DNA of 64,000 nucleotides from Pseudisothecium myosuroides (lineage: Eukaryota; Streptophyta; Bryopsida; Hypnales; Lembophyllaceae). The translations under genes and the position numbers were made by a program. The notes below the pieces were generated by a model, which saw only the letters and a program-made list of their open reading frames with translations, ran no database searches and was not told the origin of the DNA. This document shows, in pieces, positions 1-64,000 of this stretch. The first letter of the stretch is position 1. Each line of letters begins with the position of its first letter. The stretch spans positions 2,582,501 to 2,646,500 of the forward strand of contig OX637289.1 in NCBI GenBank assembly GCA_951799445.1. The letters are read 5' to 3'.

Positions 1-83
1 TCCATGCGTTTCCTTAGGGATGAAATGGGGGGAGAGGGGAGACAAAATGGCCTCTGCAAGAGGTTCGTCGAACTACTATAGAC

Positions 84-310
84 TTGACCCCAAAATTGCA
101 TCCTATCTAAAACCTCCTTCATCACTCTGTGTGCATCTCCAAAATCAATATGTACCTATGTGGAAGAAATGATTTTAGAAATCTATTAAAAAAACTTTGA
201 CCCTTTATAACTTTTGCATTTGGTATCCAAATATTACAGTCTTTGGTGTGTTGGAACCTCCTTTTGGCACTTGCTAACAAGAAAATTTGAAAGTTTGTCC
301 AGTTTAATGT
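84..310. repeat. Dispersed ~220-bp repeat, copy 1
   Basis: This segment is an imperfect inverted copy of 5105-5320. It is also related to 29330-29470 and 31730-31880; shared words include 'acatctcca', 'tatgtggaagaaa' and 'cctcctttggca'. No coding potential was seen. It may be the end of a larger mobile element, but no boundary or target duplication was resolved. Confidence 0.6.
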
Positions 311-374
311 TAGCAACTATGCACAGTAGCAAAAAGTGATGGTTTTAGGGATACCCACCTTAGCATTGTATGAA

Positions 375-515
375 GAGGTTTGAAAGCATTTGGAATGTTC
401 CAATTTTGGTGCTCTGAAACCCACCGGCATATTAGTGAACTTGACCGCAAACTCAACGAAGCAAAAGTCCTCCAGCTTGGCAATGGAATTCACAGCGAAA
501 CCGGAGTTGCAGCAG
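375..515. repeat. Low-copy block paralogous to 62607-62745 and 60060-60200
   Basis: Read forward, this block matches the reverse complement of 62607-62745 and the forward sequence at 60060-60200. All three share 'ctctgaaac', 'aactca' and 'gcagcag' landmarks in the same order. It is the host DNA into which the TTAA element at 520-2090 inserted. No open frame of note. Confidence 0.65.
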
Positions 516-519
516 TTAA

Positions 520-2090
520 ACCCTAAATGCCCAAGGCACCCAAATGTGGTGTCGAAGAAACTTTGAACTTAACCCCTAAAGGCCCAAGGTCTTTTTTTTG
601 CCAAAAAACACTGAAAACTGCCATTTCTAGAGCAAAAAGTTAAAAAAAATTAAATTTTTTTTTTTCATATCTAACCGTGGGATCTTACACCTAATTGGTA
701 TGAGAATGTGTGGAAAAAATTTCAGAATTTTTGACCGCACAGATTGCAAGATATCTGCGTTTAAAGTGGAAAAAACAAGTTTTTCAGCACATTGCGGGAC
801 CAGATTTTTTGACTTTAAACATTCTTAACTTAAAATTTTTGCACTACAACGTTTTGAGCTTTAAATCTTTATAGTGGAGAATTGAGTTGAGAGTCTAGGA
901 AAAAAAAAAAATTCAAAAAAACTTAATTATCATTCTTAAAAAAATTGTTAAGTAGAAGTAGGTACAAGATAGAAGGAAAATCTAAAATATTCATATATTT
1001 TAGATGGAATTAAAATGCACTAATTCCAATGGTGAGATTATTCTAGCAAGTAAACTAAACCATTCCAAAAAAACAAATTGAAAAATTACAAAAAATGCAT
1101 TCCGAAATGAATCCTACAAGTTATTTTTTTCAAGAAGATGCTCTAACTGCCCAAAAAACAAGAATGTCCATAACTTCCTCATAATAAATCCAAATGAAAT
1201 GAATCAAAGCTTTCCAGATAGACAAAAATATAATCTATGAGAAAAAAAATATTAAAAAAAAAATTCAAATTTTTGTCCATTTTTTTTTGCTGCCCAGGCT
1301 GCCCCCGTCCCCTATTTTCAGCTTATTTGGTCATAACTTTTTTTTCCGGGCACCGATTGAGAAAAAAATTATATTCCCACAAAGCTTATCAGTTTTACTA
1401 TCTCCAAAAAAAAATTCAAAAAATCAGAACACAATTTCAGCCCGTAGGTACCTGCCCGAAAACGCATTTGTCCCCCGAAGGGACAACAGACTTTTAGGGG
1501 TTAAATAAAACCTTACAAAATTGCTATTTTTAGTAGTTGATAATTTTTAAAGATTCTTTTTGAAGTCTAGTTTTAGCATCAAAAATCCGATTTTGAAAAT
1601 AAATGATTGTGATTTTTCTATTCAAGATTTTGTGCAAGGGTACCCATTGCAATCTTGACTTTCCATAGTGTTGAGGGCTCTTGGAAATGAGCCTTAAATA
1701 CACTAGATCTTGGAGAAAAAATCACACTAAAAATTCATTTAAAAAAATTGTAGAGTAGATTTTGAGAAGACATAAATTGATTGGGGTTATATTTTTTAGG
1801 CCCTTCAACCTCATATTTTTTTGGTCTTGAACTTTTTAGATTTGACATGCAAAAAGAGAGCTCAAAGATTTTCATAGTTTTAACACCCTAATGATCAAAC
1901 ATTATAATCTTTCAATCCTTGAATGATATTGTTGTGTTTTCTTTTCCTATGTGGTCTCTTGTATGTCTAGTTTGAATTTGTACGGAACTTACAATTCAAA
2001 AAAATTGATTCAACTTATCAAAATGTTGACTTCTTGTTCAATTTAGAGCAAATTCCAAGAGGCTCAAAACAAGCCTTGGGCATTTAGGGG
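520..2090. mobile_element. piggyBac-like TIR element (family PBL-B), split by a nested element
   Basis: The element starts ACCCTAAATGCCCAAGG after TTAA (516-519) and ends CCTTGGGCATTTAGGGG before TTTA (2091-2094). Its copy at 61966-62602 is in reverse orientation and retains perfect TTAA on both sides. Without the nested insertion at 573-1500 it is about 640 bp, matching the 637-bp sister copy. It has no transposase and is non-autonomous. The altered first base (C to A) and the TTTA flank show it is old. Assignment to piggyBac rests on the TTAA target and CCC-type termini; Kolobok elements also use TTAA, so the superfamily is inferred. Confidence 0.8.
573..1500. mobile_element. piggyBac-like TIR element (family PBL-A), nested copy
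   Basis: A 928-bp non-autonomous element starting CCCCTAAAGGCCCAAGG and ending CTTTTAGGGG, flanked by TTAA at 569-572 and 1501-1504. It sits inside the older PBL-B element. The uninterrupted sister PBL-B has a single TTAA at the matching place (62550-62553), so the duplication is seen directly. It is close to the copy at 13126-14059 throughout and, in reverse, to 21324-22230. Short frames inside it are not conserved between copies and carry no transposase motif. Confidence 0.85.
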
Positions 2091-2154
2091 TTTATAAGAA
2101 GCTTCCACGAGGGTGGAGATCAATCACGTCATCATGTGAACTAATTAATTAGAA

Positions 2155-2657
2155 GTAGTGTATCCTTTGCCACCGCCAAAATGAAAGTAAAAGTAATTTG
2201 CTAATTTTTAATTTATATAAAAAACTTTGAAATTCAATATCTTTTCTTCCATGAGTTGGAACGCCACGAAACAAAGCCCATGCACCCTTCTTTGCTAAGG
2301 TCTTTCCGACGATACTAAGAATGCAACCAAAGGACCCATGGTCTAGGAGATCTCACTGTAATAAATAAAACAAACAACCTAATTTAAGGTATGGACTAGT
2401 GTGTCCTATGCAATTGCTACAACCAAAATAAAAGTAAAAGTAATTATCTAATTTTCTAGTTCATAAAAACTTCAAACTTCAATAACTTCCCTAATGCAGG
2501 TCCAAACGTCACAAAAACAAAGTCTATGCATCCATCCACTTGTTGAGGGCTTTCCTACGGTCCCAAGAACACCATTGGAAGACTTACGATCTAGGATATC
2601 TTACCGTAGCAATCAAAGCAAACAAAATAAAACAAATAGCCTAACTTAAGGCATGGA
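2155..2657. mobile_element. 503-bp insertion made of two ~245-bp tandem units, 9-bp target duplication
   Basis: Two imperfect direct units (about 2155-2395 and 2396-2657) each run from a 'tagtgt..cctttgcc' start to an 'acttaagg.atgga' end. The pair is flanked by TAATTAGAA at 2146-2154 and 2658-2666. The paralogous locus near 61905-61925 lacks the insertion. A third diverged unit lies at about 7501-7760. No terminal inverted repeat is evident, so the class is unknown; a 9-bp duplication is typical of Mutator-like elements but does not prove it. Confidence 0.6.
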
Positions 2658-2666
2658 TAATTAGAA

Positions 2667-3777
2667 TGGCACTTCTTAAAGTACCCTCAAATTTACAGGT
2701 AATTGCACACCAAGGTATAGACTAGGGCCCCATTTGCGCAAGATAAGGTGACTTATTTTCATGAATGAGGTGAGTATATATAATGTCAACTAGGGACTTT
2801 ATTATTGTATGACAAATAACACATACACCCACCATTGAAGTTGCTATGATCAATTTTTAGTTTTGCGCTTCTTGAAAATAGATTTGTCTACACATCAAGA
2901 ACAAGTTGGGTTCTAATCTATACATCTTTAATTTCTACTAATTCCAAATTTGATGAAAAATTAGCAATAAATAGTTCAATCTTCATTATTTCTATTCCTT
3001 GACTGGAAAAAATTACCCCCCTATCTCCATCACTCAATCAAACATATACTGAAATACTTAACATTTTTGAAAATAGGTTGTATATTGTATGGTATACAAT
3101 CTCATCATGCATTAGATGGGCGTAGCATGTTGAATTTACACTTGTTTTACACTAAAATTGTACTATTTGCACTAAAATCTACACTAGCATATTTATTCTT
3201 TTTTCTACAAATAATTCATGACCATCAAAAAATTCAAGACAAACCTAACCTCACAAATTGTATAAAATAATAAATTGAAAAAAATTGAAAAAATTGAATC
3301 CAAGATTTTGACCTTCAAAGTTGAAAATAAATTTAAAACTAAATCCTAAACTTATATGAACTTGAAAAATATTATTATTTCAATTGTTAAAAACTATATT
3401 AACCCCTAAAAATCTTTGATGTTTAGAAGCCTAAAATTAGTCAACAAAAGTTTTAAAGTTAGTATAAGTTGTCAAATTAATTCAAAGTTTATGTGAATTT
3501 AGGATTAGTTAATTTGTTCAAGTACATCTGTACATCCTTCCAAAATTTTAGAGGAAGTATTCAATTGATTGCAAGTTCAGTGTACCTAAACTTCAGAATA
3601 TATAGGCTTTTCAAGCCCTTTCCAAGCCCTTTCTAAGCAATATAAAGTTTTAGCATTCAACATTTTTTTAGAAAAAAATCAATATATTTTGTTACTTGTA
3701 TGTTTCAGTCCATTTGTTGAAAAATGGGTTGTGAATATATGAAAAGAAATAAAGCAAAATACTTTTATATTCATCTT
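2667..3777. other. AT-rich intergenic DNA
   Basis: Apart from the first ~40 bp, which continue the block paralogous to 61.9 kb, no gene, RNA or repeat boundary could be supported. The longest frame is under 70 codons and shows no recognisable domain. Confidence 0.5.
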
Positions 3778-4345
3778 TTAACCCCTAAAGGACCGACTGG
3801 TACTTGAGCTTGATTTCGGTACCCAAATCCCAAGCCAAATTTATCCCCACTGAGACAGGTCAAAGGTGCAAGCCAAGATTCAACACATGAATCCACAAGT
3901 CCAACAAGTAATCCAACAGTCTATCAATCATATGCAATCAGTATACTGCAATGAACAGATATTTCGTTAAAATGGCAATATTCCACAAACTTGGTACTTT
4001 CAGGTTCAGACCATGTGGTCTGAAATGTAAACCGGTCCTACAGTTTAGACCATGTGGTCTGAAATCTATACCTGTCCTAGAAAATGAATGAAAAAATGCA
4101 GAAAAATATCGCCATTTTAACGAAATATCCGTTAATGCTGCAACTGAAACTGGCATATATATACGTCGATCTTGCTTGCGAGTTCACCCAAATTATGCTT
4201 TTTGATAATAGTCGAAGCTACTGTAGAAGCAAGTTAGAGAATAAGTGCCGGCTCCTCGATCAGGGGTGATCGATTACTCACATGCACCCGCCCGGCCACA
4301 ATCAATTAAGTTATGCATCGTTCACATGCAGTTGAATCCTCTGGT
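3778..4345. repeat. Block paralogous (inverted) to 61280-61765
   Basis: It begins with a solo PBL terminus (TTAACCCCTAAAGG, 3778-3791) and then matches the reverse complement of 61280-61765: 'cacttgagcttgatttcggtaccc' in parts, 'ggtcaaagg', 'acatgaatccaca' and 'gtcgatcttgctt' occur in order. The small element at 3959-4128 is absent from the sister block, while the sister block carries its own copy elsewhere (61330-61504). Confidence 0.65.
3959..4128. mobile_element. 170-bp MITE with internal GACC..GGTC palindromes, copy 1
   Basis: The terminal inverted repeats are ATATTTCGTTAAAATGGC at the left and its complement at the right. Two internal palindromic words read CAGACC-ATGT-GGTCTG (4007-4022) and TAGACC-ATGT-GGTCTG (4046-4061). 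The paralogous block near 61.6 kb lacks it, showing that it inserted as a unit. The exact target duplication could not be resolved. Relatives lie at 37641-37750, 40633-40821, 49519-49628, 46448-46636 and 61330-61504. Confidence 0.7.
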
Positions 4346-5104
4346 TCCAGAGGGGCACCTAGAAATTGATATAAGTGCCTCTCTCTCGTGTCGTTTTTCC
4401 CATTTAAACGAATTTGAAGTTTAAACTGGATGGTCCAGCTTGCCAATTGGAGAATCTACAATACACAAGTTAGGCAGCAGGAATTGGAATTCCACGGTAA
4501 ACCCTAAACCGATTTCTCCAAAATGTAGAATTTGGAGAGCAAGTTCCGCGATCCGGCCTCAGCTATGATCGATGTTTTGGTAACTTATCGTAGTTGATAC
4601 TGTAGTGCTGAGTACCTAGAGTTCTATGAGAAGACAGTTTGCCAAATTCGAAGCAGCGAAACTACCAGTCGACAGCTTGCATTTGGTGGACTTCTGGAAG
4701 TACAGTACAGGTTATAATATCATTCTTGTCAAATAAACTATTTGAAACTGGAGCATTTGAAGCGTTTGAATTCGGGTTTCACTTGAGGCACTTTGTGTCT
4801 GTTCTGATATGAATGATGTGTATCACACAATCTATACCTAGAAAAAGAGTTTGGCATCACAACCCCAGACTGAAGCTAGCTTTGCACTTCAAATATCTCA
4901 ATTACATAAAATTACAAGGAGAATTTTCTTAGGTTTATGCTAACAAATGTAACTAAAGACATTCTTAAGTTAAATTTTATTAAATAAATTTTTTCTAGTC
5001 ATTAATTATCTTATTTTAGTATCAAATTCACTATATTTTGTCATTAGTCAAAGGTAGGCACCTCCAAAACGCCACCTTTTGCTATTGTGCCTGTTTACTA
5101 TTAT
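4346..5104. other. Intergenic, no gene recognised
   Basis: The stretch 4346-4860 has a more even base composition than its surroundings, suggesting old unique or genic DNA. No open frame, splice structure or RNA gene could be supported. Confidence 0.4.
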
Positions 5105-5320
5105 TAGATTAATCAAAATTGCATATTTTCTTGTTGGCAAGTGAAAGGAGGTTCTCATACACCTAAGAACTTAACGTGGCATTTGGATACCGTATACAAA
5201 AGTTATGAAGGGTCAAAGTTTTTTTGGGTAGAGGTACTAAAATTGTTTCTTTTATATAGGTATATTTTCATTTTGGAGATGTACAAAGAGTGATGATGGC
5301 GATTTTGGGTCAATGGCACA
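5105..5320. repeat. Dispersed ~220-bp repeat, copy 2 (inverted)
   Basis: Reverse-complement relative of 84-310, roughly 75-80 percent similar by eye. The region from 5321 to 5972 that follows is AT-rich and holds no feature that can be supported. Confidence 0.55.
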
Positions 5321-5972
5321 TTTTGGAGAGCTCACTTTATATGTATCAATCCTCTTCCCTTCAAAATCTCTGGATTTAATATAAAATAAAATAAAGTTAA
5401 AAGTCATTATATCATATTATTTTATAAGATCATTTATTATATATTCTAAATAAAGTCCTAAAAGGCTAAGACCTAAATAGTAAATTTGTTGGTTCTAGGA
5501 TATTTGCATTGAATAAAATTTAATAATTCAATCTTTTAAGAAACATTTTTCTATCAAGAATTTTTCTCACTCTTTCTTTGAAAGAAATTATATTTCTTAA
5601 ATTATTTATGCCAAAGCAAGTACTAGGCAACTAGTACAAAAATTATATTTTAATAGTGTTTGACATTGAATTAGTTTGCATTGTTGGGTCATTGCAAGAA
5701 ACACCTGTATTGGAACATTATCACAAAAGAAGTGCCAAAGCTTTCTTTTGCAATAACTTTTGAAGTATGACTCATATGAAGTTAAAATTTTTATTGGAGA
5801 TGTTTGTCTTGAGTGTAATTATATCTCATATTTTTCAAAAAAATTCAGAAATCATTTTATATTTAAAAATCTTTATCTAATAATTAAAATAATATGTCAC
5901 ATTTTGAGTTTTAGGGGTTTTGACTACTATAGAGTCCCCAAATTTAATGATCTAGGACTGAAATTTCCATGG

Positions 5973-6334
5973 CATTAGTAAAAATGTCAGCCCACTGGAG
6001 GGTTGCTCCAAGTTGACATGCCATGCTATTTCATGCATGGCCTGTCAACTTAGAAAAGTACCCTTGGTGAGCAGTCAGAGTGTATGATTGCCCGCCGGAG
6101 CAGTCAGATTTTGCAGATTTTTTTTTTTTTTAAATTTAAATTTTTTTTTTAGATTAAACAAAAAATTTAATTAATTTTTTACTTGTGAATTTTGGTTCCT
6201 GCACCACTGTCATAGCAGAAACTGCTGCGCGGAAATAGGGCAAAAAACATTTTTTCAGCCCCGAAAAACACTATTTCAGGGTCCTTCGGAAGGCTATGGA
6301 GCAGCCCTCCGGAGGCCTGAAAATTTCTCTAATG
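5973..6334. mobile_element. ~362-bp TIR element (CATTAG..CTAATG), copy 1
   Basis: The element runs from CATTAGTAAAAATGTCAG to TTTCTCTAATG and is the inverted relative of 29891-30243. Both copies share GC-rich subterminal parts with 'ggagggttgctcc' and 'gccctccgga', a central A/T tract, and a conserved 'ccgcgcag..gaaac' core. No coding capacity was found. Flanks carry 'atttccat' on both sides but offset by 1-4 bases, so the target duplication is uncertain. Confidence 0.6.
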
Positions 6335-8588
6335 GTGTATTTCCATAGTAGGAAGTCATGTTTCTACCATGGGGAATTTAAAAATATTTTATTTTATATC
6401 CTCTACGTTCATGCAAATTGTTCTCTTTTGCGTGCTCAATTCTGAACATTAAAACTGGTTTTAAGACCAATCTTTTGGTGAAATCTCTTCACCATGAAGT
6501 CTTCGCCAATTTTTAGTTTCTTTGGAAAAACAGTTCTTATTTTTTACAAATTAAAATGTCCAAGTATCTATTTTTTGGCGATTCAGCACTTTTCTAGTTC
6601 TCCTATTTAAAGAATTTTTTTGGACTTTTCTTTCATTAGGTACCTTCTTCTTACAAGTCTATACATTGGTCTTATTTTTTTATATGTTTTTTAAAATGAT
6701 TTTCTAATTTTATAGTACTCCCCTTCAAAAGATCCAAAATTGCCAAAGTAAAACAAAAATAGCAAGTCTTTCTGTAATGACCCTAGTATTGAGTAAAATC
6801 AAGATATATGTAAAAACAAGAGTTCAATATTTAGGCACAAACTTCTTTTTATTTTCAATAGACAGAGACATTTCATTTGTCATATAAATAAATATGAAAC
6901 AAAAAATTCAAAAGAAGTTAATATATTATTATTATTTTTAAATTCATCAAATTTATTATTATAAAACTTACTATATATTGCAATCCTATAGATGTATTTA
7001 GTTTTCTTTTAAAACTATATCATTTAAGGTAGGAGTCTGTATTTGTGCCACAATTTAGAAGCCCTCCTATCTGTGCCGCTACTATGTATGCTTTATGTAT
7101 AATTTGACTATTTGTACTCTACTTAGTCACATGGCACAAGTAGGGTCTCATACCTTAGTCATATTGAATCCCTTTTGAGAAATGTTTGATATTTTCATTT
7201 GCAGAACACATAATTTTGCACTGATATTGGAAACTGACACGTTGAGGAATTGTACGACAATTATCAATTGAAGAAAACTTAAAGCATTTAGCAAAATAAT
7301 CATTCTAGCATGCCAGGAAAATTGAGGATAAAAATAACAAATAATCATTGAAATAACATGCAAAGTCCATAAAAACTCTAAGATTATGACCTAAGCTTTA
7401 GAAACAATTTAGAGTCCTTGTACAAGTCTACACGAGCATCTGTTTATAGCAAGAAACAACAACTGGATCAATAGCTTCAATAAGTTCAATCAAACACTAC
7501 TGCATGTTGTGCCATTGCCACAACCCGAAAATAAAAAGTAAAAGTCTTTTTTTCTAATTCATAAAAACTTTGAAATTTCATAACTTTCACACACCGTAGG
7601 TCCAAATGCCACGAAGCAAAGTCCATGCACCCTTCCTCAAAGAAAGCTTTCCAATGATACTAAGAACATGACCAGGGGACGCACGGTCTCGAAGATCTCA
7701 ACATAACAAACAATCAAACAGTAAAATAAACAAAACAAACAAATAGACTAACTTAAGGTAAGGTATGTAGAGGCTACAAGGCCTAGTTTTCCATGTGATT
7801 ATATTCATTGCGTATTTCTTTTAACAAATGATTGTAAGGCGGATCATATGTGTTTACAAGTTTTTATGAATTTCCAGATGCTCTAAAACTTTGATAGCCT
7901 CCATACCATAGGCGGGTTTTACCATCTTCTCATTTCGCCACTGACTAAGGTTTTGTGATCATAGGAGATTGGTTTTGTGCTCTTCGCACTTCCTCACTGA
8001 TTGAGTTTTTGTGAGCATTGGAGATTGCTTCGATCTTCTCATGAAAGAGGATTTTCTAAAATTCTTTGCACTTGACCCTAGTTTTTTTATTTGGGTTGGT
8101 AGAGTACTTTGGAAGCTCTAAAATCGACCCTTACAGAACAGTCTTGAGTTGCGTTCACTTGGTTCTTAAGTAAATAATTGTTTGAATCCATCAATATTAG
8201 ATTATTAGATCTGACTCACAACTTGGTGTTTTCCGGAGTTTGGTTCAAGTGATCAAAGAGGTGATCAATACGACGGAATTGCTACATCCTTTTTTCCGTA
8301 ATCTCGTTGTGTGACTTGTTAGTAGGGTTGATAGATAGGGTTGATAGATAGGTTCGCTTCGTCCTAGCATAATCTAATTCTAGATCTCTCATGCCCGGGA
8401 TGCACTTTCAATAAGTTAATTACTTCAGATCCGGTTTAATGCAAGTGACAGTGAAGCTAGTATTATTAGTCAAGCTAGTGTTATTTATTGCTGATCCCAA
8501 GCATACATGAGAACTTACACAAACAGGTAGCGAGAGTAGTTTGCCTTTGCCAAATGTCCTTTACTAAGCGTCGACAGTGGGAGATGGA
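6335..8588. other. Intergenic with repeat remnants
   Basis: About 7501-7760 is a third diverged unit of the 245-bp repeat seen twice at 2155-2657. At 7890-8400 the text is less AT-rich and holds direct words ('gttgatagatagg' twice at 8326-8352; 'gagattg' cassettes at 7968 and 8027). The 'acaacttggtg' at 8219 faintly resembles the end of an LTR followed by a primer-binding site, but no second LTR or gag/pol trace was found. Nothing else can be supported. Confidence 0.35.
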
Positions 8589-8596
8589 TATAAAAG
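8589..8596 (+). promoter_or_regulatory. TATA box of the RING-CH gene
   Basis: TATAAAAG stands 148 bp upstream of the ATG at 8744, at the point where base composition changes from AT-rich repeat to genic. It is the same octamer as upstream of the Elongin A gene (32128-32135). Position and match support a core promoter with transcription starting near 8620-8630; this is inferred. Confidence 0.55.
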
Positions 8597-8743
8597 CTCC
8601 AACCAAGCTCCAGCACTGGCCTTTGCAATTTTCAGTCGTTTAGTTGAGGAAAAGACCAGTGAGGACGCCTGGTTGAGAGACATCAAAACTACCGTTTCGT
8701 TTCGACTTATACTGTAATTGAGTTAAGTAGGTCCTCCTCCGAA

Positions 8744-10198
8744 ATGGGCTCATGCCTGAGCGTGAGGGACAGGGAGGCCGAAGAGCATTGCCAAGGTGGC
8801 ACCCCCACAGCTCTAATCGCAGTTGACGGATGCAGGTATGGCGCTTCTTGCTTACGGAGTTTTTCAATTATTTCTGAGATAATTTTATACCCAGATTCTT
8901 CCGGGACTAATTTTCGGTGTTGCTTTTTGAATTGCAAGGCAGATGTTAATTGCAAAATTCATTCGTTCTGCTTTTCATACAGCCCTCTAGCTTTTGTAGA
9001 AATCGTTGTTGTAAATCCAGTCAGCCCGCCTTTCTTTTGAAAAGTTTGTAACTCCCAATGCTTCAGAACCTACAAAATCACGCAACTGAAGAATGCGAAA
9101 GTAGTACGTTTCTAGTAAGACCAAGTGCATAGGACTTTAAAAAGTAGGATTAATTTGTATACTAGACCTGAGATTTCAGATGAGCCCGGTGCTAGAAAAG
9201 TGTAAATCTCTAAATGATTCATAATTTTAACGAATATGGCGATTGATAATGACTTAACCCGAGTATTAATTAACTTTCATCGAGTTACAAGAAAGTCTTT
9301 AGCCTCGGTCTGATACTCCTGGAAAACCTAGAATATTAGGTTTCTAGAATACGTGATTCACGAAACCTAATAATCCATCCGGTGCATTAATAATTATTTG
9401 ATCGATGTTAAGAAAACAAAAGTAAAATTGAATTGATGATATGGGTGCAGGATCTGTTTCGACAAGCAAATTTCTGCCAACGATCCAGTTGTTCAGTTGG
9501 GCTGCAAATGTTTGGGAGATCTCAGCTGCGCACATCAATCCTGCATTCGGAAATGGTTCCCAGAAAAGAGTGTCAACTCCGGAACTATTGCTTGCGAAAT
9601 TTGCAGGTGAGTTCATGCAGAAGTACTGAACCTCACGCTAGCTAACTTAGCGTCCAGAGTCAATCGAGAATTTGACTTGCAACAAAAGAAAAGCTCTGCA
9701 GCTAGCTAGCTAGCCCTCTTTTAACTAATTATTTCAATTCGAGCTTGGTTTATCTCTATTGTATTAAGTGCACAGTGTCACCACCAGTTGTCTCGATTTC
9801 ATTCTTACAAATCTTCATCCAAATTTTGGCAACATTTTTGAGTTTAAAATCCGATTACGACAAACAAACAAAAATTCTAACCACATGTGTTTTCTTATTG
9901 CAAATGTTGTAACGGTTTGTACTAGTAGTATCAGTGTAATAAGCAAGTTAGAAAACTTTCATGATATATAACTGTATGCAAATCTTTTGTTGTTTATAGG
10001 GCAAAGTTGGGACAAGAGGCAAGATCACTCGTCCATATTGAAATTCGGTCGAAATTGTGTCAATATTTCTTTCAGCGAGGACTTGCCCAGCTCACTCACA
10101 TATTTGGGCGCATCATAATTACTCTATCAAACAGCATGCAAAGCTTGAATGATGTGATTGAGGGACCTGGGAGAGAGTACATGGAGTACATGGACTAG
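8744..10198 (+). CDS. RING-CH (MARCH-type) E3 ubiquitin ligase, three exons
   Basis: The predicted exons are 8744-8835, 9451-9606 and 10000-10198. Introns begin GT (gtatgg, gtgagt) and end AG, both in phase 2, giving 148 residues. A RING-CH zinc finger appears only after splicing: C30-x2-C33, C49-x-C51, H59-x2-C62, C79-x2-C82, with the family's G48/G53 and W66-F67. This C4HC3 order is the signature of MARCH ligases, which transfer ubiquitin from an E2 to membrane-associated substrates. The start MGSCLS has Gly2 and Cys4, an N-myristoylation plus palmitoylation pattern. No transmembrane helix follows, so lipidation may be how it reaches membranes (inference). The C-terminal 65 residues are helical-looking and unassigned. 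A TATA box lies at 8589. The start is the first in-frame ATG of exon 1. Short single-exon frames here are not the gene: the correct frame crosses two introns. Confidence 0.86.
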
Positions 10199-11449
10199 AT
10201 GATTTTCATCCGTCTTTTTAATTGTCTCCTCTTTGTAGGCCTGAGTTCATTATTAGTATGGCCTTTGGTGGACTTTGGTGTGGGGTATTTAACAAACAAA
10301 CTTTCTGCATTCATACCAACTCCAGAAAGGGACTTGAGCTTTTTCTTTGTTCATCATCTAGATGTCATTCTCCTCAAGCCTCTAGTACAGTGTTTTTTAA
10401 GGCAATGAAATGCCCAATTTCCTCTTAAAAAAATGGGCAGCTTCAAGTCTATAGGATTAAAAGAGGGTAAATGTGTTAAAAAAAAATGCTAGACTGTAAT
10501 GGTGGCTCTATACACTGTTGCCCAATGTTTTCTAAACCTCATTTCATCCATCGTGCAAAGCTAGCACATACAAAAATTACATAAGGTAGCAACACCCATA
10601 AGTGTGAGTGTACCCTGACACCAACTCTCGCACCAACTGTAGAGTTCCCTTAAAGTGCTCCCAAAAGTTCCTTGAAATCGTGTCCATGCTTAATTGTGGT
10701 TGGTGGTCTTTGATTTTTTAAGATTTTGGTGCTAGAATCGAGGCAGATTTATTAGAGTGCAGTATAGGGTGCCCTAGGGTGCTATGGGAAATTCTACTTT
10801 GAAAATTTGTAGAAATTAGATGCCTTATCCAAAAATTCTATTTTTTTTTTGAAAATTCATGATTTTCAATTGCTAACATTGAAAAAAATATTTTTTTAGA
10901 AAAATTTGCCTCCAACTATGTTGAATTGTTTAATTTGACGGTTATGGGTGCTCCTACTTTACTCAAAATTGCATACTCAAAATTGGCCTCCTTCAATTCA
11001 TACCCCCAAATGAAAGAGCCATGAAACTCAGAAGCTTTTTGAAAGAAAGGCCACATAACCATTTGCCCAAAAACCAAACAAAACATTGCTCTAGTAGACT
11101 CCAATACCCTCATTGAAAGGACTCTAGATTTGTTTTTCCCAAAACAATCAAGATTGAGGTCATGTGATGTTAGTGGATTTTTTCATACAAAATAATTTAG
11201 AATCCATTATTACTGAAACTCCAAAACTAGGTTCAATATTCTTTGCCAAATTATATCTATTTAATCTACCAAAAACTAAGAAAGGTTTGCTAATATTTTG
11301 CAATATTCAGTTTTTGTCCATTTAAAAAAATTGTAGAAATTTTGGCATCCATTTTAAAAATTAATTTTTGCCAAACTTAACTACTAGACTTAATATATCT
11401 TAAATTTACACTTGAAAAGAAGTTTTAGTAACAACAAAAGCAAATTTTT
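10199..11449. other. 3' flank of the RING-CH gene and AT-rich intergenic DNA
   Basis: No second gene was seen. The first ~200 bp keep a genic composition and may be 3' UTR. From about 10800 the sequence turns to A/T tracts. Confidence 0.4.
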
Positions 11450-13110
11450 CTTAAATTATTCATTTAGGATCATATGTGAGCAATACCATCATTGAAAGGA
11501 ATCTAGATTGTTTTGGTGAACTATCAAGATTGTGGAGCTATTAGTTTCTTCATGTGGAATAGTTAGAATTTATATGTCAAAATTGTGCATGAGAAAAAAT
11601 TTCACTAGCCAATAAAACAAGTTTCTATAAACTATTGTAATCCTTTAGTTAGAGATCCTAGACAATTATCCAGCCAAAAATGCCACCATAAGCTTAATGA
11701 ACACGTTTTCAATCCCATAATACTATTTAAGATTATTCAATGAAAATTAATTTAAATAGTACAAGAGTTTGAATAGTACAAGATCCTTCACAATAATTTG
11801 GATAAATGTTGGATGAATGTGGTCTATTTGTTATGAATTTTTTGATGAATTTAAATAAATATTAAATGAATGTTGATGAAAGTGAACAACAATCATACAA
11901 TATGAGATAGTATAAAACAATTGTGAACTTCCATATAAGTGCACCTTATAATACTAATTACCTCTTCAAAAAACAAATACAAAAAATTACATTTATAATT
12001 ACTTGCAAAAAGTAATTATAAGCTTGGCCTTTGAGGGTAAAATGTCTTTAGAATTCAATTGACACGGAAAACTTAGCAACTATGAATTTATTATGTTGGA
12101 TTTTGGAGGAATATGTTGACCACTAGCTTGCATTGAACTCTATGTTTGTTATAGTGGAGCCACCCATAACTAACCGAATAAGCACCTGCAGACATGATGT
12201 GGGGTACTTGAAGGCAAAAGAAAAATTCTTGTAGGTGTAGAGACAGAAATGATGGGGAATGCCCAAATTTTGGGAATTTTATCACCCAAAGTCAATTCAC
12301 AATGAATTTTGCATGGCAAAAGTTGCACCAAACCCATGGCCAATGTGTAGAATCTTCCAATTTCGATCATTAAATAAATTTTTACCTAATCATTATTTCC
12401 TACTTTTTTTTCCACAACTTGGGACATGTGTCATGTATTTATTAGTTCCAACCTTGAAAATGAAAAAAAAAACATTCTAAACGTGGTCAGAAATACGTGC
12501 ACCTATAGGTCGGGAATGGATCACCGGTCGAGAATGGGGGGGTTTACTATAATACAAAATCCCAAAGGTCCGGACCCTATAGATGCAAAGTGGAGTGTAT
12601 CAACTCTTTTATTTTTTTGGTTCCAAATTCCAATCCAAATTTTTATGGTCTTTGTTTTGGAAATTACTTGAACTTACTCCAAAGGTTTCCATTGGTTCCT
12701 TCAATTACTTTTCAATTCTTTCAATTGAAAAGAACAAAATCTGGACCCAATGGTTGCAAAATGGACCTTCCTAATTTTCATATTTTCTTAAAATTCCAAA
12801 TTCTTCCTGTCTTTATATCTAAATTAATTGGACCTCAAAAGTTTCTATTGATTCCTTCAAAAACTTTTCAATTCCTTCAATTGAAAAGAAACCGGATTTT
12901 GTTTGGACTTCAATTTTAGTCTTGTAATTTTGAAATTCCATTACTGTATTTTCATCATGCCTTCATTCCACCATTTTTTTAGTCATGATTTGAAATAGAT
13001 TCCATGGTCACAAAGTGAACCCTATATTTGTCAATACAAAAATTCCATAGGTTGGTTCAAACTCTCATATTTTTTTTTTTTAATTCCAATTTTTTCATCC
13101 TTTGATTTTT
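11450..13110. repeat. Segmental duplication block C1
   Basis: The part 11450-12130 matches 23578-24310 in direct orientation. The part 12155-12560 matches 17630-18020 (words such as 'gggacatgtgtcatgtatttattagttcca' in parts and 'atacgtgcacctataggtcgg'). The part 12560-13110 matches 24320-24877 followed by 27222 onward, which lack no bases apart from the CACTA-like insertion. Frames of 60-110 codons inside (for example 12590-12919) are AT-biased, not conserved between copies and not called as genes. Confidence 0.7.
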
Positions 13111-13125
13111 AAATTAATTAATTAA

Positions 13126-14059
13126 CCCCTAAAGGCCCAAGGTCTTTTTTCTGCCAAAAAACACTGAAAACTGCCATTTCTATAGCAAAAAGTTAAAAAT
13201 AAATAAAATTGTTTTTTTTCCACATCTAACCGTAGGATCTTACACCTAATTGGTATGAGAATGTGTGGAAAAAATTTCAGAATTTTTGACCGCACAGATT
13301 GCAAGATATCTGCGTTTAAAGTGGAAAAAACAAGTTTTTCAGCACATTGCGGGACCAGATTTTTTGTCTTTAAACATTTTTAACTTAAAACTTTTGCACT
13401 ACAGCATTTTGAGCTTTAAATCTTTATAATAGAGAATTGAGTTGAGAGTCTAGGGAAAAAAAAAGAAACTCAAAAAAACTTAATTTTCATCCTTAAAAAA
13501 ATTGTTAAGTAGAAGTAGGTATGAGATAGAAGGAAAACCTAAAATATTAATATCTCTTAGATGGAATTAAAATGCACTAATCCCAATGGTGAGATTGTTC
13601 TAGCAAGTAAACTAAACCATGCCAAAAAAAAAATTTGAAAAATTTGAAAAATTGCATTCAGAAATGAGTCCTACAGTTATTTTTTTCAAGAAGATGCTCA
13701 AACTGCCCGAAAAACAAGAATGTCCATAACTTTCTCATAACATATCCAAATGAAATGAATAAAAGCTTTCTAGATAGACAAAAATATAATCTATGAGAAA
13801 AAAAATATTAAAAAAAAAAATTCAAATTTTTGTCCATTTTTTTTTTGCTGCCCGGGCTGCCCCCCGTCCCCTGTTTTGAGCTTATTTGGTCATAACTTTT
13901 TTTCCCGGGCACCGATTGAGAAAAAAATTATATTCCCACGAAGCTTATCAGTTTTTCTATCTCCAAAAAAAATTTCAAAAAATCAGAACACAATTTCAGC
14001 CCGTAGGTACCTGCCCGAAAACGCATTTGTCCCCCGAAGGGACAACGGGCTTTTAGGGG
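13126..14059. mobile_element. piggyBac-like TIR element (PBL-A), copy 2
   Basis: This 934-bp copy is flanked by TTAA at 13122-13125 and 14060-14063, with termini CCCCTAAAGGCCC and GGGCTTTTAGGGG. It is nearly collinear with 573-1500. The paralogous unoccupied locus at about 27262 reads TTGAACTCCAAA where this locus reads TTAA-element-TTAAACTCCAAA. No transposase coding. Confidence 0.85.
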
Positions 14060-14084
14060 TTAAACTCCAAACTTTCCTAGTAGT

Positions 14085-14820
14085 GGGTGATAGCAAGAAA
14101 CATTTATCAATTTTGTTGTGTTTTCACAATACTCATGCTTATTTTTGGAATACTTTAAAATTAGAAAAATAATTTTTATTTAAAAAAAAACTATGGCCAA
14201 TGTATAAACCTTTAAAAAGATTATACCCTAGGAACATAAAGTTGGAGGACTAAAAAATTATTTCCTAGAAAAATTATCTAAGTAGGAGAATTTAAAAGTG
14301 ATAATTTAAAAAAATATATATTTTGATGTTTTAATTTATAAAAAATAGAAGAAAAACATTTAAAATTGGCCATTTGTAAAAATTCTATGGAGATGGTCAT
14401 TCACCAAAAGAAACACTAAAATAATGTTTTACATGTTTTGAAATGCAAGCAAAAAAAACCCCACTTTGGGGACTTCCATACAACATACAATTAACTATTT
14501 TAGAATTCTTTTAAATAGGACCTTGCAAGTCCATTAGAAGACCATCCCCTCTAAATTTCAACTCTACATTTTTATTTAATACTAAATACTTAGTATTAAA
14601 ATCCCCAAAATTAACAAGTGTGATAAAAATTGGAGGCTATTTTTATATAGTAAAACATTTTTGAAAATGAAAAAAAATACTCAAGGTGTATAATGTCATG
14701 AATACCTTATCTATGAATCTTTAAGTCATTTGGAACAATTAATGCACAAGTTATGGCCAAAAGACAAATCAATAAGCATGGTACGACGCAAGATAATACA
14801 AATGTTTCTTGAAATAACCA
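14085..14820. mobile_element. ~735-bp TIR family with 4-bp target duplications (TIR4), copy
   Basis: Starts GGGTGATAGCAAGAAACA and ends TGTTTCTTGAAATAACCA, a decayed version of the family terminus GGGTGATTGCAAGAAACACT. Flanks are TAGT and TGGT (3 of 4 bases match). The interior carries family landmarks: 'aattagaaaa', 'ttggccatttg', 'gatggtcattcacc' and 'gacttccata'. It is non-coding. Confidence 0.65.
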
Positions 14821-16689
14821 TGGTTCCCTCAAAATCTTTTGAACTCCCTCAATTGAAAAGATATTATATATAGGCTTCAATTTTAATCTTGTGACTTTGA
14901 AATTCCATCTTTTTCATCTTGGCTTCATTCCACTATTTTTATTCTAGCTTTGTTCTACTCTTTTTGTTATGGTTCCATTATACCATTCTTGTCGTGATTT
15001 TATTTTACCATTTTAGTTGTGGTGCCTTAAAAGGCACTCCATAGTTGCAAAGTGGACCCTACATATGTCAATACAAAAATCACAAAGATCACCCCCAAAG
15101 TTTAGCTATAATTATGCCCCAAAGGTCATCATTGGATAAAATTTCAAATTTTCTTGGGGGATAATTTATTTTCCTCTAAAGTTATTTCTCCAAAAATTAA
15201 GGTAATCAACACAAATTAATTAGTTATAATTCTCAATAACAAAAGAAGAAGAAATTCATAAAGAAATTGGAATGTGATACTTTACCTTATAAGTAAGGTT
15301 GCAAGAAAACTAGAATTCCTTGCATTTTTGAATCTTTTACTCTATATTGCCAATAAAAAAATGTTGTAAAGTAGAATTACAAGTGCAAAAAATCACTACA
15401 TGTACTTAATAAGAAACCCACACAAGAACAAGGCATGAATGAACAATCACTCAATAATATTAAGCTATTTACCTATTCTAAATAGCTTCTACTTTATCTC
15501 AATTGGATTAGTCAAGTGAAATCAAGGAGTAACATTAGTGATAGATTGAAAATACCATCAATTTTCATCACACATGCTCTAATTCCTATCAACTCTAAAA
15601 TACTGTACAAACAATTCTTGAAGAGAATGGAAGAAAAACGGGGTGGCCAAGGATTACAACCACCTAATACAACCTCCAAATATCCATATTCATTGCTCCA
15701 AACAATCCAAAAATCTAACCTACCCCCATAGATTTTAACTGAATCCACTAAGCTAATCTAAACCCTAAATCCAAATTATTCCCCCAAGGCTGAGAAATGA
15801 CTACCAATATAACATCTAGCATGACACTTCAAACTTGTAGCCATTGTTTCTTATACGAATAAGAGATTGTAGATCCAAACTACCCTAGGAAGAATTACAA
15901 ACTCTACTCATGTTCCTCATTTATCACTATTGTATCCTATTACATAATGAAAATGGTACTTAGGTTCATATTTTGATAGTTCATTGTGGAATTGGAGTTG
16001 AAAGACTTGGAATTCATTTGGATTGAAAAGTGACAATTTTATGAATTTGAATGAATACAACCATGTAGTTTATACACATGGCAAGAGGCCATTCATTTGT
16101 TTGAGGGCTTTGACTTTTTATTGCATTATGTAGAGAATTTGTGGAGCCACTTTAGAATCAAAATGGACAAGAATATCCTATTTGGGTTGAAGCTTTGGAT
16201 GATAGTATTTTTAAAAACAAATGCCAAAGCAAGCAAATGAGTTACCGGTATACTAAATGACAAACTACCAAAAGAAGGACTTCAATACGGTGCACATATT
16301 GCTCATTTATTCCTACCAAAGAGCCAATAATCCAAAACTTAATCCATGCATGAAATCTTCCAATTTTTTTTTTTGAGGAATTAATTCAACATAATAAATT
16401 GCAATTTCAAATAACTTGTTAATTTGATAATAATCATATGCAATCAGTGTATAGTATTCAAGTGCTAGCTTCAATAAGTTACATGTGTTTTAAGTAAAAT
16501 TTTGCTGAAAATCTCCTTAAAGGTCATTATTTAAAATCTTGTGTCTAGGTATATACTTAAAAACTCAATTAAAACACCCCTTTCTCTTGTAGTGCTAATA
16601 GTATGTTGTCATTTAACCAACTTGCTTAAGATTGGCTCAATGAAGGCAACCGAGTAGTTGTTGGGTAGAAAAATTGTGATGCAATGTAC
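14821..16689. other. AT-rich intergenic DNA
   Basis: The stretch 14821-15110 is related to 12660-13110 (the 'cattccaccattttt' type text). No gene, RNA or clear repeat boundary can be supported in the remainder. The two overlapping frames at 15512-15748 on opposite strands are under 80 codons and unrecognised. Confidence 0.4.
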
Positions 16690-17569
16690 TATGGGGGGAC
16701 AAAAGTATTGTCACCCTTTTTTGTTCCCACACAAACACTCCCATTTTCAAACACTATTTTTCACAATTTTTATGCAATCCTTGTATTATTGCATTCCTAT
16801 GCAATCCTGATCATGCATACCAAATTTCAACTTAAAAAATCAAAATTCTATTTTTGGTGAATTTTTAAAAGTCAATTTTCATGGGTTTACATAGTATCTT
16901 ATTGAAAACAATTAATGATGAATTTTTTTAAATTCAATTGTGGAGATATGTAGGGAACATCCATACACATATCTTTCCTTCAACAAGCATCTCCAAAAAA
17001 GTCTTACAATTCCCCCTATATGAAGAGTTCAATATGAGTTATCATGTGACCAAACTTTGTGAAATAGATATCTTTATATTTTAAGTAGATTTTTCTCTTT
17101 AACCCTCGCATTGTAACTAATTTTGTACAATTGAGCATGATGGTACAATTGTCTTGACAAAATGTAATTATAATAAAAAGATATTTATTTTCCAAAATTA
17201 GGACATTGTCACCCCAACATTGAATTCTTCATAGGGGGAATTGTGAAACTTTTTTGGAGATGCTTGTTGAAGGAAAGATGTGTGTATAGATGTTTCCTAC
17301 ATATCTCCACAATTGAATTAAAAAAATCATCATTAATTTTTTTCAATAAAATACTACATAAATCCATGAAAATTGACTTTAAAAATTCACCAAAAATAGA
17401 GTTTTGTTTTTTTGAAGTTAAAATTTGGTATGCACGATTAAGACTACATAGTAATGCATTGATGCAAGAATTGTATAAAAATTGTGAAAAATAGTGTTTG
17501 AAAATAAGGGCGTTTGTATGGGAACAGAAAGGGTCAACAATACTTTTGTCCACCCATTGTATAGTCGGA
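16690..17569. repeat. ~880-bp foldback (family FB-1), copy 1
   Basis: The arms 16690-17035 and 17215-17569 are imperfect reverse complements separated by about 180 bp. Matching outer ends read 'ggacaaaagtattgt' and 'acaatacttttgtcc'; inner ends read 'ccccctatatgaag' and 'cttcatagggg'. The 142-codon minus-strand frame at 17209-17637 lies on the right arm, is low in complexity and is not conserved in copy 2 (18990-19700), so it is not called. The structure would form a long hairpin if transcribed. Confidence 0.75.
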
Positions 17570-17629
17570 TACAATAATCTTACAAATTGCCTAGTTCTGC
17601 AATTCAAAGATTTTTGCATAAGATAGAGC

Positions 17630-18020
17630 CCCCCCATAACCTACCGAATAAGGAATTCCGACATTACTCGAGTAGTGAAGGCAAAATAAATATTCTTCAG
17701 AGGTACATCAATAGAAATGAAATGGATTGCAAAAAAATTGATAATTTTATTGCTTGAACCGAGATTACTAGGAATTTTGGGAGGCAAAAAGTGCTCCGGA
17801 CCCATGGCCAATGTCTAAACTCTTCCAATTTTGATCATTCAAGAACTTTTTACCTAATCATTATTTCCTACTTTTTTTTTCACAACTTGGGACATGTGTC
17901 ATGTATTTATTAGTTCCAATCTTGAAAAAGAAAAAGAAAAACATTCTAAGCTTGGTTAGAAATACGTGCACCTATAGGTCGGAAATGGGTCAATGGTCGG
18001 GAATGGGAGAGTCTACCTTA
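17630..18020. repeat. Segmental repeat matching 12155-12560
   Basis: Direct copy of 12155-12560, from 'cccataac.taccgaataag' to 'ggtcgggaatgg'. Internal bases differ at many positions, consistent with an old duplication. The following stretch to 18989 is AT-rich with nothing supportable. Confidence 0.65.
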
Positions 18021-18989
18021 GTATTAAAAAAAATTGGAATTTTTCATCTTGTATAATTAACACTCAACTTTCACGCAATCCAATCAAGCATGTACGGGTC
18101 TTATGAAATTCAAAGCTATCACAAGCATTACTTTGAAAGCAATGAACTAGAGTCCTTTTTGACAATTTTTGGAACTTTTGAATTTATTAATTACATTGAT
18201 GTTGTCATGTTTTTAATAAATTTATGGATGAACAATATAGCAATGCATCTATTTAGTAAGTTGGAGACAAAATTCCATAGGTAAGATCCTCATAAGGACA
18301 CAAAATTAATCATTAGCTGCAAGGTTGAATTCAATGTACATTACAATATAACAATTTAAAAAAATAGTTTTATCTAAATTTTTCATACTTCTCAAGTATA
18401 CAACTATCCACAAGGATTTTAAGTCTTAAATCTTGCATATAAAATAGTGGAATTTTTATTAATTAATTAATTGTTGAAAAATTATTGATTTATTCGAATA
18501 ACAAATCTAAACACTCAATTCTAAAAGTAGTGTATATAGTGCCGTTGACATGAATAATATATACATTTTTTGTTTTGTCAAGATCAACATTTGGATTGTA
18601 TTTTATATTGAAAAATACGTTCAAATATTTTCACTTTTGAATATTATAAAAAATATAAAAGTATTCAAATTGTAGTAGAGGAACCCTTTCCTACTTTATT
18701 ATATGATTATGTACTTACATAATTTTTTGGATTCAATGACATTGATATTCATTAGGTATTAGACAATTTTTCTACCATTACAAAACTAATAGGTTGATAA
18801 TTATCTAAACTTCAATTGAAACTTTAATAAAGAAATTATGTTTTTTTGATGAAAAAATCATATTAATCTTAATATGACTTGAGATACTATTCAAAAAACT
18901 AAAGTACCTATTAATTGATATTAATCGAGTAGGTTTGAAAAATGATAATTAAAAAGAAGTTAAAGTATAGTTTTTACATTGGTTGGCCC

Positions 18990-19700
18990 CTTTGTGGTAC
19001 TGTGGTACTTTTGAGTGTGATTTGACCCATACCAAATTTTAGTTTTTTAAAAAAGTTTCATTTTTGGTAAATTTTTAAAGTCAATTTTCATGATTTTACA
19101 TAATATTTTATTAAAAAATTGGTGATGAGTTTTTAATTTGATTGCATAGATATGTAGGGAACATTTATATACATAACTTTCATATTAAAAACACCCCATT
19201 AAATAACAATAATATGTTCTAAAAAGAATTTAAAGTGCGGTGTCATATGACCATTGAGATATCTAAATAGATAAAATAAATATCTCTATATCAATTAATT
19301 AGATTTTGGCAAAGTGATTATACCATCATGCTCAAATGTACAAAACTAATTATTACATGAAGGGCACATAGAAAAAGCTAGTCATAATAAAGAAATATCT
19401 ATTTTACAAAATTTGGGCATTGTCATTCCAACATTGAAATCTTGATTTATAGAAGGAATTGTGAAACTTTTTTAGAAATGCTTCTTAAAGGGAAGTTGTT
19501 CATATGGATGGTTCCTACATATTTCCACAATCAAATTTAAGAAATTCATTTATTAATGCTTTTCAATGAATTATTATATAAAAATATTAAAAATATTAAA
19601 TGAAAAATTTACCAAAAATAGAATTTTGATTTTTTGAAATTTAAATTTGATATGCTTGATTGGGACTGCATAAAGATGCAATGATAAATATGCTTATCAA
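18990..19700. repeat. Foldback (family FB-1), copy 2
   Basis: The arms are about 19000-19230 and 19410-19690, and the text is clearly the same as 16690-17569 ('agtcaattttcatg', 'gatatgtagggaacat', 'gcttcttaaaggg'). It is more decayed and its arms are shorter. No open frame is shared with copy 1. Confidence 0.65.
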
Positions 19701-20405
19701 AATAGATAATTTATAATCAACAATGTACAAAAAAATTGACTGACTCAAATAGGTAGTTTGTAAGGTAGTTTGTAAGATTATTGTACCCAATTGATACTTG
19801 CTCCACTCTTTGGGGAGGTGCAAGTGCAAGAATGGCAATTACTAATCTTCATATTTTTTATTTATTATCTTATATTTAAAAAAATTATTTTACTTTATTT
19901 ACTTAGTATACTTTATGGTTCTATTATTTTTCTTGTGGATTGGACAATTAACTGGTTATATGTTTGGAGCATAAAAACTTTCTATGTGATTATATTCATA
20001 AAGATTGGTAAAAACATCAAAAGACGAATTTACATACAAACTCTTATTGAATTTTTTTTTGATTCACCCTTACATTGACCTTTAAGAAAATAAAAGAATT
20101 TCAACAAAAGCCACGAGTTATTTCTTAAAAAGCGAGAGTATCATCTTTGCGAGCATCTTTATTTGTCTTTGTTCTTATTATAAAAGCTGACTTGTAGAAA
20201 ATTACATTATTTTCTTACAAAACCTTTTTTCCATACAACAAAGAAAGATATTTTTATCCTTCTAAATGTTTAAAATTATTTTGAACTTTTGATATCATCA
20301 AATGTTTAATTTTGAATAATTATTTTCAAAATTAAATATTTGATGATAAATTGTTTGCCCTAGTTGTTGCTACAACTCTATTAGCATAATTAACACACAA
20401 CCCCG

Positions 20406-20815
20406 GGGTGATTGCAAGAAACACTTGTACTATTTGTTGCGTTTTCAAGAAAACTTGTGGTTTCTCCTAAAGTACTTTAAAATTAGAACAATGATTTTTA
20501 AAAAATATAAAAAATATGACCAATGTATATACCTTGGCCATATCCTCCAAATTTCAGCTCCAAATTTTTTTTGGGTACTAAACAGTACTAAGAAGCTCCA
20601 AACTGGTAAATGTGACATAAAATCGGGGGCTATTTTTAAATAGTAAAATATTTTTTTAAATTTTAAAAAAAATTAGACAAAGTATATAATGGTTATGAGT
20701 ACTTGGATTACAAATCTTGCGTCATTTGGATTCAAAACGAAGAAGTTTTGCTCAAAAAACAAATCAGCTAGCTACATGTGACAAAAATAGTACTAAGTGT
20801 TTCTTGCAATCACCC
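20406..20815. mobile_element. TIR4 element, short deletion derivative (410 bp)
   Basis: Bounded by GGGTGATTGCAAGAAACACT and AGTGTTTCTTGCAATCACCC. Block B at about 53143 lacks it. The 4-bp flanks do not match, so the target duplication is not visible here. Confidence 0.75.
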
Positions 20816-21323
20816 TTGACCCTTTGTCATAACCATTATATAATTTATACAAGCCCTATGTAATTTTTTTTCATATTCCATTCCATTCCAATCTACTTTG
20901 TTTAAATTACAAAAATTTCTCATGTACTGTAGGCCTTTTAGAATCATGACACCACATATAAATATTTCATTTATAAATTACTTAAATATCTCACACTTAT
21001 AAAGTGAAGATAGGTTGAATAATTTAAAAAATATATATATTTTTATTTTTTTCCATTTATTATTATTCTATCATTTTTTTGGTATTCATGAATGCACTTG
21101 CATTCATAACATTACAAGTCAATATTTTATTGGTCACACAAATATTTAATATTTATAAATAAAAAATGAAGATAAAATTGAAATGTTTTAAAGGAATTTC
21201 CATTTTTTTGCTTATTTCCTTTTTATAATTTTAGACATAATAAGTTTACTTACACTCAAATGGTCACATGTCATTATTCAATATTATATTGGTTGATTAT
21301 GTAGATTAACTAAACTTAATTAA

Positions 21324-22230
21324 CCCCTAAAGGACTGTTGTTCCTTTGGGGGACAAATGGGATTTTAGGCAGGTACCTAAGGCTGAATTTTTGTCATGAT
21401 TTTTTAAAACTTTTTTTGAAGATAGAAGAATTGATAAGGTTCGTCGGAATATAATGTTTTTTACAATCGGTGCTCAAGTACAAAAACTATGACCAAATAA
21501 GCTCAAAATAGGGGACTGGGGGCAACAAAAACAAATTTGCAAAAATTTGAATTTTTTTTTGAATTTTTTTCTCATAGATTATTTTTTGTCTATCTGGAAA
21601 ACTTTGATCATTTCATTTGGATTTGTTATGAGAAAGTTATGGACAATCTTGTTTTTTCAAGCAATTAGAGCATTTTCTTGAACAAAATAACTTGTAGGAT
21701 TCATTTCTTAATGGAATTTTTTGCAATTTTTGCAATTTTTTTTCTGCATGGCTTAGTTTACTTGCTAGAACAATCTCACCATTGGAATTAGTGCATTTTA
21801 ATTCCATCTAAAAGATATTAATATTTTAGATTTTCCTTATATCTCGTACCTACTTCTACATAATAATTTTTTTAAGAATGAAAATTAAGATTTTTTTATT
21901 TTATTTTTCCTAGACTCTCAACTCAATTCTCTACTATAAAGATTTAAAGCTCAAAACTCTGTAGTGCAAAAGTTGTAAGTTAAAAATGTTCATAGTCAAA
22001 AAATCTAGTCCCGCAATGTACTAAAAAACTTGTTTTTTAAATGTAAATATCTTGCAATCTGTGCGGCCCAATATTTTGAATTTTTTTTCATACATTCTCA
22101 TACTAGTGAGGTATAAGATCTATGGTTAGATGTGTAAAAAAAACATTTTTCAAATTTTATAACTCTTTGCTATAGAAATTTGGCAATTTTGAGTGTTTTT
22201 TGGCAGAAAAAGTCCTTGGGCCTTTAGGGG
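21324..22230. mobile_element. piggyBac-like TIR element (PBL-A), copy 3, reverse orientation
   Basis: This 907-bp element lies between TTAA (21320-21323) and CTAA (22231-22234, one base decayed). Its interior is the reverse complement of 573-1500. The unoccupied paralogous site at 54563-54566 has one TTAA in the same context ('cctaa TTAA gtaaaa'). Non-coding. Confidence 0.87.
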
Positions 22231-22847
22231 CTAAGTAAAAGAAATGTTGAATTATAAGATTTATTCTTTCAATTTTTTCTACTAAATTTAGGTAAAAATT
22301 ATTTGAGGCCTAATATCTTCTGTCCCATACATTGAAACTCCAAAAAACATGTTGTTTGCACACACATCCTTGCCAAGGACTTTATTATGGTATCAAACAA
22401 GCTCCCTTTCATTTGGCAACTATGGGGATCCCAATTGGAAAAGGAAAAAGGGAAGGAAAATTAAAAATAAATAAAAATAGAATTCTCATAGTACAGTTTA
22501 TCTCTACTAGTTTAACTTTATGATATTTGACCTTGTAAAATTCCATGCCAAATTGTCCACTTGCTTGACTACTTAACTCTATATCAAATCTTGAGAGTAA
22601 AATAAAAGTTGATTTAATTTTAAACTGATAAAAGATTAAAAAAAATAAAAGGCAATAAGATATGGTGGGGAGGCCTACAAAAAGTCAATGCTATATCATT
22701 ATTATTTTTTATTCTCAATATATTTGTGAGTAAAGAAAGACTTAAGATTGTTGTTTTATGGTAGGAAAGTTTATACCAAAATAGACTTTGAGGATTATTT
22801 GTGAGTCTATTTTATTTTTTTAATTTTTTGTAAAAGTAGATTAATCC

Positions 22848-23280
22848 ATGGAAAACTTAAGCATGATGAAAATATGGCTTCTAGAGCAAAACTTGGAGAC
22901 TTTTGAACAAAAGCATAGGGTGTTGGAAAAGAAAGTGGAGGAACTTACCAAAAAAAAAAAAAAAATTGGTGTTGGAAAAGAAAGTGGAGGAACTTACCAA
23001 AGAAAATAACAAATTGGTGTTGGAAAAGAAAGTGGAGGAACTTATCAAAGAAAACAGCGAATTGGTAGGATTTATAAGTCTTATAGTGTGGGAAAATGAT
23101 GAAAAGAACAAGAAGGTGTACAAGTATAGTAATTACTTGCATCGAAGAAACATTGATGCTAAAATACACCAGCTCTTTTGTCCAACCTTACAAGGAAAAA
23201 ACAAGTGGTGCCAATTGAAAAAGCATTGGTTTCATAGGCACAAGGTTGGGCAAAGTGATGGCATCAATGAAGATTTATGA
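22848..23280 (+). pseudogene. Small coiled-coil protein ORF with a homopolymer frameshift
   Basis: An ATG at 22848 opens a frame that runs into a 16-A tract (22950-22965). The expected 48-bp repeat unit would have 15 bases there, so one extra A shifts the frame; downstream, the frame continues to a stop at 23280. About three copies of a 48-bp unit encode a 16-residue heptad-like repeat (VLEKKVEELTKENNKL), a classical coiled coil, followed by a basic tail rich in K, H and W with no recognised domain. The extra A could be mutation or a sequencing error. The paralogue at 55184-55279 shares the first 31 codons. Function unknown. No intron or promoter could be fixed; the gene may have been captured by a mobile block. 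Confidence 0.5.
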
Positions 23281-23309
23281 ATCTTTGGAACATGTTCCAC
23301 TTCCAAGAA

Positions 23310-23462
23310 CACTACAAGAAAATAAGGGTATAAATGACTTATCCACAATGACTGCACCAACAACAATGACTGCAAAATGACTGATTTTTAGTCATTTTGC
23401 AGTCATTATTGTCAGTGCAGTCATTGTGGACAAGTCATTTATACCCTTGTTTTCTTGTAGTG
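23310..23462. mobile_element. CACTA-like mini-hairpin, copy 1
   Basis: This 153-bp element begins CACTACAAGAAAA and ends with its complement, the terminal signature of plant CACTA (En/Spm) transposons. It is flanked by the 3-bp duplication GAA (23307-23309 and 23463-23465). Almost the entire element is self-complementary and built from repeats of 'aatgactgca'. Non-autonomous. Confidence 0.85.
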
Positions 23463-23577
23463 GAATAAGCTGCTTAAAGCTAATTGCATTAATTAGCTAT
23501 TTCTAGTCAAAACAACATATTGATATTTGATTTATATCCACAAAGAGTCATAACAACAAATTTTTTTTTTCATAAAT

Positions 23578-24877
23578 TATGCTTTTAAGATCATATATGA
23601 GCAACACCCGGAATCTAGATCTTTTTGCAAACTATCGAGATTGAGGTCATATGGTGCTATCAATTTCTTCATGTGGAATATAAGAATTTACATGTCAAAA
23701 TTGTGCATAAGAAGAATTTTTACTAGCCAATAAAAACAAATTTCTATAAACTATTGTAATCCTTCAATTAGAGATCTTGGACAATTATCCAGTCAAAAAT
23801 ATTTCATAAGCTTAGTGAACACCTTTTCAATCCCATAATACTACGTAAGATTATTCAATGAAAATTAATTTAAATAGTACAAGAGTTTGAATAGTGCAAG
23901 ATCATGAGCTTTTTTAAATTTCTTACAACTGAAAAGAAGACATGTCATCACATCTTCAAATGTATTTGATATGGGTTGTTTCACTTTTGAGATTAAAATT
24001 CATGACAATTTCAAAAAAATTCTACAATAATGTAAAATTCTTACAAGAAGACATGTCATCAATAGAAAACTAATAGAAGACATGTCATCACATCTTCAAA
24101 AAATAAATATAAAAAATCATATTCATAGGTCATCACATTCATAGGTACTTGCAAAATGAAGTTTGAAAAAACAGTTAAAAGTTTAGCCTTTGAAGGTTAA
24201 AAATCTTTAGAATTCAATTGTCATAGAAATCTTGGCAATTGTGAACCCATTAGGCTGGATTTTGGAGGTGTATGTTGATCAATAGCTGTCGTTGAACTCT
24301 ATGTTTGTTAAAACAAAATCCCAAAGGTTTGGACCCCATAGAAACAAAGTAGACCATAACTATTAACTCTTATATTTTTCAAATAATTCCAAATTTCAAT
24401 CCAAATTTTTGAGGACTTTATTTCAAAAATTGATTGGACTTTTCCTAAGGTTTCCATTGGTTCCCTCAATTACTTTTCAACTCCTTCAATTGAAAAGATA
24501 CTAAGATTCCTAGAAATTTGAGATTCATAGTTGCAAAATTGACTTTTTTAATTATGATCACTTCTTCTTTCTAAATTCCAAATTCTTCCATTTTTTATTT
24601 CAAAAAATTAATTGGACCTCAAAGGTTCCCATTGATTCCCTCAAAAACTTTTTAGCTCCCTCAATTGAAAGATATTGGATTTTATTTGGGCTTCAATTTT
24701 AGTTTTGTAACTTCAAAATTACATTTTTTTCATCATGCCTTCATTCTACCATTTGCTTAGTCATGACTTGATACAGATAGATCATTTTCATGGTCACAAA
24801 ATAGACCCTACATTTGTCAATACAAAAATTTCATTTGTTGGCTCAAAAAACTTTCAAATCTCATTTTATTTTTTTAA
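23578..24877. repeat. Segmental duplication block C2, paralogous to 11450-13110
   Basis: Collinear with 11450-12130 and then 12560-13060; the 12155-12560 part is missing here. Matches include 'tagccaataaaacaa..tttctataaactattgtaatcc' and 'gtcacaaa.tgaaccctacatttgtcaatac' type text. No gene is conserved across both copies. Confidence 0.7.
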
Positions 24878-25005
24878 CATTAGTAGAAAACTCAACGTCC
24901 AAATCAACAGAAAAGTATTGATTTTTTTTGGTTGATTTGGTCGTGTTGATCATCAACAGAAATCTATTGATTATTTTTTTTGATTTGGTCAATTCCAAGG
25001 AGAGA

Positions 25006-25006
25006 A

Positions 25007-25042
<36 letters not shown>

Positions 25043-25043
25043 T
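25006..25043. repeat. (AAT)n microsatellite
   Basis: About 12 uninterrupted AAT units just inside the left part of the composite CACTA-like element. Confidence 0.9.
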
Positions 25044-25050
25044 TTATTTT

Positions 25051-25072
25051 GCTGCCCAAAATTTTGGGCAGC
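25051..25072. repeat. 22-bp perfect palindrome
   Basis: GCTGCCCAAAA followed by its exact reverse complement. Variants of the same motif recur at 25095-25115 and 26482-26503, always next to a tRNA-like segment, so it belongs to the internal repeat rather than to a gene. Confidence 0.8.
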
Positions 25073-25109
25073 AAAAAAGAAATTTTTCACATTGCCCAAA
25101 AATTTTGGG

Positions 25110-25200
25110 TAGCCCTAGCAATCGCCGTTTGCCCATGGGATTTGAACCCAAGACCTTAGGCTCAGTAATCGAAGGCTCTAACCAACACAACACACTTGTA
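25110..25200 (-). repeat. tRNA-derived (SINE-like) segment
   Basis: On the minus strand it reads an A-box-like TGGTTAGAGCC and, about 35 bp later, a perfect B-box GGTTCAAATCC. No cloverleaf with a paired acceptor stem can be drawn, so it is a tRNA-derived promoter relic rather than a tRNA gene. A second relic lies at 26395-26470 on the plus strand. Confidence 0.5.
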
Positions 25201-25254
25201 ATTACATGTGAAATATAAATATTTTTTTCTTATTTATGCATTTAGAATTTTGTG

Positions 25255-25625
25255 TTTTCTAACTCAACAGACTTTGGCAGCCATTTTGGCATAGTAAAAT
25301 AACTTTTTATTTTAAACTTTGAACTAAAAAAAGTTGGTAAATCAAGTTAAGTTTCATCTTCAAAAATCCGTTTGAGATTTGGAGACTCCAATCAAAGTTA
25401 TGGACAAATTTCAGAGAGGATGTTTGAAAATGTCAAAGAAAATGTCCCTTCCAACCCCTCTCTAAAATTTGTTCATAACTTTTCATTGAAGTCTTAAAAT
25501 CTCAAACGGATTTTTGGAGATGAACTTAACCTAATTTACCAATTTTTTTAGTTCAAAGTTTAAAATAAAAAGTTATTTTACTATGCCAAAATGGCCACCC
25601 AAGTTTGCTGAGTTTAAAAAAAAAA
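25255..25625. repeat. ~370-bp foldback (family FB-2), copy 1
   Basis: The outer words 'aactcaacagactttgg' and 'ccaagtttgctgagtt' and the inner words 'caaaaatccgtttgagatt' and 'aatctcaaacggattttt' pair. The arms are about 170 bp with a small loop near 25430. It is clearly related to the larger foldback at 63431-64000. Confidence 0.75.
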
Positions 25626-26094
25626 AAAATTGCAAATGATTAAGTTAAAAAAAATTTCATTGTACAGTAAAAAGAATTTCAACCACGGTGTTTTAACTCC
25701 TAAAGGACCAAATGGCCTTTATTTGGCAACATAGCAATAAAAGTGGGCATGAAACTTATTACAAATGGAGTTTTTCTTGTTTTTTCTTCAAAAAATTTCA
25801 CATAACATGTGGTCAAAAAGTAGCTTCAAGCTAGCTGCAATAAATTTTGTAACTTTTGACTACATAATTAAAATTTATTGCATGACATATAATTTTAATT
25901 GCTTGGTGGACAACTCGGGAAACTAAGAAAATCATTTTCTTAAGAGTAAAAAATTTGAACTTGGTTTCTTAGATTTATATTTACTTGAAAAGCTTAGAAT
26001 CATTGCATTTGCACTAAGAAGAAAGGTCTGAGGAGTTTTATTTTCTAGGCAATAAAGGAATCTCTATTCAAAAATGAACTTCAAAGTACTACTA

Positions 26095-26581
26095 GAAAAT
26101 TGTGACCAAATCAACAAAAAATCAACTAATTTTTGTTGTTTTGTGCACTACAATGACCATTTGCATTGAATGTTGATCTTTTTATGAAAAACAACAAAAT
26201 GGCGGCCAAATTTCTATTGATTTGAATAGTGCAATGATCGAATCAACAGAATTTTAGGGAATATAGAATCTTTTTTGGAATCCTACTATTATTATTCTAC
26301 TATGTCAAAATGGGCGCCTAAGTTTGTTGAATGTAATAAGCATTGAATTGCAAATGCATAAATGAATAAAAATACATAAAATGTGCATGTGAATTAATAG
26401 TGGTGTAGTGGTTTGTACCTTGGCCTCTAAGGGTGAGGTCTTGAGTTTGAACCCTTGAGAAGGCATTTGGATGGGTTATGTGGCTGCCCAAAAATCTTGG
26501 GCAGCTCAAAACAGTGTAATTTTGACCAAAACAACAAGTGCGAACAACAGTTTTCGGTTGTTTTGGTTGAAAATTTTTCTA
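26095..26581. mobile_element. Nested CACTA-like element with a tRNA-like segment
   Basis: It begins ACTAGAAAATTGTGACCAAA and ends with TTTTTCTAGT, splitting a PBL-type element whose text resumes at about 26582. It carries a B-box-like GAGTTTGAACCC at 26451 and the 'gctgcccaa' palindrome at 26482. Boundaries are approximate. Confidence 0.45.
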
Positions 26582-27285
26582 GTCCTTTATTTAATTCAAT
26601 TTGCAATATTTGCCAAAAAAAAAACCCATTGAATGTAGATTATTTATTACAACATTACAAACATTGGCATTGGAATTTTTCAATTCCATAACTAAATTGT
26701 TAACAATTTAGTATTTTAAATCATACTCTACTTTAAAAAAAAAAATTCAAGCATGAATATGGAATTTTTTTGTTGAAATATTTCTTATTTATTTCCAACT
26801 TATTTCTTCAATATATTATGGAGAGTAAAAAATTGTAGGATCTACATATTTTTATCCAAAAAGTTTGTCATGAAAGATGAAATTTAATTAATCATTTGAG
26901 AAGGATTGAAAATACTTTTTTTTTGAAATCCAAGCAACATAATCTCGCAATTGGTAAGGTTTTCAATGTGTTAACCTTGCCCTACTATAATGAAACAAAA
27001 ACTTTCTAAAAGATTTCTAAAGATTCCAAATAGATTTTAAAAGATTTCGAAAAGATTCCAAATTCTTTGAAATTATGTTGATTTGGTCATTGCACTATCC
27101 AAATCAAGAAAGCGGGTGGTCATTTTGTTGGCTCTTACAGTCCTTGTAGTGCTCTAAACAACAAAAATGAACAGAAATCAATTGATTTTTGGTTGATTTG
27201 GTCATGATTTTTCTACTAGTGTATAATTCCAAATTTTTTCATCCTTTGATTTGTAAGTTAGTTGAACTCCAAAGGTTTCCATTGG

Positions 27286-27562
27286 TAGGTGATTGCAATT
27301 GATTTTGTTGAATTTTTACAACACTCTTGCTTAGTTTTCTGGAATGCTTTAAAATTAGAGTTTTTTCTTAACAATTTTAAAATAATAACCATTATATACA
27401 ACTTTAAAATGATTATATCCTAGGAAGGTAAAGCATAAAAAACTTCTTTTAATAGAAGAATTAAAAATATGCTAAGTTTCAAGAAAATAGATATTTCTAT
27501 ATTTTAATTTGAATACTCAACAAAACATAACAAAATCAAGAGGAGTTTCTTGCAATCATTCA
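27286..27562. mobile_element. TIR4 element, partial or decayed copy
   Basis: The left terminus GGTGATTGCAA follows 'ttggta' (27284); the right terminus 'gtttcttgcaatcatt' ends near 27562. Internal deletions are evident. Non-coding. Confidence 0.5.
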
Positions 27563-27939
27563 AAAACAAATCTTCACAAAGTTTTTTTTCTTAGAATAAA
27601 AGTGAAAATGCAACAAATAGTACAAGTGTTTCTTCCAAATACACAATATTCAATCCCAATAAGTTGGCACTATTTTGGCACCAAAAAATGTAACACATAT
27701 GTACTGAAAGGCTTAAAAACTACAATAGATAAAATTTGATGTTTAAAATATACGTATGTCCTGAAAGTTTTCAAATCAATGAATTACCTCCTCTTCGGTT
27801 ACTAAATTGACGTTCCTAGCAATCACTTTGTACATGGATTCATCAAACAAAAGTTAACTAATTTTTGGACATAGTGATGGTATGAAATACATGTAATATT
27901 TGTTGCATTTTGGTCCAATATAAGTGATTCATTCTACCA

Positions 27940-28634
27940 ATTGATTACAAGAAACACCTCCTGAATTTGTTGTGTTTTGTCAAGTACTTATGATTTTTTC
28001 ATGTATTTTAAAATTAGATTTTTTTTGAATTCAGAAATATGGCCAATGTATATACCTTTAAGATGATGGTGACCACCAAAGGAAAATCCTAGAAAAATTT
28101 TCTGAGTAGGAGAACTAGGAAAGTGCCTAATTGCAAGAAAATGGATACTTTGATGTTTTAATTGGTAAAAATAAAATAAATAATAAAATAAATAAAATAA
28201 AAATTGTTTATTTACAACAATTCTATAGAGATGGTAATTTGCCCAAAAACACACCAAAATAACATTTTATATATTCAAAATGCAAACAAAAAGAAGTTCA
28301 CTTTGTGGACTTCTGTACATCGTACTCAATTAATTGTTTTTAGAGTTTCTTAAAACCTTAGCTACAACTCTATTAGAAGACCATCTACTCCAAATTCATT
28401 ATTTTGGGCACTAAATAGTACTAAAATCTCCCAAATTGGCAAGTGTGACATAAAATTTGGGACTAAAAAATATTTTTGAATATTTCGAAAAGAAAAGGCA
28501 AAGTATATTATAGTTATAAGTACCTTGCCCATAAATCTTGAATAATGTAGAGCAAGGAACTCAAAAGTTATAGCCAAAAACAAATTTGCACATTAAATGT
28601 GACGCAAAATAATATAAGTGTTTCTTGCAATCAC
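27940..28634. mobile_element. TIR4 element, ~695 bp
   Basis: Left terminus 'attgattacaagaaacacct', right terminus AGTGTTTCTTGCAATCACC. Internal landmarks ('atggccaatgtatatacc', 'gatggtaatttgcccaa', 'gtggacttctgtaca') match the other copies in order. Confidence 0.7.
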
Positions 28635-28639
28635 CATAC

Positions 28640-29480
28640 AATACAATTTACAATTAGAAAATATATATTTTTAAATATAAAGAAAGACTAAAGTTTAGAT
28701 CCTTGAGGCTGGAGATTATATTATAAGAAGATCAAGTTCACAAAACCCTTCCAAGTAGGAAAATTAGAAAAGTGTTAAATAAATAAAAAAGATACAATGG
28801 TATTGAAATTATAATTAAACAAGAAATAAAAAAAACTAAAAACTAAAAACAATCATTTGCAAAATTTTATTTTAGAAGACATTTTGAGAGATAAATGTCA
28901 AATAAGAATTTTTTTAATGTCTATAATTGTGCGTGCAATAGAGACATATTTGCACCCTTGTGGTAGACAAGGTATTTTTTAATTTTTAGTTGCCCTTCTA
29001 TATGTAGTTGCAATACTAGTGGAGGACTCTGCCCTCTCAAATTCCTAGTGAGATTCATTAATTTGGGTACTCAATAGTACTAAAAATCCATAAAACTTAA
29101 AGTGTAAAAAACTAAAAAATTGAATAAAAATAGTAAAATATTCTTAAAAATTTCAAAAACATATGGATTATGTTAGGCCATGCCTCCAATATGAATTCCA
29201 AGTGGAACAAGCAAAAATCTTCAAAGTTATTTCCAATTTTGGTTTTTGTGTGAAATATGTGATGCCAAACCAATATTGACTAAGGTGGACACCCTCAAAT
29301 GCACCATTGACCTATAACCTACCATCTTCACTTTTGAGTACATCTCTAAAATTAATTATGCACCTAATATGTGGAAGAAATTCTTGTAGAACCAAACCTT
29401 GCTCCTTTTGCCTTTAATATAATTCAAATGTTTCTTTCTTTGGTGCTTTAGAACCTTTTTTCACATGCCAAGAAGAAAAA
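28640..29480. repeat. Segmental repeat D1, paralogous to 30820-31880
   Basis: Direct copy of 30820-31880, about 2.2 kb apart. The last ~140 bp belong to the same dispersed repeat as 84-310. The copies differ at many scattered bases. No frame is conserved. Confidence 0.7.
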
Positions 29481-29890
29481 TATGAAGATTTGATACTCAC
29501 CAAATGTCAATGAAGTTAGTCCTTCACATTGCCACAAAAAATAATTATAGTGGTTGATGGTCATTGGATTATTTTTGGACATTTGATTTTTTTTGCACAA
29601 TTTGATTTGAGTGCAAGGTGCATTCAAATACAAAGTGTTGAAAAATTAGAGTTAAGGTGCATTGGAGTACCTTAACCTTGATTTTTTAATACTCTATATT
29701 TTTATTTTAAACCATTGCCGAGCATTTCACATTGTAACTTTAGGTGAGCAAGTATAGGGAAAAAAACAATTCTAAAGCAAAAAAAATAATCTGCGGGGTC
29801 CTCGGAGGGCTGTAGAACAGCCTCTAGAGACCTCGTATTTTTTCTAATGAACTTTTGTGTTCTAGCTCCAAATGACTCAAGATTTATAGG
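29481..29890. other. AT-rich intergenic with TIR4 and CATTAG-family remnants
   Basis: The text at 29790-29845 ('ggagggctgtagaacagcc') is a fragment of the CATTAG element. The text at 29846-29890 is the interior of a TIR4 copy, which resumes at about 30244 and ends near 30592 ('tttcttgcaatcacc'). Confidence 0.5.
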
Positions 29891-30243
29891 CATTAGAGAA
29901 AATTTGGGTCCTCTGGAGGGTTGCTCCACAGCCCTCCGAAGGACCCTAAAATAGTGTTTTTCGGGGCTGAAAAAATGTTTTTTCCCCTATTTCCGCGCAG
30001 TAGTTTCTGTTGTGACAGTGGTGTAGGAACCGAAATTCGCGAGTAAAAAATTAATTTAATTTAATTTAGTTTAATTTAAAAAAATATTAAAAAAAAAACC
30101 AGCGAAATCTGACTGCTCCGGTGAGCAATCATACACTCTGATTGCTCACCAAGGGCACTTTTCTAAGTTGACAGGCCATGCATGAAATAGCATGGCATGT
30201 CAACTTGGAGCAGTCCTCCCGTGGGCTCACATTTTCTCTAATG
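29891..30243. mobile_element. CATTAG..CTAATG TIR element, copy 2 (inverted relative to 5973-6334)
   Basis: This 353-bp element has termini CATTAGAGAAAATTTGGG and TCACATTTTCTCTAATG, which are mutually complementary. It splits a TIR4 copy: the flanking 'gatttatagg' and 'ggtattcatg' are contiguous in the undisturbed TIR4 copy at 58250-58275. Confidence 0.7.
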
Positions 30244-30668
30244 GTAGGGTATTCATGGCTAAAACATTCTTTTGGTGAATGACCATCTCCGTAGAATTGT
30301 TACATATGGAATTTTTAAATTTATTTATTAAATTTTATTTTCTATTTTCTAACTAATTAAAACATCACAATGCCTATTTTTATAAATTTTGGCACTTTTC
30401 TAGTTCTCTTACTTAGAAAATTTTCATAGGCTTTTCCTTTAGTGGTTACCTTCATCTTAAAGGTGTATACAATATCCATATTATAAAATAAAAAATAAAA
30501 AATATTCTTCTAAGTTTAAAGTACTAGAAAAAAAATCATGGATACTATTACAAAACGCATCAAATAGTACAAATGTTTCTTGCAATCACCTGTGGACACA
30601 AGAGTTATAACCATAAAACATATCAGTACACTAAGTGTGATCCAAAATAGTACAAGTATTTCATGCAA

Positions 30669-30811
30669 CACTAGTAGAAAATAGGGTATAAATGACTTGT
30701 CCACAATGACTGCAGCAGTCACTTTGCAGTCATTTTGTAGTCATTGTGGACAAGAAATGACTGTTGTAGTTATTGTGGACAAGTCATTTAGGACCCTATT
30801 TTCTACTAGTG
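30669..30811. mobile_element. CACTA-like mini-hairpin, copy 2
   Basis: This 143-bp hairpin begins CACTAGTAGAAAATAGGG and ends with the complement. The 3-bp duplication CAA is at 30666-30668 and 30812-30814. It shares the 'aaatgacttgtccacaatga' interior with 23310-23462. Confidence 0.85.
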
Positions 30812-30819
30812 CAAGTACT

Positions 30820-31880
30820 TAAGAATTAGAAAATAAAAATTTAAAAATATGAAAAATAAAAGTAGACATGCTTAGATTCCTAAGGATGGAATTATATCCT
30901 AAGAATATCAAGCTCAAAAACATCCTCTAAGTAGCAGAACTAAAAAAGTGCTAAGTAAAAAAATAAAAATATTGATATTAAAATTATTATTAAATAAGAA
31001 ATTTAAAAAAAACTTAAAAATAATCCATTTGCAAGAATTTCTTTAAAAATATGTTCCAAGAAATAAATGAGAAATTAGTATTTCTTTTAAAAGTCCGCAA
31101 TTGCTCGTGCAACAAAGACATATTTGCACCCTAAATGTGGTAGACAAGGTATTTTTTATTTTTTATTGTCCTCCTACATAAAATTGCAATACTAGTATAA
31201 GAGTGTGCCCACTAAATTTTTAGCGAGATTCATCAATTTACGTACTCAAGAGTACTAAAAACCTCTAGATAACTTGAAGTGTGATAATTCAAGAAATTGA
31301 GTAATAAATTGTAAAATATTTTTAGAAATTATAAAAAATACGGACGATGTTAGACAATGTATTGCAAGTACAATATGAATTTTAAGTGCAATATGCAGAA
31401 ATCCGAAAATATCAAAGTTAATCTCAATTTTGGATTTTGCCTAGTGAGATTCATCAATTGGGATACTCAATAGTACTAAAACTCCATAAAACTTAAAAGT
31501 GTAACAAACTAAAGACATTGAGTAGTAAATAATAAAATATTCTTAAAAATTTTAAAAACATATGGATTATGTTAGGCAATGCCTACAATATGAATTTCAA
31601 ATGGAACAAGCAAAAATCCTCAAAGTTATTCCCAATTTTGGTTTTTGTATGAAACATGTGATGTCAAACCAATACTAAGTAAGGTGGTCCAACCCCAAAT
31701 GCGCCACTAACCTATAATGTACCATCTTCACTTTTGAGTACATCTCCAGAATCAATTATGTACCTAATATGTGGAAGAAACTGTTGTAGAACCAAACTTT
31801 GTTCCTTCAAAACTTTTGCCTTTGGTATTCAAATGTTGCTTTCCTTGTTTCGCTGTAACCTCCTTTGGCAAGAAGGAAAT
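30820..31880. repeat. Segmental repeat D2, paralogous to 28640-29480
   Basis: Collinear with D1. The 'gagattcatcaatt..actcaatagtactaaaa' motif occurs twice here (31227 and 31450) against once in D1, an internal tandem duplication. It ends where the composition turns genic upstream of the Elongin A gene. Confidence 0.65.
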
Positions 31881-32031
31881 ATGAAAAATTGACCAGTCTA
31901 ATAATAGTAACAGGCGGTTTCTGGGTGCCCGGCCACTTTTGCGTTTCCTGCCATCACCTGACAAGCAACTCCTGCATGCATGGCCTCGGTAGGAGGATTC
32001 ATTCTGCCGAGACCAGAAATCAAGCCTTCAA

Positions 32032-32115
32032 GACTCGTCCGAAGGATGAATCAATTTATGGACTCGTCAGAAGGATGAATTCAGACCCCATGCATATACG
32101 GACTCGTCAGTAGGG
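32032..32115 (+). promoter_or_regulatory. Three repeated promoter-proximal elements
   Basis: GACTCGTCCGAAGGATGAAT (32032-32051), GACTCGTCAGAAGGATGAAT (32061-32080) and GACTCGTCAGTAGGG (32101-32115) lie directly upstream of the TATA box at 32128. Spacings of 29 and 40 bp are compatible with repeated transcription-factor sites. The factor is unknown. Confidence 0.4.
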
Positions 32116-32127
32116 AAAATTTCAAAG

Positions 32128-32135
32128 TATAAAAG
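32128..32135 (+). promoter_or_regulatory. TATA box of the Elongin A gene
   Basis: TATAAAAG lies 308 bp upstream of the ATG, identical in its octamer to the TATA box of the RING-CH gene. A start near 32160 would give a 5' UTR of about 275 bp (inference). Confidence 0.55.
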
Positions 32136-32435
32136 CGAGTCCAGGAAGTGAAGATGGATCACTTAATTCCAGACCTTGGGAGGGATTAGCTGTTTTTGTA
32201 TTCAATACAAGTTCGATACTTTGCCATAACAGGATTAAGTACAGGAGCGATCCTAGTTAGCTAGCTAGCTCTTTAATTGCAATTCAAGTCTTGTAAATCT
32301 TGAGTGGAGCTTGATACTTGCAGCAGTCCCAGACGTTCGTGCGATACCTGAAATTCATCAACTACTGAAACTGCAGACAGTAGAACTTCGGGTTCATCGA
32401 TTGATCGATTGTTTGATTTTCATAATTTCAATTAA

Positions 32436-34188
32436 ATGGCGCTCCCGAGTGCGCTGGAGCAAGTGAGTGAAGAAAGTGCCATCGACCGCATGCATCGTGT
32501 GGGCGACGTTGGGACGACGAACGAGCCTTTGCTGAGGAGACTTCTGCCCCATTGCACGGCGGAGCATCTGGAGTTCATCGAAACGGAGACGGGCAAGAAT
32601 GTATATCAATGCGCTTAACTTGTAGTTAAATTTAACAGTTGAATATATTGAATTGGTTGTTGGTTAGGGTAAATACCATGCTGTAAAAAAAGACTTTCAT
32701 TACTTTTTAACTGTTTAGAAAGGAAGAATAGTGATTTCTAGCTATGCATGGGGCCTGAACGGAACGACTGCATGTATCGCTGGTTGTCTAGATTCAGCTT
32801 GTTCAATCTTCAATTGATTGGTTTTCGTGTGGTTGGTGAGTTGCAGGGAAGAGATTTGACTTCCATTACCGATGAGCTATGGCGGAAACATTATGGCCGA
32901 CGATTTGGAGAGGACAATGCTAATGTCGTTCAGGAGCGGATGGCCAAAAGATGGCCCAAGGTGACGTACAAATGGAGGAGATTGTTCAAGGTACATGAGT
33001 GTTCTGCCATATTTCATTTTCCATGCCAGAGACTATTTGAATTTCTTTGCATTCACTGATCGACTTCACAGATTGTTCCATTGCACACACTTGATTATGC
33101 ATGTAGATCGGAAGCAGGCTTAGTTCATAAATGTTGATGTAGAATGAATGGCACTGTTGATCAGGCCAAAATCATGGAGCAAGAGGAATTGCAAGCTAAG
33201 GGTGTTGATCGTCTGAAAGAGCTCTTCCAACAGCAAAACGCAAGTAAGAACTAGCTGCTGAGTTATTTCACCCGGAACGGCTACTCTTGTGCTAGCTAGG
33301 GCCGGAAATCAATCAGTCAGTAGTATGTATTTGTACATAGCAGATTCAATTCATAGCTTACATAATTAGTCTACAGTTAGAGAGCCGGGGTAGCTAGCCA
33401 GCTCAAAGCATCTAGTTGAGGCATTATTAATTCGAAATTCACACAAGCTTGCTGAATTTCTTGGGCAACAGAGAAAGACAAGAGGAAAATACAAGCCATA
33501 GACAAGATTCCCCCTGAAGGTCGCAAGCGGGCCAAGACGACCATCACTGCTCCAGTCCCTGCAGGTGATATTCCATTCCTGTATCCAGTTCATGATCTTC
33601 TTATTCATTCTTGTTGATGGAAATACTTAATGGCCATGGAGCTTGTTGATGCAAAGACTAGTCCATTTTAATTTCTTGTTTCTCAATGTTGTTCATGCAT
33701 ATCCTCGTTAGCATGTGCAGGACCTGGACGTTCAAGTTCAAAGAAACCTGCAAGTGTGAAGGTGCCACCACCGGAAGCAGGCATGGCCAACAAAGCTGAG
33801 ACTAGTAAAGAAGTCGAGCAGGAGAAGAAACTTGCTAAGCCCGGCGGACCGGAGCGGGGCCGATTGTGGAGGAAGTCCGTGACAGACTATAAGAACATGT
33901 GAGTAAATGAAATCAAGACAGTGAGCGTTAGCTAACCTTAGTTGTGCAATTAATTCATGATTACCAATTGTTCATTAATGTACACAACAATCTGTAAATA
34001 TTTAGTACTAGGTTGTTCTCTTTACGGTGTTTATGACAATGGTATATATGATGGAGTATTTAAAATATATATGACAGGTTTTGAGTACACTATGTCATAC
34101 TCTTTGTGGGTAACACACTGACCTGCTGATCTATTTGACTGCCAGGAAACTGCTATTGAACCCGGTTTGGAAACCCATGAAGAATTGA
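32436..34188 (+). CDS. Elongin A-like protein (RNA polymerase II elongation factor / ubiquitin ligase subunit), six exons
   Basis: The exons are 32436-32600, 32847-32990, 33165-33243, 33472-33564, 33721-33898 and 34146-34188, all with GT-AG introns; joined length is 702 nt, 233 residues. Residues about 6-103 match the Elongin A family (Pfam Elongin_A): a BC-box-like start, then LLPHCTAEHLEFIE and GRDLTSITDELWRKHYGRRF. In animals Elongin A binds Elongin B/C, stimulates Pol II elongation and recruits CUL5-RBX2 to ubiquitylate stalled polymerase. Here the BC box reads ALEQVSEESA, with Ser where the consensus has Cys, so Elongin C binding may be altered. The tail (about 131-233) is basic and low in complexity (KKDKRK, GRKRAK), likely nuclear localisation. 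The last exon codes only 13 residues; AATAAA-like words follow at 34200-34209. Expression is probably driven by the TATA box at 32128. Plant homologues are similarly short. Confidence 0.88.
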
Positions 34189-35002
34189 GCGCATAAAATA
34201 ATAAATAAACGCGGCAGCAATCCAGATTCTAGACGGTAGCTGAGACCTTCCCGAGAAAAAATAAGTGTACTGTACACACACCGATGAACGATTAATTAGC
34301 AAACTTTCAATTCATTTCAGCGGGCTAGCTCCTGATGGGATCAATTTCAGAGGATCAGCGAGAAAAACCATGCTAATGGAGTAGGAGACTAGGGTATATT
34401 CAATTTTGCATCGCCTTATTCATACTCGGTATAAGTTATAGCTTGAGTTTGATTCTTGAGTGAATCATTGGGTTGTGGAGACTCAGATATTGGGTACAAG
34501 AGACCAAACACTTCAGACTGATATATACTCTGTAAGATTGAAGTAATAACTTCAACTCATTATTTTCATACTTAATTGGTAGCAATAAGTTCAATTCACT
34601 ATGTTCATACTTAATCAAGAGCCAATGCTGTTGAAACCAAATTTTGGTCTCAAATGCGGTTTCAAATGGAAGATTGTAGATCAGTACATGTGATGGTAAG
34701 CAACTGCATATTCTGCCCTATTTCCATTTCCATACAAGACTAAGAAGTTGAGCCCTTGCATGCTTCGTTCTGACTTATTCATTCATGAAGAAATCCAATG
34801 TACCAATTACAAGTGTATGAATTGGAGGTTTGCTGAAGCTACTGGAGGATTAGTTTCTTAGTTTGGCAGCACTTGTAGAAATTGGGATGAGTCCCAAAGC
34901 TGTATAAATCAAGTGCTTCCACATTTACTGATATGAAATGCAAACATCCATAACAATATATTGGCATAATCACTATATGGGTACTTTCCAAAATTTAATT
35001 AT
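34189..35002. other. 3' flank of the Elongin A gene
   Basis: A genic-looking stretch to about 34400, including an additional acceptor-like 'ttcatttcag' at 34320, possibly a 3' UTR intron. It then becomes AT-rich. No other gene was seen. Confidence 0.4.
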
Positions 35003-35567
35003 CAATTCTAGTTGTTTCTTCAAATTTTGTGTAGTGTGCAGAGATACAAATTACACAACTAGGACACATCTCAATTAACAACCGCAAATCCAGGATAGCA
35101 AATGCTACAAGTTGGTCTGGTAATGTGAACTTTAAAAAAATCACTGATTGTTGTTTTAAATGTGCATTGTATACCAGCTCGGAGGGTAGATTGTCTTGAG
35201 TTTTTTGATACCTGTACATAGGTCATGAGTCATGACTCATAAAGGTCATTTCTTGATAAAGATCCAATTTCTTGCACAATAACTGATCAAAGTGGATGAG
35301 TGTAATTCAATAGATTAAAGATGCCAGAATTTAGAAGACTTTTTATTTACCATACAAAATATTTCAAAATAGTATAATCCCAAGAATTCAGTATTTACGG
35401 AATGCCGACCGCGACTATTGTCGAGATACAATATAGATTTGTGCGGCCCAGGATAATCAAATATCAATTTTGTTATTACAATGATTTTATCCTAACCAAA
35501 GCATAAAAAAACTTTCAAATATGGATGTAACCAAGCCTTGAGCACAGGAGCACTTTTCATTGCTATC
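35003..35567. repeat. Diverged outer flank of the palindrome, left side
   Basis: Homologous in inverted orientation to 51702-52066 and 52798-52995, but with frequent mismatches and small indels, about 80 percent alike by eye. The right side carries a TIR4 element (52067-52797) that is absent here. Identity switches to complete at 35568. Confidence 0.8.
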
Positions 35568-35703
35568 GGTACTCCGTGTCGGTGTCCTACACGGGTTCAA
35601 GCTAGCTAGTGTGAGTCCTGTTCGAGAATTGGCCACTGGATGGGCTAAGGTCTGATCGAGAAACATCAGTAAGAAAATTGGCTGCAATGTATGAATCCGT
35701 TAA

Positions 35704-36132
35704 CTACATCTTCCACCAGACGAAAATTCCATTGCCGTTGATCACATTGGTTTCCTCATCGAACACGACTTCGTCTCCTGGCCATATATGCAAGGTCTCG
35801 AGTTCTCGGTCCTCCTCTGACGACTGGAAGCTAGCGCAATCCAGCTCCATGCTGTCATCACAACTTGCCTCCACCTCGTCTGCTGCTGGCAAGCGAAGGA
35901 CCAACGCTCCGTGGGGGGCGAAGGTCGGAGCCACTTCGATGTCGTTGCTCAACGGGGTGGCGCACACGGGGCATGGCGGCCTGGCTCGGCCTTTCAAGAA
36001 TCGGTACAAGCAAGGCCAGCAGAAGGAGTGGCCACAAGACGTCTCCACCGGATTGGTCGGAGAGTCCAGTGCGCACAGATTGCACTCCGCGACCTCCGAC
36101 AGCTGATTACAAGCCATACTTCCGAACTCCAT
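35704..36132 (-). CDS. RMA/RNF5-like RING-finger protein, copy 1 (left arm)
   Basis: An intronless 142-residue protein. A C3HC4 RING finger occupies residues 17-57: C17-x2-C20, C33-x-H35, C38-x2-C41, C54-x2-C57, with the core TSCGHSFCWPCL typical of RMA1/RNF5/RNF185 E3 ligases. These normally carry a C-terminal membrane helix and act in ER protein quality control. This protein has no hydrophobic segment; instead residues about 88-112 are acidic and the end is WWKM, so it is probably soluble (inference). After the RING, NDIEVAPTFAPHG occupies the place of the family's VIPLYGRG segment. The ATG is the first in frame and lies at the end of a GC-rich 560-bp 5' region. GC content is far above its surroundings. 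The antisense frame of equal length (35678-36106) is a shadow. Confidence 0.9.
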   Translation of the reverse strand: MEFGSMACNQLSEVAECNLCALDSPTNPVETSCGHSFCWPCLYRFLKGRARPPCPVCATPLSNDIEVAPTFAPHGALVLRLPAADEVEASCDDSMELDCASFQSSEEDRELETLHIWPGDEVVFDEETNVINGNGIFVWWKM

Positions 36133-36750
36133 GATGATTGATCGTGCTCTCCTCCGTACACAGTCCTGTGCACCGGCCCCTTCCAGCTACACTTTTACTC
36201 CCGCTGGCGGCCTCAAGCTCTAACCAAACTACTCACGCTCTAGCTCTAACCAAATGTGGTGCGTACCCAGACACCTGAAAATGATCAATCAAGGTCTGAA
36301 AGTGGAAAGCAGACGAAGTGGAAAATGAGTCTCTGGCATCCCCGCCACGATCTTTAATTAGTGGGGCCATGAGTCCAGGGCCGACTGCCGGTAGTTACTG
36401 GTCTTCAGGCTTCGGTTGCGGAAATTTGGAGTTATTCAATCCTCGGTGGTTGGTGAAAGCCAGCAAGCGAAGATCCTACTTCCGAGCGACTGCTCGAGGC
36501 TCGTAATGACATGGGCTGTCCTGAAGCTCGAAACCTACCGCCGAGGCTTCATCTGGAACGACTTCCTGGACCACGCAAGCCAGACTTGGGCATAACTTCT
36601 GTCCTTCCCCTGCATGTGTTTCAATTCGACTCGAACGGGCTATCCACACCGCTCCACAGTCACAACAGTCGACGACACATCATGGTTTTGAGTAGATAAT
36701 GGCCAAATCGCGGACGGAGGTTTGGTTTGTCGTCGCGCCCGATCCACAGG
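36133..36750 (-). promoter_or_regulatory. GC-rich 5' region of RING copy 1
   Basis: The ~560 bp upstream of the ATG are GC-rich and belong to the triplicated unit up to 36694. A direct repeat TTTGGTTAGAGCT occurs twice close to the gene (51015-51027 and 51041-51053 in the mirrored right arm). No TATA box is visible. On the gene's own strand a stop-bounded frame of about 67 codons (mirror: 50590-50793) lacks an ATG and was not recognised. On the plus strand, ATG at 36699 opens 17 codons before GTAGGC at 36750, a possible first exon of unknown identity. Confidence 0.45.
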
Positions 36751-37208
36751 TAGGCCGGAGGCGGTGGGTAACGGAGTACTGCGTCCTTCCCTTACTACGG
36801 GCTGATCCTATTGCAAGGGAGTGCATGTGACCATATTAATTGTCGTTTTAACTCGGTCTTGGTTTGTACGTAGTATTGTACGTAGTACTGAGCAGTTCGG
36901 CACTTTTGCACTCTGCTAGCTAGAGGCCAGAATGAATGATGCACAAATTGCGTACTCTATGATCATTCGATCAGATATATTGCAGTGTGCTCTTGAGTAT
37001 GCGAACGAAACAAACACTGTAATATCAAGCAAGAGCAGGGATAGCTCGACCCGATGCCCTACTCTATTGAAACCAGAAGTTGTGCATATCATGGTGTGAG
37101 GTTGTTGCCTGTTGGCTTATTTAGTCCTGAGGAGCAAGCTTCGAGTCCATCTTTGAGTACGTGTCACTGAGTTTTTGGTTTGCAGTGCTGGTGTGGCTTC
37201 GGTTGTTC

Positions 37209-37295
37209 ATGGATGACACTAAGATACACAACCCTAGTCTTCTTGCTGTTGTAGCCGTGGCTGTCATATTCAATCCTCTGTTGTGCAAGATTTAG
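37209..37295 (+). pseudogene. Fragment resembling the N-terminus of phosphatidylethanolamine N-methyltransferase
   Basis: After a good acceptor (tttggtttgcag) an in-frame ATG opens 28 codons: MDDTKIHNPSLLAVVAVAVI then FNPLLCKI and a stop. The hydrophobic stretch ending in FNPL resembles the first membrane segment of PEMT-type phospholipid methyltransferases, where a P-S start and FNPL(Y/F)W are common. The rest of the gene is absent, so at most this is an exon relic. The match is short and could be chance. Confidence 0.3.
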
Positions 37296-37640
37296 TTGCT
37301 ATTGGATAAGGGAATTTCCATAGAATTGGCAACTAGTTAGTTCAGTTTAAATGGCAAAGCTAATCCTAATTACAGAGCAATACTAAGTAGTAACTATATC
37401 CTTGCAACTTTGCAAATCCTAGTTATGGGAGGGAAAAATTCTAGTGCAATTCCTTCTTTGCAATTCGAATATTGTCAATGTAATCGAATTCCCTACGTGC
37501 ATTAACATGCAGATGCCTGGCTCGTGGAATTTGGGGTGAATTATGCAGCAAGGCAGGCCTCGAGGATGTCACAGGAAGACAATCAAGAAACAAGTGACCA
37601 GTCAAATTTGTTAAATTGGCATGTTTGACAACAATTATGC

Positions 37641-37750
37641 CAAATTTTGTTAAAATGGTGATATTCCATATGTCATTTTTAGACCGCGCAGTCTAAATTG
37701 TAAAAGTGCCATTTGAGTTGTCAAATGACTACCATTTTAACAAAATTTGC
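37641..37750. mobile_element. GACC-palindrome MITE, 110-bp copy (left arm)
   Basis: Ends CAAATTTTGTTAAAATGGT and its complement, with one internal TAGACC-GCGC-AGTCTA palindrome (37681-37696). Mirror copy at 49519-49628. Confidence 0.65.
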
Positions 37751-37889
37751 CATGAACCCCAAAATTGTGATATTGATGTGCAGATAGGGCTACAAAACAG
37801 CATCCATCTGATGTTTTAGACATTCAAGTACCATTCAAGGTGCCAACTTCTTGAAGGTTTAGGGTTTACTTATATTAGAGTTATCCTAA

Positions 37890-39464
37890 GGGTGATTGCA
37901 TGAAACACTTGTACTATTTTTTATCACACGTCGCGCATTGATTAGTTTTTTGGCCATAATTTTTGAGTTTTGACTCCAAATGATTCAAAATTCATAGAAA
38001 AAGTACTTATGACTATTATACACCTTCCTATTCTTTTGGAGTTTTTTAAAAGAGTTTTACCATTCAATAATAGCCCCCAAATTATGTCACAAATGCCAAT
38101 TTGGAGGTTTTCAGTACTATTTAGTACCCATAAAAATGAATTTGGAGCTGAAATTTGGTAGAAATGGTCTTCTAGTAGACTTGTAGCTATTGCCCAAAGG
38201 AATTCTAAAAACACTTAATTTTATGTGGTGTAGAAGTCCACAAAGTGAGCCCCTTTCTAATTACATTTTGAAACATGTAAAAAATTATTTTGGTGATTTT
38301 TTTGGTGAATGACCATCTCCATAGAGTTGCCACAAATGGCCAATTTTTATTTTTTCTATTTAAGTTTTTTTGATTTTCTACTAATTAAAATATCAAAATG
38401 GGTGATTGCAAGAAACACTTGTACTATTTGTTGCGTTTTGCATTTTGGACTTTTAGTACTTTTTGTACTATGAGTCACCTGCAGTACTATTGAAGGCATG
38501 GAACATAATATTTGAATGGTCAATTGGATTTCAAATTTACTATTCTGACAACATGTGATGTTCATCATTGGATGACAAAAATGGATGGAAATACTTAATT
38601 TGCCATTAAAAAAAATTTACATTGGCAGATAGAAGGTATTACAAGCCCTAGCAGTACTATTGAGTCTTTTTGTATACCCTGAAGTACTATTTTGAGCCAC
38701 ATGCTACAATTTACCCTAGAAAATGAGATTTTCACATTTCTATTTTTGAAAATTAGGAAATGAGTTTGAAAATTTTATTTTAAAAATGGCCATTGTTGCC
38801 AACTAAGAGCAAAGTAGGAAGATCAAAGTTACAACTAAAAAACCATTTTTAATTCAACATAAATTCAACCTGAATATAGCACATTTTAGGCCAATATAAA
38901 ACACACTTAGAAAATGTTTTTGGAAATCCCTCTCCTGAGAAGGTGTATTTCTATTAGAAGAGCTAGCCTACCAAATTTGATGATGTAACTCTTCAAAAAA
39001 GGTACTCGATAGTACTAAAAACTACCAAAGCTGCATGTGTGACATATATTCAAAATTCAGTTTCACCTATTAAATTAATTTTGAAAAATTTGAAAAAATT
39101 AAAGTGCATTTTCTATAGCTATAGGAAGCTTGCTTTTGAATATCATGTTCATTTAATCATTTTTGCAATACTTATGGCACAAAACAACTTTTGCATTGTA
39201 CGTGTGACGGAAAATAGTACAAGTGTTTCTTGCAATCACCCAAATATATATTTTCTTGAGATTTGGGACTTTTCTAGTCCTCCTCTTTAGAGAATTTTGT
39301 AATGCATTTCCTTTGGTGGTTACCTTCATCTTAGAGGTGCAGACATTGGCTATATTTTTTGATTTTCTTAAAAATTGATTTCCTAATTTTAAAGTACTCT
39401 AGAAAAAATCACAGGTACTGCTGCAAAACGCAAAATATAGTACAGGCGTTTTGTGCAAACACCC
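37890..39464. mobile_element. TIR4 element with a second TIR4 nested inside (left arm)
   Basis: The outer element starts GGGTGATTGCATGAAACACT and ends GTGCAAACACCC, with the 4-bp duplication CTAA at 37886-37889 and 39465-39468. Without the nested copy and its duplication it is about 730 bp, the family's full length. Mirror copy at 47805-49379. Confidence 0.85.
38400..39241. mobile_element. Nested TIR4 element (842 bp)
   Basis: GGGTGATTGCAAGAAACACT at the left, AGTGTTTCTTGCAATCACCC at the right, with the duplication AAAT at 38396-38399 and 39242-39245. It interrupts the outer element within its conserved 'aattaaaatatcaaaat' tract. Mirror copy at 48028-48869. Confidence 0.87.
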
Positions 39465-39468
39465 CTAA

Positions 39469-41302
39469 GAATCTTGAAAGTCATCCTGTCTTTGGTTCAT
39501 AGTTTGCTTCTAATCCTAAATTGCATTTTAATTGTTCATGAACTTTTAATTTTTTGAAATAGCAATAAGGTGTGTTTGAATGCAATTCCATCACCTTCAA
39601 TTAGATTGTCTTCTTCCTAAATAAAGCTTTAGCTCCTATCTTCACAAAATAGAGGAACAAAAGTTTTATTGCACTACTTGAGATTCAAATTTGTGATTGA
39701 TTTTCTCATTTTGTAATGAGTTAAAATGGAAATAAGACATTAATTTTTTAACAAATCTATGGAGATGAGATTTTGTTAATGAAATGATATAAGAGTCAAT
39801 ATATGAGTGTTTCTAATTGCCTCAAAATATGCGTATAAAAAGATCCTTCTTTGCACATATTTGGAAAAAAAATAATTTACATTCCCAAGTTGACATAAAG
39901 GTGCTCTATAGTGGATCCAATGGAAGAACTTGCTTTTGAAATTTCTAAGCGAGATTTATTGTTTTGAGTATTCAATAGTCAATAGTCAATAACACTAAAA
40001 CCATGACAACATCAAATCTCTACAAAATAAGAAAATTAACTTTTAAATAGTTTATGATTTATTTTTTGGATTCCAAAGATACAGACTTCTATTGGGTAGT
40101 GCATAATACATTTCTGTCTAATATTATTTTCAAAGACATTGACTCTATACTCAAAAATTTATGTATGTATTATTTTGGATCGACAACATTGGAGTTGGAA
40201 TCACAATACATTTCACAACATAGTACAAATGTTTCATTTTCACCTAAGGATACATAAATTTACATAAAATTATATTTATTGTTAGGCAAAATTCCTTTCC
40301 ATAGACAAATTTGACTAATGAACTCTATATTATTCTAGATGAAAAAATTAATCCAAGAGCATGAAATGACCTCAATTTTGATTATTTAGAATATATATCT
40401 AGATTCTTTCCAATTTGGATAAATAGAAATTAAAAATCAATTAAATATTAAATAAATAAATAAAGATATTCAAATTATATTTTCTTTAGGCCTAAACCAT
40501 TGGGTTCAATTTACAAACAAATTAGTGTAAAATTAAATTTAAAGGAAAAAAATGAATAAAAGGCATTCTAATTTTGCTCTTGTATTCATAAAAAATGAAA
40601 AAAATATCAAAAGAATATTTTGATAGAATAATGGGCAATTTTGTTAAAATGGCGGTATTCCAAGTGCCACTTTGACGGTGTGTCCTTTTCACCATCTTGG
40701 ATAGGTATAGATTTCAAAACGGTCATTTTAAACCATCTAAGACAGGTATAGATTTAGAACAACCGTTCTGAACTGTTTTCTTGCCATTTAAAAAGAATAT
40801 TGCCACTTTAATGAAATGATCCATAATGATAAATAGCGTGATTCATTCAAATATATCAAAGATCTAAATAGTATAAACTATAAGTCCATGGAGTAATCTA
40901 TAGTTAACTAAATATTTCCATTTTCTAAGAAAAATAAACATATTTAATACTAAAAAATATTATTTTATTTATTATTACGGGCCCCGTTGGAAAGGGTGAC
41001 ACTTCCCTCAATGTCAATAACTTTGGGGATATTGCGGGAATGTAGGAACGGTCTTGAGATGGTAATACTTTAGGGTATTTAAATAAGGACTTCACCTTTT
41101 ATATTTTGCAATTTTCAAAGACTCTTTATAATCATGTATTATTTGTCACTTTGATATATTTAAAATTAAAAAATAAAGGACAAAGGTTTAAGCACTCTCC
41201 TTTATATTATTTGCAATTTGCAATGATTCATCCTAAATGAATCATGCAATTTTTGTCTTTTTGAAGAAAATTGGATTTGAAGAAGATTGTGTTTGAAAGA
41301 GA
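39469..41302. other. Left-arm interior without genes
   Basis: AT-rich; holds one GACC-type MITE (40633-40821). The 67-codon frame at 40054-40257 is AT-biased and unrecognised. A GC-leaning island begins near 40978. Confidence 0.4.
40633..40821. mobile_element. GACC-family MITE, 189-bp copy (left arm)
   Basis: The left end 'gcaattttgttaaaatggcg' pairs with 'attgccactttaatgaaat' at the right. The internal 'ggtatagattt' words recall 61390-61400. Mirror copy at 46448-46636. Confidence 0.55.
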
Positions 41303-41830
41303 TTGAATTTTTTTCTTCCTACAAGTTGTCCTTCATCTGTGGTCACCTCTTCGCCATCCACAATCACCTCTTTAGCACCTATTGTTGCCCCTTGCCATTG
41401 CGGTCACTTCTTTGGCACCTATACTAGCCCCCTTGACACCCAAAGTCGCCCTTTTGCCACGTGCACTAGTCCTTTTCCAATTGCATGGGCCCCTTTTATA
41501 CCCACGATCGTCCCACCTACAGTCGCCCTTTCACCTATCCGCACGCGCCCCTACTCGTAGTCACCCATGCTGACGTGGCCCTGGCTTTCCACGCCAATCT
41601 TCAAAGTCAGCTACACTTATGTAAAGACAAATTCATTTATAAAGGTAAAAAGATACAAAACCCTAGAAGCTTATCCAATGGCGATGTCACCCACACTTGA
41701 CACTTGTCATGCACAACATGCAACGTTAGATGGACAACACAATGCCGAGACTCCAAAATGTGCTTTGATAAGACAACCCTAGTCCTAAGCGATCAAAAAA
41801 GGAGAGTCGAATTGATGTTGAACCAAATGT
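41303..41830. other. GC-rich low-complexity tract, possible 5' region of the downstream exon
   Basis: Degenerate 'gtcacctcttt.gcacctat' phrases recur between 41340 and 41550, giving several overlapping Pro/Ser/Thr-rich frames (for example 41303-41560) with no recognisable domain. The segment 41658-41772 is repeated in diverged form in the palindrome spacer at 43047-43160. No gene is called. Confidence 0.35.
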
Positions 41831-42591
41831 TGTAGTGCAAGGCTTAAGCTCCAACACTTTTGTTGTTTGATGGGAGCAGTATTGTGCCCTAGTTGTTTTT
41901 ACAGCGGTTTCTAATGTTGATCAATGTCGGTTGATTCATGGAAACTTGGACTCCGTACTTGATATTAATTCTTGTTTTGCTAAAACTTAAGACTATGGAA
42001 TATCATTCTTGTATCTTATAGTGAAGTTACAAGATGTTATAGGTTGTTTCACGATAACTAAGGTAGTGTGATCTAAAAGCGACCGTGTTCTAAATGTGAC
42101 ACCTATCTAGGAATGAGTGACATGTTGCTTGAAATGTCTATTACTGGCAATAATAAGTTAGGTAAAATTAAATGGTCACTTTAAGAGCAGACTACCTTAG
42201 TTTAAATGTCACATGAACAAGCAAGGTTTGGTTGAATTTTTTTTTGATTTTGACTAGACGATCATGAATGCTGATTGCTTTTACTATTGGCCACCTTGCT
42301 AATTAACAAACTGTCATTCCTTACTTTACTTTACTTCATGTATGTTGATGATTACTTTGCCTTGCTTCCTTAAACGCCAATTTTATTATATTGGCAAGAT
42401 GCAAAGCCCCAAAACTTATGACCTTCAACTACAAAAGCTCCCAAATTTAGGACTATTACAGATTTACATGTGAGGTCCATCATAGAAACTACCAAAGCCA
42501 TGAACTTTTAATAATTTTATAAAATAAACGTTCTTTCCTTTTGTTGACAACGGTATTACTGCTTCAATTGGGTCTTTCCTTGATTTTGCAG

Positions 42592-42858
42592 CATTCTCCA
42601 ACTATGAGAATTGCGGATTTGTACAAGCGTCTCTACTGCTCGGGCCTCGGCTGGCGCTCCAAATACCACAGCGCAGGTCGACATGACATGATCACCCTTG
42701 ACATCGGCAACCCCACCAAACGAGCCTTCGGACTTGCACCGCCAACCACTCGCAAATACAGAGAAGTTGCCAAGGAGAATCAACAACGCAAGGGACCCCC
42801 AAAGGCAATTGACCCTTCCAAGGAGGATCCCATGTTCACTTTTGATCATACCAACTAA
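42592..42858 (+). CDS. Unrecognised basic protein, 3' exon (left arm)
   Basis: A strong acceptor (ttgattttgcag, ending 42591) precedes an open frame HSPTMRIADLYKRLYCSGLG and onward to a stop at 42858. If the ATG at 42604 starts translation the product is 84 residues. It is basic and soluble, with a middle stretch SAGRHDMITLDIGNPTKRAF and a P/K/E-rich end closing in FDHTN. Codon usage and GC are gene-like and unlike the flanks. The 12-bp polypyrimidine-rich acceptor suggests upstream exons that could not be identified. No family was recognised. An identical copy is on the minus strand at 44411-44677. The antisense frame 42556-42849 is a shadow. Confidence 0.5.
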   Translation, partial: HSPTMRIADLYKRLYCSGLGWRSKYHSAGRHDMITLDIGNPTKRAFGLAPPTTRKYREVAKENQQRKGPPKAIDPSKEDPMFTFDHTN

Positions 42859-43041
42859 ACTTTGACTAAAATGAATTGCTAATTATTGCAAGAGGGTGTA
42901 GATTAACTAGTGACTATTACATGACAAGTTGAAAACTTCTATAAATAATCTTACAAAGAAAGTAGTTTCAATCAAGTGTGTGCATGTTCTTAATTTATCT
43001 TTCTAAAACAAATGATTCTATTTCAACTTTGTAAGTTTGAA

Positions 43042-44227
43042 TAAAAAACCCTTAGTCCATACCTGATGGCATTGTCATCCAAACTACACACTTGTCATAT
43101 ACAACATGTGATGTTAGACAAAGAACACGACGCCGGGACCCTAAAATGTTTTTGGCAATTCAAATTTGGTATTGTGCTATTATTTGGCTTATGTAGTGAT
43201 CTAGCAAATGAATTGTTTGTATTGTTTAATAGTAGTATCTAATAGATCTTAGATGATGCGACATGAAGAGTTGCATGAGAATTGACTAAAATATTTTTGA
43301 AAATGATGAGCTCCAATTGTTGCATTTATAAAATGTTGAAGGTTTATATTGTCTTCAATTAACTAAAATATAAACTAAAAGTGTTTGTTTGAGGACCCTC
43401 TCTGAAGTTTAAAAGGATGGTTTAGGGTTAGATTGTACAACTATTATGCTAATATTTGTGATGAAGTGACTTGCAGATTGGTAGATGAATTGTTAAAATT
43501 ATTATGCTGATGTTTCTAATGAAGTGACTTGCAGGGTAGTAGTTGGATTGTTAGCTAAATCTTTAACAATTGTAGCTTGTAGGTTGGTAGATGGATTGTC
43601 ACAATTATTATACTGATGTCGAATAGTTGTAGTTTACAGGGAGTTGGTAGATAGATTGTCACAAATATTAAATTGATGAGTTTGATGTAATGATTTGCAA
43701 GTTAGTAGAACTTTGGATTGTCAACTAAATTGTTTGACGGTTGTAACTTGCAGATTGGTAGATAGATTGTTGCAAATATTATGCTAATGTTTTTTATCAA
43801 GTGACTAACAATCTGGCAAATGGTTTGTTAGCTGAATTGTGAGATAGTTGTAGGTACTAGACCCAAGTGAAGAAAAGATAGGATATCCACATACAAATAA
43901 AATTTATTTTTCTATCAATTGCTAAAGTATTCCTATAACATCATGAAAGATTAAATATTTTGTTCAACATTAAAGATTCTAAAGCAACCACTATATGTTT
44001 GAGTAGTAGTTGTGAACAAAAATATAAAAAAGTGATTATAATAGGGCTATAATATATACTCAACAAACATTCTTGAACCAATTACTTGTTTCTTCAAATT
44101 TGAAAATTTCACAGTTGCCAAATGTTCTGTCTATGCTTTTTCTAATAATCAAAGTGGGCTTTTTGTCTTAAAAAAAAATACAATGTTTTTCAAGCCCTTT
44201 GAATATTTAATAAAAATATTGTCTTTT
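43042..44227. other. Palindrome spacer (1186 bp)
   Basis: Single-copy DNA between the arms. The first ~115 bp are a diverged direct copy of arm sequence 41658-41772. From about 43441 to 43850 lie at least five degenerate units of 60 or 105-110 bp marked by 'attatgctgatgtt', 'gacttgcag' and 'ttggtagatggattgt'. No open frame was found. Confidence 0.75.
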
Positions 44228-44410
44228 TTCAAACTTACAAAGTTGAAATAGAATCATTTGTTTTAGAAAGATAAATTAAGAACATGCACACACTTGATTG
44301 AAACTACTTTCTTTGTAAGATTATTTATAGAAGTTTTCAACTTGTCATGTAATAGTCACTAGTTAATCTACACCCTCTTGCAATAATTAGCAATTCATTT
44401 TAGTCAAAGT

Positions 44411-44677
44411 TTAGTTGGTATGATCAAAAGTGAACATGGGATCCTCCTTGGAAGGGTCAATTGCCTTTGGGGGTCCCTTGCGTTGTTGATTCTCCTTGGC
44501 AACTTCTCTGTATTTGCGAGTGGTTGGCGGTGCAAGTCCGAAGGCTCGTTTGGTGGGGTTGCCGATGTCAAGGGTGATCATGTCATGTCGACCTGCGCTG
44601 TGGTATTTGGAGCGCCAGCCGAGGCCCGAGCAGTAGAGACGCTTGTACAAATCCGCAATTCTCATAGTTGGAGAATG
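44411..44677 (-). CDS. Unrecognised basic protein, 3' exon (right arm)
   Basis: Identical mirror of 42592-42858. The two copies converge on the spacer and point towards each other, with stops 1552 bp apart. Any upstream exons would lie further out in the arm. Confidence 0.5.
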   Translation of the reverse strand, partial: HSPTMRIADLYKRLYCSGLGWRSKYHSAGRHDMITLDIGNPTKRAFGLAPPTTRKYREVAKENQQRKGPPKAIDPSKEDPMFTFDHTN

Positions 44678-45438
44678 CTGCAAAATCAAGGAAAGACCCA
44701 ATTGAAGCAGTAATACCGTTGTCAACAAAAGGAAAGAACGTTTATTTTATAAAATTATTAAAAGTTCATGGCTTTGGTAGTTTCTATGATGGACCTCACA
44801 TGTAAATCTGTAATAGTCCTAAATTTGGGAGCTTTTGTAGTTGAAGGTCATAAGTTTTGGGGCTTTGCATCTTGCCAATATAATAAAATTGGCGTTTAAG
44901 GAAGCAAGGCAAAGTAATCATCAACATACATGAAGTAAAGTAAAGTAAGGAATGACAGTTTGTTAATTAGCAAGGTGGCCAATAGTAAAAGCAATCAGCA
45001 TTCATGATCGTCTAGTCAAAATCAAAAAAAAATTCAACCAAACCTTGCTTGTTCATGTGACATTTAAACTAAGGTAGTCTGCTCTTAAAGTGACCATTTA
45101 ATTTTACCTAACTTATTATTGCCAGTAATAGACATTTCAAGCAACATGTCACTCATTCCTAGATAGGTGTCACATTTAGAACACGGTCGCTTTTAGATCA
45201 CACTACCTTAGTTATCGTGAAACAACCTATAACATCTTGTAACTTCACTATAAGATACAAGAATGATATTCCATAGTCTTAAGTTTTAGCAAAACAAGAA
45301 TTAATATCAAGTACGGAGTCCAAGTTTCCATGAATCAACCGACATTGATCAACATTAGAAACCGCTGTAAAAACAACTAGGGCACAATACTGCTCCCATC
45401 AAACAACAAAAGTGTTGGAGCTTAAGCCTTGCACTACA

Positions 45439-45966
45439 ACATTTGGTTCAACATCAATTCGACTCTCCTTTTTTGATCGCTTAGGACTAGGGTTGTCTTA
45501 TCAAAGCACATTTTGGAGTCTCGGCATTGTGTTGTCCATCTAACGTTGCATGTTGTGCATGACAAGTGTCAAGTGTGGGTGACATCGCCATTGGATAAGC
45601 TTCTAGGGTTTTGTATCTTTTTACCTTTATAAATGAATTTGTCTTTACATAAGTGTAGCTGACTTTGAAGATTGGCGTGGAAAGCCAGGGCCACGTCAGC
45701 ATGGGTGACTACGAGTAGGGGCGCGTGCGGATAGGTGAAAGGGCGACTGTAGGTGGGACGATCGTGGGTATAAAAGGGGCCCATGCAATTGGAAAAGGAC
45801 TAGTGCACGTGGCAAAAGGGCGACTTTGGGTGTCAAGGGGGCTAGTATAGGTGCCAAAGAAGTGACCGCAATGGCAAGGGGCAACAATAGGTGCTAAAGA
45901 GGTGATTGTGGATGGCGAAGAGGTGACCACAGATGAAGGACAACTTGTAGGAAGAAAAAAATTCAA
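45439..45966. other. GC-rich low-complexity tract (right arm)
   Basis: Mirror of 41303-41830; its short Pro/Thr-rich frames on the minus strand are not called. Confidence 0.35.
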
Positions 45967-46447
45967 TCTCTTTCAAACACAATCTTCTTCAAATCCAATT
46001 TTCTTCAAAAAGACAAAAATTGCATGATTCATTTAGGATGAATCATTGCAAATTGCAAATAATATAAAGGAGAGTGCTTAAACCTTTGTCCTTTATTTTT
46101 TAATTTTAAATATATCAAAGTGACAAATAATACATGATTATAAAGAGTCTTTGAAAATTGCAAAATATAAAAGGTGAAGTCCTTATTTAAATACCCTAAA
46201 GTATTACCATCTCAAGACCGTTCCTACATTCCCGCAATATCCCCAAAGTTATTGACATTGAGGGAAGTGTCACCCTTTCCAACGGGGCCCGTAATAATAA
46301 ATAAAATAATATTTTTTAGTATTAAATATGTTTATTTTTCTTAGAAAATGGAAATATTTAGTTAACTATAGATTACTCCATGGACTTATAGTTTATACTA
46401 TTTAGATCTTTGATATATTTGAATGAATCACGCTATTTATCATTATG

Positions 46448-46636
46448 GATCATTTCATTAAAGTGGCAATATTCTTTTTAAATGGCAAGAAAACAGTTCA
46501 GAACGGTTGTTCTAAATCTATACCTGTCTTAGATGGTTTAAAATGACCGTTTTGAAATCTATACCTATCCAAGATGGTGAAAAGGACACACCGTCAAAGT
46601 GGCACTTGGAATACCGCCATTTTAACAAAATTGCCC
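46448..46636. mobile_element. GACC-family MITE (right arm)
   Basis: Mirror of 40633-40821. Confidence 0.55.
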
Positions 46637-47804
46637 ATTATTCTATCAAAATATTCTTTTGATATTTTTTTCATTTTTTATGAATACAAGAGCAAAATTA
46701 GAATGCCTTTTATTCATTTTTTTCCTTTAAATTTAATTTTACACTAATTTGTTTGTAAATTGAACCCAATGGTTTAGGCCTAAAGAAAATATAATTTGAA
46801 TATCTTTATTTATTTATTTAATATTTAATTGATTTTTAATTTCTATTTATCCAAATTGGAAAGAATCTAGATATATATTCTAAATAATCAAAATTGAGGT
46901 CATTTCATGCTCTTGGATTAATTTTTTCATCTAGAATAATATAGAGTTCATTAGTCAAATTTGTCTATGGAAAGGAATTTTGCCTAACAATAAATATAAT
47001 TTTATGTAAATTTATGTATCCTTAGGTGAAAATGAAACATTTGTACTATGTTGTGAAATGTATTGTGATTCCAACTCCAATGTTGTCGATCCAAAATAAT
47101 ACATACATAAATTTTTGAGTATAGAGTCAATGTCTTTGAAAATAATATTAGACAGAAATGTATTATGCACTACCCAATAGAAGTCTGTATCTTTGGAATC
47201 CAAAAAATAAATCATAAACTATTTAAAAGTTAATTTTCTTATTTTGTAGAGATTTGATGTTGTCATGGTTTTAGTGTTATTGACTATTGACTATTGAATA
47301 CTCAAAACAATAAATCTCGCTTAGAAATTTCAAAAGCAAGTTCTTCCATTGGATCCACTATAGAGCACCTTTATGTCAACTTGGGAATGTAAATTATTTT
47401 TTTTCCAAATATGTGCAAAGAAGGATCTTTTTATACGCATATTTTGAGGCAATTAGAAACACTCATATATTGACTCTTATATCATTTCATTAACAAAATC
47501 TCATCTCCATAGATTTGTTAAAAAATTAATGTCTTATTTCCATTTTAACTCATTACAAAATGAGAAAATCAATCACAAATTTGAATCTCAAGTAGTGCAA
47601 TAAAACTTTTGTTCCTCTATTTTGTGAAGATAGGAGCTAAAGCTTTATTTAGGAAGAAGACAATCTAATTGAAGGTGATGGAATTGCATTCAAACACACC
47701 TTATTGCTATTTCAAAAAATTAAAAGTTCATGAACAATTAAAATGCAATTTAGGATTAGAAGCAAACTATGAACCAAAGACAGGATGACTTTCAAGATTC
47801 TTAG

Positions 47805-49379
47805 GGGTGTTTGCACAAAACGCCTGTACTATATTTTGCGTTTTGCAGCAGTACCTGTGATTTTTTCTAGAGTACTTTAAAATTAGGAAATCAATTTTTA
47901 AGAAAATCAAAAAATATAGCCAATGTCTGCACCTCTAAGATGAAGGTAACCACCAAAGGAAATGCATTACAAAATTCTCTAAAGAGGAGGACTAGAAAAG
48001 TCCCAAATCTCAAGAAAATATATATTTGGGTGATTGCAAGAAACACTTGTACTATTTTCCGTCACACGTACAATGCAAAAGTTGTTTTGTGCCATAAGTA
48101 TTGCAAAAATGATTAAATGAACATGATATTCAAAAGCAAGCTTCCTATAGCTATAGAAAATGCACTTTAATTTTTTCAAATTTTTCAAAATTAATTTAAT
48201 AGGTGAAACTGAATTTTGAATATATGTCACACATGCAGCTTTGGTAGTTTTTAGTACTATCGAGTACCTTTTTTGAAGAGTTACATCATCAAATTTGGTA
48301 GGCTAGCTCTTCTAATAGAAATACACCTTCTCAGGAGAGGGATTTCCAAAAACATTTTCTAAGTGTGTTTTATATTGGCCTAAAATGTGCTATATTCAGG
48401 TTGAATTTATGTTGAATTAAAAATGGTTTTTTAGTTGTAACTTTGATCTTCCTACTTTGCTCTTAGTTGGCAACAATGGCCATTTTTAAAATAAAATTTT
48501 CAAACTCATTTCCTAATTTTCAAAAATAGAAATGTGAAAATCTCATTTTCTAGGGTAAATTGTAGCATGTGGCTCAAAATAGTACTTCAGGGTATACAAA
48601 AAGACTCAATAGTACTGCTAGGGCTTGTAATACCTTCTATCTGCCAATGTAAATTTTTTTTAATGGCAAATTAAGTATTTCCATCCATTTTTGTCATCCA
48701 ATGATGAACATCACATGTTGTCAGAATAGTAAATTTGAAATCCAATTGACCATTCAAATATTATGTTCCATGCCTTCAATAGTACTGCAGGTGACTCATA
48801 GTACAAAAAGTACTAAAAGTCCAAAATGCAAAACGCAACAAATAGTACAAGTGTTTCTTGCAATCACCCATTTTGATATTTTAATTAGTAGAAAATCAAA
48901 AAAACTTAAATAGAAAAAATAAAAATTGGCCATTTGTGGCAACTCTATGGAGATGGTCATTCACCAAAAAAATCACCAAAATAATTTTTTACATGTTTCA
49001 AAATGTAATTAGAAAGGGGCTCACTTTGTGGACTTCTACACCACATAAAATTAAGTGTTTTTAGAATTCCTTTGGGCAATAGCTACAAGTCTACTAGAAG
49101 ACCATTTCTACCAAATTTCAGCTCCAAATTCATTTTTATGGGTACTAAATAGTACTGAAAACCTCCAAATTGGCATTTGTGACATAATTTGGGGGCTATT
49201 ATTGAATGGTAAAACTCTTTTAAAAAACTCCAAAAGAATAGGAAGGTGTATAATAGTCATAAGTACTTTTTCTATGAATTTTGAATCATTTGGAGTCAAA
49301 ACTCAAAAATTATGGCCAAAAAACTAATCAATGCGCGACGTGTGATAAAAAATAGTACAAGTGTTTCATGCAATCACCC
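47805..49379. mobile_element. TIR4 element with nested TIR4 (right arm)
   Basis: Mirror of 37890-39464; the nested copy occupies 48028-48869. That both insertions are shared exactly means they predate the last copying between the arms. Confidence 0.85.
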
Positions 49380-49518
49380 TTAGGATAACTCTAATATAAG
49401 TAAACCCTAAACCTTCAAGAAGTTGGCACCTTGAATGGTACTTGAATGTCTAAAACATCAGATGGATGCTGTTTTGTAGCCCTATCTGCACATCAATATC
49501 ACAATTTTGGGGTTCATG

Positions 49519-49628
49519 GCAAATTTTGTTAAAATGGTAGTCATTTGACAACTCAAATGGCACTTTTACAATTTAGACTGCGCGGTCTAAAAATGACATA
49601 TGGAATATCACCATTTTAACAAAATTTG
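49519..49628. mobile_element. GACC-palindrome MITE (right arm)
   Basis: Mirror of 37641-37750. Confidence 0.65.
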
Positions 49629-49973
49629 GCATAATTGTTGTCAAACATGCCAATTTAACAAATTTGACTGGTCACTTGTTTCTTGATTGTCTTCCTGTGA
49701 CATCCTCGAGGCCTGCCTTGCTGCATAATTCACCCCAAATTCCACGAGCCAGGCATCTGCATGTTAATGCACGTAGGGAATTCGATTACATTGACAATAT
49801 TCGAATTGCAAAGAAGGAATTGCACTAGAATTTTTCCCTCCCATAACTAGGATTTGCAAAGTTGCAAGGATATAGTTACTACTTAGTATTGCTCTGTAAT
49901 TAGGATTAGCTTTGCCATTTAAACTGAACTAACTAGTTGCCAATTCTATGGAAATTCCCTTATCCAATAGCAA

Positions 49974-50060
49974 CTAAATCTTGCACAACAGAGGATTGAA
50001 TATGACAGCCACGGCTACAACAGCAAGAAGACTAGGGTTGTGTATCTTAGTGTCATCCAT
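49974..50060 (-). pseudogene. PEMT-like N-terminal fragment (right arm)
   Basis: Mirror of 37209-37295, same sequence and same doubts. Confidence 0.3.
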
Positions 50061-51136
50061 GAACAACCGAAGCCACACCAGCACTGCAAACCAAAAACTC
50101 AGTGACACGTACTCAAAGATGGACTCGAAGCTTGCTCCTCAGGACTAAATAAGCCAACAGGCAACAACCTCACACCATGATATGCACAACTTCTGGTTTC
50201 AATAGAGTAGGGCATCGGGTCGAGCTATCCCTGCTCTTGCTTGATATTACAGTGTTTGTTTCGTTCGCATACTCAAGAGCACACTGCAATATATCTGATC
50301 GAATGATCATAGAGTACGCAATTTGTGCATCATTCATTCTGGCCTCTAGCTAGCAGAGTGCAAAAGTGCCGAACTGCTCAGTACTACGTACAATACTACG
50401 TACAAACCAAGACCGAGTTAAAACGACAATTAATATGGTCACATGCACTCCCTTGCAATAGGATCAGCCCGTAGTAAGGGAAGGACGCAGTACTCCGTTA
50501 CCCACCGCCTCCGGCCTACCTGTGGATCGGGCGCGACGACAAACCAAACCTCCGTCCGCGATTTGGCCATTATCTACTCAAAACCATGATGTGTCGTCGA
50601 CTGTTGTGACTGTGGAGCGGTGTGGATAGCCCGTTCGAGTCGAATTGAAACACATGCAGGGGAAGGACAGAAGTTATGCCCAAGTCTGGCTTGCGTGGTC
50701 CAGGAAGTCGTTCCAGATGAAGCCTCGGCGGTAGGTTTCGAGCTTCAGGACAGCCCATGTCATTACGAGCCTCGAGCAGTCGCTCGGAAGTAGGATCTTC
50801 GCTTGCTGGCTTTCACCAACCACCGAGGATTGAATAACTCCAAATTTCCGCAACCGAAGCCTGAAGACCAGTAACTACCGGCAGTCGGCCCTGGACTCAT
50901 GGCCCCACTAATTAAAGATCGTGGCGGGGATGCCAGAGACTCATTTTCCACTTCGTCTGCTTTCCACTTTCAGACCTTGATTGATCATTTTCAGGTGTCT
51001 GGGTACGCACCACATTTGGTTAGAGCTAGAGCGTGAGTAGTTTGGTTAGAGCTTGAGGCCGCCAGCGGGAGTAAAAGTGTAGCTGGAAGGGGCCGGTGCA
51101 CAGGACTGTGTACGGAGGAGAGCACGATCAATCATC

Positions 51137-51565
51137 ATGGAGTTCGGAAGTATGGCTTGTAATCAGCTGTCGGAGGTCGCGGAGTGCAATCTGTGCGCAC
51201 TGGACTCTCCGACCAATCCGGTGGAGACGTCTTGTGGCCACTCCTTCTGCTGGCCTTGCTTGTACCGATTCTTGAAAGGCCGAGCCAGGCCGCCATGCCC
51301 CGTGTGCGCCACCCCGTTGAGCAACGACATCGAAGTGGCTCCGACCTTCGCCCCCCACGGAGCGTTGGTCCTTCGCTTGCCAGCAGCAGACGAGGTGGAG
51401 GCAAGTTGTGATGACAGCATGGAGCTGGATTGCGCTAGCTTCCAGTCGTCAGAGGAGGACCGAGAACTCGAGACCTTGCATATATGGCCAGGAGACGAAG
51501 TCGTGTTCGATGAGGAAACCAATGTGATCAACGGCAATGGAATTTTCGTCTGGTGGAAGATGTAG
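51137..51565 (+). CDS. RMA/RNF5-like RING-finger protein, copy 2 (right arm)
   Basis: Identical to copy 1 in all 142 residues and in its 5' region; read outward from the palindrome centre, divergently from copy 1. Immediately 3' of the stop, the sequence up to 51701 is shared by all three copies, and 51702-51877 only by this copy and copy 3. The copy is intact, so there is no sign of relaxed selection in any of the three. Confidence 0.9.
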   Translation: MEFGSMACNQLSEVAECNLCALDSPTNPVETSCGHSFCWPCLYRFLKGRARPPCPVCATPLSNDIEVAPTFAPHGALVLRLPAADEVEASCDDSMELDCASFQSSEEDRELETLHIWPGDEVVFDEETNVINGNGIFVWWKM

Positions 51566-51701
51566 TTAACGGATTCATACATTGCAGCCAATTTTCTTAC
51601 TGATGTTTCTCGATCAGACCTTAGCCCATCCAGTGGCCAATTCTCGAACAGGACTCACACTAGCTAGCTTGAACCCGTGTAGGACACCGACACGGAGTAC
51701 C

Positions 51702-52066
51702 AATAGCAGTGAAAAGAGTGCTCCTGTGCACAAGGCACAGTTACACCCATATTTGAAGGTTTTTGCATGCTCAGGATAAAATCATTGTAATGATCGATAA
51801 AAGTGAATCCTGAATTTCTTGGGTCGCAAAAATGTATGTTATATCCCGTAGTCGGGGTCAGCGAACACCGGAATTTTTGAAATTACGTTTATTTTAAAAA
51901 TTCCTGGAAAAATTATGTATGGTAAATAATAAATCTTCTATTTTGAGGCATCTATATTCTATTGAATCACTCTGATCCACTTCAATTAGTTATTCAGCAA
52001 GAATTGGATCTTTATCAAGTAATTACCTTTATGAGTCATGTCCTTTGTTATGAAGTTCAAGACAAT
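51702..52066. repeat. Diverged outer flank of the palindrome, right side
   Basis: Its reverse complement aligns with 35225-35567 at roughly 80 percent by eye. The first 176 bp are instead identical to 58637-58812. The homology resumes at 52798-52995 after a TIR4 insertion. Confidence 0.75.
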
Positions 52067-52797
52067 AGGTCAATGCAAGAAACACCTCTCGATTTTGTTG
52101 CGTTTTTACAGTACTCATGATTTTTCTTCTGGAGTACTATAAAATTAGAAAAATGATTTAAAATAAAAATAAAAATATGGATAACGTATATACCTTTAAG
52201 ATGAAGGTAACCACCAAAGGAAATGCATAGAAAATTTCTTTAAGCTAGAGAACTAAAAAAGTGTCAAATCTCAAGAAAATGGATACTTTGATGTATAAAT
52301 TAGTTAAAAATAGTAAACAAAAGTAAATACATAAAATGAAAATTGGCCATTTGTAACAACTCTATGGGGATGGTCATTCACCCAAAAAATCTCTTAAATA
52401 ATATTTTATATGTTTCAAAATGTAAGCAGAAAAAAGCGCACTTTTTAGACTTCCACACCGCATATAAATAATTATTTTTAGAATTCCTTCCTTGCAAAGC
52501 TACAAGTCTACTAGAAGACCATGCCTTCCAAATTTCAGCTCGAAATTCATTTTTTTGGTTACTAAATAGTACTAAAAAACTCTAAATTAGCAAGTGTGAC
52601 ATATAATTGGGGGCTATTTTAGGACAGTAAAACATTTTTGAAAATTACAAAAAATTAGGCAAGGAGTATAATAGCCATGAGTACCTTGCCTTTAAATCTT
52701 GAGTCATTTGGAGTGAGAACGCAAAAGTTATAGCCAAAAAACTAATCAAAATGCAAGGTGTGACGCAAAATAGTACAGGTGTTTCTTGCATTCACCC
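52067..52797. mobile_element. TIR4 element, full length (731 bp)
   Basis: Starts AGGTCAATGCAAGAAACACC and ends GGTGTTTCTTGCATTCACCC. The duplication CAAT is at 52063-52066 and 52798-52801. The left palindrome flank shows the empty site ('gacaatctaccctcc' in reverse orientation near 35190-35205). Confidence 0.88.
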
Positions 52798-53230
52798 CAA
52801 TCTATCCTCATACTTGTGTATAATATATGCACTTTTTAGACAAGATACAGTGATATTTTTTAAGTTCACATTACTTATTCCATTGTGTCTAGAGCTACCT
52901 TTAGCTTGTGCCATCGTGGATTTTGCAGTTATTAATTGAGATGTGTCTTCATTGTGAAATTTTGGATCTCTATACCCAACAAAGAAGGGTATTTTTATCA
53001 TTCTAAATCTTCATTATTATTTTAGCTTTTGACATTATCAAGTGTTTAATTTATAATAATTACTTTCAAAATTAAATATTTGATGATAAATCATTTGTCC
53101 TAGTTGTTGCTACAACTCTATTAGCATAATTAATACAGAACCCTAGCCCTTTTTCATAACAATTATGTAATTTATACAAGCCCTATGTAGTTTTTTAATA
53201 CTCCATTTCATTCCAATTCCTTTTGTTTAA

Positions 53231-54151
53231 TCCCTAAAGGACCAGCTTGCTATTTTTAGCCACATAGCAATTTTGAACACGTGTTTGTGACTAGAGTTTT
53301 GCATATTTTAGGCCAAAATTGTAATAAAAGGTGGAGATGAAGAATATCTTTTGTATGCACTAAATTTCATGCCACTTGAAAATAGGAGTCAAAAGTTATG
53401 GCCTAAAGTTATTTTTTTTGGTAAATGGGCAATATGGGCAAATTAGAAAAAGTCACTTTTTTCCAAAACAAAAATTTTAAATTGATTTTTTAGATTTATA
53501 AACGTGGAAAGCTTTGAATCATTCCATTTCAATCAATTAGTCAAAAGTTATGAGGAATTTTAGTTTGAAGGCAATTATAGATTTTCAAGTCTAAAATAAA
53601 CTTTGAAGGCGTTTATTTCACTCAATTTTCAATATTCTAGAAAAAAATAAAATTATAGGATGTAGATCGTTACTACAACATTACAACGATTGAGATTGGC
53701 ATTTTTCAATTCCATTTAATTAACTTCTTAACAATTTAGTATTTTGAACTATTTTCTACTTCTTTCTACTTACTATTTTTTTTCTATATATTGTACTAAT
53801 CCAAATGATCTGAAATTTTTCAAGCATGTAGCCAACTTGCCATGAAGAATGAATCCAAAGAGTAACCACCATTTTGGATATTTTTTCATACTAATGTGAC
53901 CTTGTAAAGTGCAACTGCCTAGTTTTTCGCAGGCCCATAAAATGCACTTGTGTCATTTTGAATGCTAATATCTTGCAATCCACATGGTAAGAAAATTTGA
54001 AATTTTTTCTACATCTTTTTAAACCAACTTACTACAAGATCCTACATTTATATGTGTCCAAAAATGTTTTTTTTCCCAAATTTGGTACTTGTACTCAAAA
54101 TGGCAATTTTTGAACGTTTCAGGCGAAAATATAGTCAACAAACTTAAGGGG
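53231..54151. mobile_element. piggyBac-like TIR element (PBL-C), 921 bp
   Basis: Flanked by TTAA at 53227-53230 and 54152-54155; starts TCCCTAAAGGACC and ends TTAAGGGG. The empty site in block A is the single TTAA at 20902-20905 ('tttgTTTAAATTAC'). The interior is only distantly like PBL-A; it shares text with the broken copy inside the composite element (25691 onward). No transposase. Confidence 0.85.
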
Positions 54152-55183
54152 TTAAATTACAAAGAAAGTCTCATATAGTGTAGACCTTTTAAGCTCATGA
54201 CACCACATATAATTGTTTTATTTATAAATTATTTAAATATCTCATACTTATAAAGTGAAGATATGTTGAATAGTTTGTTTTTTTTCATGATTTTTTTATT
54301 TAAATCCATTTATTATTATTCCATCATTTTTTTTGGTATTCATGAATGCACTTGCATTCATAATGTTACAAGTCAATATTTTATTGGTTATAAAAATATT
54401 TGACATTTATAAATCAAAATTGAAGATAAAATTGACATATTTTAAAGAAATCTTTGTTTTTTAATTTTTTCCTTCCTATAAGTTTAGAGAACTTGCATTC
54501 AAATTGTCACATGTCATTATTCAATATTATATTGGTTGATTATGTAGATTAACTTAGCCTAATTAAGTAAAAAGGATGTTGAATTATAAGATTTATTCTT
54601 TCATTTTTTCTACTAAATTTAGGTGAAAATTATTTGAAGCCTAATATCTTCTGTCGGATCTGTCCCATAGGTTGAAACTCCAAGAAACATGTTGTTTGCA
54701 CACACATCCTTGCCAAGGACTTTATTATAGTACCAAACAAGCTCCCATTCATTTGACAACTATGGAGATCCCAATTGGAAAAGGGAAAAACTGAAAGAGT
54801 ACAAAAATTAAAAATTGAACTCTCATAGTATAGTTTATTACTATTAGTTCAACTTTATGATATATGAACTTGCAAAATTCCATGCCAAATTGTCCACTTG
54901 CTTGACTACTTAACTCTACATCAAATCTAAAGAGTAAAATATAAAATGATGTAATTTTAAATTGATAAAAGATAAATAAAAAAATAAGACATGGATACAT
55001 GGTGGAGAGGCCTACAAAAAGTTATTAGTCCCAATGCTAAATCATTATTATTTTTTATTCTCAATATATTTGTGAATTTAGAGGAAAGACTTAAGATTGT
55101 TGGGAAGTTCATATTCAAATAGACTTTGAGTTATTTGTGAGTCCATTTTATTTTTTAAGAATTTTATAAAAGTAGATTTTTCC

Positions 55184-55279
55184 ATGGAAAACTTAAGCAT
55201 GATGAAGATATGGCTTCTAGAGCAAAACTTGGAGACTTTTGAACAAAAGCATAGGGTATTGGAAAAGAAAGTGGAGTAA
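55184..55279 (+). pseudogene. Coiled-coil ORF truncated by a transposon
   Basis: The first 31 codons match 22848-22940 almost exactly. The frame then meets TAA at 55277, supplied by the junction with a TIR4 terminus ('taaatgcaagaaacact'). Only one 48-bp repeat unit, incomplete, survives. Confidence 0.7.
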
Positions 55280-55495
55280 ATGCAAGAAACACTTGTATTA
55301 TTCAATCTGCATCACACCCTACATGCTGATTTGTTTTTTGGCCATAACTTTTGTGTTTTGGCTCTAAATGACTCAAGATTTATAGGTAAGGTACTCATGA
55401 TTATTTTACACCTTGCCCAATTTTTAAAAAAAAATTATTATCCAAAAATAGCCCCTGATTTAATGTCACACTTGCCAATTTTGAGGTCTTTAGTA
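55280..55495. mobile_element. TIR4 element, 5' part
   Basis: Begins at the 'gcaagaaacacttgta' terminus and runs in the usual order ('ttttggccataacttttg', 'tcaagatttatagg', 'cacttgccaattttg'). It is interrupted at 55503 and resumes at 56190 ('tatccaaaa..gagctgaaatttgg'), fading near 56290. Confidence 0.65.
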
Positions 55496-55503
55496 CTATT
55501 TAG

Positions 55504-56181
55504 CTCAAGGTGCAGCAAAAAATGGCATGGAATAAAAAATAGGGTCAATTTAATTTGTTGAAGGAAAAATTTATACTTTTAGTACTACCATAGTATTGGT
55601 AATATGTACTTAGTGCATTTATAAAAAAATAGGGTATGGAAAAAAATCTTCATTTTTTAGTATAGTAGAAAAAAATAGGGTGTCAAACATTAGATTCCCC
55701 TTAAATTCCTTAGTAGGTTCAGTTTTCTAATTAATGTTTTGGATGATTGGATGGGTGAGTTGTCCTGAATTTGAATTAATTTTTAACTAAGCGCTTTAAC
55801 CTAACTTAATTTGGTGGTTTAGGTGGGAAATAACTCTAGTTCAAGTTGAAAGTTTCAATGGTACATTGTTGGTATTGTGTGTTGCATTGGTGCTACTTCC
55901 AATGTTATGGAAAAAAATTTGCTCACGTGATTGCTTTTGCAATGTGTTCACATTCCTTTTGGAATTCCATAGTCTAAAATGTAGAAAAAAAACAAGGTGC
56001 CAAAAAATAGACTCTCCACCTATTTATAAAAAAAAATAGGATGCTCATAAATACATGCCGGTAGCTTTTTATCTACCAATAGGAAGGGGAAAAAAAGATG
56101 GGAAGGAGATAGATACACCCCCATTAAATACCCCATTATCGCACGTGGTTACTAAAATTTTAGAGGTGTGACCCCCCCAAG
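55504..56181. mobile_element. hAT-like insertion with 8-bp target duplication
   Basis: A 678-bp segment flanked by CTATTTAG at 55496-55503 and 56182-56189, inserted in a TIR4 copy. An 8-bp duplication is the hallmark of hAT elements. Termini CTCAAGGTGCA and CTTGGGGGGGTCA (reverse complement) are only weakly alike. 'aaatagggt' words recur inside (55537, 55629, 55675). No transposase. Confidence 0.65.
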
Positions 56182-56189
56182 CTATTTAG

Positions 56190-57263
56190 TATCCAAAAAA
56201 ACAAATTTTGAGCTGAAATTTGGAAGGAGTGTTCTTCTAGTAGACTTTGTAGCTATTGTCTAAAGTAATTCTAAAAATAATTAATCGTGAGATTATAGGT
56301 TAATATAGGTCAGTGGCACATTTGAGGATTTCTTTTTATTCCACTTGAAATTTCTAAGAATATTTTATTATCTATTACTCAATTTTTTTTAATTTGTTAA
56401 ACTTTAAGTTTTATGGGTTTTTAGTACTAATGAGTAGCCAAATTGATGAATCTCACTAGAAATTTGAGAAGGTAAATTCCTCCACTAGTATTACAACTAC
56501 GTATGGAAGGGCAACTAAACATAGAAAATACCTTGTTCTCGGGTATGCATCTTCCATATTATATGGCCCTAATTATAGTCACTTATAATGCATTTTAGTC
56601 CAATTTCAATGGATATAATTTATTTTAATGTAAAAATTTCTTTGAACCTATTTAACAAGGAATTCAAAAATGTAATTATATACTTGAAATGGATCATTTT
56701 TGAAGACAATAATATCATTTTAAAATCTAATTATATGTTTTTTTTAATACATCTATCATAGAACAAGTTATCCAACTTTTGAGGCTTTTTAATAGATATT
56801 TAATTTTAATTGGAGGGAACTTCTTGTATAGAATTTTAAAAACTATGCATAGGTGTTTCAATTCTTCATTTAAATATTGTGAGGTTTTTTTCTAATATAT
56901 ATGCAACCCCACATTTTTTGCATTTAATTTTTTAAAATTTGATCTTCACCTAAATTTTTGGTCTTTTTAATTTGATATAATTTTTACAAAAGTTGTCATC
57001 TAATCCATTTTAACCATTTAATGCCGATGACCCTTGCGTATAATACATGAGTTGCGTACCCTGGAGGACCTTGTCCTCCATGAGGGTGCAAACATATCTG
57101 AATTGCATGCAAAAATGGAGACATTTAAAAAATTCTTATTTGACAATTATTTCTGGGAATGTCTTCTAAAATAAATTTTGGTAAATGATTGTTTTTAGTT
57201 TTTAGTTCTTTTAATTTCTTGTTTAATAATCATTTAAATATTATTACATCTTTTTTCTTTTGA
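56190..57263. other. AT-rich intergenic with repeat fragments
   Basis: The stretch 56300-56540 is the inverted relative of the D1/D2 segmental repeats ('cactagaaatttgagaagg', 'gtacccaaattgatg' type text). About 57080-57200 resembles 28860-28990 in reverse. No gene. Confidence 0.45.
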
Positions 57264-57267
57264 TTTA

Positions 57268-58006
57268 GGATCGTTGCAAAAAACACTGTCAGTTTTTGTT
57301 CCACTTTGGTGTTTTTGGCTAGTACTCCCAGTACTATGAGCTTTTTGCATACTAATTTTTATAAAATAAAACAAAATAAGGATAATTAGTATAATACTAT
57401 AAATAGCATATCACCAAAATTTCAGACCTAAAAAAAATCTGAGTCAAAAGTTATTCACAAAAGAAAAAAGCTGAAAATTTGAAGAAAATACATACTCTGA
57501 CATTTAAATTTGTAAAAAATAGGAAAAAGCATTTTCAAAGAAACTAAAAATAGACCATTTGGGAAGACTTCATGATGAAGAGATTTGAATAAAAAAATTA
57601 TCTTGCAACCATCTTTATTATTCAGAATTGCGTACGCAAGGGAGCCCTCTTTGTAAGGACGTGGAGGACATAAAATAAATTATTTTTTAATTCCCCTTGG
57701 TAGAAACATGAGTTCCTAATACAAAAATAGACCATAGAAATTTCATCTCTAAATCATTAAATTTGGGGACTCCATAGTACTCAAAACCCCTAAAACGCAA
57801 AACGTGACATATTAGTTTAATTGATTTTTGAATGTAAGATGATTTTTTTTAATTTCTGAAAAATATGAGATAAATACACTCAAGATATACATCTCCAATA
57901 AAAATCTAAAATTCATGCAAGTCAAGCTTTAAAAGTTATTGCAAAAGAAAGATTCGAAATTCCATTTGTGACACATACCCAGTACTGGTGTTTTTTGCAA
58001 TGACCC
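57268..58006. mobile_element. TIR4 element, divergent full-length copy (739 bp)
   Basis: Starts GGATCGTTGCAAAAAACACT and ends GTGTTTTTTGCAATGACCC; the duplication TTTA is at 57264-57267 and 58007-58010. The interior differs strongly from other copies, suggesting an older subfamily. Confidence 0.8.
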
Positions 58007-58149
58007 TTTAGTACTTTACTAAATCTCCTACTTGGAAGGTTTTTGTGAACTTGATCTTCTTAGGATATAATCTCTAGCCTCATAGATCTAAACTTTAAAT
58101 AGTCATTTTTTTATATTTTACAAAATTTATTTTCTAATTGTAAAGTACT

Positions 58150-58605
58150 GTAGGATGATTGCAAAATACGCTGCTACTATTTTGAGTCACATTTAGTGTG
58201 CTAATTTGTTTTTTGGCCACACCTTTTGCATTCTAGTTCCAAATAACTCAAGATTTATAGGCAAGGTATTCATGACTATTATATACCTTTCTTATTTTTT
58301 GGAAAATTTTCCAAATCATTTTTCAACCCTAAATTTTATGTCACACTTGCCAATTTGGGGGATTTTAATACTAAATATTTAGTGCCCAAAACAACCAATT
58401 CAGAGCTAAAATTTGGAAGTGATGGTCTATCAGAAGAATACTAGAGTTGTAGCTACAGTTTGAAGAAATTTTGAAAACAATTTAAAGTTGAGTACGTTGT
58501 GTGCAAGTCTACACAGTGAGCTTCTTTTTGCTGCATTTTGAAACATCTAAAATGATATTTGCATCTTCTTTTTGGTGAATTATCATCTCCATAGAGTTTC
58601 TAAAC
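58150..58605. mobile_element. TIR4 element, truncated
   Basis: Begins 'aggatgattgcaaaatacgct' and follows the usual interior order to 'atcatctccatagagtttc', then is cut just before the third RING unit. Confidence 0.6.
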
Positions 58606-58636
58606 ATACAAAAAATTTCAAAACAATATAATCCCC

Positions 58637-59939
58637 AAAATTCCGGTGTTCGCTGACCCCGACTACGGGATATAACATACATTTTTGCGACCCAAGAAAT
58701 TCAGGATTCACTTTTATCGATCATTACAATGATTTTATCCTGAGCATGCAAAAACCTTCAAATATGGGTGTAACTGTGCCTTGTGCACAGGAGCACTCTT
58801 TTCACTGCTATTGGTACTCCGTGTCGGTGTCCTACACGGGTTCAAGCTAGCTAGTGTGAGTCCTGTTCGAGAATTGGCCACTGGATGGGCTAAGGTCTGA
58901 TCGAGAAACATCAGTAAGAAAATTGGCTGCAATGTATGAATCCGTTAACTACATCTTCCACCAGACGAAAATTCCATTGCCGTTGATCACATTGGTTTCC
59001 TCATCGAACACGACTTCGTCTCCTGGCCATATATGCAAGGTCTCGAGTTCTCGGTCCTCCTCTGACGACTGGAAGCTAGCGCAATCCAGCTCCATGCTGT
59101 CATCACAACTTGCCTCCACCTCGTCTGCTGCTGGCAAGCGAAGGACCAACGCTCCGTGGGGGGCGAAGGTCGGAGCCACTTCGATGTCGTTGCTCAACGG
59201 GGTGGCGCACACGGGGCATGGCGGCCTGGCTCGGCCTTTCAAGAATCGGTACAAGCAAGGCCAGCAGAAGGAGTGGCCACAAGACGTCTCCACCGGATTG
59301 GTCGGAGAGTCCAGTGCGCACAGATTGCACTCCGCGACCTCCGACAGCTGATTACAAGCCATACTTCCGAACTCCATGATGATTGATCGTGCTCTCCTCC
59401 GTACACAGTCCTGTGCACCGGCCCCTTCCAGCTACACTTTTACTCCCGCTGGCGGCCTCAAGCTCTAACCAAACTACTCACGCTCTAGCTCTAACCAAAT
59501 GTGGTGCGTACCCAGACACCTGAAAATGATCAATCAAGGTCTGAAAGTGGAAAGCAGACGAAGTGGAAAATGAGTCTCTGGCATCCCCGCCACGATCTTT
59601 AATTAGTGGGGCCATGAGTCCAGGGCCGACTGCCGGTAGTTACTGGTCTTCAGGCTTCGGTTGCGGAAATTTGGAGTTATTCAATCCTCGGTGGTTGGTG
59701 AAAGCCAGCAAGCGAAGATCCTACTTCCGAGCGACTGCTCGAGGCTCGTAATGACATGGGCTGTCCTGAAGCTCGAAACCTACCGCCGAGGCTTCATCTG
59801 GAACGACTTCCTGGACCACGCAAGCCAGACTTGGGCATAACTTCTGTCCTTCCCCTGCATGTGTTTCAATTCGACTCGAACGGGCTATCCACACCGCTCC
59901 ACAGTCACAACAGTCGACGACACATCATGGTTTTGAGTA
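58637..59939. repeat. Third copy of the GC-rich RING unit (1303 bp)
   Basis: Position x pairs with 110514 minus x in the right arm (50575-51877), with no difference in the stretches compared. Against the left arm, identity covers 1127 bp (35568-36694). Sharp edges lie at 58637 and 59939. The unit contains the RING gene, its 3' flank and its 5' region. Confidence 0.93.
58949..59377 (-). CDS. RMA/RNF5-like RING-finger protein, copy 3
   Basis: All 142 residues identical to the two palindrome copies. It lies outside the palindrome, 7.2 kb from copy 2, in inverted orientation to it. Its 5' region is complete up to the unit edge at 59939, beyond which the context is unrelated to the arms, so distal regulation may differ. 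Confidence 0.9.
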   Translation of the reverse strand: MEFGSMACNQLSEVAECNLCALDSPTNPVETSCGHSFCWPCLYRFLKGRARPPCPVCATPLSNDIEVAPTFAPHGALVLRLPAADEVEASCDDSMELDCASFQSSEEDRELETLHIWPGDEVVFDEETNVINGNGIFVWWKM

Positions 59940-60059
59940 TTCTTTTTGGCCAGATAATCACGAGTCAAGTTGGTTAATTGGAGAATTTTCAAGAAATTAG
60001 TTGGAACTTCTCTTACAGATGCTCGTTTTGATCCTTAGATCTACATATAGCACTCTTCA

Positions 60060-60255
60060 CACATGTTTGTGAGCACTCGAATGATCCAACTTTGGATCCC
60101 TGAAACTCAGCATATATATTAGCGAATTCGACCACAAACTCAAGCGAGGGGAAATCACTCGAGCGTGGCAATTGAATTCACAGACAGGAGTCGCAGCAGT
60201 TCAAGGAGATTGCACGAGGGTGGATATCGATCACATCGTCATGTGAATTGTTAAA
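60060..60255. repeat. Third paralogue of the 375-515 / 62607-62800 block, unoccupied by PBL-B
   Basis: Reads through 'gcagcagTTCAaggag' (60200-60203), where the two sister loci carry PBL-B elements between TTAA-type flanks. It thus preserves the pre-insertion state, with one base change in the target. Confidence 0.7.
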
Positions 60256-60259
60256 ATGA

Positions 60260-60538
60260 TTGGAAATTTTGTTAAATTGGCAGTATCCCATATGCCGTTT
60301 TTCCATTCATTTCCTTCTTTCAACGTCAATTTTGTTAAATTGGCATACGTCCACAATCTTGGCACAAATACGTTTAGACCGCACACATGCGATCGTGGAG
60401 TACTGCCGCATCTGCATGGATTCTGAGACAAATGCCCCGGCCACCTCGTGTGGTCACGTCTTTTGCTGGCCATGTTTGAATCAGTGGCTCCAGCACGAAC
60501 CCAAGCCATGCCCCATTTGCAGAAAAGACTTCAGTTGA
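60260..60538 (+). pseudogene. Fourth RING-finger core, 5' end replaced by transposon sequence
   Basis: Cys and His codons of a C3HC4 RING at 60404, 60413, 60449, 60455, 60464, 60473, 60509 and 60518 encode CRICMDSE...TSCGHVFCWPCL...CPIC, the same RMA/RNF5 class as the triplicated gene (shared TSCGH-FCWPCL). There is no in-frame ATG before the finger. The upstream 140 bp consist of GACC-family MITE fragments ('gttaaattggca', 'tttagaccgcac'), so the start has been lost or moved to an unseen exon. The frame closes with TGA 15 bases after the last Cys codon. Downstream, coding-like text continues in the same frame (60551-60745) and then another, suggesting a decayed C-terminal part. Likely a pseudogene; a spliced functional form is not excluded. 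Confidence 0.6.
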
Positions 60539-61075
60539 CTATAACCCTGAATGTGCGTCCTTTCTCTTCATGGTGCTGGAGAAGCTGGTGCAGGGCCAAG
60601 CCACGGCAGTAACGACAGTGCGGGTGGAGCTCCAGTTGTGGCTACAGACGATGACACCCCACCTAGATCGCGCAATCCTCTTTCGTTCCTTCATCCCGCC
60701 CGAACCCAATTCAACTTCAGGCCAAAAGTCAGAGTGGAATCCTGACTCCATTGAGGAAATTAAGCCGCGCAGTTCCTCGATCAACTTCTCCCCCCGAGGG
60801 AGCCCCATTGTGCAATCTGGACATCCAGCGAGCCCAAATGAAACATCATAAGTACGATTTGCTACGAAGGAACTTTGACTTGACACAAGAAGCAAACCGA
60901 ATGGGGCTCTAGCTTTTGCGGTTGCAGAGAGACTTGGCTCGTGCGAATCAGCAACTGCCCTCTGGGTGGAGTGATGGGGTCTGACATGTACATATATAAG
61001 TATATCAGTCTTTAGCCCGCGATTCTTCGATCTGCTAGACAAGTTTGGATCTTGATCATGCATAACTTGCATCAT
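60539..61075. other. GC-leaning tract with a 178-codon antisense frame
   Basis: The longest open frame of the window runs on the minus strand here (61075-60539). It has no recognisable domain, begins with MMQVMHDQD and ends at the RING stop. Plus-strand pieces at 60551-60745 and 60570-60851 look like remains of the RING gene's tail. I judge the minus-strand frame to be a by-product of that GC-rich relic and do not call it a gene. Confidence 0.3.
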
Positions 61076-61329
61076 GAATCCAATTCATCGACTATAATTA
61101 ATGTTTGATTGGCTAGCTTGTGGTACGAGTGTTAAATTACATTTACAAAAGATTAAAGCAGCTATTTTCTGATCAAATGATTCTCAATTGCTGTATTGTT
61201 CCACTCGGGCAATTCAATATATGGTTGGCTAATTTACTGGTCATAGCTTAGAGTATTCATCTGTGAATGATGCATAATTGATTGCAGGTGCATATGAGTA
61301 ATCACCTTGAGGAGCACTTGTAACATATC

Positions 61330-61504
61330 ATATTTCGTTAAAATGGCGATATTCTTCCACCATTTTTCCATTCATTTTCTAGGACTGGTATAGATTTCAG
61401 ACCACATGGTCTAAAATCTAGGACCGGTTCACATTTCAGACCACATGGTCTAAACCTGAAAGTGCCAAGGCTCGTTTGTGGAATATTGCCACTCTAGCAA
61501 AATA
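61330..61504. mobile_element. GACC-palindrome MITE, copy 2 (inverted relative to 3959-4128)
   Basis: Begins ATATTTCGTTAAAATGGCGA and contains two CAGACC-ACAT-GGTCTA palindromes (61397-61412 and 61437-61452). Its right end is decayed ('attgccactctagcaaaat'). The sister block at 4210-4290 lacks it. Confidence 0.7.
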
Positions 61505-61765
61505 GTTACTCATTTTCTTCTTGCTTCTTCCACTATAATCAAAAAACATAATTTGGGTGAACTAGAAAGCAAGATCGACGTCCATGTCAGTTTCAGTCGG
61601 AGTGTGCTGATTGCAGATGACAGAATGTTGGATTGTTGGACATGTGGATTCATGTGTCGAATCCTGGCTTGCATCCTTTGACCTGTCTTGGGGATAATCT
61701 CGGCTCGGGATTAGGGTACCGAAATCAAGCTCAAGTGCCAGTGACTTCTGGCTTTCAAATATATT
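61505..61765. repeat. Block paralogous (inverted) to 3791-4250
   Basis: Its reverse complement follows 3791-3950 and 4140-4215 in order and is continuous where the sister has the MITE at 3959-4128. No gene. Confidence 0.65.
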
Positions 61766-61965
61766 CGTCGGTCTACGTTGTTCATGTAGTAGTGTTTGCT
61801 AGGCTGAACGGCCATATTGGTTAAGTTGGCCTGATTCAGAGCGCCAAAGTTTACTTGCTCCCCAAAGTAGGACTGGTATAAAATCCGCAGACACTTCGAG
61901 AAGTGCCATTTTAATTAATTAATATGACCATGTGATCGATCTCCACCCTCGTGCAAACTCCTTAA

Positions 61966-62602
61966 CCCCTAAATGCCCAAGGCTTGTTTTGAGCCTCTTG
62001 GAATTTGCTCTAAATTGAACAAAAAGCCAACATTTTGATAAGTTGAATCAATTTTTTTTTAATTGTAACCGTACAAATTCAAGCTAGACATATTAGAGAT
62101 CACATAAGAAAAAAAAAAAAAAAAATATCATTCAAGGATTGAAAGATTATAATGTTTGATCATCAAGGTGTTAAAACTAAGAAAATCTTTGAGCTCTCAT
62201 TCTACATGTCAAACCTCAAAAGTTCAAGAGAAAAAAAATATGAGGTTGAAGGGCCTAACAAATATAAACCCAATCAATTTATGACTTCTCAAAATCTACT
62301 CTACAATTTTTTTAAATGAATTTCTAGTGTGATTTTTTCTCCAAGATCTAGTGTATTTGAGGCTCATTTCCAAGAGCCCTCAACATTACAAAAAGTCAAG
62401 ATTGCAATGGGTACCTTTGCACAAAATCTTGAATAGAAAAATCATAATCATTCATTTTCAAAATCAAATTTTTGATGCTAAAACTAGACTTCAAAAAAAA
62501 TCTTTCAAAAATATAAACTATTAAAAATAGCAATTTGGTAAGGTTTTATTTAACTTCAAAGTTTCTTCGACACCACATTTGGGTGCCTTGGGCATTTAGG
62601 GG
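61966..62602. mobile_element. piggyBac-like TIR element (PBL-B), intact copy (637 bp)
   Basis: Perfect 17-bp terminal inverted repeats CCCCTAAATGCCCAAGG with TTAA at 61962-61965 and 62603-62606. It is the uninterrupted version of 520-2090 in reverse orientation. No coding capacity. Confidence 0.87.
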
Positions 62603-62606
62603 TTAA

Positions 62607-62800
62607 GTATTAACTGCTGCAACTTAGGTCTGAATTCCATTGCCACGCTGGAGGGATTTCGCCTCATTGAGTTTGTGGTCAAATTGGCTAATTTATGGTG
62701 AGTTTCAGAGCGCCAAATTTGGAACATTCTACAAACCTCACGATTGAAACTTCTGCATAGAGTGCTATATGTAGATCTGAGGATCCACAATCTGAGAATG
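62607..62800. repeat. Block paralogous (inverted) to 375-515
   Basis: Reverse-complement relative of 375-515 and of 60040-60200. The following 62801-63430 looks like low-copy DNA; no open frame or family could be supported. Confidence 0.6.
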
Positions 62801-63430
62801 TGGAACAGAGCAATTGCAAATTAATACCTTGGAAATTGTACAAGTCATTGAATATGACAATTTTCTGAACTTCTTGATCAATGTTTCATTTGACCATGAA
62901 AGGCTGTGCAAGCCAGTGGATTGGGTTATCGGCAGCAATCGTTAGCAAGCAGACTACCCGAAACTGAGTTGGTCATGGTGTAGGTATTATCAAACAGCCC
63001 ATTCCCGACCCTGAAGCCATCATTAGAAGAATTTTGGTGGTACCTCTAGAGGGCTACTCCAGAGTGTATCCAGTCTATTGAAACGAAGGTAGGTTTCCTA
63101 CGAAAACTGTCAGAAGTGCATAGTTAAGAAATGTGAATTTTGCGAAACTAGTCAATAAGAGCAAGTCTATTGCCTAACTTCCACATTAAAGAAAGGCCAA
63201 TACAAGCTTTCCGTCGTTTGTTCTTGATTCACTATTGGGATAAACTCCAGGTTTAAATAAAAGGGACAATATTAAACAAGGTTTTTAATTGAAAATTACA
63301 AAATCAAATTATCCAATCAAGTCTAATTAAATCAATTTAAGTGGCTTTTGAAGCTAGTTACTTTGGAAGGCAACCAACTACTATAGCCACTTTTCTTAAT
63401 TAGTGTGTTCTAAAATTAATATAGGAAGCT

Positions 63431-64000
63431 CTTTATAGAAGTGGGATAGTAGTAGGACAGGCATTCCATGTGGGATATGTAAATTAGGATGAATAGGAGC
63501 TCAACCGCTCATAGTTAAGTGGAAAAAAAAAATTATATTAAAAGCAGAATTTTGGGCCTCATTTAGGCATAGTAAAATATTTTTTTGAAAAAACTTTGGA
63601 CTAAGAAAATTTGGAGAATTAAGATAAGTTTCATATTCCAAAATCCTTTTGAGATTTCAAGTCTCCAATCAAAAATTATGGACAAAATTCAGACCGGATA
63701 TTTGAAAATATCAAAGAAAATGTTCCTTCAAGATCCGGTCTAAATTTTGTCCATAACTTTTGATTGAAGACTTGAAATCTCAAAAGGATTTTTGGATATG
63801 AAACTTAGCTTGATTCTCCAAATTTTCTTAGTCCAAAGTTTTTTCAAAAAAGTTATTTTACTATGCCTAAATGAGGCCCAAAATTCTGCTTTTAATACCA
63901 TTTTTTTCTCACTTCACTATGAGCGGTTGAGCTCCTATTCATCCTAATTTACATATCCCATATAAATTGTTCTACCTAGTACTATCCCATTTCTATAAAG
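63431..64000. repeat. ~570-bp foldback (family FB-2), copy 2, reaching the window edge
   Basis: 'ctttatagaagtgggatagta' (63431) pairs with the last bases of the window ('tactatcccatttctataaag'). 'gagctcaaccgctcatag' pairs with 'ctatgagcggttgagctc' (63498 and 63919). The arms are about 270 bp with the centre near 63715. The core matches 25255-25625. The right flank lies outside the window. Confidence 0.8.

Follow-up and report, generated by a model that had tools for sequence, protein, structure and literature searches.

A gene-bearing palindrome with exact arms and outer edges inside older inverted homology

The palindromes of the primate X and Y chromosomes are sex-linked, much larger than the 7.5-kb palindrome described here and conserved over millions of years. 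Among plants, the closest case found in the parts of the literature consulted is that of the willow W chromosome, where the palindrome W.P1 of Salix purpurea is reported to span 42.7 kb with a 2.6-kb spacer, the four arms being >99% identical on average (PMC7023750). In the moss Physcomitrella, the highly similar genes of tandem arrays are described as probably converting one another (PMC3045890), and in yeast template switching is reported to homogenise short inverted repeats (PMC8604942). For perfect palindromes it is usually hard to tell the newly made from the old and maintained. In the locus presented here, older flanks and an exact third copy preserve the tract edges, so that the genome of one relative and a few long reads could separate origin from maintenance.

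The window analysed is a 64-kb stretch of AT-rich DNA, written in A, C, G and T only, in which introns are apparently short; together with the kinds of gene present, this may point to a land plant, perhaps a bryophyte. An earlier note had claimed a seemingly perfect 7.47-kb palindrome within it and had proposed aligning the arms base by base. Compared in this way, the left arm (35568-43041, plus strand) and the reverse complement of the right arm (44228-51701, minus strand) show 0 mismatches over 7,474 bp, with a coordinate sum of 87269 that is constant along both arms; the palindrome is exact in the sequence as given. When single mismatches are allowed the arms run from 35553 to 43045 and from 44224 to 51716, their inner ends lying past one mismatch, and the non-palindromic centre shrinks from 1,186 bp to 1,178 bp (43046-44223). 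This spacer contains degenerate internal repeats and an 84-bp match, at 76%, to positions 41678-41761 of the arm, and both inner arm-spacer junctions sit at A-rich runs. With arms of very high identity, a unique spacer and a gene as cargo, the locus has the form of a sex-chromosome-type palindrome. The earlier note tied such palindromes to non-recombining or sex-linked regions, with arm-to-arm gene conversion preserving their genes; nothing within the window supports such a location.

Exact inverted repeats of at least 60 bp number only two in the window, the palindrome itself (7,474 bp) and a 1,303-bp pair (50575-51877 and 58637-59939), and exact direct repeats of that length measure 1,127 bp (left arm and third RING copy), 132 bp and 73 bp. 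All exact repeats longer than 132 bp are tied to the RING gene. A separate family of ~0.94-kb repeats lies at 569-1505, 13122-14064 and 21320-22238, two copies being 94% identical and the third, inverted, 84%. No tRNA genes were found in the window, and no Rfam family matched it at the gathering score.

The palindrome was also said to bear genes, and a RING gene is indeed present in each arm, near the outer end and pointing outward. Copy A (35704-36132, minus strand) is an open reading frame of 142 codons and a stop, and copy B (51137-51565, plus strand) is its identical mirror. The identification of this cargo holds, the translation matching Pfam zf-C3HC4 at E=3.8e-7, above the curated cut-off. 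One candidate family is that of the RMA/RNF5-type membrane-anchored RING E3 ligases, whose C3HC4 RING domain the protein carries; the zf-C3HC4 match is not specific to the RMA subfamily. Members of this type are expected to have a C-terminal membrane anchor; by eye, no long hydrophobic run was seen in the 142-aa translation. Against solved sequences the protein gave 59 distinct matches at E<=0.01 with the BRCA1 RING at the top, and in a large protein set 19 word-sharing candidates yielded 0 homologues at E<=1e-3. ORF162, a male-specific, multicopy gene of the Marchantia Y (V) chromosome and apparently a RING gene, offers a parallel, with no link claimed. One paper names ORF162 as unique to the V chromosome.

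A second cargo, described earlier as an unrecognised exon, gained no Pfam support, since a six-frame search of 35001-44230 at E<=0.01 returned RING families alone. The six-frame scans covered 7501-12400, 30901-44230 and 52001-62000, the right arm being a duplicate of the left. Elsewhere they gave a RING-variant (RINGv) domain at 9446-9604 (plus strand, E=1.5e-8) and a weak Elongin A match at 32850-32990 (plus strand, E=1.1e-4), whose 23.1 bits fall below the curated cut-off of 29.8. The latter lies immediately to the left of the palindrome, where the DNA is richer in GC, and could be one exon of a split gene. The protein search gave no candidate for the frame at 33672-33899, which resembles an exon. 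As a possible signature of GC-biased conversion we considered the third positions of the RING frame, which are 70% GC; other exon pieces, with ends set by eye, range from 48 to 68%, and the value is not distinctive.

The nested transposons attributed to the arms were recovered as elements with terminal inverted repeats (TIRs). In the left arm an inner element (38400-39241, flanked by AAAT) lies inside an outer one (37890-39464, flanked by CTAA), the 4-bp duplications being read from the edges, and the right arm holds their reverse-complement copies at 47805-49379 (inner element 48028-48869). A further TIR element occupies 52067-52797 in the right flank, where CAAT borders it at either end; the left flank has no such element. 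These three insertions with 4-bp flanking duplications belong to a non-autonomous family with ends like GGGTGATTGCAAGAAACAC, and further family ends lie near 20406, 20815, 55274, 57268, 58006 and 58153, the pair at 20406 and 20815 having no 4-bp flanking duplication.

Outside the arms the two flanks are diverged homologues of each other, in inverted orientation. The left outer flank (35025-35567, plus strand) matches the right (51702-52986, minus strand) at 75% over 350 columns (35231-35566 against 52040-51703) and, past the TIR element that interrupts the right flank, again at 70% over 189 columns (35025-35193 against 52986-52798). As the homology continues beyond an insertion present on the right only, the flanks are old inverted copies that predate it. 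Identity falls within ~20 bases outside the arm, where 13 of the first 15 bases agree and gaps and mismatches follow, so the exact tract gives way from 0% to ~25% difference at its outer edge, inside the older homology. Inspection of the arm edges by eye and in the flank alignment revealed neither terminal repeats nor target duplications. The arms do not behave as a composite transposon or other mobile element, because their edges fall inside continuous diverged homology and the TIR elements lie inside an arm or wholly in a flank.

This outer edge bears on two further explanations. The palindrome could be an assembly artefact, in which the assembler used a single sequence in two places or a consensus erased the differences between diverged copies; zero differences in both 7,474 and 1,303 bp is what such an error would give. 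We consider it improbable, as the outer flanks differ, the spacer is unique, a false overlap is unlikely to end in ~25% diverged sequence, and other repeats in the window have kept their differences (of the 80 best self-alignments listed, none outside the RING-linked set exceeds 94% identity). Alternatively, a broken end might have folded back on itself and been copied, leaving the spacer as the loop. The spacer is short relative to the arms and the A-rich inner junctions would suit such an event, but a fold-back should leave an arbitrary outer edge, and the actual one falls within older sequence that is homologous, in inverted orientation, to the same flank; this makes such an origin very improbable.

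The third RING copy, C, places a second exact tract beside the palindrome. It extends over 1,303 bp (58637-59939, plus strand), an exact inverted match to 50575-51877, and contains a RING frame (58949-59377, minus strand) identical to those of A and B; one exact RING gene thus occurs in three copies, despite the wide difference between the flanks of A and B. The tract comprises part of the right arm together with 176 bp of right flank beyond the palindrome edge, and the exact match ends at 58636. C and B do not differ within these 176 bp, whereas the left flank of A matches at 135 of 191 columns. Over the next 21 columns, past the end of the tract, agreement is 18/21 with the left flank and 13/21 with the right; with so few columns, this is only suggestive of a switch in C to a left-like flank. 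Farther out the flank of C turns repeat-like, 58007-58611 matching 28204-28779.

Beyond the other end of C (59939) the matches are short and weak. Two, in the same orientation as the arm, fall in 60235-60302 (54 bp at 78% and 69 bp at 72%), a 64% match over 107 columns joins two RING domains, and the tblastx matches have E=0.002 or worse; some old homology past the inner edge of C is possible. A short motif near 60235-60302 recurs at several places, including 61332-61380, and resembles a dispersed repeat. One more RING domain (60401-60532, plus strand; zf-C3HC4_3, E=3.5e-8) lies ~0.5 kb past C and, being on the opposite strand, appears to form a head-to-head pair with it.

In both exact tracts, the edge on the 3' side of the gene falls within older, diverged homology, the pattern looked for in ectopic conversion, at 35567/51702 in the palindrome and at 58636 in copy C. 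Clear flanking homology is found on that side only. Beyond the other edges (43046 and 59940) there is little or none, to the sensitivity of blastn and tblastx in this window: a sensitive blastn search (E<=0.01) of the spacer found nothing left of an original left RING copy, and next to the inner ends of the arms the spacer has no visible diverged inverted homology.

These edges also bear on a palindrome of greater age. The locus might be a long-standing palindrome, 8 kb or more in length, whose arms are kept alike by repeated arm-to-arm conversion, as on the mammalian Y and the willow W, only the outer ~0.5 kb having escaped. The flanks, old homologues in inverted orientation, adjoin the arms without a break, and the TIR insertion on the right is later than the duplication of the flanks, both as this history would have it. 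It would, however, need a complete and recent homogenisation of 7.5 kb that left no residual difference, the spacer lacks visible diverged inverted homology next to the arms, and copying at this locus goes beyond the two arms, as is evident from the exact third copy. We regard this history as unlikely, while granting it some weight.

The reading we prefer, with modest confidence, is that old dispersed RING copies were recently overwritten by homology-primed copying, that is, by ectopic gene conversion resembling break-induced replication (BIR) or synthesis-dependent strand annealing (SDSA), and that the 7.5-kb tract so made is the palindrome. The earlier proposal of homogenisation by copying gains support from the jump from 0% to ~25% within older homology and from the exact third copy. 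At the start, a short RING-finger gene would have been present at several dispersed places in the window, as old copies with 3' flanks ~25% diverged. Repair or replication may then have been primed in one copy, at the 3' end common to the copies, and have run on into another copy and replaced it. In one tract the gene and ~0.56 kb of upstream DNA would have been copied to give C; in the other, 7.5 kb would have been copied through the gene, the upstream DNA and the nested transposons up to the spacer, to give the perfect palindrome. In each case a broken or stalled copy would invade a relative by its 3' flank, copy inward for a variable length and then be joined without homology. The layout that the two tracts share, one edge in diverged 3' homology and the other with little or none, is the footprint expected of one-sided copying, as in synthesis-dependent and break-induced repair. 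On this footprint we infer that a process of the SDSA or BIR type made the exact tracts, although 7.5 kb is long for gene conversion, which counts against the copying reading.

The right arm is weakly favoured as the donor, the right-hand copy being the simplest source because C carries its flank; an alternative order, from left to right and then from right to C, also fits. The copying was probably recent. Zero differences in 7,474 bp set a 95% upper bound of ~4e-4 on arm divergence and, at a plant rate of 7e-9 per site per year, the arm copying would be less than about 30,000 years old, provided the assembly kept true differences. One recent event of this kind explains the zero divergence of the arms without long-term maintenance. 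More tentatively, and with some doubt, we suggest that one-sided copying repeatedly enters the RING family at its shared 3' end, overwrites the gene and exits by end joining after a variable length (1.3 kb in C, 7.5 kb in the left arm). Were this so, a single step would turn old inverted paralogues into perfect gene-bearing palindromes, ahead of any arm-to-arm conversion and with no sex chromosome needed. If one-step copying itself is true, dispersed inverted paralogues can give rise to gene-bearing palindromes with no sex chromosome involved. Among the titles and abstract openings listed in the literature searches, none describes a perfect palindrome seeded by dispersed paralogues.

The locus is of a known kind, a gene-bearing inverted repeat homogenised by copying, to which it adds preserved tract edges and a third copy. 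Like the primate X and Y palindromes (for which see PMC8981503) it has near-identical, gene-bearing arms around a unique spacer, but the 7.5-kb palindrome shows none of their size, age or sex linkage. It resembles W.P1 and W.P2 of Salix purpurea in being a plant palindrome with genes and a short spacer, and conversion is described as inferred in Salix too; those palindromes, however, are larger, four-armed, female-specific and conserved with a sister species, whereas the arms here are exact and 7.5 kb long (PMC7023750). With the tandem arrays reported from Physcomitrella it shares near-identical local gene copies put down to conversion, but here the copies lie in inverted orientation and the tract runs to kilobases (PMC3045890). 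Template switching as described in yeast likewise evens out the arms of inverted repeats, but of short ones, where the tract here measures kilobases (PMC8604942).
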